Virus record (IMG/VR): IMGVR_UViG_3300048021_000343
Span: 1-29,987 of that record
From: a virus
Reading direction: 5' to 3' (one strand)
DNA: 29,987 bases
Of the stretch, positions 1-29,987 are shown piece after piece (position 1 is the stretch's first letter; each line of letters opens with the position of its first letter). Made by a program: the position numbers and the translations under genes. The notes beneath the pieces were generated by a model. The model searched no databases. It saw only the letters and a list, made by a program, of their open reading frames with translations, and was not told the origin of the DNA.

Positions 1-1134
1 GTCGTCTTCTAATACACGTTCAAGTTGCTTTGCTAATTTTTCGTATGTTCTTTCTTTTTGTACACCACGTAACTTAGATATTTTAATTTTACCTAATGGG
101 CCTTGGCCTTTCATTTGTGGAGGTGCTTCTCCGCCAGTTGGCTCTTCATCATAGTGTGTATCTTGATAACCTTGTGCATCTTGTGTTTTATAACCAATAC
201 GGTTAAGTTGCTTCATAAGATACTTCATTTCTTTTTGCCCAGCATAAGGAGCAATAACTACATCAGGCTCATCATAGTTTGCACCCTTTGGAACTGTTTT
301 TAAGTTTGCTAAGTTTGTGCCTACTTTATAATGATCGTATGCTGTGTCTGATTTTGTAATGAATGTATTTTTAGGATTTGGTATTAAAGCGCCTTCTTCT
401 ACATCAGCGTCCATATGTTGCTTAATGTTTTTAGCAGTACGTTCAAATTTATGGTCTTTGTGTTTAAACCCTATGCCACCTGCGGCTTCCCAAGCACTAA
501 CATTAACACCGTAGTCGTCAATTAATATGTTTGGAGTACCATCTTGTTGTTTTGCATATTGTGGTTTATTATGTGTAATAATAATTTCTTTAGGTGGAAA
601 AAACGCTAGGTTCTTTTTAATCCATTCTTTTTTGTGAGGTACACTATTTTCATCACCTGGTAACGGTGAACTACAAATACTATACGAACCTTTTACTTGT
701 TTAATTAATTTTAACAAGCCTTTAGCATTATCTGTTAATGGTAAGTTAAGCCAAAAGTCATCTGTGTTTTTAATTTTTTCTAGTGCTTGTTCTACATCTT
801 TAATATCACGGAAACTGTCTACACCCATTAGTTTAGCCCAGTCGCCAAAGAAGTCTGCAAGTACACCGTCCATGTCTACATATATTTCTGTAGCACTTGC
901 AATTTCACCTAGTGCTTCTGCAAAGTCTGTTGACTCTGTTACCATGCCTAAGTTAAACAATACGTTTGTACTTTTGCCTTTTACTTTTTTGCTTAGTGTA
1001 GGCGGACGTCCGTCTTTGTCTACTGTGTTACCAAACTTAGCCGCTTGTATTTTAATTTCGTCAGGACCTACGTCAACAGTAGTGTTAACACCTTTTACAA
1101 TTCTTCCGTCTTCATATAGTTGACGTAATCTCAT
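1..1134 (-). CDS. HAD-type phosphatase / 5'(3')-nucleotidase-like protein, C-terminus cut by the window edge
   Basis: At least 378 residues are visible; the frame is open to base 1, so the C-terminus lies outside the window. HAD-fold motifs are visible: motif I YVDMDGVLADF at about 85-95 (nucleophile and acid/base Asp87 and Asp89), a Ser-rich motif II (SICSSPLP, about 152-159) and the acidic motif ILIDDYGVN at about 203-210. This arrangement resembles 5'(3')-deoxyribonucleotidases, so a nucleotide phosphatase role is inferred; the substrate is unknown. About 80 residues precede the HAD core and begin MRLRQLYE, a peptide resembling that of the nucleotidyltransferase two genes upstream. After residue 230 there is an unrecognised extension. 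The start overlaps the stop of the preceding 72-residue gene (ATGA), suggesting translational coupling. Confidence 0.75.
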   Translation of the reverse strand, partial: MRLRQLYEDGRIVKGVNTTVDVGPDEIKIQAAKFGNTVDKDGRPPTLSKKVKGKSTNVLFNLGMVTESTDFAEALGEIASATEIYVDMDGVLADFFGDWAKLMGVDSFRDIKDVEQALEKIKNTDDFWLNLPLTDNAKGLLKLIKQVKGSYSICSSPLPGDENSVPHKKEWIKKNLAFFPPKEIIITHNKPQYAKQQDGTPNILIDDYGVNVSAWEAAGGIGFKHKDHKFERTAKNIKQHMDADVEEGALIPNPKNTFITKSDTAYDHYKVGTNLANLKTVPKGANYDEPDVVIAPYAGQKEMKYLMKQLNRIGYKTQDAQGYQDTHYDEEPTGGEAPPQMKGQGPLGKIKISKLRGVQKERTYEKLAKQLERVLEDD

Positions 1135-1349
1135 TTTGTGCGTCCTCTAAATTGCGTTGCACCTGTCATATAAGGTTTTGAAAACCATAACTTGAACCAG
1201 TCTTTATCACCAGGTTTTAATCCTAGTTCTTTTTCTTTTTTCTTTAGGACTGCGGCAGTTTCGCTAGGATTTTCATCTATTTGGTATTCTGTGTAACCTT
1301 TAAATTCACCTACGCCTGCTAGTCGCTTAATGTCCTGTAGTTCGTCCAT
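1131..1349 (-). CDS. Small conserved phage protein, 72 aa, unknown function
   Basis: A 72-residue, soluble-looking, charged protein without a signal peptide or membrane segment. It starts MDELQDIKRLAGVGE, with a short amphipathic helix, and ends in a basic tail (RGRTK). Its start overlaps the stop of the nucleotidyltransferase gene by one base (TAATG), and its stop overlaps the start of the HAD-phosphatase gene (ATGA), so it is an integral member of the string. No catalytic motif is visible and I do not recognise a family. Placement between two nucleotide-handling enzymes is the only hint of role. Confidence 0.7.
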   Translation of the reverse strand: MDELQDIKRLAGVGEFKGYTEYQIDENPSETAAVLKKKEKELGLKPGDKDWFKLWFSKPYMTGATQFRGRTK

Positions 1350-2083
1350 TATTTTATTGCACCTGATTTAAATGCATTAGGATCGCCTTTTGCAGACATT
1401 TCTCTACGTTTCTTAATTCTATCTGCAACAGTATCTTCTTCTGGTGGACGCTTCTTTACTTTTATAGTTGCACGTTTTGGACTCTTAGTAGCAAATCCTA
1501 GTATTTCGTTTGCAGGAACTTCGTCCTTAACACCCATACCTTTACGTACAGCATCATACATTTTTTGTGCTAGATCTGGTTTAGGTACACCTTGTGCAAA
1601 TGCTTCTAAGTTGCCTTCAGCGGCCGCTTGACGCATTTTACTTGCGCTCATACCTTCTGCACCATCTGCATCTGGATCACGTTCGCCTGCATTAACAACA
1701 GTAATACTATCAAAGTTATATTCTTTGCCGTTGTAGTCATTAAACAGTTTATCAAAACTTGCTACACGATCTGAACCTGCTACATAGATAACATCTGTGT
1801 AACCTAGTTTTTCTAACATCTGTAACATTTGTATTGGTGTACGTACTGTAGGATGTCCTACATTAACACCGGGAAAAAACTTTTTAGCAAAGTCTAATTT
1901 TATATCAAACGGTAATGGATTGTCTTTTGGTTTTTGTGTTTGGCTTAAAAATATATAATGATCGCCTTGCTGTTTCATAACAGCCTTTACAAGTTTTTCG
2001 TGACCAATAGTTGGCGGATTCATTCTTCCAAATGCCGCTACTGCTACTTTCTTAGGTGCTTCGAATAACTCTCTTAGGAACAT
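1349..2083 (-). CDS. Nucleotidyltransferase (NMN adenylyltransferase / cytidylyltransferase-like)
   Basis: A 244-residue protein of the HIGH-type nucleotidyltransferase superfamily. The nucleotide-binding signature is GRMNPPTIGH (about 19-28), and the second conserved motif is represented by SASKMR at about 146-151, matching the ISSTxxR-type motif of NMN and pantetheine-phosphate adenylyltransferases. Such enzymes attach AMP or CMP to a phosphorylated substrate with pyrophosphate release. Phages of this type are known to carry NadM/NadR-like members, so NAD salvage is one possibility, but the substrate is not readable from sequence. The protein begins MFLRELFEAP, which looks like an added N-terminal peptide before the first beta strand (KVAVAAFGR). 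The C-terminal 60 residues are basic and low in complexity. Its start overlaps the preceding gene by 10 bases. Confidence 0.8.
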   Translation of the reverse strand: MFLRELFEAPKKVAVAAFGRMNPPTIGHEKLVKAVMKQQGDHYIFLSQTQKPKDNPLPFDIKLDFAKKFFPGVNVGHPTVRTPIQMLQMLEKLGYTDVIYVAGSDRVASFDKLFNDYNGKEYNFDSITVVNAGERDPDADGAEGMSASKMRQAAAEGNLEAFAQGVPKPDLAQKMYDAVRKGMGVKDEVPANEILGFATKSPKRATIKVKKRPPEEDTVADRIKKRREMSAKGDPNAFKSGAIK

Positions 2084-2412
2084 TTATAGATACCCTTTTT
2101 GATATTAGGCATTTCTTCTTGTTCTATTTTATTACAACATGCGTCTATGTCTTCGCTTGTAAAAACATCCTCAGGACGTTTGTTAGGTAGATACTTTTTA
2201 CAGTAACTTTTTATACCTTTATCAACTAAAGGGCGCATCATAACTTTAGGATCTATTGAATCACCACGTTCTAATTTATCACTAACATCTGCCATTGCTG
2301 GGAAAAATGTTTTACGATAGAACATAGGATCGTTACGCATATAGATAGATACATCGTCTGCTACATCAAATGGTATTTTATCTTTTTGTAATTCTAGTTC
2401 AAATAGTTTCAT
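2074..2412 (-). CDS. Conserved phage protein, 112 aa, unknown function
   Basis: I place the start at the ATG at 2412 (MKLFELELQK) because it lies two bases beyond the upstream stop (TAG at 2414-2416); the longer reading from 2469 would run 56 bases into the preceding gene. The 112-residue product is helical and charged, with several cysteines in the C-terminal half (SYCKKYL, DACCNK, YKCS). It has no membrane segment. The N-terminus MKLFELE resembles the starts of the two enzymes downstream. No function is recognised. It overlaps the nucleotidyltransferase start by 10 bases. Confidence 0.7.
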   Translation of the reverse strand: MKLFELELQKDKIPFDVADDVSIYMRNDPMFYRKTFFPAMADVSDKLERGDSIDPKVMMRPLVDKGIKSYCKKYLPNKRPEDVFTSEDIDACCNKIEQEEMPNIKKGIYKCS

Positions 2413-2413
2413 A

Positions 2414-3010
2414 CTACCACTTCCTGCAAGACCAATAACGTGCCTTAGTACGTGGACCTGGGTTATCACAGTTGTGTCTTGCTCTGAATGAACGTCTACG
2501 TGCAGGGTTAGATTTTTTAATCTTCATTGCTTTACCCTTAACACTTGATCCGCCATGTCCAAAGTTTACTTTTTTAACATTACCTGTCTTTGGATCTTTG
2601 ACGTATACTTTAAATTTCTTAACATCACCTTGCATAGGCTTGCCAAGTTTAACTTTACGGCCTTGGTATTCTGCTTCGTCTATCGGGTCATCATCTTCAT
2701 TGTACCACATAACACCGTACTGTTCATAAAATTCATCGTCGTCTTCGTATGTTTCTTCGTCTTCATCAATAGCGCCGTCTGCTGATATTTCAATATCAAA
2801 ATCTTCGTAGCCTTGTTCAAAAACAAAGTTTGCTAATTTGTTTGCAAATTCGTCTGCTTGCTCTTCGCTTAATGCTGTAGGTAATGGCATTTCAAATATA
2901 CTAGCACCTTGCTCTGATTCATAAATTGCACTTCCTGGAAATACTGACTCATTTAAACTTTCGTTTAAATTATCTTGTTTCTCCATCACTACTCTAATAA
3001 AATGTTCCAT
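2414..3010 (-). CDS. Conserved phage protein with acidic centre and basic Cys-containing C-terminal domain, 198 aa
   Basis: The 198-residue product has two parts. Residues 1-115 are strongly acidic, with runs of Asp and Glu around 75-110. Residues 115-198 are basic and contain a segment (KIKKSNPARRRSFRARHNCD followed by NPGP and ARYWSCRKW at the end) that I recognise as recurring in T4-like marine phage proteins; its role is unknown to me. The polar split suggests a nucleic-acid or head-associated protein, but that is inference. The start at 3010 follows AAGGCGG closely; an in-frame ATG at 2986 is a possible alternative. The stop lies two bases before the next gene's ATG. Confidence 0.75.
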   Translation of the reverse strand: MEHFIRVVMEKQDNLNESLNESVFPGSAIYESEQGASIFEMPLPTALSEEQADEFANKLANFVFEQGYEDFDIEISADGAIDEDEETYEDDDEFYEQYGVMWYNEDDDPIDEAEYQGRKVKLGKPMQGDVKKFKVYVKDPKTGNVKKVNFGHGGSSVKGKAMKIKKSNPARRRSFRARHNCDNPGPRTKARYWSCRKW

Positions 3011-3019
3011 TGTTCCGCC

Positions 3020-3376
3020 TTAATGATTTAATTGCACACTGTTAACAGTGCCGTCTGTCCAATTACTAATATTCGCTCTAACCCATACATAGTTTCCTGT
3101 AAAGTTAGTAAGGTTACTTTTAGTTGTACCTTGGTTATTTACTACTGGGTATGCTTGTGTATACACAGTGAACCAATCAGCGTCTGTAGGGTCAACAGCA
3201 AGTGTTGCTTGGACATTTATAGTACCAATAAAACCTGTTAAGTTATATTGTACCGTATGAAAACCGTCACTACGTCCATAGTAACCGTCACCTTTGTACT
3301 TACTGCCAGTGACAGTTTGAACTGTGCTATCACCGTCGTGTGTATTATTTGATAATATTGTTATACTGTTTGCCAT
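3020..3376 (-). CDS. Putative virion structural protein, beta-rich, 118 aa
   Basis: I choose the ATG at 3376 (MANSITIL), because a start at 3391 would overlap the preceding gene for no gain. The 118-residue product is rich in Thr, Asn, Val, Tyr and Gly, with alternating strand-like segments (HTVQYNLTGF, INVQATLAV, WVRANISNW) typical of a small beta sandwich in phage decoration or tail proteins. There is no signal peptide or catalytic motif. It sits downstream of the ClpA-like and 224-residue genes. Function is not established; the structural call rests on composition and strand pattern. Confidence 0.6.
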   Translation of the reverse strand: MANSITILSNNTHDGDSTVQTVTGSKYKGDGYYGRSDGFHTVQYNLTGFIGTINVQATLAVDPTDADWFTVYTQAYPVVNNQGTTKSNLTNFTGNYVWVRANISNWTDGTVNSVQLNH

Positions 3377-3380
3377 ATAA

Positions 3381-4055
3381 CTATTTATCAATATCGGACT
3401 TGACTACTAATTTATCCACACGCCTAACATTAGATAGCATTAAACTGCATAATTGCAATGTTTTTTCGTCTCTAGCATAAAAATACATATCGTTTACATA
3501 CCCATTGTAGGTTAATTGTTCTAATAGTACAGGACCTACTTTAACTTGTCTAGTATTATTTTTAGCCCAATTAGCAAAGCCGGAAGTGTCGCCTACGTTA
3601 ACTCCAAACGTTACTTTATATTCGTATCCGTTGCTACTGTCAACAATAATAGTATTTGAATCAAGTGTTGGAATATGACTTGGATTTGGTTCCCAAAGTT
3701 CTAATAGGTTGTCTTTATTAATAGCACTTTTTAAAGTGTGTATCCATTCGTGGTTATTAGAGTATACACTAATATTAATGTTTTGAATTCGTAAAGTATA
3801 GTCGTCTCTTGCTCTAACTAAGAACTTATATAGTTTACGAGCATCTAAGAAACTTAATTCACTTACAGAAAGTACACGAGCAAAGCTCTTTAAAACTAAA
3901 GGCTGACCTGACTCGTATTGTTGTTGGAGTGTATCAAGAACCTCTCTAGCATGAGAAAGGTTCTTGTCTCTGAATATACTACCTATACTATTGTTAATAG
4001 CAAGTTTGTAAAGATACTTGCCCCAAAATAACTTAGTTGTCTCTAATTTCTTCAA
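3381..4055 (-). CDS. Conserved phage protein, 224 aa, unknown function
   Basis: A 224-residue soluble protein beginning MKKLETTKLFWGKYLYKL, overlapping the 3' end of the ClpA-like gene by 23 bases, so it is probably translated from the same mRNA. The N-terminal 80 residues look helical. The middle and C-terminal parts alternate strands and helices (ISVYSNNHEWIHTLKSAI, YEYKVTFGVNVG, MYFYARDEKTLQLC). No Walker, zinc or catalytic motif is visible. A partner or adaptor role for the ClpA-like unfoldase is conceivable from the tight linkage but has no sequence support. Confidence 0.65.
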   Translation of the reverse strand: MKKLETTKLFWGKYLYKLAINNSIGSIFRDKNLSHAREVLDTLQQQYESGQPLVLKSFARVLSVSELSFLDARKLYKFLVRARDDYTLRIQNINISVYSNNHEWIHTLKSAINKDNLLELWEPNPSHIPTLDSNTIIVDSSNGYEYKVTFGVNVGDTSGFANWAKNNTRQVKVGPVLLEQLTYNGYVNDMYFYARDEKTLQLCSLMLSNVRRVDKLVVKSDIDK

Positions 4056-6285
4056 CGACTTGACCTTCAGACTCTAGAACAAATGCGCCGTCCTTAAAGT
4101 CAACAGTTACCTTGCCGCCATCTTTTAAACTACCAAATAATAGTTCTCTTGACAGTGGACGTTTGATCTCTTTATCGATAACTCGTTGTAAAGGTCTTGC
4201 ACCCATCTTACTATCAAAGCCTTTTTCAACTAATTGATCTAATGCTTCATCAGTAATAATAATATCTACTTGCTTATCCTTAACCATATTTTTAAGTTCA
4301 ACAAGGAACTTGCCAACAATCTTCATCATTATCTCTTTGCCTAATTTAGCAAATGTAATTGTTGCATCAAGTCTGTTTCTAAATTCTGGTGCAAAGAATT
4401 TTTTAAGTTCTTTATCTTCGTATCCTGCGCCATCAAAGTCTTCGTCAAATCCAATAGTATTTTTCTCTGCTTCTTTAGCACCTAAGTTAGTAGTAAGAAT
4501 TAGAATACAATTACGTGCATCTGCTTCTCTACCATTAGAGCCTGTAACTTTACCATTGTCCATAACTTGTAATAAAATCTGTGATACGTCTGGATGTGCT
4601 TTTTCAATCTCATCTAGTAGTAATACACAATTAGGATTCTCTTGAATTTTCTCAATAAGTAACCCACCTTTTTCTTCGTGTCCTACATATCCTGGAGGTG
4701 AACCTAACAGTTTAGCAACAGCATGTTTCTCTTGATACTCTGACATATCAAAACGTACTAGTCCTACACCAAGTGCCGATGCAAGTTGTTTTGCTGTTTC
4801 TGTTTTACCTGTACCTGTTGGACCCATAAACACAAACGAACCTACTGGCTTGTCTTCCGGTTTAAGTCCTGCTTGTGCAACTAAAATTTTATCAACAATA
4901 CTTTCAATTGCTTCGTCTTGTCCGTATACTTGACTCTTAAGATTCTTTTCTAAGTTAGCAAGATTTTCTGTTTCACGTTCTGCTACTTGCTCTTCAGGCA
5001 AGTTTAACATTTTACTAAGTTCAAATTGTACACTACTTTCATCAACAATTTGTTGCTCAGGTGGTATTTCTTTTAGTTTAAATCTTGCACATGCAACATC
5101 TAACAAGTCAATTGCTTTATCAGGTAGTTTCTTGTCTGCTTGATATTTCACACTTAGTTTTACAGCCGCTTCAATAGCATCATCAGTAATTACAGTTTTG
5201 TGAAAATCTTCGTAGTACTTTTTAATACCATGTAAGATATCTTTTGTTACTTCTGAAGTTGGCTCATCAACTGTTACACGTTGGAATCGACGCATCAATG
5301 CACGATCCTTTTCAAAGTACTTGCGGTATTCATCCCAAGTAGTTGACGCAACAACTTTAATGTTACCTTTACTTAGTGCTGGCTTTAGCATATTAGCAAG
5401 GTCATTTGCACTGTTGCCGCCACCTGCGCCTGCACCACTTATCATGTGTGCTTCGTCAATAAACATAATTGTTTTGCCTTTGCCTTTTAAACCTGCTAGT
5501 ACAAGTTTAAAACGTTCTTCAAAGTCACCTCTATATTTTGAACCTGCTAGTAGCGATCCAATATCAAGGTTATAAACATTGTATTCTTTTAAAAACTCTG
5601 GAACTTGATCGTTAACAATTTTCCATGCTAGACCTTCTGCAATAGCAGTTTTACCAACACCTGGATCACCAACTAGTAGTACGTTGTTCTTTTGTCTACG
5701 TCCTAATGAAAGAGCAATGCTTTCAATTTCTTCAGCTCTGCCAATTACAGGATCAATTTTGTTTTGCTTAACTTCATCATTTAAGTTTGTTGTAAATGCT
5801 CGAAGTGCTTTTTGTCCTTGACCTGTTTCTGCTATGTCATCTTCTGTAGTTGTTATTTCTGTACTTACATATTCAGCAAATGCTTCTTTAGTAATACCTG
5901 CTTCTTCTAAGTAGTAAACTGCCATTGATTTCTTTTCTGCAAGTGTACTAACAAGTACATCAGTAAGATCAATTTCAGGACGGCCTTGAAACAACACTTG
6001 TGTAAATGCTCTGTTAAGAACACGTTCTACTGTTTGTGTTTTCTTTGGCTTGTATTTTGTTTCTTCTATTTTAATATCATCTAACTTAGTAGTAAGGTAA
6101 TGTTCTAAATTCTTTTTAAGATAGTCTACGTCTGAGCCAAAGCCCTTCACTACGTTATAAAAATTCTCCTCACAGAGCATTGCAAACACTAGGTGTTCTA
6201 GTGTTACATACTCGTGTTGTAACTTCTTAGCATCTTTAATGCTTTTCTCAAAAACCAACTGTAATGAATTACTCGGTTCAACCAT
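4033..6285 (-). CDS. clpA: ClpA-like AAA+ unfoldase with ClpP-docking IGF loop
   Basis: A 750-residue Hsp100 protein with the ClpA layout: an N-terminal Clp repeat domain (about 1-145, with LEHLVFAML), a first AAA+ module (Walker A GDPGVGKT 206-213, Walker B IMFIDEA at about 273-279) and a second AAA+ module (Walker A GPTGTGKT 488-495, Walker B LLLDEIE at about 555-561, sensor-2 region GARPLQRVI near the C-terminus). It lacks the long coiled-coil middle domain of ClpB. In the second module the segment KNTIGFDED (about 608-616) aligns with the IGL loop of ClpA and the IGF loop of ClpX that dock on ClpP. No clpP is in the window, so it could redirect host ClpP. It overlaps the deformylase by 8 bases and the 224-residue gene by 23. 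Confidence 0.92.
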   Translation of the reverse strand: MVEPSNSLQLVFEKSIKDAKKLQHEYVTLEHLVFAMLCEENFYNVVKGFGSDVDYLKKNLEHYLTTKLDDIKIEETKYKPKKTQTVERVLNRAFTQVLFQGRPEIDLTDVLVSTLAEKKSMAVYYLEEAGITKEAFAEYVSTEITTTEDDIAETGQGQKALRAFTTNLNDEVKQNKIDPVIGRAEEIESIALSLGRRQKNNVLLVGDPGVGKTAIAEGLAWKIVNDQVPEFLKEYNVYNLDIGSLLAGSKYRGDFEERFKLVLAGLKGKGKTIMFIDEAHMISGAGAGGGNSANDLANMLKPALSKGNIKVVASTTWDEYRKYFEKDRALMRRFQRVTVDEPTSEVTKDILHGIKKYYEDFHKTVITDDAIEAAVKLSVKYQADKKLPDKAIDLLDVACARFKLKEIPPEQQIVDESSVQFELSKMLNLPEEQVAERETENLANLEKNLKSQVYGQDEAIESIVDKILVAQAGLKPEDKPVGSFVFMGPTGTGKTETAKQLASALGVGLVRFDMSEYQEKHAVAKLLGSPPGYVGHEEKGGLLIEKIQENPNCVLLLDEIEKAHPDVSQILLQVMDNGKVTGSNGREADARNCILILTTNLGAKEAEKNTIGFDEDFDGAGYEDKELKKFFAPEFRNRLDATITFAKLGKEIMMKIVGKFLVELKNMVKDKQVDIIITDEALDQLVEKGFDSKMGARPLQRVIDKEIKRPLSRELLFGSLKDGGKVTVDFKDGAFVLESEGQVVEEIRDN

Positions 6286-6790
6286 GCTGTATTTTCCTCT
6301 TTTTAAGTTCTTTTAAACGTTTCTTTTTTGCTCGATCTAATTTTAGTCTACTAATGCGATCAGTAAATTCAATACCTTGTAAGTGATCGAACTCATGTAA
6401 AAAACATCTAGCATCTATGTCGTATAATTCTATTATACGTTCTTTTGCATCAATGTCAAGAAACTTGGCAACCAAACCTCTTGGTCTTTTTATAGTAAGA
6501 AATAAGTCTGGATGACTTAAACAGCCTTCTGGTAAGTCTTCATAGTTTACCGTTGCACTTTCAACAGTAGGGTTTATAATAACCAATGGACTATTATCTT
6601 CTAATAGGTGTGGTTTCATTACAAATATTTTAGCATCTAATCCTACTTGATTTGCGCTAAGTCCAATACCGCCTTCTTCTTTCATAAGGTCAATCATTTT
6701 TTCACTAATTGCTTTTGCATCTAGTTTTTCAAAGTCAAAGTCTACTACGACTTTTTGTAACCATGGGTCAGGTGATTTAATTAAGTGCAT
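6278..6790 (-). CDS. def: Peptide deformylase
   Basis: A 170-residue metalloenzyme that removes the formyl group from the initiator methionine of new proteins. All three family motifs are present: GIGLSANQ (41-48, motif 1), EGCLS (88-92, motif 2, metal ligand Cys90) and HEFDH (132-136, motif 3, metal ligands His132 and His136, catalytic Glu133). Length matches bacterial enzymes; a Lys/Arg-rich tail follows residue 145. The gene overlaps the DnaJ-like gene by 14 bases and the ClpA-like gene by 8, forming a block that handles new and misfolded proteins. Deformylases are known in marine T4-like cyanophages, where they can serve host photosystem proteins; here no photosystem gene is visible. Confidence 0.93.
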   Translation of the reverse strand: MHLIKSPDPWLQKVVVDFDFEKLDAKAISEKMIDLMKEEGGIGLSANQVGLDAKIFVMKPHLLEDNSPLVIINPTVESATVNYEDLPEGCLSHPDLFLTIKRPRGLVAKFLDIDAKERIIELYDIDARCFLHEFDHLQGIEFTDRISRLKLDRAKKKRLKELKKRKIQHG

Positions 6791-7577
6791 CTTTTATCCT
6801 CTCCAACTCTTGTACAATACCTTCATTCTCAATATTTGGTATTGCAGGGTTTAGTTTAACAATTATATTACCTCTGTGTCCGTCTTTAACATTAGGTATA
6901 CCGTAATTAGGAATTGCAAATTTAGCAGTCGGTTGTGTGCCTTTAGGTATCTTTACTGATAAGTCTTTACCATCTAAAGTTTTAAACTTAGCTTCTCCGC
7001 CCAATAATAAATCAAATACTGAGCATAGTAAAGTTATTACTAAGTTATTACCTTCACGCTTCCATAATGGATGTTCTACTACACTAATTTTTACAATTAG
7101 ATCTCCTGCTGGCAAATACGTGTTACTATCATCACCTAGGTCACGAAAGCGTATATTTACGCCATGTGCAACACCTGCTGGTATTTCAATATCAGCTTCT
7201 TTAACTCTGCCACTTTGTATCTTATACCTTGTTGCTAATGACTTACCTGATAGTACGTCTTGCAAACTAAGCGTAAGGTTAATCGTTACGTCTCTGTTCT
7301 TTCTTTGTCCCGGAGAAAATCCTCTCATAAAGTCTTCAAAAGGATTTTGGTTACTACGGAACCCACCAGTGTCAAATCTAAATTGCGGTGTTGGGTTATC
7401 GTACTGTGACCTTTTAGTTGGGTCACTAAGTGTATCATATGCTTCTGATATTTTTTGAAAGTTAGATTCATCACCTCCGCGATCGGGGTGATTTTTCATT
7501 GCGAGTTTTCGGTAGGCTTTTTTAATATCTGCTTGAGAGGCAGTTTTTGTAACGCCAAGAGTGTTATAGTGGTCCAT
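6777..7577 (-). CDS. DnaJ-like J-domain cochaperone without zinc finger (CbpA type)
   Basis: A 266-residue class-II-like DnaJ. The J domain (about 2-68) carries the HPD motif at 30-32, needed to stimulate DnaK-type ATPase. A Gly/Phe-rich linker (around FDTGGFRSNQNPFEDFMRGF) and two C-terminal beta domains (IEIPAGVAHGVNIRF, VKIPKGTQPTAKF) follow. The CxxCxGxG zinc repeats of classical DnaJ are absent, as in CbpA. I use the ATG at 7577 (MDHYNTLGV) since it places the J domain at the N-terminus; a GTG at 7601 would add eight residues, and no strong ribosome site supports either. It heads the DnaJ, deformylase and ClpA-like gene block. No phage DnaK is seen, so it presumably works with host DnaK. 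Confidence 0.9.
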   Translation of the reverse strand: MDHYNTLGVTKTASQADIKKAYRKLAMKNHPDRGGDESNFQKISEAYDTLSDPTKRSQYDNPTPQFRFDTGGFRSNQNPFEDFMRGFSPGQRKNRDVTINLTLSLQDVLSGKSLATRYKIQSGRVKEADIEIPAGVAHGVNIRFRDLGDDSNTYLPAGDLIVKISVVEHPLWKREGNNLVITLLCSVFDLLLGGEAKFKTLDGKDLSVKIPKGTQPTAKFAIPNYGIPNVKDGHRGNIIVKLNPAIPNIENEGIVQELERIKDALN

Positions 7578-7621
7578 ACTATTACTTATCGCACAGGCCA
7601 CTATGCAATATAATTATTGAC

Positions 7622-7948
7622 TTACTTTTTAGCTACTGCTTCTTTGGCATAGAATGCCGCTACAATCGCCGCAACTGATACAAAGTATGTTGGTGCCATT
7701 GAGCCCAAAATCTTAGCCGCTTCGTCAATGCCTGCAAACACTGCAACCACAACTGCGAATGGATATAGTAACATACCAAACAATGCAAACCAAGCCATTT
7801 GACGCTGTGCATCACGCATAGCATCTCTGTCTTCTAGTTCTTTACGTTTGAACTCCATATACATTTGGTGTTCTTCATCAGAAACTTTTCCGTCTCCGTT
7901 TGTATCTGCTGGATGGTGCCCTGACTTTTTAATTTCTTCTTCGCTCAT
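7622..7948 (-). CDS. Small membrane protein with an EF-hand calcium loop and two membrane segments, 108 aa
   Basis: The cytosolic-looking N-terminus contains a canonical 12-residue EF-hand loop, DTNGDGKVSDEE (15-26), with Asp15, Asn17, Asp19 and Glu26 in ligand positions. A charged helix (27-50) then leads to two hydrophobic segments (about 51-73 and 84-101), ending in AKEAVAKK. Small size, two membrane helices and location downstream of the lysis genes make a holin-like role possible, but the EF-hand is not a standard holin part. The start overlaps the stop of the 93-residue gene by one base (TAATG). It belongs to the late unit begun by the TATAAATA box at 8257-8264. Confidence 0.75.
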   Translation of the reverse strand: MSEEEIKKSGHHPADTNGDGKVSDEEHQMYMEFKRKELEDRDAMRDAQRQMAWFALFGMLLYPFAVVVAVFAGIDEAAKILGSMAPTYFVSVAAIVAAFYAKEAVAKK

Positions 7949-8229
7949 TATCTTTTCCCCTCAAGATGTTTAATACGTTTTTCAAGCTCATCTATTTTAG
8001 ATGTTATTTTTGGATATTTTACACGCCAAGCATCTGGATCATCTTGTAACCATGTCCAGCCCCAACGTACTGCTAGGTATTCTAATGTAGCATCAAACTT
8101 TTGTACTGCCCATGTTGCCATTCTTGTATCTTTAAACCAGAATAAAAATCCAGCGCCAAATACTGATCCAGCTAATGCTGTATAAATCCATAAGCGATTG
8201 CTCGCCATTTGTTCAATCATTTCCCACAT
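7948..8229 (-). CDS. Small membrane-anchored protein with C-terminal coiled coil, 93 aa
   Basis: A membrane segment at about 13-32 (LWIYTALAGSVFGAGFLFWF) is followed by a Trp-rich amphipathic stretch (WAVQKF, WGWTWLQDDPDAW) and a charged C-terminal helix (KIDELEKRIKHLEGKR) with coiled-coil spacing. The start has a GAGGG ribosome site five bases away and lies 27 bases below an exact T4 late box (TATAAATA), so late expression is expected. Genes of this layout in phages often act at the envelope (holin, antiholin or superinfection exclusion), but no family is recognised here. Confidence 0.72.
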   Translation of the reverse strand: MWEMIEQMASNRLWIYTALAGSVFGAGFLFWFKDTRMATWAVQKFDATLEYLAVRWGWTWLQDDPDAWRVKYPKITSKIDELEKRIKHLEGKR

Positions 8230-8256
8230 AGTAACCCTCTGTTAATTAACTATGTG

Positions 8257-8264
8257 TATTTATA
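8257..8264 (-). promoter_or_regulatory. T4-type late promoter box TATAAATA
   Basis: The minus strand reads TATAAATA, identical to the T4 late promoter consensus. It ends 27 bases before the ATG of the 93-residue gene and overlaps the stop codon region of the 53-residue gene upstream. Confidence 0.75.
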
Positions 8265-8421
8265 TTATAATTGACGCTAATAGTAGCAAAGATGCTATAG
8301 TACCTAGGAACACAAGCATTACACCTGCGGCAAATACTATAATAGTTAGTGGAGTAACTTTTACGTCTTCTATACTACCAACGCCAATTACGGTCTTGAG
8401 TATAGCTTTAAAAAATGCCAT
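8260..8421 (-). CDS. Tiny membrane protein, 53 aa
   Basis: A 53-residue protein. Residues 1-24 form a polar and amphipathic lead (MAFFKAILKTVIGVGS), and residues 25-53 are almost wholly hydrophobic (PLTIIVFAAGVMLVFLG then SLLLLASIII), enough for one long or two tight membrane passes. The start overlaps the 3' end of the 55-residue gene by 14 bases, which supports a real, coupled gene. Function unknown; a small holin or antiholin-like role is only inferred from size and neighbourhood. Confidence 0.6.
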   Translation of the reverse strand: MAFFKAILKTVIGVGSIEDVKVTPLTIIVFAAGVMLVFLGTIASLLLLASIII

Positions 8422-8575
8422 TGTTTACGGCCATTACACCAAACATTAGGCCCATGGCCATAAGTTGTATAATAGTTGGTATGACTACAAACATTACTAA
8501 TGGATCAAAGTCCATTTTCATCCAGTAGTCAGTTTCGTGCCATTCTTTTACTTCTTGGGGTGTTGCGTCTCTCAT
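8408..8575 (-). CDS. Tiny membrane protein, 55 aa
   Basis: The start is placed at the ATG at 8575 (MRDATPQEVKEWHE), which overlaps the upstream gene's stop by one base (TAATG); the longer frame to 8668 would run through that gene. A polar N-terminus of about 24 residues precedes a hydrophobic stretch (PLVMFVVIPTIIQLMAMGLM, continuing to residue 50). It is one of four very small membrane proteins in a row, all in the late direction. No family recognised. Confidence 0.62.
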   Translation of the reverse strand: MRDATPQEVKEWHETDYWMKMDFDPLVMFVVIPTIIQLMAMGLMFGVMAVNNGIF

Positions 8576-8709
8576 TAGTATCTCGTTGATGCAACCATTA
8601 TAAAAAATGGTAAAGCAATCGGAAATGAAACTAATAACAAGCCTTCTACAATGTTGCAGAATTTGCAAACCCGCTCGTCTTGTTTTAATTTTAAAATCAT
8701 CTGTGTCAT
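8575..8709 (-). CDS. Tiny membrane protein with CxxC motif, 44 aa
   Basis: A 44-residue frame from the ATG at 8709. It has a basic, polar head with a CKFC pair (15-18), then one hydrophobic segment (VEGLLLVSFPIALPFFIMVA). Its stop is the TAA that overlaps the next gene's ATG, the junction pattern used throughout the window, which is the main support that it is real. Function unknown; the two cysteines could bind a metal or form a disulfide. Confidence 0.55.
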   Translation of the reverse strand: MTQMILKLKQDERVCKFCNIVEGLLLVSFPIALPFFIMVASTRY

Positions 8710-8719
8710 GTGTTTTCTC

Positions 8720-8830
8720 TTAATGTGTGTATGTGTTTACTCCCAACAAAGACAATACAAAGATCGCCACGAGTGCGCCCATTTCGAGTTTATCTCGAAT
8801 CGAATCTATGTCAATTCTTGGAGGTTTCAT
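8720..8830 (-). CDS. Tiny membrane protein, 36 aa
   Basis: A 36-residue frame from the ATG at 8830: a charged head (MKPPRIDIDSIRDKLE) and one hydrophobic segment (MGALVAIFVLSLLGVN). It is the first gene below the GATAAATA box at 8875-8882 and an inverted repeat at 8849-8868, and ends 10 bases before the next ATG. The ribosome site is weak. The clean promoter-leader-gene arrangement supports it; function unknown. Confidence 0.52.
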   Translation of the reverse strand: MKPPRIDIDSIRDKLEMGALVAIFVLSLLGVNTYTH

Positions 8831-8848
8831 TCAAGTTTTATAATAATA

Positions 8849-8868
8849 ACTTATAAACCTTTATAAGT
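8849..8868. repeat. Perfect 9-bp inverted repeat in the leader of the tiny-protein cluster
   Basis: Arms ACTTATAAA and TTTATAAGT are separated by CC. The repeat lies between a late promoter box and the first ATG, so the mRNA would start with or just before this hairpin. It could protect the 5' end or bind a regulator. Confidence 0.6.
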
Positions 8869-8874
8869 CAACCA

Positions 8875-8882
8875 TATTTATC
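8875..8882 (-). promoter_or_regulatory. Late promoter box GATAAATA for the tiny membrane protein cluster
   Basis: The minus strand reads GATAAATA followed by T, matching the box found before six other genes here. It lies 45 bases above the ATG at 8830, farther than the other boxes, leaving room for a hairpin leader. It also follows directly on the terminator-like hairpin of the lysis unit, so a new transcript would begin here. Confidence 0.6.
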
Positions 8883-8891
8883 TAAATGAAT

Positions 8892-8915
8892 AAAAAAGGT
8901 GTTACTTTCGGTAAC
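8892..8915 (-). terminator. Terminator-like hairpin at the end of the lysis unit
   Basis: The minus strand shows GTTAC-CGAAA-GTAAC (8915-8901) followed by ACC and six T. The five-pair stem is short, but the T run and position just after the 33-residue frame and just before a new late promoter fit an intrinsic terminator. The stop codon of the 33-residue frame lies in the hairpin. Confidence 0.5.
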
Positions 8916-9003
8916 GGGGATAATTTTTTTGAAATTTATTTGCTTTGCGTTGGAACGATCGTTCTAACAGACGGCCTAGTAGATCACTAAGCCAATCCAT
9001 CAT
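8902..9003 (-). CDS. Possible 33-aa basic peptide at the end of the lysis unit
   Basis: A short frame from ATG at 9003 (MMDWLSDLLGRLLERSF, then a Lys/Arg/Gln-rich tail). The first half would be an amphipathic helix and the tail is strongly basic. Its ATG overlaps the stop of the preceding 63-residue gene (TGATG), and its stop coincides with the terminator-like hairpin, so it fills the end of the unit exactly. It resembles a membrane-active peptide in composition, but nothing proves expression. Confidence 0.4.
   Translation of the reverse strand: MMDWLSDLLGRLLERSFQRKANKFQKNYPRYRK
8953..8964. repeat. Perfect 12-bp palindrome GAACGATCGTTC
   Basis: A self-complementary 12-mer; two further flanking positions on each side (TT and AA) also pair across one mismatch. 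It lies inside the 33-residue frame. It could be a dimeric protein binding site or chance within coding sequence. Confidence 0.4.
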
Positions 9004-9191
9004 ACTATGTGATCCTGGCGTGATTGTTTTGCTGTACGTACTTCGCCACTTAGTGGACTTGTAAAAGGAACTTCAGCAAGTCCTTTAGTTCCTTCTTTAC
9101 CAAATAGTAAATCGTAGATGAACCAGGTTATGCCAGATAAAAAAAGTGCGGCAATTAATGCGGCTGAAATAATAATAACGTAGTTTAGCAT
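9000..9191 (-). CDS. Small single-pass membrane protein, 63 aa, in lysis region (holin candidate)
   Basis: One strong membrane segment at about 4-27 (YVIIISAALIAALFLSGITW and onward) with a very short N-terminal side is followed by a 36-residue polar tail (SPLSGEVRTAKQSRQDHIV). Start and stop both overlap neighbours by one to four bases. The gene lies downstream of endolysin and spanin-like genes, and no other obvious holin is in that unit, so it is a candidate holin or pinholin. Single-pass proteins of this size also occur as unrelated membrane factors, so this stays tentative. Confidence 0.6.
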   Translation of the reverse strand: MLNYVIIISAALIAALFLSGITWFIYDLLFGKEGTKGLAEVPFTSPLSGEVRTAKQSRQDHIV

Positions 9192-9373
9192 TATAAGCCT
9201 CTACGTGTTAATTCTTTCTTTACTTTAACTTTGTGCTTGGGACGTGAGTTATGATTTTCTAAAAATTCTTGTAACTCAGCTGTTGGTGTACTTTTAATAT
9301 AAAAGTGTGTTGTAATGTATTTGCCAGAGTTTTTATCTCTTACCTTCTGGCTAGGCCTAAATTTAATTGGCAT
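9191..9373 (-). CDS. Small basic conserved phage protein, 60 aa
   Basis: The ATG at 9373 (MPIKFRPSQKVRDK) overlaps the lipoprotein gene by 11 bases; the longer frame to 9424 adds only a poorly initiated Lys-rich stretch lying inside that gene. The 60-residue product is highly basic, with a likely strand section (KYITTHFYIKS) followed by a helix (TAELQEFLENH) and a basic tail (KHKVKVKKELTRRGL). It looks nucleic-acid binding or ribosome associated, which is inference from composition. No family named. Confidence 0.65.
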   Translation of the reverse strand: MPIKFRPSQKVRDKNSGKYITTHFYIKSTPTAELQEFLENHNSRPKHKVKVKKELTRRGL

Positions 9374-9755
9374 TTTCCTTTCCTGTTTCTTCTTTTGGTT
9401 CATAATATTCACGATACTGTTCAAGTGTTAAACCTTGTTGTATCATGTAAGCACGTATCTGTGCAAAGTTCTTAGATAACAACTCATAGTCATCATCACT
9501 TAAACCAAACAGTACAGGGTCTTTGCCTTGCTCTTGCATTTTAGCAAATACTTCTTGTGCGTTTTCGCTAGTAATGATAGTCCATCTAAGTTCTTCTAGT
9601 TTAGGTGTGTCAGGATTGGGTAGATTTAAAGGTGCTCTTTCTACTTCAGTAGCAAACACATCTAACTTTTGTACCGTACTACAACTAGTAAGGAACGTAG
9701 TTAGGGTTAGCAATGCTAGGACACTCAGAATTGATCTGTGATTTCTTAGTTGCAT
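9363..9755 (-). CDS. Lipoprotein, o-spanin (Rz1)-like
   Basis: A 130-residue protein with a lipoprotein signal peptide: basic start (MQLRNHR), hydrophobic core and lipobox LTSC with the lipidated Cys at 25. The mature part is soluble and partly helical (YELLSKNFAQIRAYMIQQGL). The gene overlaps the 3' end of the upstream membrane-anchored coiled-coil gene by 71 bases in another frame, the classic arrangement of Rz/Rz1 spanin pairs that fuse inner and outer membranes at lysis. The endolysin is two genes upstream. It is longer than typical Rz1, so the spanin assignment rests on lipobox plus context. A GGAG site lies 10 bases from the ATG. Confidence 0.72.
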   Translation of the reverse strand: MQLRNHRSILSVLALLTLTTFLTSCSTVQKLDVFATEVERAPLNLPNPDTPKLEELRWTIITSENAQEVFAKMQEQGKDPVLFGLSDDDYELLSKNFAQIRAYMIQQGLTLEQYREYYEPKEETGKENAN

Positions 9756-10170
9756 TAATCTCTTTCTCCGTTAGCGGCGCACCCATTGCAATTTCTACAC
9801 ATCTCATTGCTTTTTTGGTAGCACCATTAATAACACGTTCAACTGAGCTACTACGCTCAACAGCAAGTTTACCTATATCACGTACTTTACCTGCACCGTT
9901 GATTTTATTAAAGCGTTCATCTAGTGCTTTAAACTCGTTTGATAAAACTTTGTTTTGTGCTTGTAGTTTTTCGTTAGCGGCTAGTATTGATTTAAAATCA
10001 TTAGCCTGCTGTGCAATTACAGCCTTCTGTCCATCAATGGACGCTTCTAGTAATATATTATTTGCTTTAGCTGTTTCTAAGTCTGCTTTAACATTTTTGT
10101 AATGTAGAAAGCCGCCGCCTGCTGTAGCAAGGGCAACGACTATCATAGCAATTTTAATTGAACTAAACAT
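9685..10170 (-). CDS. Inner-membrane coiled-coil protein, i-spanin (Rz)-like
   Basis: A 161-residue protein with one N-terminal membrane anchor (about 6-22, IKIAMIVVALATAGGGF) and then a long helical coiled-coil region (about 28-90, with ADLETAKANN, LLEASIDGQK and LAANEKLQAQ), as in Rz-type i-spanins. The C-terminal part has two cysteines (RCVEIAMG, SECPS). It directly follows the endolysin (8 bases between stop and start) and its 3' end overlaps the lipoprotein gene. Together they form an endolysin, i-spanin, o-spanin order typical of Gram-negative phage lysis cassettes. Confidence 0.75.
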   Translation of the reverse strand: MFSSIKIAMIVVALATAGGGFLHYKNVKADLETAKANNILLEASIDGQKAVIAQQANDFKSILAANEKLQAQNKVLSNEFKALDERFNKINGAGKVRDIGKLAVERSSSVERVINGATKKAMRCVEIAMGAPLTEKEINATKKSQINSECPSIANPNYVPY

Positions 10171-10178
10171 AATTGTAA

Positions 10179-11045
10179 TTAGCCTAGTAACTCTCCGAGT
10201 GTAGCAGGTCCGGCTATTCCGTCTGCTGTTAAGCCTTTACTTGCTTGCCACTCTTTTAATTTGCGTTCTGTACCTGGACCAAAAATTCCATCTGCGCCAA
10301 TGCCTAATGCTTCTTGCATCATTTGTACACCTTCGCCTCTGCAACCTTTGCGTAGTACTCCAATATCATCGATATCAAAATCATCATCACCTGCATCGTC
10401 TGCAAGTGTTACTGGGCTACCAAATACTTCCATTGCTTTTGTATAACGCTTCTGACGTGACTCAAGTCCGATGTTACCACCGTTAATTTTCTTAGTCATT
10501 TTTACAACGTCATCTGTGTCTGCAATAGAATTTAAATTATTTGCGTCCCAGAACCAACATGCTGATTCAACAGCACCCTTTTCAGTAGCAACATATTCAG
10601 CCGCTTGTTCTGCTGTCATGTCTACTGTTGCGCCAAAACGTGTATAGTTTTCACGTCCTGTTAATTGCTTTAGTCCACGTCCTCTAAATAACCAACCGTC
10701 ACCTTCGTTAACGTTGCCCATTTTATATTTACGAAACTCGTCTTGATAAACATAGTTAGCAATCATCTCTGGGTTACGTGCATATTCTGCCGCATTACGT
10801 TTTGGTGCTGGACCAAAGTATCTGCCAAAGACTGCGTTAAGTGCTTTTTCACTATAGTTTAAATTTTCTTGTAAACTACGGAAGTTGTTAGATTCATGTG
10901 CGCACTGACTAATAAAGTGTGCGGCACGTCTTACTGTGTTAATACCATACTTAGGCATAATTGCTACAAGAGCTTCATGCCATCCGTCAACGTTATCGTT
11001 CCCTGGAATTAATTGTGCCAGGTGTTCTTTTTGTAGTTCAAACAT
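10179..11045 (-). CDS. Endolysin: GH19 chitinase/lysozyme-type catalytic domain with C-terminal peptidoglycan-binding domain
   Basis: A 288-residue cell-wall hydrolase. Residues 1-210 match the glycoside hydrolase 19 type used by many phage endolysins: the helix with CAHESNNF carries the likely catalytic Glu51, and GWLFRGRGLKQLTGRENY (about 117-134) is the characteristic substrate-groove motif. After an acidic linker (DDAGDDDFDIDD), residues 228-288 form a peptidoglycan_binding_1 domain (GVLRKGCRGEGV, GADGIFGPGTERKLKEWQ, GLTADGIAGPATLGELL). There is no signal peptide, so release needs a holin. It is followed at once by the spanin-like pair. AAGGA precedes the ATG at a proper distance. Confidence 0.92.
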   Translation of the reverse strand: MFELQKEHLAQLIPGNDNVDGWHEALVAIMPKYGINTVRRAAHFISQCAHESNNFRSLQENLNYSEKALNAVFGRYFGPAPKRNAAEYARNPEMIANYVYQDEFRKYKMGNVNEGDGWLFRGRGLKQLTGRENYTRFGATVDMTAEQAAEYVATEKGAVESACWFWDANNLNSIADTDDVVKMTKKINGGNIGLESRQKRYTKAMEVFGSPVTLADDAGDDDFDIDDIGVLRKGCRGEGVQMMQEALGIGADGIFGPGTERKLKEWQASKGLTADGIAGPATLGELLG

Positions 11046-11046
11046 T

Positions 11047-11763
11047 TTAGATCCTTTTTAAAACGAGACCCTTATCTTTATTCTCAAAGACAAGTTTGTC
11101 TCCATACTTACTTATGTTGTAGTCACCAATATACTTGGTCAAAAAGAGTATTTCAGGATAGCTCTCCATTATGTCGAATTTGCCATCAATGTTATCTTTT
11201 ATATTTACTACATCACCGAAATCAATAAATTCAAAGAATAACGGATCTGAATATTTCTTTGATATACTTAACTTAGTTTCTTTAAGTTCTACTTCGTCTA
11301 AAAAGCTCTTATTAAAGAACTCTTTATAATTACTCATTCTTGCTTCTTCAACTTTAATACCATAGTTGTCTGGGTCATTTGGTATAAGTTCTTCTAATGC
11401 TTCTTGTGTTACATCATTTGAACGCCAGTTTTTATAGTATCTAAATTTAAAGTCGTCCATTTCAGCAAGACTCTTAACACCATCTATTAGTTCCATGATG
11501 TTATTGTGTACTTCTTTATCTCTAGCAAGTTCAACAAACACTTTATATGTGCCGTCACGTTGTTCGCCTGATGTTGCATCTGCGTCTAGTATAAATCCGT
11601 AACCTCTTTCTAAGAAAGCCATTAAGTCATCTGCCGCGGCTTTTTCTTTAAGACTAAAGCTCATTGTTACAATGTCTTTATCTTCACCCATTTTGCTTGC
11701 AAAAGAGTCAACTTCAAATGTATGATCTAATGTGTCTCTAAGATCGCCTGCTTTTAATCCCAT
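11047..11763 (-). CDS. Conserved phage protein, 238 aa, unknown function
   Basis: A 238-residue soluble protein beginning MGLKAGDLRDTLDHTFEVDS. The first half looks like an alpha/beta domain (DIVTMSFSLKEKAAADDLMA, YKVFVELARDKEVHNNIMEL), and the second half has several strand and helix pairs ending KGLVLKRI. Its start overlaps the stop of the upstream 177-residue gene by one base, and its stop is one base from the endolysin start. No motif identifies a function. Late expression is expected from the promoter at 12325-12332. Confidence 0.7.
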   Translation of the reverse strand: MGLKAGDLRDTLDHTFEVDSFASKMGEDKDIVTMSFSLKEKAAADDLMAFLERGYGFILDADATSGEQRDGTYKVFVELARDKEVHNNIMELIDGVKSLAEMDDFKFRYYKNWRSNDVTQEALEELIPNDPDNYGIKVEEARMSNYKEFFNKSFLDEVELKETKLSISKKYSDPLFFEFIDFGDVVNIKDNIDGKFDIMESYPEILFLTKYIGDYNISKYGDKLVFENKDKGLVLKRI

Positions 11764-12296
11764 TATACTGTCGCCTCTACTTCAGGTGCTGGAGCCGCCG
11801 CTACTGCCGCGTCTGCTGGTTGTTCTTCTGCTTGTGCTTGTGGTGCCGCATCGTTAGCAGGTTGTTCTGCATATGATTCTGTATCCATTTGTCCTACTAT
11901 ATCTATAATAAGTTTCTTAGGCATTTGAATCTCTACTATCCAAATTGGTTTACGATCAAGTTTACCTTTTTTACTACCAGGACGTATATCATCAGGGTTA
12001 GTAATTTTTCTAGGAACTAGTATTGTATCTTTCTTAAAGCGTACTTTACAATCATAATCTAGTAAACGCTTGCCTCCCATAGGATCAGGCATATTTTCCT
12101 TTTCCCACATAAAGCCACAGGTTACCCAATGTCTATCAATTTGTGGACCCATAGCAAGTTCGCCATCTTCCCAGTTCTTATAAACGTAAAGATCAAGTTC
12201 GTCTAGGACTTTTTCAAAGTCTTTTAATACATTAAATGCTGTATTGCTATCATAGATAGATTCAACATTTTTAATAATATTCATTATATCTTGCAT
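11763..12296 (-). CDS. Conserved phage protein with Ala/Pro/Glu-rich C-terminal tail, 177 aa
   Basis: Residues 1-135 form a folded domain with conserved-looking Trp, Tyr and Asp positions (YVYKNWEDGELAMGPQ, HWVTCGFMWEKENMPDPM). Residues 140-177 are low complexity, rich in Ala, Gln, Pro and Glu, as in flexible tails. It is the first gene of the leftward late unit that continues into the 238-residue protein and the lysis cassette. A GATAAATA box lies 29 bases upstream and a GGAAG site 8 bases before the ATG. A virion role is plausible, but I recognise no named family. Confidence 0.7.
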   Translation of the reverse strand: MQDIMNIIKNVESIYDSNTAFNVLKDFEKVLDELDLYVYKNWEDGELAMGPQIDRHWVTCGFMWEKENMPDPMGGKRLLDYDCKVRFKKDTILVPRKITNPDDIRPGSKKGKLDRKPIWIVEIQMPKKLIIDIVGQMDTESYAEQPANDAAPQAQAEEQPADAAVAAAPAPEVEATV

Positions 12297-12324
12297 GAGT
12301 TTGCTTCCAATATTCTTATATACT

Positions 12325-12332
12325 TATTTATC
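12325..12332 (-). promoter_or_regulatory. Late promoter box GATAAATA for the 12296-to-lysis unit
   Basis: The minus strand reads GGATAAATAAG, 29 bases above the ATG at 12296. It faces away from the phoH promoter region, so this 155-base intergenic stretch is a divergent control region. Confidence 0.7.
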
Positions 12333-12358
12333 CGCATAAGTTAGTTAACATATATTTT

Positions 12359-12364
12359 TATAAT
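12359..12364 (+). promoter_or_regulatory. Candidate -10 box of the phoH promoter
   Basis: A perfect TATAAT on the plus strand, about 88 bases before the phoH ATG. No good -35 hexamer lies 16-18 bases upstream, so it may need an activator or be chance in AT-rich DNA. Confidence 0.4.
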
Positions 12365-12368
12365 GAGT

Positions 12369-12447
12369 CTACGGAGGTAAATACTTTTGTAGGAGATATA
12401 GCCTACGGGTAAACATTTCCTGCTCCAGTTATCCATATAGGAGGACA
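12369..12447 (+). promoter_or_regulatory. Structured leader of phoH with a near-repeat and ribosome site
   Basis: The leader contains two similar segments, CTACGGAGGTAAATA (12369-12383) and CTACGGGTAAACA (12403-12415), and a small stem GTAGG/CCTAC (12389-12393 with 12402-12406). The ribosome site TAGGAGGA (12438-12445) can pair weakly with CTCC at 12424-12427. It may control translation; evidence is only the sequence pattern. Confidence 0.35.
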
Positions 12448-12451
12448 ATTA

Positions 12452-13177
12452 ATGGGTGCAAAGAGAAAAGCTCGTGATAAACGGGTCGCAAACGGTAACA
12501 GCAATGTTATCGAATTCAATACTTTTAACAAGAAAACATCAGTACAACTTATTCCAAGAAATAAACATCAAGAAACATATATCCTAAAATTGCTAGATAC
12601 GACCAAATCAATAGTTTTTGCTATTGGTCCTGCTGGCACGGGTAAAACTATGTTAGCAGTCCAAACGGCTGTGAAGAAGTTTAAAGAAGGTAATATTGAT
12701 AAGATCATTGTAACAAGACCAGCAGTATCGGTCGACGAAGATCTGGGGTTTTTACCAGGTACGCTAGAACAAAAAATGGCGCCTTGGACAAGACCTATAT
12801 TTGATGTGTTAAGAGAATATTTTGATGCAAAACAAATTGAAGGCATGATTGAAGAAGGCATAATTGAGATTGCTCCACTAGCATTTATGCGTGGTAGAAC
12901 TTTCAAAGACGCATATATTATTGCAGATGAAATGCAAAACGCAACCCCTAACCAGATGAAAATGTTATTAACAAGGCTAGGAGATAACTCAGAGATGGTC
13001 GTTACTGGTGACTTAGCTCAAGCAGATCGTAAAGTAGATAACGGTTTGATTGACTTTATTCACCAATTTGAATCACACGGTCAAAACAAGCACCTGGACG
13101 TAGTCCGTTTCGAACAAGGAGACATTGAAAGGCATGAGGCTGTAAAAGAAGTTTTATCGGTCTATGGCGACGAATAG
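12452..13177 (+). CDS. phoH: PhoH-like ATPase
   Basis: A 241-residue P-loop ATPase of the PhoH family, common in marine phages. Walker A is GPAGTGKT (59-66) and Walker B is IIADEMQN (156-163), with family motifs VTRPAVSVDEDLGFLPG (about 87-103) and VTGDLAQADR (184-193). PhoH proteins are linked to the phosphate-starvation regulon in E. coli and to RNA metabolism elsewhere; the phage function is unsettled. It has a basic N-terminus (AKRKARDKRV). A strong AGGAGG site lies 6 bases before the ATG. It is the only plus-strand gene in the window and converges on the sufE end. Confidence 0.92.
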   Translation: MGAKRKARDKRVANGNSNVIEFNTFNKKTSVQLIPRNKHQETYILKLLDTTKSIVFAIGPAGTGKTMLAVQTAVKKFKEGNIDKIIVTRPAVSVDEDLGFLPGTLEQKMAPWTRPIFDVLREYFDAKQIEGMIEEGIIEIAPLAFMRGRTFKDAYIIADEMQNATPNQMKMLLTRLGDNSEMVVTGDLAQADRKVDNGLIDFIHQFESHGQNKHLDVVRFEQGDIERHEAVKEVLSVYGDE

Positions 13178-13184
13178 AATTTTA

Positions 13185-13204
13185 GGGGAGGCTTAGGCTT
13201 CCCC
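13185..13204. terminator. Hairpin between convergent phoH and sufE
   Basis: GGGGAGGC-TTAG-GCTTCCCC forms an 8-pair stem with one G-U pair and a 4-base loop. It sits seven bases after the phoH stop, and the sufE stop codon lies in the loop. Neither side has a strong T run, so it is a weak bidirectional terminator candidate or an mRNA end protector. Confidence 0.5.
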
Positions 13205-13582
13205 GGTTTCCAAGACTTTCATTGTATTAATTAAGTTATTAACACCATTCTGTCTACCCATACTTAGCAACGGTGCTAAACCTATATCGGTAAGTGTGTT
13301 TATACTGAACGACTGACGTTGTGTGTTAGTTGCTTGATTGTACCAATCACAAATCATACCTGCTAGTCCTTTTACAATAGCACTATCTGCTTGACATGTA
13401 AATTGACTGTTAGAATACTTAACCCATAAAGAACTTGTACAACCTTTTATAAGATCGTTACTATTCCTTTCGAATTCTTGTACGCTAGATGCAGTAGTTC
13501 CGTATTCCATAATGAACTCGTACTTGTCCATTGCTTCCTCTAGTTCAAAGAGGTCTTCATACAAATTTTGAAATTCGAGCAT
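13193..13582 (-). CDS. sufE: SufE-like sulfur acceptor
   Basis: A 129-residue SufE-family protein, which takes persulfide sulfur from the SufS cysteine desulfurase and passes it to the SufB scaffold. The acceptor-cysteine loop is LIKGCTSSLWV, with Cys48 matching Cys51 of E. coli SufE (GCQS motif). The C-terminal helix region LAPLLSMGRQNGVNNLI matches the family pattern. Length is close to the usual 138 residues. The start overlaps the sufS 3' end by 26 bases, the longest overlap in the cluster; MDKYEFIM at residue 18 is a less likely alternative. It is the last gene of the 16-gene unit. Confidence 0.87.
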   Translation of the reverse strand: MLEFQNLYEDLFELEEAMDKYEFIMEYGTTASSVQEFERNSNDLIKGCTSSLWVKYSNSQFTCQADSAIVKGLAGMICDWYNQATNTQRQSFSINTLTDIGLAPLLSMGRQNGVNNLINTMKVLETGEA

Positions 13583-14720
13583 CGGCTTCCTTAATTGCTG
13601 TAAACGCTAGTTCTAATTCTTCTTTGGTAGTATAAGCACCCCAACTAACTCTTAATAGCCCTTTGTTGACGCTTATATTGCGTACTAGAGGCTCTGCACA
13701 GAGGTTCCCTCCACGTATCATAATATTTTTAGCATCAAGAAGCATTGTAAAATCTTCTATAGTACCGTGTTGTGGCACCATAGTTATAAGTCCTGTTTGG
13801 CTTGCGTAAGGATTGTTTTCGCACAAGTCATTAGCAACTACTGCTAGTGCTTTATCATGTGCAAGTATATCACTTTGATTTCTAATAAGCCAATTTAATA
13901 AGTTTGGCAAAGTGAATATTGCTTGTAAGTTCGGTGTACCGCTTTCAAATTTTTGTGCGTTAGTTAGATATGTTTCATGTAGATAACTTACTGCTGATAC
14001 ACTGCCACCGCCTGGATGTACTGGTGCTTTTTCTAACCACTTAGGATCAATCATTAAACAACCAAGTCCTGATGGTCCGTATACTTTATGCCAACTCCAT
14101 GCTACAAAATCAAAACCTTCGTAGTTATGATGTATTTTCCCCATGCTTTGACATGCGTCTACTATTGTAATTGCATTATATTGTCCTGCAATGAATCTTA
14201 TTCGTTCTAAATCATTGATAGTACCGGTAACATTACCAACGGCAGTTACAGCAATTATCTTAACTTCAGACTGGTCTTCACGTAGAGTTGCTTCTAAATC
14301 AGACAAATCTAACACACCAGACTCAGTTAGTTTTATATAATGACAATGATTGTAGCCTGTTGAGTGAAAGGGTAATGTAAGACTGTGATGAAAGTCACCG
14401 CCAACAAATACACTAAAGTCATCTTGTCTCCGTGTTGCTAATTGTATTGCGTCATACAATCCTTGTGTTGCACCACTGTTAAAAACAATTCTATCTTGTG
14501 GATCAGTAATACCAAGCCACTCGCCTATTTTTTCTTTTGCTGTATGATACTTCTCGTCTATAAATGCACCCATGCTATGCCCACTACGGTGTGCATTTGC
14601 TTTATATGTTAGAAACGTTCCTGTGTCAGTAATTACAGTGTCAAGTGTTTGACTTGTAGCGGCACTGTCCAGATACGTTAGGTCAGGGTGTTCTTTAAAA
14701 AACGGAAATCTATTTCTCAT
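13557..14720 (-). CDS. sufS: SufS cysteine desulfurase
   Basis: A 387-residue class-V aminotransferase-fold enzyme that removes sulfur from cysteine, giving alanine and an enzyme persulfide. Visible landmarks are YLDSAATSQ (16-24), HRSGHSMG (44-51), GATQGLYD (83-90), the His pair DFHH (109-112), the PLP-binding Lys212 in WSWHKVYGPSGLG, ESGTPN (259-264) and the catalytic loop RGGNLCAEPL with Cys341 (E. coli SufS Cys364). Arg357 in LRVSWG is the expected carboxylate contact. It is slightly shorter than E. coli SufS (406). The short catalytic loop and a SufE partner next door mark it as type II (SufS) rather than IscS. It overlaps mini-sufD by 11 bases and sufE by 26. Confidence 0.93.
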   Translation of the reverse strand: MRNRFPFFKEHPDLTYLDSAATSQTLDTVITDTGTFLTYKANAHRSGHSMGAFIDEKYHTAKEKIGEWLGITDPQDRIVFNSGATQGLYDAIQLATRRQDDFSVFVGGDFHHSLTLPFHSTGYNHCHYIKLTESGVLDLSDLEATLREDQSEVKIIAVTAVGNVTGTINDLERIRFIAGQYNAITIVDACQSMGKIHHNYEGFDFVAWSWHKVYGPSGLGCLMIDPKWLEKAPVHPGGGSVSAVSYLHETYLTNAQKFESGTPNLQAIFTLPNLLNWLIRNQSDILAHDKALAVVANDLCENNPYASQTGLITMVPQHGTIEDFTMLLDAKNIMIRGGNLCAEPLVRNISVNKGLLRVSWGAYTTKEELELAFTAIKEADARISKFV

Positions 14721-15165
14721 ACAAACTTTCCTTAAGAATATCTTTATAGTTTGTTATGCCTTTACTATGCAAATAGTATCTATCTTCTTGGCTAAGTGTA
14801 CCAAGTGCATTACCATGTGCGGCTTTAATGTCGTTATTTAAAACAAACATTTCAGGTCGTGCCTGGATTCTGCTTTTATCAAAAGGCCAACTTCTAATTT
14901 GCATATCAGTATCTACACCACTTGCGTCTTTAGCAACATAGCAACTAAGAATACAATCAACACTAGCATTGTTTTCAGCATATATTCTTACATTTATCTT
15001 ACTTAATGAATCTTTCTCAGGATGTACATTAATACTAACAGGACAATGTCCATGTTCTTGTATAACAGTAATATTATATTCTTCGTGATTTTCTACATCT
15101 TGCGGATGTAAATTTAACGATATACCGTTTTCGTTTGTGTATATTTTATTATAAGGTTTGGCCAT
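14710..15165 (-). CDS. sufD: Mini-SufD: short SufD/SufB-family protein keeping only the C-terminal beta-helix end
   Basis: A 151-residue protein placed where sufD is expected. The last third reads IQARPEMFVLNNDIKAAHG then LGTLSQEDRYYLHSKGI, matching the SufD signature KPQLEIYADDVKCSHGATVG...FYLRSRGI of E. coli. His117 aligns with SufD His360, a residue needed for cluster formation at the SufB-SufD interface; Cys358 of that motif is Ala here. The usual N-terminal helical domain and most of the beta helix (about 270 residues) are missing, and so are the last 40 or so residues. It is not a broken fragment at this locus: it has its own ATG overlapping sufC by 17 bases, and sufC leaves no room for a longer N-terminus. 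Partner is presumably the phage SufB. Confidence 0.78.
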   Translation of the reverse strand: MAKPYNKIYTNENGISLNLHPQDVENHEEYNITVIQEHGHCPVSINVHPEKDSLSKINVRIYAENNASVDCILSCYVAKDASGVDTDMQIRSWPFDKSRIQARPEMFVLNNDIKAAHGNALGTLSQEDRYYLHSKGITNYKDILKESLYEK

Positions 15166-15805
15166 TTGACAACTCTATTTGTTTAGTTGGGTAACTATCT
15201 TGTAAAAGTTGATCGTGTGTTACCAGAAACACAATACCACCGTCATCACATACTGACTTAATTAAATCAGTAACTTGTGAACGACTAGACTGTTCTAATC
15301 CACTGTCGGGCTCGTCTAACAATAGTACACGAGGCGTTTTTAATTTTGCCTGTGCTAGTTCATTCTTCTTACGTTCGCCACCACTTGCTCCGTGATTGAA
15401 ATCTCTTTGTGTCCAATCTTCAGGCAATGATAGTTCTTTAAATACACCTTTTGTTTGACGTATGATTTCAATCTTACGTGCATCAGGTGAATCAAACTTT
15501 GCAAATTCACTAAACAAAGACAATGTGTTTACACCGTCTAGTGTTGGCGGTGATTGATGTGCAATAAAGAATCCATTACGTGATCTTTCAAAGCATTCCA
15601 TGTCTAGTACATCTTCACCGTTAAATTCAATTTCTCCATCAACATCAATATCTGGACGTCCCATAATAGTATGTAATAAGGTACTCTTACCACTTCCATT
15701 ATGCCCTGTAACTAGAATACATTCGCCAGCATTTGCTTCTAAGTCAATACCATCAAGTATTTCTTTTCCGTTAATGCTTGCTTTTAGGTTTTTAATTTTG
15801 AGCAT
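15149..15805 (-). CDS. sufC: SufC ABC-type ATPase
   Basis: A 218-residue soluble ABC ATPase that powers the SufBCD scaffold. Walker A is GHNGSGKST (34-42), the Q-loop IAHQSPP (81-87), the signature GASGGERKKNE (139-149, with the SufC-like basic run after SGGE), Walker B VLLLDEPDSGLE (160-171) and the H-loop VTHD with His197. DSGLE after Walker B is typical of SufC (DSGLD). It is about 30 residues shorter than E. coli SufC (248). No membrane partner is nearby, excluding an ordinary transporter. It overlaps grxD by 14 bases and mini-sufD by 17. Confidence 0.92.
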   Translation of the reverse strand: MLKIKNLKASINGKEILDGIDLEANAGECILVTGHNGSGKSTLLHTIMGRPDIDVDGEIEFNGEDVLDMECFERSRNGFFIAHQSPPTLDGVNTLSLFSEFAKFDSPDARKIEIIRQTKGVFKELSLPEDWTQRDFNHGASGGERKKNELAQAKLKTPRVLLLDEPDSGLEQSSRSQVTDLIKSVCDDGGIVFLVTHDQLLQDSYPTKQIELSNGQTL

Positions 15806-16100
15806 TCAATGCCTCCGCTAATGATTTATCATGGAACATATCTACCATGATATCGCTTCCACCTTGGAATTCTCCATCAATATAAAGTTGAGGAATTGTA
15901 GGCCATTCACTATATTCTTTAATATTTTCACGTAGTTCAGCATCTGCTAGTACGTTACGTGTTTCAAAGTCAGCACCTAATACTTCTAGTATTTTTACTG
16001 CCTTCATACTAAATCCACACGCCGGAGCGTCTTTAGTACCTTTCATAAACAGAACTACTTTGTGTTCGTTTACTAAATTGTCAATTTCTTGTTTTGTCAT
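15792..16100 (-). CDS. grxD: Monothiol glutaredoxin, CGFS type
   Basis: A 102-residue protein with the CGFS active-site motif at 28-31 ([10 protein letters not shown]), the upstream lysine of MKGTKD and the glutathione-binding [18 protein letters not shown] region (66-83). CGFS glutaredoxins bind a [2Fe-2S] cluster with glutathione in a dimer and carry it to target proteins. Here it lies between sufB and sufC, where many bacterial suf operons have other genes, and no SufA or other A-type carrier is present, so it is the likely carrier of the system. Junctions are ATGA with sufB and a 14-base overlap with sufC. Confidence 0.93.
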
Positions 16101-17521
16101 CCTATACTCCCTTCCATTTGGACTTCTAATAATTTGTTTGCTTCAGCGGCAAACTCTAATGGTAATGTGTTAAGTACTGAATCACAGAAGCCATTAACAA
16201 TAGTACTAACTGCTTGTTCAGGATCTAATCCTCTACTCATTAAGTAGTATAACACTTCTTCACTTACTTTACCTGTGCTTGCTTCGTGTTCAATTTGTGC
16301 TGTTTCATTAGCAACATCAGTATACGGAATAGTATTACTAATACTATTACCACCAATCATTAAACTATCGCACTGTGTAAAGTTCTTTGCGTTGTCAGCA
16401 CCAGCACCCATTTTAACTAAGCCACGGTATGTATTTTTACTGTAACCTAATCCAATGCCTTTTGAAACAATAGTGCTTTTGGTATTCTTACCAATGTGCC
16501 ACATCTTTGTTCCTGTGTCTGCTTGTTGTCTACCTTTGGTTACTGCAACACTGTAGAACTCTCCTACACTGCCGTCACCTTTAAGTATACAACTTGGGTA
16601 CTTCCAAGTAACTGCACTACCTGTTTCAACTTGTGTCCAAGTAACACGACTGTTGTTACCTCTACACATTGCACGTTTAGTTACAAAATTGTATATACCG
16701 CCTTTGCCATTTTCATCGCCTGGGTACCAATTTTGTACTGTGCTGTATTTTATTTCAGCATTTTCTAAAGTAACAAGTTCTACTACTGCGGCATGTAATT
16801 GATTTTCATCACGCATTGGTGCAGTACAACCTTCTAAGTAACTTACATAACTATCGTCGTCTGCAATAATAAGTGTGCGTTCAAACTGTCCTGTGTGTTC
16901 AGCATTGATTCTAAAGTATGTGCTTAGTTCCATTGGACACGTTGTGCCTTTTGGAATGTACACAAAACTACCATCTGAAAATACTGCACTGTTAAGACAA
17001 CTAAAGTAATTGTCTTTTTGTGGAACAACACTGCCTAAATACTTTTTAACTAAGTCTGGATAGTCTTTTACTGCTTCACTAATACTACAAAATATTACAC
17101 CGTCTTCTAAAAGTATATCTTTAAAAGTAGTTGTAACACTTACACTGTCGTATACTGCATCAACAGCAACACCTGCTAGTTTTGCTTGTTCGTCTAATGG
17201 AATACCTAGTTTAGCAAAGTCTGCTAAAATTTCTGGATCTACTTCGTCCAAACTGTTTAGTAATTTTTTATGACGACTGTGGTAATACAATTCATCATAT
17301 TTAATTTTTGGATAATCTACTTCTGCCCAATTAGGTTCTTTCATAGTCTGTAAGGCTGTAAATGCTTTAAGTCGCCATTCTAATAACCACTCAGGCTCGT
17401 TGTTCTTATCGCTTATCAATCTAATTGTTTCTTCAGAAAGTCCCTTACCAAGGTATTCTGTCTCTACATTGGAAGACCAACCAGCAGTATACTCTTGTGA
17501 AACTTCTTTTTCTTCAATCAT
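16097..17521 (-). CDS. sufB: SufB Fe-S cluster scaffold protein
   Basis: A 474-residue SufB, near full length (E. coli 495). The N-terminal helical part (to about 125) is followed by the long beta-helix core with [24 protein letters not shown], and [20 protein letters not shown]. Key residues are kept: Cys384 in [10 protein letters not shown] aligns with E. coli Cys405, and Glu411-His412-Glu413 (IEHEAS) aligns with 432-434, all implicated in cluster assembly. The C-terminal SufC-binding helices are present ([20 protein letters not shown]). AAAGGTG lies 7 bases before the ATG. It overlaps the dCMP deaminase by 8 bases and is joined to grxD by ATGA. This is the intact scaffold of the cluster, unlike its shortened SufD partner. 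Confidence 0.95.
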
Positions 17522-17921
17522 TATGTATCACCTTTACTTTAGATTTCTTTAAAAATTCTATACCTACGCTACTTCGATATGCATCTTTATAATATACAGT
17601 ACTTATACCGCTCTGGTATATTAACTTAGCACATTCGATACAAGGAGCATGAGTACACAGTAATGTGGCATTTTTACCACTTTCGTGTGAACTTGCTAAC
17701 TTTGCAATAGCATTACTTTCTGCATGTAATACTTCAGGCTTAGATTTAAAGTGTTCATCTTCGCATGTATTATCCCATCCTGTGGGCATACCATTATAAC
17801 CAATACTAATAATGCGATCATCTTTAACAACAACAGCACCTACTTGTAAACGTTTGGCATGACTTAACTGTGCAAATCTTTCTGCTACGTCCATGTATGC
17901 ATCTATAAACTTCTGCTTCAT
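17514..17921 (-). CDS. Deoxycytidylate (dCMP) deaminase
   Basis: A 135-residue zinc deaminase converting dCMP to dUMP, the substrate for thymidylate synthesis. The zinc and catalytic motifs are HAES (66-69, His66 ligand, Glu68 proton shuttle) and APCIEC (92-97, Cys94 and Cys97 ligands). [20 protein letters not shown] is the usual N-terminal substrate-pocket stretch. It is the counterpart of T4 gene cd. With ThyX two genes upstream it completes a dCMP-to-dTMP route. The start overlaps the preceding gene by ATGA. Confidence 0.93.
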
Positions 17922-18136
17922 CTTTTTAATTGCTCAATCAAGTGTTCGTTTCTAGTATAGATATATTCCCAACTGCGTCCTTTAATAGGAGGTTTACCTA
18001 AATCATCATAATACGTGTGTTGAACATAGTACGGCGTTAGCCACATAAGTTTATGTGACCCACTGCGTGTAGGCCACCAAGCAAACTTTTCTTCAACAGT
18101 TCTCTGCGGATCAGCTTGCCAGTTTGCTCCCATCAT
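17918..18136 (-). CDS. Small conserved phage protein, 72 aa, unknown function
   Basis: The start is taken at the ATG at 18136 (MMGANWQADPQR), overlapping the thyX stop as ATGA; the longer reading to 18181 would lie inside thyX. The product is rich in aromatic residues (FAWWPTRSG, LMWLTPYYVQHTYYDD, WEYIYTRNEH), polar and without a membrane segment. It lies between thyX and the dCMP deaminase, and I do not recognise its function. Confidence 0.65.
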   Translation of the reverse strand: MMGANWQADPQRTVEEKFAWWPTRSGSHKLMWLTPYYVQHTYYDDLGKPPIKGRSWEYIYTRNEHLIEQLKR

Positions 18137-18807
18137 AAACTCTTTGCGATCGGAAACACTTCTGCTATTACTGTTGCACATGCTTTTGCAACATCCATAT
18201 GTTCTTTTTGTGTACCATTAGCACTGCGTAAATCAATGTAGTGTATCCAACTACGCAATGTACCGTTCATATACAAACGTGTTTTAGTAAGACCTTCTGG
18301 CAATACTTTACGTGCTACTTCTTTAGCAATACCATTTTCGATTGCCCAGTCATATGCACGACCACATGTATAAATTACATCTTGTTGTAATTCTTCCCAC
18401 TTGACTACTAGTTCAGCCATACCATCTTCTGACAAGTCTAATTCAATAGAGTTTTGTCTATTTTTAATATCCTGCATACGTGGTTCACTTGTAATAAACA
18501 CTTCGCCCATTTCACCTGGCTCTGCATAGCGTTGACTGAATTCTTGAAACGCAAAACTTCTGTGTCGCACAATTTGGTGTGCAATGTCTCTTGTAGTTTC
18601 AATTTCAATTACAGCATTTACCATTTCTAACGGTGACCAATGCTGATGTTTGATCAAATACTTAATCAAACGTTCACTTGTTTCTGTATTAATTTGTGCC
18701 GCAGGGTTTGATACCTTTGCACAAAATGCAACAAGCTCTTGAAGATCTGTTAAACCTTCTTGTGCAAATTCTGGTGTTGCTTGCGAATAACTTACTAGTT
18801 TAGCCAT
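18133..18807 (-). CDS. thyX: Flavin-dependent thymidylate synthase ThyX
   Basis: A 224-residue enzyme making dTMP from dUMP with methylene-tetrahydrofolate, FAD and NADPH. The ThyX signature RHRSFAFQEFSQRY (81-94, RHRx7S form) is intact, and the C-terminal substrate region KVLPEGLTKTRLYMNGTLRS and WIHYIDLR is present. ThyX replaces the ThyA of T4 in many marine phages. It sits in the gapless unit with the dCMP deaminase, clamp loader and ferredoxin. The start overlaps the preceding small gene by 8 bases. Confidence 0.95.
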   Translation of the reverse strand: MAKLVSYSQATPEFAQEGLTDLQELVAFCAKVSNPAAQINTETSERLIKYLIKHQHWSPLEMVNAVIEIETTRDIAHQIVRHRSFAFQEFSQRYAEPGEMGEVFITSEPRMQDIKNRQNSIELDLSEDGMAELVVKWEELQQDVIYTCGRAYDWAIENGIAKEVARKVLPEGLTKTRLYMNGTLRSWIHYIDLRSANGTQKEHMDVAKACATVIAEVFPIAKSL

Positions 18808-18991
18808 GTTTACTTAAATCCTCTCCATTGCGACCACGGTCTCTATTACCGTCGCCATTAAGCTCTGTTAAATCTTGTTGTTTTATTTTTTGATCTTTGT
18901 TGCCAAAGATTTTATCATAGTTGTCTCGATACTTTTCTGTAGGAGTCTTGCTTCTTAGTTCGTCCCCAGTTATATCGTTTCGTGTCGTCAT
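18800..18991 (-). CDS. Small charged phage protein, 63 aa, unknown function
   Basis: A 63-residue hydrophilic protein ([20 protein letters not shown], then [15 protein letters not shown] and a Gly/Asn/Arg/Asp-rich tail), probably partly disordered. Its start overlaps the ferredoxin stop (ATGA), and its end overlaps thyX by 8 bases. No motif suggests a function. The composition makes an accessory or binding role more likely than an enzyme. Confidence 0.62.
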
Positions 18992-19338
18992 TTTATTTCC
19001 TTAAGAGGTATAATACCAAACTCTTCATATTTGTTAGGATATCCATCCCATTTGTCGTGGTCGTCCAAAGGCGCAATTTGTTCAGCAAGTACCGGAGCAC
19101 CTGAATCAACAACTTTACGGTTTATGTCATCCCACTTCTCTCGTTCTTCACTACGCAATTCAGTATCCTCAAAGATAGCACCAACTGGACATTCTGGAAC
19201 ACAGACTCCACAGTCAATACATTCTTCAGGATTGATTGCGAGAAAGTTTTCTGCCTCATAGAAGCAGTCTACTGGACAGACTGCTACACAGTCTGTATGT
19301 TTGCATTTAATGCAGTTGTCTGTTACTAAGTATGTCAC
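18988..19338 (-). CDS. fdxA: 7Fe ferredoxin ([3Fe-4S][4Fe-4S], FdxA type)
   Basis: A 116-residue bacterial ferredoxin. Its nine N-terminal cysteines (9, 12, 17, 21, 25, 40, 43, 46, 50) match those of Azotobacter ferredoxin I with a shift of one: Cys9, 17 and 50 for a [3Fe-4S] cluster, and Cys21, 40, 43 and 46 for a [4Fe-4S] cluster. Motifs are [17 protein letters not shown] and [18 protein letters not shown]-terminal acidic extension follows, as in FdxA proteins. It is unlike the plant-type [2Fe-2S] PetF ferredoxin of cyanophages. It would be both an electron carrier and a client of the phage Suf proteins in the same unit. The start shares one base with the clamp-loader stop. Confidence 0.94.
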
Positions 19339-20252
19339 TACAACCTCGCTAGTTTAATTAGCACTGCGGCTAAGTTTATCTCCGGATCAACAACAAGTGT
19401 ATGATCCACCAGTCCTTGTTTAATAATTAGCACTGCTTGATCCTGCTGGGTATCATCTCCGAACAGCGATATGTTATCATACAACCATCGGTAAACTTCT
19501 TCCATCTCTTCAGGACGAATAGCGCCACATAGCAATTTACGTGCTTCTTGAATCTTGCCTGCTTTAAACAATTCAACCATGTCAAGTTTCCAATCACTTT
19601 CACCTGTATCTCCTTCATTAGGAGCAAGTAGTGATCCGTCTTGCACGTTCATCTGTACCATATTTATGCACTTACGTAAGTCAGGGTATGTTGCTTTTAC
19701 ATAGGTATCGAGCGTATCCAAATCAGGAGTAACACCTTCGGTAATAAGTATTTCAGCGACTCGAGCTGTGAACTCTGTTTGGTCAATTTTAGCAATGTGA
19801 AAACCTTGACACCTACTATGCAAAGCGGGAATAACACGATTTGGATAGTTACAAGTAAGAATGAAACGAGAAGTAGTATGATACTCTTCCATAACACCAC
19901 GCAACGCCGCTTGAGCGTTTGGGCTAAGATAGTCTGCCTCATCTAGTAATACAACCTTAAAGTCCCCAAATGGGATCATCTGTACAAAGTTTACAATTTT
20001 ATCACGTACATCATCTACTGAGTTTGTTCGCGATGCGTTTATTTCTAAAATGTCTAAGTCATTCAAATCTAATTCATTAAACAATAATTTAGCAAGTGTT
20101 GTCTTACCAATACCTGCGTTACCACTAAACAGCAAATGCGGAATAGTTTTTTCTTTAATCCAGTTTTTTACTTGACTGCGTTGTGCTTCATCACGAAATA
20201 CGTAACCATCTACTGTTTTCGGACGATACTTTTCTACCCATAATTCTTTCAT
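19338..20252 (-). CDS. 44: Sliding clamp loader large subunit (T4 gp44-like)
   Basis: A 304-residue AAA+ ATPase of the clamp loader. Walker A is GNAGIGKT (44-51), Walker B VVLLDEAD (100-107), the sensor-1 region [14 protein letters not shown] (131-144) and the arginine-finger motif SRC (146-148); the start [19 protein letters not shown] is the family hallmark. It loads the gp45-type clamp, which in T4 also activates late promoters. The gp62 partner and the clamp are not in this window. It lies in the early unit with DexA and joins the upstream membrane gene by ATGA. Confidence 0.93.
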
Positions 20253-20413
20253 CTGTTTTCCTGTTGTAATCTAAATTGACAATACATATGTCCCCACAAG
20301 TATTCGTATATCATATATGCTAGTATAGCACCAAAGATAGGAATTGTAAAGAAGAAATACATAATAAGATATGCGTATACTACTGCCGCCGGATAGTCAT
20401 ACCATCTAATCAA
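20249..20413 (-). CDS. Small membrane protein with TTG start, 54 aa
   Basis: I start it at TTG at 20413 (fMet-IRWYDYPAAVVYAYLIMYF), because the frame upstream lies inside the 59-residue gene and GGAG sits 9 bases before this TTG. Two close hydrophobic stretches (about 8-23 and 25-40: AVVYAYLIMYFFFTIPIFGA and AILAYMIYEYLW) suggest a hairpin in the membrane. The RWYDYPAA start and the C-terminal CQFRLQQE pattern resemble small proteins I recall from T4-like cyanophages. Its stop overlaps the clamp-loader ATG (ATGA). Function unknown. Confidence 0.65.
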   Translation of the reverse strand: MIRWYDYPAAVVYAYLIMYFFFTIPIFGAILAYMIYEYLWGHMYCQFRLQQENR

Positions 20414-20414
20414 A

Positions 20415-20594
20415 TTATTCGTCTCCGCGTTCTTTGGCTTCTTTCTTCTTTTTACGTCTTGCGTAAAATCCGCCTTTGTAATCAATTTCTTCAGAACGTT
20501 GTCCTGCTTCGTAGTAGGTTATCTTTCCGCCGTTTTTTAAATATTCTTGGACGAGTCTATCGTCTGCGGTCTCCTCTTTTGCTACACGTTTCAC
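20415..20594 (-). CDS. Small basic protein with GTG start, 59 aa
   Basis: A frame starting at GTG 20594 (VKRVAKEETADDRLVQEYLK), preceded by AGGAG at 7 bases and overlapping the exonuclease stop as GTGA. The product has a pattern QEYLKNGGKITYYEAGQRSE then YKGGFYARRKKKK, which resembles small conserved proteins of T4-like marine phages. It is strongly basic at the C-terminus. No known function. It is easy to miss because it lacks an ATG. Confidence 0.65.
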   Translation of the reverse strand: MKRVAKEETADDRLVQEYLKNGGKITYYEAGQRSEEIDYKGGFYARRKKKKEAKERGDE

Positions 20595-21127
20595 CTTTGT
20601 ACTCCTAACTCCTTGTACGCAACCTGGATTGCTTTTGATTGATAATAAGCATCCGCTAGTGCGTTATGCAAATCGTTTTGTATTGCTTTACGTGGATCTT
20701 TCTCGCAACATGCAAAAAGTGTTCTAGAATCTCTTATTTGCCAGAAGTTCCACGGAATAGGTTTTCCGCCTTGGCGGAACATGTCTTCCATAATGGTATA
20801 GTCAAAACCGTATCCTTGTCCCCAAAACGTATCAACACCAACACTAAACTTACTAATTTGCTTTAAAGCCTCATCTACTGTAACTGCTCCTGTTTGGTCA
20901 AACGCTTCTTCACGTATCTCCGGTTTTTGTTTCGCCCACCACTCTATGGTGTCGTCACTTGCACTGCGACCTAACCTATCTTGGTCGTCTATGCTAATTT
21001 TAATATAGAATTCTGAGTGCGGTTCGCCGTTAGTTTTTGGATCAAACTTAACACCACCTAGACTTAATACAGTAGCACCTGGCTTTGTATCAATAGTTTC
21101 TAAGTCAATTGTTGCGTGAATAGCCAT
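20591..21127 (-). CDS. dexA: 3'-5' exonuclease, DexA-like (DEDD superfamily)
   Basis: A 178-residue RNase H-fold exonuclease. The DEDD acid residues are visible: Asp8 and Glu10 in TIDLETID, Asp109 in GYGFDYT, and the HxAxxD motif with His154 and Asp159 in LHNALADAYYQ (DEDDh type). It is shorter than T4 DexA (227 residues) but the same type. It probably degrades host DNA or trims ends during replication. It follows the 52-residue membrane gene by 2 bases, and its TGA overlaps the GTG start of the next gene. Confidence 0.88.
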   Translation of the reverse strand: MAIHATIDLETIDTKPGATVLSLGGVKFDPKTNGEPHSEFYIKISIDDQDRLGRSASDDTIEWWAKQKPEIREEAFDQTGAVTVDEALKQISKFSVGVDTFWGQGYGFDYTIMEDMFRQGGKPIPWNFWQIRDSRTLFACCEKDPRKAIQNDLHNALADAYYQSKAIQVAYKELGVQR

Positions 21128-21129
21128 TT

Positions 21130-21288
21130 TTATTTCCTATTCTCTTGTCCAATGCCTGAAATAATTAACATTACATATAGCAAAGGCCAGCCCCAACCTG
21201 TAATGTATCCGCTTAAATGTAGTACTAATAGGGCTACGCCTGTTGCACCGGTAGTACCAATACCGCTTGTTTGCGATGATATTTTCAT
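21130..21288 (-). CDS. Small membrane protein, 52 aa, first gene of the 16-gene early unit
   Basis: Starts at ATG 21288 (MKISSQTSGIGTTG) after TTAGGAG, a good ribosome site 6 bases away. Two hydrophobic stretches, ATGVALLVLHLSG and WPLLYVMLIISGIG, are separated by YITGWG. It ends 2 bases before the exonuclease start. It is the first gene below the sigma-70 promoter, and its ribosome site is one arm of a long inverted repeat, so its translation may be controlled. Function unknown. Confidence 0.65.
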   Translation of the reverse strand: MKISSQTSGIGTTGATGVALLVLHLSGYITGWGWPLLYVMLIISGIGQENRK

Positions 21289-21293
21289 AGAAT

Positions 21294-21336
21294 CTCCTAA
21301 CGTTTATACATATTATAACGCATAAACTGTTAGGAG
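21294..21336. repeat. 14-bp inverted repeat spanning the early promoter and ribosome site
   Basis: CTCCTAACGTTTAT (21294-21307) pairs with ATAAACTGTTAGGAG (21322-21336) with one bulged base and a 14-base centre that holds the -10 box. In minus-strand RNA the left arm contains the ribosome site of the 52-residue gene. An RNA read through from upstream could fold and hide it; an RNA begun at this promoter lacks the right arm. As DNA it could also be an operator. Confidence 0.7.
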
Positions 21337-21340
21337 TCAA
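21312..21340 (-). promoter_or_regulatory. Sigma-70 type early promoter TTGACT-N17-TATAAT
   Basis: The minus strand has TTGACT (21340-21335), a 17-base spacer and TATAAT (21317-21312), one mismatch from the ideal. It would start mRNA about 15-20 bases above the 52-residue gene and drive the whole unit down to sufE. Confidence 0.85.
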
Positions 21341-21356
21341 GTATTATTTTAAGTTT

Positions 21357-21710
21357 TTAGATAAAATTGGTAAGTTCAGGTGCTTTCCAGCCTTCTGGCT
21401 TTAGTACTTTACCATCTTCACGTTTAATAACTTTGCCTGTAGTTGGATCTATTTTAGCAAAGTTTGTGTCCATTACTTCTTTCCATGCACCTTCGGCGTT
21501 CATTCCGCCTGCTCGAACTGCACCTATTGTAACAACTAAGATATCAATCAATGCATCTAACTGTTCAATTCTGTCGTTGTCTGCAATAGCATCTTCTAGT
21601 TCGCCTACTTCTTCTCGAATTAAATCAAGATACATCTTATAGTTTGCTTCGCTTGGTGCTTGATCGCATGCCGTTGCGAATTTATTAATATCTTCAAATA
21701 CGTTTGTCAT
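21357..21710 (-). CDS. MazG-like nucleotide pyrophosphohydrolase
   Basis: A 117-residue all-alpha NTP pyrophosphohydrolase-type protein. I start it at 21710 (MTNVFEDINKF) after AAGGAA; a longer frame begins within the preceding gene. The metal-binding motif is REEVGELEDAI (32-42) with Glu33, 34 and 37, and the second motif LDALIDILVVT has Asp52 and Asp56. MazG-type proteins hydrolyse (d)NTPs, and phage ones have been discussed as acting on nucleotide pools or ppGpp. The C-terminal part (TTGKVIKREDGKVLKPEGW) is typical of the single-domain phage form. Confidence 0.83.
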   Translation of the reverse strand: MTNVFEDINKFATACDQAPSEANYKMYLDLIREEVGELEDAIADNDRIEQLDALIDILVVTIGAVRAGGMNAEGAWKEVMDTNFAKIDPTTGKVIKREDGKVLKPEGWKAPELTNFI

Positions 21711-21718
21711 TTGTTTCC

Positions 21719-22126
21719 TTATGCGTTTATGAAATCTTGTGGATTGATATCTACTGATCCACCGTTGGCTGTTTCGTCGCCAATTTGATGATCGTTTGGT
21801 TTTTCGTCTGCCATTGCTAGTATACATTCATCGTCTACCATATGAATTGTAATTTCGCCTTCGTCGTCTGTTTCAACTTTCATACCACGTGTCCAACGTC
21901 CATGTTCAATTAGAACCCATTGATTCTTTTCGTACGGATCATTGTTCTCAGGTCCTTTAGAATAAACTCTAGCCCAACGTGGATATATGCCACGCTGTTT
22001 ACCGTCGTCGCCTGCGATAATAATTCCACCTCTAGTAACTTGTTCACCAAAGTGCATATCAGTTACAAGTACTCGCTTACCGATTGCTCTTAAATTACCT
22101 TTTATTGCGTTTACATTAGTTGGCAT
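21719..22126 (-). CDS. GroES-like cochaperonin (gp31 functional analogue candidate)
   Basis: A 135-residue Cpn10-like protein: RVLVTDMHFGEQVTRGGIII (about 18-37) holds the mobile loop region and following strand of the GroES fold, and WARVYSKGPE and QWVLIEHGRWTRGM are the later barrel strands. T4 uses gp31 in place of GroES to fold its capsid protein with host GroEL, and T4-like marine phages carry GroES-like versions. The C-terminal 30 residues are acidic and probably flexible. GAGG precedes the ATG. It is in the late unit with the 2OG oxygenase upstream and MazG downstream, fitting a role in virion protein folding. Confidence 0.8.
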   Translation of the reverse strand: MPTNVNAIKGNLRAIGKRVLVTDMHFGEQVTRGGIIIAGDDGKQRGIYPRWARVYSKGPENNDPYEKNQWVLIEHGRWTRGMKVETDDEGEITIHMVDDECILAMADEKPNDHQIGDETANGGSVDINPQDFINA

Positions 22127-22136
22127 TGTTTTCCTC

Positions 22137-22721
22137 TTATTTTGTGTTGTCCCACCAGAGCCATCCGGTGATAATATATTTTGTATCTTCTTTTGCTATT
22201 TGTCCACGGTGTATATGTGTAAGTCCCGCAGGCCAAATAACTGTTTTGCCTTTTACTGCTTTTGTAGTTATCTCTTGGTGCATAAACTCAGTACCCCCAT
22301 CTGGCACATCATTTAAGTAAGTCATATACACTAGAGCTCTATCACATGAAAGTTGTGTACCATCACAATGCCATTTATAAAAACCATCTCCTGGTTCATA
22401 GCATTGTATTTGTGGTAACTGTTGCATTGCAAGTTTACCAGCAAACTTTAAAGTTTGATACTTTTCTAAATATTGATCAATAAATCCACACAGTTCTGTG
22501 TGATAGTCTGGCCACTTAAACATTTCTGCAGGGCCAAGTTTTTCTGCTTCGTGCATTGGAAAGTCTACACTTTTCTTTGTAGAATGATCAACGGTGTCTG
22601 AGTCTCCAACAACACCGTCATTCGTCAAACCTCTTTTATAGCCTTCTTGATAAAGACCTAATAATGCATTGCAAATTGATTTATCGTTGAGCTCGTACTC
22701 CTCAATAAAACTGGGTAGCAT
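22137..22721 (-). CDS. 2OG-Fe(II) oxygenase (prolyl 4-hydroxylase-like fold)
   Basis: A 194-residue oxygenase that would use O2, Fe(II) and 2-oxoglutarate. The iron triad is His118 and Asp120 in KWHCDG plus His171 in THIHRG (His169 is a less likely alternative), and Lys181 in TKYIITGW is the likely 2-oxoglutarate contact. The jelly-roll core spans about 100-190. T4-like marine phages often carry such genes; the substrate may be protein or nucleic acid and is unknown. It follows the 138-residue gene with no spacing and ends 10 bases before the GroES-like gene. Confidence 0.9.
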   Translation of the reverse strand: MLPSFIEEYELNDKSICNALLGLYQEGYKRGLTNDGVVGDSDTVDHSTKKSVDFPMHEAEKLGPAEMFKWPDYHTELCGFIDQYLEKYQTLKFAGKLAMQQLPQIQCYEPGDGFYKWHCDGTQLSCDRALVYMTYLNDVPDGGTEFMHQEITTKAVKGKTVIWPAGLTHIHRGQIAKEDTKYIITGWLWWDNTK

Positions 22722-23138
22722 CTACTCACCTTTTGGTACAAAATTTCCGTTGTCGTCTTCGATCCATTCTTGATCATCGCCAAATTCTTCTGCTTCTTTT
22801 GCAGTAGGTTCTGGAGCCTGTTCAACTTTTGCTTGCGCTCTAGTTTGCTTTTTTGCTTTAGGCTTTTCTTCTACAACTTCATCTGCTTGTATAGGTGCTG
22901 GTGATCTGCCAGGCATTTCTTCGTGTGCTATAGCATTGTTTGTTTCGTAGTACTCACGCATAAGTTCTTCACGCTTCTTAATGATTTTGCCACCTGGGCC
23001 AATTTCATCACCACGTGCATTTACTCTTGCATTACCTACTGCTGGTGTTAATTCGTTACGTGCTTGTAAAAGATCCATATCGACCATTTTACCACGCATG
23101 GTTTTATAAGTTTTTCTGCTGTTACCTTTTAGTGCCAT
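22722..23138 (-). CDS. Conserved late phage protein with long charged tail, 138 aa
   Basis: The N-terminal 65 residues (MRGKMVDMDLLQARNELTPA, VGNARVNARGDEIGPGGKII) look like a conserved segment I recall from T4-like cyanophages, where function is unassigned. Residues 75-138 are a Pro/Ala/Lys/Glu-rich low-complexity tail ending DDNGNFVPKGE. The late box GATAAATA lies 28 bases upstream, and GGAG lies just before the ATG, so a virion or assembly role is likely but unproven. Confidence 0.7.
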   Translation of the reverse strand: MALKGNSRKTYKTMRGKMVDMDLLQARNELTPAVGNARVNARGDEIGPGGKIIKKREELMREYYETNNAIAHEEMPGRSPAPIQADEVVEEKPKAKKQTRAQAKVEQAPEPTAKEAEEFGDDQEWIEDDNGNFVPKGE

Positions 23139-23165
23139 TTTATTCTCCTAATGGGGTTATATACG

Positions 23166-23173
23166 TATTTATC
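23166..23173 (-). promoter_or_regulatory. Late promoter box GATAAATA for the 2OG oxygenase / GroES unit
   Basis: The minus strand reads AGATAAATAC, 28 bases above the ATG at 23138. Its TAA is the stop codon of the DnaE-like fragment. Confidence 0.7.
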
Positions 23174-23699
23174 TAAGGAACTCACGCCAATCCAGGTCAT
23201 ATTGGATTGAGTTTATTTTGTGTACTCCTATTATGTACAGTACATATGATGCTACTGAACTACCTCTACCTACACCCCATACAATATCATTCTCACGCAT
23301 AAAGTCTACAAGATATATCATATAGCGTAATAGATTGTGCATATCACGTTCGCCATATGCTTCCATTTCTTCCCATATACGATCTTGTACGTGTTGTGGG
23401 CAGGGTGTTTCTGCTTTGCCTAGTACATATTCATATACATTAATGTCTTTGTATTCATCAGGCATAAACCATTCACTTTGACATACACCGTCAAAAGTTT
23501 GTTGATCTACATCTAATGGAATATATTTTTGTAATTTGTTAAGGCCTTGTTCTTCCATTGCCTTATTAAATTGTTCCACGTCATCACTTGGATCGCACAG
23601 AACTACATGCACTTTGTCTGCATGTCCTGTATAGATCATATCTACTAGATCCTTGTTAGAGAATCGTGGGATACCGAAAGAGTCTGTTTTCATAAGCAT
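23169..23699 (-). CDS. Fragment-like protein resembling DNA polymerase III alpha subunit, 176 aa
   Basis: The C-terminal 60 residues match the segment of bacterial DnaE that leads into the palm: LLRYMIYLVDFMRENDIVWG, then VGRGSSVASYVLYIIGVHKI, NSIQYDLDWREFLR. In DnaE the motif is GPGRGSGAGSLVAYAL...FDLLFERFLNPER followed by the catalytic PDxDxDF. Here the protein stops exactly before that catalytic motif, so it cannot be a polymerase by itself. The first 110 residues also have a DnaE-like look (ETPCPQHVQDRIWEEM) but are less clear. It is probably a domesticated domain with another role. The start may be at the first or third codon (MLM). No clear ribosome site is seen. Confidence 0.68.
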   Translation of the reverse strand: MLMKTDSFGIPRFSNKDLVDMIYTGHADKVHVVLCDPSDDVEQFNKAMEEQGLNKLQKYIPLDVDQQTFDGVCQSEWFMPDEYKDINVYEYVLGKAETPCPQHVQDRIWEEMEAYGERDMHNLLRYMIYLVDFMRENDIVWGVGRGSSVASYVLYIIGVHKINSIQYDLDWREFLR

Positions 23700-23708
23700 A
23701 CAGTTAGT

Positions 23709-23948
23709 TTAACTGATATTAATTAAATTGTCAAGTCCTGATTCACCATTATCTTGGTTTTCTTGTTGACGCTTCTTTTCTGCTACCATACGTGTTTCTA
23801 ATTCTAGTTTGTACGTATCTAGTAGCATTGATATTTGTTCGTGTACTTGAGGATTGCGAGTTTGGAAAAATCGCTTGTTTAAAACTAAAATTTTATCTTC
23901 TATTTCACTGGTAGAGAGATTGTCAGTACTTTCGAACAACGGGTGCAT
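23709..23948 (-). CDS. Small coiled-coil protein, 79 aa
   Basis: A 79-residue, mostly helical protein (LSTSEIEDKILVLNKRFFQT, VHEQISMLLDTYKLELETRM) ending in a Gln/Asn/Gly-rich tail. Its start overlaps the stop of the structural gene upstream by one base (TAATG), so it is expressed with late genes. It might be a virion or assembly helper; no family is recognised. Confidence 0.65.
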   Translation of the reverse strand: MHPLFESTDNLSTSEIEDKILVLNKRFFQTRNPQVHEQISMLLDTYKLELETRMVAEKKRQQENQDNGESGLDNLINIS

Positions 23949-24532
23949 TATGCATATGCGCCTATATAGTCAGCAAAGTATACGCTACCGTTAGTTGTCC
24001 AAATTTCAAATATATGTACTTTAGAACTATTTGTTACAGGAGTTGACCAAAAACTTGATTCACTAAATTTAATTGTAACACTAGGGCTCCACGCTATTGT
24101 ATAAGATGCATCACTTGAAACTTCTAATATAACTTTTTGGTATGGACCAGCATATGCATAGCCAGTAATATCAAATGTAGCAGTGTTTGCAGTTGTGTTA
24201 CTGCTTGATAATGAAATAGTATGATAGTCACCATCTGCAAAATCAATTTCAGTTCCAGTAGTTATATTCTTTTTAGTTTTAGTAAGTGCTTTTACGTTTG
24301 GATTTGCAATAGTAACTGTATTAGTAGACGACTGAACATATGTTACGTCCTCATCTTTTCTAACAATATTAGTTTCTATATCTTCTAATCTTGTTTTAAC
24401 AGCATTATTGTTTGTATTGATAACAGTAAAGTTATCTCTAAATCCTTGGCTATCGTTGTCTTGCCCTGGTACTGGAAATTCTACATCCAAATCTGTTATG
24501 TTAATTGGATTGTTTGCTGGTACGTCTGACAT
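23948..24532 (-). CDS. Virion structural protein, beta-rich, 194 aa
   Basis: The N-terminus has PVPGQDNDSQGFRDNFTVIN, a motif repeatedly found at the start of phage tail or fibre proteins, followed by a short helix and a Ser/Thr/Asn-rich beta domain (ALTKTKKNITTGTEIDFADG, YHTISLSSSNTTANTATFDI, IWTTNGSVYFADYIGAYA). GATAAATA lies 23 bases upstream with AGGAG near the ATG. It sits directly downstream of the 985-residue tail protein and is probably a tail or fibre component. Confidence 0.75.
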   Translation of the reverse strand: MSDVPANNPINITDLDVEFPVPGQDNDSQGFRDNFTVINTNNNAVKTRLEDIETNIVRKDEDVTYVQSSTNTVTIANPNVKALTKTKKNITTGTEIDFADGDYHTISLSSSNTTANTATFDITGYAYAGPYQKVILEVSSDASYTIAWSPSVTIKFSESSFWSTPVTNSSKVHIFEIWTTNGSVYFADYIGAYA

Positions 24533-24554
24533 AATCTATATTCTCCTGTTGCAG

Positions 24555-24562
24555 TATTTATC
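24555..24562 (-). promoter_or_regulatory. Late promoter box GATAAATA for the 194-aa structural gene
   Basis: The minus strand reads CGATAAATACTG, 23 bases above the ATG at 24532. It lies just past the stop codon of the 985-residue gene. Confidence 0.72.
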
Positions 24563-24566
24563 GTAG

Positions 24567-27524
24567 TTAGACGTTAAAGTCGTAATTTGCGAATAGTATA
24601 TACTGATCGTTGCTGTTTCCTCTAGTGCTATCTATGATATATCTATCAACTTCAAAGTTAATTGATTTAAAATCAAATGCACTATTTTTTATATTTAATA
24701 AAATTTCATCTGCTGTTCCTGGTTTACAGTAAGTTAATACTACTGCTGGCGTATATCCAAGAGCTTCAATATTGTTTTCTTGTGGTGTACGCATCCATAA
24801 TGGTAAAAAGTTATTATCTGTTTCACCTACAGCGGCTATTCTATTTCTCATATTAGTTATGTTACTAATATATTTTTGTTGTTGTTTGTCCTCATCTACT
24901 TTAATTGCATCACTATCAATCTTAAGTGTATTGGTTATTGGTCTTTGTCTAATAGGACTATTGTCAACTACGCTACTTGTATTGTCAAGTGTTTCGTATT
25001 GTATGCTGTTTATTGTTCTATCAATTTTACTTTTTACTTTTAATGTTGATTGAACATTGCCTGAACTATGATCTTGTGGATCTATTACTTCAATGTATAC
25101 AACTTCGTATACTGGTATTTTAGTTCCAAGTTCATATGCTACTGCTTTTTTAATACTACCAAATTTAAATTGTTTGCGTTTATGATTTTTGGCAGCCGCC
25201 GCAACAAACTTGTTCATGTCAACAGTTTCAATTCCTGCATACATTAACATTTTTAAATCAGACTGTGTTCCAAATCCTGTATCGTTTGGTCTGTAAATTT
25301 TTGCTGGATCAAAAACAATAGGATCACTAATAAAACTATTATATAAGAATTTTTGTTGCGATCCAAGAAATGCTTTAACTATAATGTTACTGAATACTAA
25401 ATCATTAGGATCATTAATTACAATAGTAAAGTTTCTTCTAATAGCACTAAATCCATATTGATCTTCAGCTCTTGTTTTAAATGTGTAAGTTTTATCAATA
25501 CTTGTAGTATTACCGTCAAACAACATATCGTTTGAATCAAATGTAGTTAAACCACTTACTGCAAATCCTGCGTACACTTCCCATTTTGCAGTATCACTTA
25601 TAAACTCTGCTTGACTAGTGTGTGCAATTAAACATTTATATTTTGTTGAGCCTACTTTAACAATGTCATCACTAACATATGCTCTGTTTGTTTTCCAAAA
25701 ACTTTTATATCTGTTTTCACCAAACTGTTGTACCTTACCAAATATTTCACCGTCGAGTGCTAAAGATAATCCTGGTGGCAATCTGCCTTCTTCTTTTATA
25801 TATCTTACGTTTGCGCCTTGAACACTTGTAGTAGCATTTATACTAAATGTACTTGTTAGGTTAGCATTAATAGTTCCTAATGCTTTAGGACTTATCCAAT
25901 TAAGTGTACTATCTATTTTACCTAATAACTTAACTGTAAATGTTTTGTCTTTTGGTGAAGAGTTTGTATCTTCTTTGCCAGGTATTGTTACAGTAGTTGT
26001 AAACGTTTCGTCTACATTTAAACGTGCATCTAATGCTTTTGTAAAAATTAAAACATCAAACAAATAACTTGCGTTATTAATTTCGCTTACTGTATATAAT
26101 GTACCTTTAAGGTTAAAAGTTTTACCTTTTAGTTTAGCAAGATAAGGACTCTTCTTAATTCTTAGTGTGTACGCACCGCCGGCTTGTTTAACTAAACTTT
26201 CGTTTGTTCCACTAGTAGGACCTGATGATGTAAATATTGTTCCAATATTATTATTTGCCGCACCAACAGTTGTATAATCTGTAGTACCATATACACTTAC
26301 AATTTCATAATTTTTACCTGCCTTCATTTTTGTTGCAGGAGTTCTATTCTGTGGGTATGTTGTTTCGTATACTTCGAAACTTAAATCTTCTGTGTTTGTT
26401 GCAGGACCAACATAACGTGTTGCTGTAACTGTAAACTTATACTCTTTAGTAACATTAGGCTGATAAGGAACTATGCCTGCTAGTTCGCCAGTGCCTGTAT
26501 CTAGTGTCATGCCTGGTGGTATAGAACTTTGACTACCGTCATCGTTTGTATCTTTTAATGCATATGTAATAAATCCTAATGTATTACTAGCATCAATTGT
26601 ATCAAGATATAATGTTACATAATTATCAGCTCTACGATAACCTAAGTCTGCAGGTGTAAGCCATATAGGTGTTCTTACAAAAGTTGCATCAGCACCAAAT
26701 AAAGTGTTACCCGATTGCATAATAGTATTGTCTGAACGTAGGAAGTCATCACCTACAACATATATTCTAAACAATCTTTTTTGTATTGTGTCTCCGTCAC
26801 TTACACTTACACGGAATTGATAGTTTCTATTTAATTTTTTAGGTGACTTAGTAGCAACACTTTTATCATAGAATTCAATGTCATAATAAAAACTGTCGTA
26901 ACCATTTGCAGGCCTTGTACCAAAATCAAAAGGAAATGCACCATAAGGACTATCATCATAAAATCCTTGCTGTGCCGCTTTGTCTAATGCAAGTACAGGA
27001 TCTACAACGCCAACAATTCTACCATCTCTAGTAAGTTGTATGCCTGGCGGTAATTCGCCATCGCCACTAGCAATAAAGTATTCTAGTGTTTCGCCTGCTT
27101 CTGTATCTGTATCAGTTGCAATTAATTGAAAGTCAATTGGCGCACTATCAAGTATGTAGTATGTTTCATTGTTTCCAATTGGAAGTGAACCTGCTGTAGT
27201 TCCCCATATAGGTTGATCAGCACCTTTAACGCTAACATTATATGTTCGGTCTTCGATGTTGCCATCTTTACTTGCTCGTAGAACAAATTTAAAATCTGTT
27301 TCTCGTGCTACTTCTAAAGGTGTTCCCTGAAGTGTTCCTTCTTTAATTCTAAGTCCTGGGGGCAAACTTCCGCTTATAATACTAATAGTGCTACCAGTTA
27401 TTACACCTAAATCAATAGGCAACAGGCCAGCCGATCTATTTTCACCCGTTTTAGCTGGGCGAAGTGTCTGACCTTCTTCTACTTCTCGAAGAGTAATGTT
27501 ATTTGCTAGTGTCCACAGAGCCAT
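24567..27524 (-). CDS. Large tail/baseplate structural protein with putative Ig (He_PIG-type) repeats, 985 aa
   Basis: At least four copies of the He_PIG-like pattern xLPPGLxLxxxGxIxGxP are visible: SGSLPPGLRIKEGTLQGTPL (about 51-70), GELPPGIQLTRDGRIVGV, SSIPPGMTLDTGTGELAGIV, and EGRLPPGLSLALDGEIFGKV (about 580-600). They alternate with strand-rich linkers. The C-terminal quarter, with YEVVYIEVIDPQD and WMRTPQENN, looks like a different, folded domain. No catalytic motif is seen. Such proteins in T4-like marine phages are virion components, likely long tail or baseplate parts that bind host surfaces. The start follows AAAGGA and a GATAAATA box. Confidence 0.85.
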   Translation of the reverse strand: MALWTLANNITLREVEEGQTLRPAKTGENRSAGLLPIDLGVITGSTISIISGSLPPGLRIKEGTLQGTPLEVARETDFKFVLRASKDGNIEDRTYNVSVKGADQPIWGTTAGSLPIGNNETYYILDSAPIDFQLIATDTDTEAGETLEYFIASGDGELPPGIQLTRDGRIVGVVDPVLALDKAAQQGFYDDSPYGAFPFDFGTRPANGYDSFYYDIEFYDKSVATKSPKKLNRNYQFRVSVSDGDTIQKRLFRIYVVGDDFLRSDNTIMQSGNTLFGADATFVRTPIWLTPADLGYRRADNYVTLYLDTIDASNTLGFITYALKDTNDDGSQSSIPPGMTLDTGTGELAGIVPYQPNVTKEYKFTVTATRYVGPATNTEDLSFEVYETTYPQNRTPATKMKAGKNYEIVSVYGTTDYTTVGAANNNIGTIFTSSGPTSGTNESLVKQAGGAYTLRIKKSPYLAKLKGKTFNLKGTLYTVSEINNASYLFDVLIFTKALDARLNVDETFTTTVTIPGKEDTNSSPKDKTFTVKLLGKIDSTLNWISPKALGTINANLTSTFSINATTSVQGANVRYIKEEGRLPPGLSLALDGEIFGKVQQFGENRYKSFWKTNRAYVSDDIVKVGSTKYKCLIAHTSQAEFISDTAKWEVYAGFAVSGLTTFDSNDMLFDGNTTSIDKTYTFKTRAEDQYGFSAIRRNFTIVINDPNDLVFSNIIVKAFLGSQQKFLYNSFISDPIVFDPAKIYRPNDTGFGTQSDLKMLMYAGIETVDMNKFVAAAAKNHKRKQFKFGSIKKAVAYELGTKIPVYEVVYIEVIDPQDHSSGNVQSTLKVKSKIDRTINSIQYETLDNTSSVVDNSPIRQRPITNTLKIDSDAIKVDEDKQQQKYISNITNMRNRIAAVGETDNNFLPLWMRTPQENNIEALGYTPAVVLTYCKPGTADEILLNIKNSAFDFKSINFEVDRYIIDSTRGNSNDQYILFANYDFNV

Positions 27525-27546
27525 ACAAAAAATCCTTTATATAGCA

Positions 27547-27554
27547 TATTTATC
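27547..27554 (-). promoter_or_regulatory. Late promoter box GATAAATA for the 985-aa tail gene
   Basis: The minus strand reads CGATAAATATGC, 23 bases above the ATG at 27524 and downstream of the stop at 27565. Confidence 0.72.
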
Positions 27555-27564
27555 GTCTCTTGAC

Positions 27565-28287
27565 TTACAATCCGTCGCCAAGATCTAAACTTACATTTGT
27601 GCCGCCACCTGCAATAGCACCAAAGTCTACAACTGCTGTTTGGAACATAAAGTCGTATAAGTTAGTTACTGTAACAGGCGTAATAGATCCAAAGTTCCAA
27701 CTGTTTGTAGGTTCTTTATAATAGTTAAGATCTCTTATATCAATGTTATGTACATTACCTGTTAAGTCGCCTGCAAAGTTTGCTGTTACTGTTGTTGCGT
27801 TTATTAAACCAACGTTACCTAAATTGTATCCGTCGGCGTTAAGGCCTGCCGCAAGTCTTGGTGCTGGGTCATCTTGTAATGATCCTAACGCACTTGAGTC
27901 GATAGTAATATTGCTACCATTTACTGTTGTTGAAATAAGTGTTCCACCTTGGACTGTGTAACCATTATTTTCTGTTACTGTTAAACTACCAGTATCGGCA
28001 GCCACAATAAATTGTGTAACACCTGCATCAACGTTTACAGTAATTTCATTATCTGTAGATGCTAGTGTTACATTGTTTCCGCCTACTAATGATTTAAATT
28101 GTAATTCGGCAACATTTGAACTGGCATATAATCCTTCGCCACTTCCTAAATTAAGAACAGTAGTTGCTTCTGGTGTTCTTAAATCTAGATCGTTAAAGTT
28201 AAAAACAACTTTTTCAAATGCCTCTCTTAGATCATCACCTGTGCCGTCATTTGCAACTCCGCCTAGGTTTATAGTTTTTAGTGCCAT
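27565..28287 (-). CDS. Tail fibre-like structural protein, 240 aa
   Basis: It begins MALKTINLGGVANDGTGDDL followed by REAFEKVVFNFNDLDLR, a conserved N-terminal motif of phage fibre proteins. The rest is a Gly/Asn/Thr/Val-rich beta structure (NVTLASTDNEITVNVDAGVT, VTANFAGDLTGNVHNI), as in fibre shafts. GGAG precedes the ATG, and a late box is 20 bases upstream. It lies between two other fibre or tail genes, and is probably part of the distal tail. Confidence 0.78.
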   Translation of the reverse strand: MALKTINLGGVANDGTGDDLREAFEKVVFNFNDLDLRTPEATTVLNLGSGEGLYASSNVAELQFKSLVGGNNVTLASTDNEITVNVDAGVTQFIVAADTGSLTVTENNGYTVQGGTLISTTVNGSNITIDSSALGSLQDDPAPRLAAGLNADGYNLGNVGLINATTVTANFAGDLTGNVHNIDIRDLNYYKEPTNSWNFGSITPVTVTNLYDFMFQTAVVDFGAIAGGGTNVSLDLGDGL

Positions 28288-28306
28288 GTTTGTCTCCGCT
28301 TTACTA

Positions 28307-28314
28307 TATTTATT
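28307..28314 (-). promoter_or_regulatory. Late promoter box AATAAATA for the 240-aa fibre gene
   Basis: The minus strand reads GTAATAAATATAG, 20 bases above the ATG at 28287. Its first TAA is the stop codon of the upstream fibre gene. Confidence 0.62.
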
Positions 28315-29987
28315 ACATACGTCCTACAACTACTTCAATGACACCTTTGCCATCGCTGTCTTTGCTTTCGACTGCTTTACCAATTACTGTACCTAGTTTA
28401 GGATCATTATCAACCATTGCATAACCTGGTATTGCACTTGTTACAAGCATGTCACCTTTTTCAACAGTGCCAATAACTTTACAAGGTACACGCCCTGTTA
28501 GTGCCAGTTCAACAACTGTATCACCTTTTAGTGCATTGTTCATTAAGTATGCAGGATCTGTTGAAACAACACCTGCAACCTTACGATCACCTTTTGCTGT
28601 ACAAATTGTAACTTCATTGTCGCCACCAAATACTAATACTGTACCTGGCTCGTATGCTTGATCACCTACATATTTCTCAGCCAAGTCAGCAAAGTTAGCT
28701 GAACTTGCTGTACCACTAAAGTTAGTTGCTGTTAGTGTTGAATCACTAGGTCTGTATTTTAAACCATTTCCACCATCTTTATCAATGCTTAGTGATTGTG
28801 ATGCACCGTTTGAATCTGTAAATGTAATAAAATAGTCACTAGCACTAGAGTTAGTATTAGAAACTGCTATATTTGCACTTGCACCATTTGATACTGCATT
28901 AGCAACATCAGTTGTAGTTGCATAGTTATTATTACTAAGATATGTTGATACTCTAGTGTCTGTGTAGTATAAGTTAGTACCTTCTGATAAGTCAGCAGTA
29001 TCATGGTTTGATAAACTAGATACTTGACCAGTAACGTCTCCAGTAAATGTAGCATCGTCTCCATCAGTTCCTGCTTCAAGTATTTTACTTGTTCCGTCAC
29101 TTGCGTAAATGTCTGCTGTTAATAATCCAATACTACTTAAATTGCTACTACCAATGTTAATTGTATCTGCGCCAAGTTGACCGTTTAATGTTAAGTTACC
29201 GTTACTTGGATTCAGTTTAAAGTTAGCAGTAGTAAATGCCGCATGTCCTGTTCTAGATGTATGAGCTGGGTTACTTGTTACCCATAGTGGATAAACATCT
29301 GCATCTGTTGCAGTACCATCTTCCTGCGATGATTGAAGTGTGTCTGCAACACCTGCAGTATCAACACCACCTGTTAATGGACCATTAAACTTACCATAGA
29401 ACACACTAGCGTTAGCATCTGAGCCAGCTAGTACTGTACCTACATCAACAATTACGTTACCACTACTGTCTTTAATATCACCGTGATGTGTACCATAGTT
29501 ATCAGTAACATATGCTTTACTCCAAGGAGTACCACTTGTACCAAGAGTCTCTGTATTATTTGCTACTATGTTAGCACTAGATGTTATTGTATCACTAATT
29601 ACAAGTCTATTAGCAGTTGTACTTACGCCACTTGCTGTAGCAAACACAATATTACTTCTCTCGCCGGAGTTAGTTACTTCAGTAGCATTTGCAGTAATAG
29701 TTGATTTTATTTGATCTAGTGTAGTTGATACTGCACCATTACTTTGGAAAGTAATAACACCTAAGTCATCACCACCAGCAACATTGTCAGTTGTTTTTTG
29801 GAATTTTAAATTAAATCCTGCCGCACCGTTATCATCAAGTCTAAGTTCTAATACTTCGTCAGTGATAATAGCGTTTGTTGTAATAGTATCTGTAACTGCA
29901 TTTCCTAATTCAATGTTACCATTAAACGCAACATTACCAGTAACAGTTAAGTCATTATCAATTAGAACATTGTTACTAAATTGAGCA
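28313..29987 (-). CDS. Tail fibre protein, N-terminus outside the window (at least 557 aa)
   Basis: The frame is open to the window end without a start, so only the C-terminal 557 residues or so are seen; the GTG at 29647 is internal. The visible part is a long Thr/Asn/Ser/Gly-rich beta structure with repeated units of the form LTVTGNVAFNGNIELGN and LTLNGQLGADTINIGSSN, typical of fibre shafts. The last 130 residues form a distinct domain starting SANFADLAEKYVGDQAYEPG, with VAGVVSTDPAYLMN and GDMLVTSAIPGYAMV and ending VIEVVVGRM. This end domain recurs in phage fibre proteins and may be a chaperone or self-cleavage domain, which I cannot confirm. Confidence 0.82.
   Translation of the reverse strand, partial: AQFSNNVLIDNDLTVTGNVAFNGNIELGNAVTDTITTNAIITDEVLELRLDDNGAAGFNLKFQKTTDNVAGGDDLGVITFQSNGAVSTTLDQIKSTITANATEVTNSGERSNIVFATASGVSTTANRLVISDTITSSANIVANNTETLGTSGTPWSKAYVTDNYGTHHGDIKDSSGNVIVDVGTVLAGSDANASVFYGKFNGPLTGGVDTAGVADTLQSSQEDGTATDADVYPLWVTSNPAHTSRTGHAAFTTANFKLNPSNGNLTLNGQLGADTINIGSSNLSSIGLLTADIYASDGTSKILEAGTDGDDATFTGDVTGQVSSLSNHDTADLSEGTNLYYTDTRVSTYLSNNNYATTTDVANAVSNGASANIAVSNTNSSASDYFITFTDSNGASQSLSIDKDGGNGLKYRPSDSTLTATNFSGTASSANFADLAEKYVGDQAYEPGTVLVFGGDNEVTICTAKGDRKVAGVVSTDPAYLMNNALKGDTVVELALTGRVPCKVIGTVEKGDMLVTSAIPGYAMVDNDPKLGTVIGKAVESKDSDGKGVIEVVVGRM

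Follow-up and report, generated by a model that had tools for sequence, protein, structure and literature searches.

The closest described systems are the bacterial SUF operons, such as E. coli sufABCDSE, the alphaproteobacterial arrangement sufBCDS-sufT-sufA and the SMS system (SmsB/SmsC, archaeal SufB2C2), a reduced SUF scaffold described as having no SufD (PMC12442378). From viromes, four papers report single Fe–S genes (sufA or another A-type carrier, iscU, sufE and nifU; PMC5332604, PMC8940887, PMC10580990, PMC7785012), with sufE reported in the absence of sufS (PMC8940887). The part of the literature that we searched yielded such single viral genes and no whole viral suf operon.

The window analysed here (the whole stretch of viral DNA, 29,987 nucleotides) contains a variant of the SUF system, with an unusually small SufD common to related viruses. 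All six overlapping genes of the original prediction were located as minus-strand ORFs at the coordinates given, and the claim of a desulfurase, acceptor, scaffold and carrier set in phage DNA holds at the level of families and residues (Table 1). In common with bacterial SUF are SufB, SufC, SufS, SufE, a SufD and the catalytic residues; the differences are that the locus is phage-encoded, that SufD is 143–156 aa and SufC 218 aa, that a glutaredoxin gene lies between SufB and SufC, and that SufS has about 30% identity to the best-scoring bacterial SufS in our set. Unlike SMS, the window encodes a separate SufD (hereafter mini-SufD), and its SufB is not SmsB-type (scoring 192.1 against a cut-off of 650). 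Whereas the virome genes are carriers or single components, the window unites scaffold, ATPase, desulfurase and acceptor.

Table 1 Features of the suf locus and its surroundings, in window coordinates.
Feature	Position	Strand	Basis
ClpA-like protease ATPase, peptide deformylase-like gene (presumed label), DnaJ-like gene	4033–7601	−	ClpA by NCBIfam
Two virion structural proteins (PHROG 13138, 12928), phage backbone	11047–12296	−	
PhoH-like gene, backbone marker, one slot edge	12452–13177	+ (opposite strand)	52.6% identity to jumbo phage Paride
SufE sulfur acceptor, 129 aa, C48 in GCTS	13193–13582	−	ORF, Pfam, alignment
SufS-type cysteine desulfurase, 387 aa, K212 and C341	13557–14720	−	ORF, Pfam, alignment
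Mini-SufD, 151 aa	14710–15165	−	Pfam, alignment, predicted structure
SufC ATPase, 218 aa	15149–15805	−	ORF, SufC as best family, structure alignment
Monothiol CGFS glutaredoxin, 102 aa, Grx4/GrxS14/Grx5 type	15792–16100	−	ORF, TIGR00365
SufB scaffold subunit, 474 aa	16097–17521	−	ORF, Pfam, both NCBIfam SufB cut-offs passed, structure alignment
dCMP deaminase-like gene, adjoining SufB upstream	17514–17921	−	Pfam
ThyX thymidylate synthase, also within variable slot	18133–18807	−	Pfam, NCBIfam
FdxA-type ferredoxin	18988–19338	−	FdxA_Protbact 137.1 bits, cut-off 135
Clamp loader, backbone marker, other slot edge	19338–20252	−	55.6% identity to Paride

Successive window ORFs overlap by 8 nt (dCMP deaminase/SufB), 4 nt (SufB/glutaredoxin), 14 nt (glutaredoxin/SufC), 17 nt (SufC/mini-SufD), 11 nt (mini-SufD/SufS) and 26 nt (SufS/SufE). 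The FdxA-type ferredoxin gene belongs to the same overlapping minus-strand unit and is a candidate Fe–S client or electron donor; it is found in SUF-less relatives too. The T4 late-promoter motif has one match across the window, rarer than expected by chance, and promoter- or terminator-like sites in the window fall within about one standard deviation of shuffled sequence.

Conserved active sites and a halved SufD

All six proteins pass the Pfam gathering score: SufE (83.6 against 27), SufS (Aminotran_5, 226.7 against 21.5), SufC (ABC_tran, 76.4 against 25), the glutaredoxin (75.2 against 22.9), SufB (SUFBD_core, 254.8 against 27) and mini-SufD (SUFBD_core, 42.1 against 27). Under the stricter NCBIfam cut-offs only SufB (818.6, cut-off 717) and the Grx4-family glutaredoxin (134.8 bits, cut-off 117.1) pass. 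SufC (TIGR01978 as best family, 163.0 against 212.8), SufS (TIGR01979, 215.4 against 475.1), SufE (48.4 against 160) and SufD match the correct models yet score below cut-off, and are thus diverged members of their families.

Alignment to solved structures recovered every catalytic residue that had been named beforehand in the six proteins. SufB C232, C384 and E411/H412/E413 correspond to E. coli C254, C405 and E432/H433/E434, and are invariant in 10 viral SufBs. SufC, whose 218 aa fall 30 short of the 248 aa in E. coli, has the Walker A, signature and Walker B motifs, LDEPDSG and the switch histidine. SufS K212 and C341 align with the PLP lysine and catalytic cysteine, SufE C48 with the acceptor cysteine; the glutaredoxin has the CGFS motif and is likely a [2Fe-2S] carrier. 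The locus combines the motifs of SufB, SufC, SufS and SufE with a SufD that bears the H360 equivalent, as expected of a SUF system.

Mini-SufD comprises the C-terminal half of the SufD β-helix and two short C-terminal helices, the N-terminal domain and one half of the core being absent; at 151 aa it does not have the canonical architecture of N-terminal helical domain, whole β-helix core and C-terminal helical domain. The Pfam match begins at core position 129 of 232, and the structural alignment covers residues 239–421 of SufD 1vh4. H117 is the equivalent of E. coli SufD H360, and C358 of the E. coli protein is replaced by alanine. The predicted model is of moderate quality (mean pLDDT 78.8, with blocks beyond residue 100 at 35–74); Foldseek returned weak E-values (best 0.028). 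Structural comparison gave a Z of 9.6 to 5awg chain E (residues 312–488) and 7.5 to SufD 1vh4; the highest-scoring unrelated row reached 6.9, and values under 8 may reflect merely a common arrangement.

The 143–156 aa range holds across the window's viral group, whereas intact bacterial SufDs among the matches listed have at least 250 aa; no SufD was recovered from 8 of the 37 phage loci surveyed or from 6 of the 80 listed bacterial loci, and one 104-aa bacterial match ends at a contig edge. The H360-equivalent histidine is kept in all eight mini-SufDs checked (a motif scan missed L009 and L012, in both of which a separate look found it). Short SufDs of 188–198 aa also occur on separate branches elsewhere in the SufB tree, among them a Pelagibacter-like acquisition (L031); this suggests that SufD was shortened more than once among viruses.

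A cassette in a jumbo-phage backbone

The flanks had been described as T4-type, which is right in so far as they are broadly T4-related and too narrow in that the nearest isolated relatives belong to the jumbo phages, of the Paride/PA5oct (Wroclawvirus), Atu_ph07 and RaK2 kind. On both sides of the suf cassette the window is collinear with Paride and Atu_ph07 (a 45-kb part of the latter was compared), in the common order clamp loader, PhoH, virion proteins, DnaJ, ClpA; the ClpA and DnaJ genes have counterparts in both phages, and RaK2 has a relative of a window virion protein. Eleven window ORFs match Paride at 58.9–84.6 kb in conserved order (two antisense shadow ORFs omitted from the count), and two more matches, the dCMP deaminase and ORF 28313–29647, are positioned elsewhere in Paride. 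Between the clamp loader and PhoH genes lies a variable slot, which the cassette fills here and which is without it in near relatives (holding two small hypothetical genes in Paride); SufB matched 22 phage records, none of them from these four isolates.

Host DNA does occur in virus databases: in the record entitled Microcystis phage MaAM05, pxpA, panB and panC adjoin a suf operon, and the DNA is bacterial in appearance. It is nonetheless extremely improbable that the window likewise represents bacterial DNA, wrongly joined to phage sequence or mislabelled as phage. The backbone is collinear on both flanks, SufB is placed in a viral clade, and three other contigs (assembled contigs, not reads) span the suf region without a break at 99.85–99.91% identity, contrary to the chimeric assembly that had been envisaged as a refutation. 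The same operon is also present on a related contig, G036 (235,561 bases), with major capsid protein (MCP), portal, head protease, baseplate and late sigma genes; its MCP has 66% identity to that of Paride. A genome of more than 200 kb and a related capsid gene are thus seen in this relative, the window record being 29,987 bases. On these grounds chimera and host contamination were rejected, and the predicted phage origin is upheld. The gp23 Pfam model matched in 3 of the first 36 records (a set without G036), and phrog_9, a guessed hallmark, in none of 14 records.

The cluster is shared and syntenic with other viral contigs, the same gene order recurring in kin. In all seven kin loci compared with the G036 genes (L004, L005, L006, L121, L122, L127 and L138), SufT and an A-type carrier extend the operon; the window has neither SufT nor an adjacent A-type carrier, and its operon is therefore a trimmed version. 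The earlier description as a near-complete pathway fits the window, with the addition that kin encode these two further components. The kin order, B-C-D-S-(E)-T-A-type carrier, was seen in seven of eight alphaproteobacterial loci compared (L060, L088, L107, L094, L102, L112 and L041; not L050). Related phages form a graded series of nine-gene operon, six genes, SufS alone and none; since near relatives have no module and one (L131) has only SufS at the same site, with lysine and cysteine intact, the module is not essential to the lineage. The suf genes are under purifying selection where dN/dS is measurable: 0.015–0.28 among kin wherever dS was finite (21 of 26 comparisons; the other five, with the sole SufE comparison among them, were saturated), and 0.059 for the first 270 codons of window SufB against L032.

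In the SufB tree the window and 31 other viral rows group apart from 80 bacterial loci, among the matches listed, so that SufB falls outside the bacterial clades sampled and not, as had been considered, inside one bacterial genome. Rows from the same virus (L002 and L003, as L001) and from a repeated match (L123, as L122) were left out of the trees, and rows of insufficient length (L032, L121) out of that for SufB. The SufS and SufC trees, from which opposite-strand, too short, too long and low-scoring rows were excluded, have three very long branches as well as odd compositions (SufS) and long branches meeting near the window (SufC). The nearest bacterial SufB has 68% identity among the 80 loci listed and 69% among the rows listed from 398 genomes of one phylum, against 74–76% for full-length SufBs of kin phages; the donor that trees were expected to reveal did not emerge. 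Of the SufB-matching phage records, we excluded MaAM05, three from faeces and those of Staphylococcus, Listeria and Enterococcus, all of which are probably host DNA; prophages integrated inside a sufB gene, as reported in PMC9641780, could account for some. We give roughly even chances to the proposal that viruses evolved their own SUF lineage, distinct from the cells sampled, with the SufB-facing half of SufD, and traded it as a jumbo-phage cassette.

Proposed cluster assembly during infection

Families, residues, collinear backbone, unbroken contigs, kin gene order and low dN/dS are best explained by a jumbo-phage-borne SUF module that, judged from sequence, quite probably builds Fe–S clusters in the infected cell; its expression, complex formation, activity, clients and benefit are what we infer from this. 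By homology, SufS, with PLP bound at K212, would take the sulfur of cysteine onto C341 in persulfide form, and SufE C48 would accept it and pass it to SufB C232, from where it would travel via the β-helix to C384. ATP binding by SufC would open the SufB/mini-SufD interface. The nascent cluster would be held by SufB C384 and E413 and mini-SufD H117, with SufB E411 or H412 as putative fourth ligand substituting for the lost SufD Cys358 (ligand roles after PMC5571166). The glutaredoxin would hand clusters on to client proteins, for instance the ferredoxin encoded nearby; in kin phages the A-type carrier and SufT would deliver them also.

The retention of SufS alone in L131 would suit a different role, in which SufS and SufE supply sulfur to another process (tRNA thiolation, for example) and the scaffold genes simply travel along as passengers. 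We consider this improbable, given that purifying selection on SufB, SufC and mini-SufD is comparable to that on SufS in kin and that the cluster-site residues are retained in SufB and mini-SufD. A truncated subunit with the SufB-facing half could conceivably be a dominant negative, mini-SufD poisoning the host SUF complex together with SufB and SufC and building no clusters; but this is very improbable, as mini-SufD is encoded beside a complete set of conserved partners, desulfurase and acceptor among them (and carriers in kin), with the H360 equivalent retained by each of the eight mini-SufDs examined.

Alternatively, the module might mainly feed phage Fe–S enzymes (radical-SAM, ferredoxin) as opposed to the upkeep of host enzymes, which we regard as possible and lean against. 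Five large SUF-bearing contigs have 17, 15, 23, 22 and 11 radical-SAM matches; in one G036 region 9 of the 10 proteins scanned (selected from 19 ORFs of at least 180 aa) match Radical_SAM, 8 above cut-off, and the ferredoxin shares the overlapping unit of the suf genes. However, other SUF-bearing contigs above 100 kb (G004, G027, G029 and G030) have merely 2–3 matches, SUF-less relatives have radical-SAM genes too (14 on a 316-kb contig) and the window, itself a fragment of 29,987 bases, has zero. Among clade contigs of at least 100 kb, density did not differ significantly between four with SUF (G036, G041, G004, G023) and seven without (G043, G046, G048, G049, G052, G053, G055; p=0.16), the contigs not being complete genomes, so that ‘SUF-less’ may be wrong for some. 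Adding G015, G031, G029, G027 and G030 gave p=0.20, with G023 and G030, whose SufBs are identical, possibly one virus counted twice. Radical-SAM demand was accordingly rejected as the explanation of SUF carriage, and the idea of many Fe–S clients suits the five rich contigs and not the others or the SUF-less kin.

Where viral Fe–S genes had been single components, a complete assembly line is encoded here, with which a phage could supply a basic cofactor once its host is shut down. The virus may be able to make cofactors independently of host machinery; the takeover of cofactor biosynthesis originally proposed remains hypothetical. What the pathway costs and what it is used for can be tested along the graded series of related phages. 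In mini-SufD a deletion has already been made by nature, pointing to the portion of SufD that may be enough to assemble clusters, and existing E. coli laboratory strains without isc and suf allow this to be tested directly.

The SUF genes and their phage setting

Our ORF listing contains all six genes of the original prediction, for SufB, a CGFS glutaredoxin (Grx), SufC, a 151-aa mini-SufD, SufS and SufE, at the expected places on the minus strand, each overlapping the preceding one by 4–26 nt. Every ORF exceeds the Pfam gathering score of its family (SufE, class-V aminotransferase, C-terminal part of the SUFBD core, ABC ATPase, glutaredoxin and SufB), with best NCBIfam families SufE, SufS, SufD, SufC, Grx4 and SufB. 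SufB and Grx lie above the curated NCBIfam cut-offs; SufC, SufS, SufD and SufE fall below them, and are therefore genuine but diverged. The chain of overlapping genes is unbroken back to the clamp loader (upstream overlaps 1–49 nt), and a PhoH-like gene on the opposite strand lies 15 nt past the SufE stop.

Coordinates of features in the window and compared genomes
Feature	Genome	Position	Strand
PhoH-like gene	window	12452–13177	plus
Six SUF genes	window	13193–17521	minus
Clamp loader–PhoH interval	window	13178–19338	
Clamp loader	window	19338–20252	minus
Overlap chain, clamp loader to SufE stop	window	20252 to 13193	minus
Genes collinear with window	Paride	58.9–84.6 kb	
SUF operon	G036	about 62–67 kb	
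Radical-SAM cluster (L166, L167)	G036	145–166 kb	
Lone SufS (L131)	G040	8001–9188	

The window is itself a virus record of 29,987 bases, and the proposed phage origin is borne out by backbone order. Eleven window ORFs are collinear with their matches in the jumbo phage Paride (a DNA polymerase piece, two small genes, clamp loader, PhoH (reversed), two virion proteins, DnaJ, ClpA, a further small gene and a cytidylyltransferase), and two more match elsewhere in Paride. A second jumbo phage, Atu_ph07, keeps this arrangement over the 45-kb part compared, its PhoH lying on the strand of its neighbours. G036, a 235,561-base contig carrying the operon, also encodes an MCP and a portal protein (66% and 53% identical, respectively, to Paride) together with head protease, hub, wedge and late sigma proteins; three other large SUF contigs (G015, G023 and G031) match the Gp23 capsid model. 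Nor is the region chimeric: contigs L001–L003 align gap-free across the SUF genes over 18.4–19.6 kb. Their other IMG/VR names and 99.85–99.91% identity make them separate assemblies, not copies.

The original prediction stated that phages carry single Fe–S genes; such genes in viruses are described in four papers: an A-type carrier and iscU (PMC5332604), sufE without sufS (PMC8940887), sufA (PMC10580990) and nifU (PMC7785012). Word searches of the available text of PMC9123017, PMC12619734, PMC13037316 (jumbo phages), PMC12911398, PMC9611531 and PMC12570018 returned no viral SUF operon. Among the papers listed from the searchable literature, which misses most subscription papers and bioRxiv preprints, we found no report of a multi-gene phage SUF operon, so its novelty is provisional. 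The Microcystis phage record MaAM05 (L036, MW495066.1), in which sufBCDS–iscU adjoins pxpA, panB and panC and SufB groups with bacteria, looks like bacterial DNA. Some Staphylococcus phage records (H4, H7 and H8 among SufB matches) have SufB at their very start, which points to flanking host DNA or an attachment site; PMC9641780 reports Latilactobacillus sakei prophages integrated in sufB.

Active sites and the short SufD

Alignments to solved chains confirm the proposed catalytic residues. SufB C232, C384, E411, H412 and E413 correspond to E. coli C254, C405, E432, H433 and E434; SufS keeps its PLP lysine and catalytic cysteine, SufE its acceptor cysteine, SufC its ATPase motifs and Grx its CGFS. 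Mini-SufD H117 is E. coli H360, and position 115 (E. coli C358) is Ala; the residue lost is the redundant one. The histidine is kept in 8/8 mini-SufDs, with Ala, Thr or Asn two positions ahead of it, and also in SufDs of L008, L009, L012, L013, L031 and L033, of which L009 has Ala and the other five keep the Cys.

The mini-SufD model, predicted from an 8-row alignment (mean pLDDT 78.8), comprises nine strands followed by two short helices. In structure it comes closest to chains from SufB/SufD entries (5awg chain E, Z 9.6); SufD 1vh4 scores Z 7.5 over residues 239–421, against 6.9 for the best unrelated row, and Foldseek alone gives weak matches. The 29 phage SufDs found fall at 143–156 aa (eight), 188–194 aa (five), 286 aa (one) and 384–431 aa (15). 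Bacterial SufDs have at least 250 aa in 73 of 74 cases, the sole exception being truncated by a contig end, and the mini-SufD profile matched 17 of 20 bacterial genomes, every time in an open frame of at least 266 aa.

Ancestry of the viral operon

The cluster proved to be shared among viral contigs, with 35 loci in the SufB scan, ten for mini-SufD and 12 for SufS, many on the same contigs. In a quick, midpoint-rooted SufB tree (117 rows, 36 phage; bacteria being the best 80 loci among the matches listed), the window SufB lies outside any bacterial clade, on one branch with 31 other phage rows (SH-aLRT 99) that includes neither MaAM05 nor any of the 80 bacterial loci. Within it, the window belongs to an 8-row group (99) of mini-SufD phages. 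Four phage SufBs sit elsewhere (L011, L017, L025 and, near Pelagibacteraceae, L031), so viruses probably acquired SUF more than once. Full-length SufBs of related phages are 74–76% identical to that of the window; the best among the matches listed from 398 genomes of one phylum (256 with a match) is 69% identical. In the SufC tree all 30 phage rows share a branch (98, with long-branch warnings), and in the SufS tree the window groups with nine other phage rows (100).

Other viral sets differ. L031 (on G031, 328 kb, Gp23-bearing) appears to be an independent acquisition: its SufB is Pelagibacter-like, its SufD has 192 aa, and the contig has 22 radical-SAM matches. G015 and L010 carry a differently arranged set, SufS being upstream of SufB; on G015, SufD (198-aa frame) is far from SufB, and the contig has 23 radical-SAM matches.

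Related operons can be fuller. In G036, SufE is followed by a gene for a SufT-type protein (PF01883) and, after one intervening gene, by an A-type carrier (PF01521); this tail, with a small gene in the middle, follows SufE in 7/7 related mini-SufD loci (L004, L005, L006, L121, L122, L127 and L138). The window and L001 are without it, the L001 contig having a distant A-type carrier. Grx stands between SufB and SufC in the window, L121, L122, L123 and L127, and was not found there in L004, L005, L006 or L138. Of the eight alphaproteobacterial loci compared, seven are arranged SufB-C-D-S-T-A-type carrier (L041 had its SufD placed by a separate SufD length survey); L050 showed no SufT or carrier, and in the gammaproteobacterial L047 the carrier, SufT and SufE are ordered differently. 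The shared order points to a putative ancestor operon of alphaproteobacterial type.

For SufB, Grx, SufC, mini-SufD, SufS, SufT and the carrier, dN/dS among related contigs is 0.015–0.28 wherever dS is finite (21 of 26 comparisons); the other five, including the only SufE one, are saturated. Window and L032 SufB (first 270 codons) give 0.059.

Candidate roles and the clamp loader–PhoH interval

By homology, these parts should suffice for cysteine-to-cluster assembly. Candidate clients are the ferredoxin encoded in the overlapping unit and the radical-SAM proteins numerous on some large SUF contigs. The suggestion of many Fe–S clients would fit part of the group: G036 has a dense radical-SAM cluster (Radical_SAM is matched by 9/10 of the proteins scanned there, two of which have SPASM domains), whereas other SUF contigs have only 2–3 matches, the excess in SUF-bearing over SUF-less relatives is not significant and the window contains no match. 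Client demand is thus one candidate purpose, and cluster supply during failing host synthesis is equally compatible with these results.

The interval between clamp loader and PhoH holds two small hypothetical genes in Paride and, in the window, ferredoxin, a small gene, ThyX, a small gene, dCMP deaminase and SUF. A clamp-loader search gave at least 80 loci; we examined 48 of those 80, namely every one with at least 50% identity. Only one, L225 (on the contig of L005), has SUF genes in the compared flank; L216 lies on G023, some 30 kb from SUF. Both clamp loader and PhoH are visible in 37 of the 48, all of which lack a match to window SUF between them, and 24 of 25 clamp-loader contigs searched whole lack a SUFBD match, G050 having a single partial one. 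In L190, L192, L193 and L202 (clamp loaders 84–92% identical), the interval holds ferredoxin, ThyX or dCMP deaminase, without SUF. In L131, whose clamp loader is 92% identical, SufS is the only SUF gene at this site; it retains its Lys and Cys and is flanked by dCMP deaminase and PhoH. The L004/L122 group carries the SUF operon on the clamp loader's opposite flank. Because its contents vary among relatives, this interval is a hotspot in this phage group for cargo including ferredoxin, ThyX, dCMP deaminase and SUF, the last an accessory cassette.
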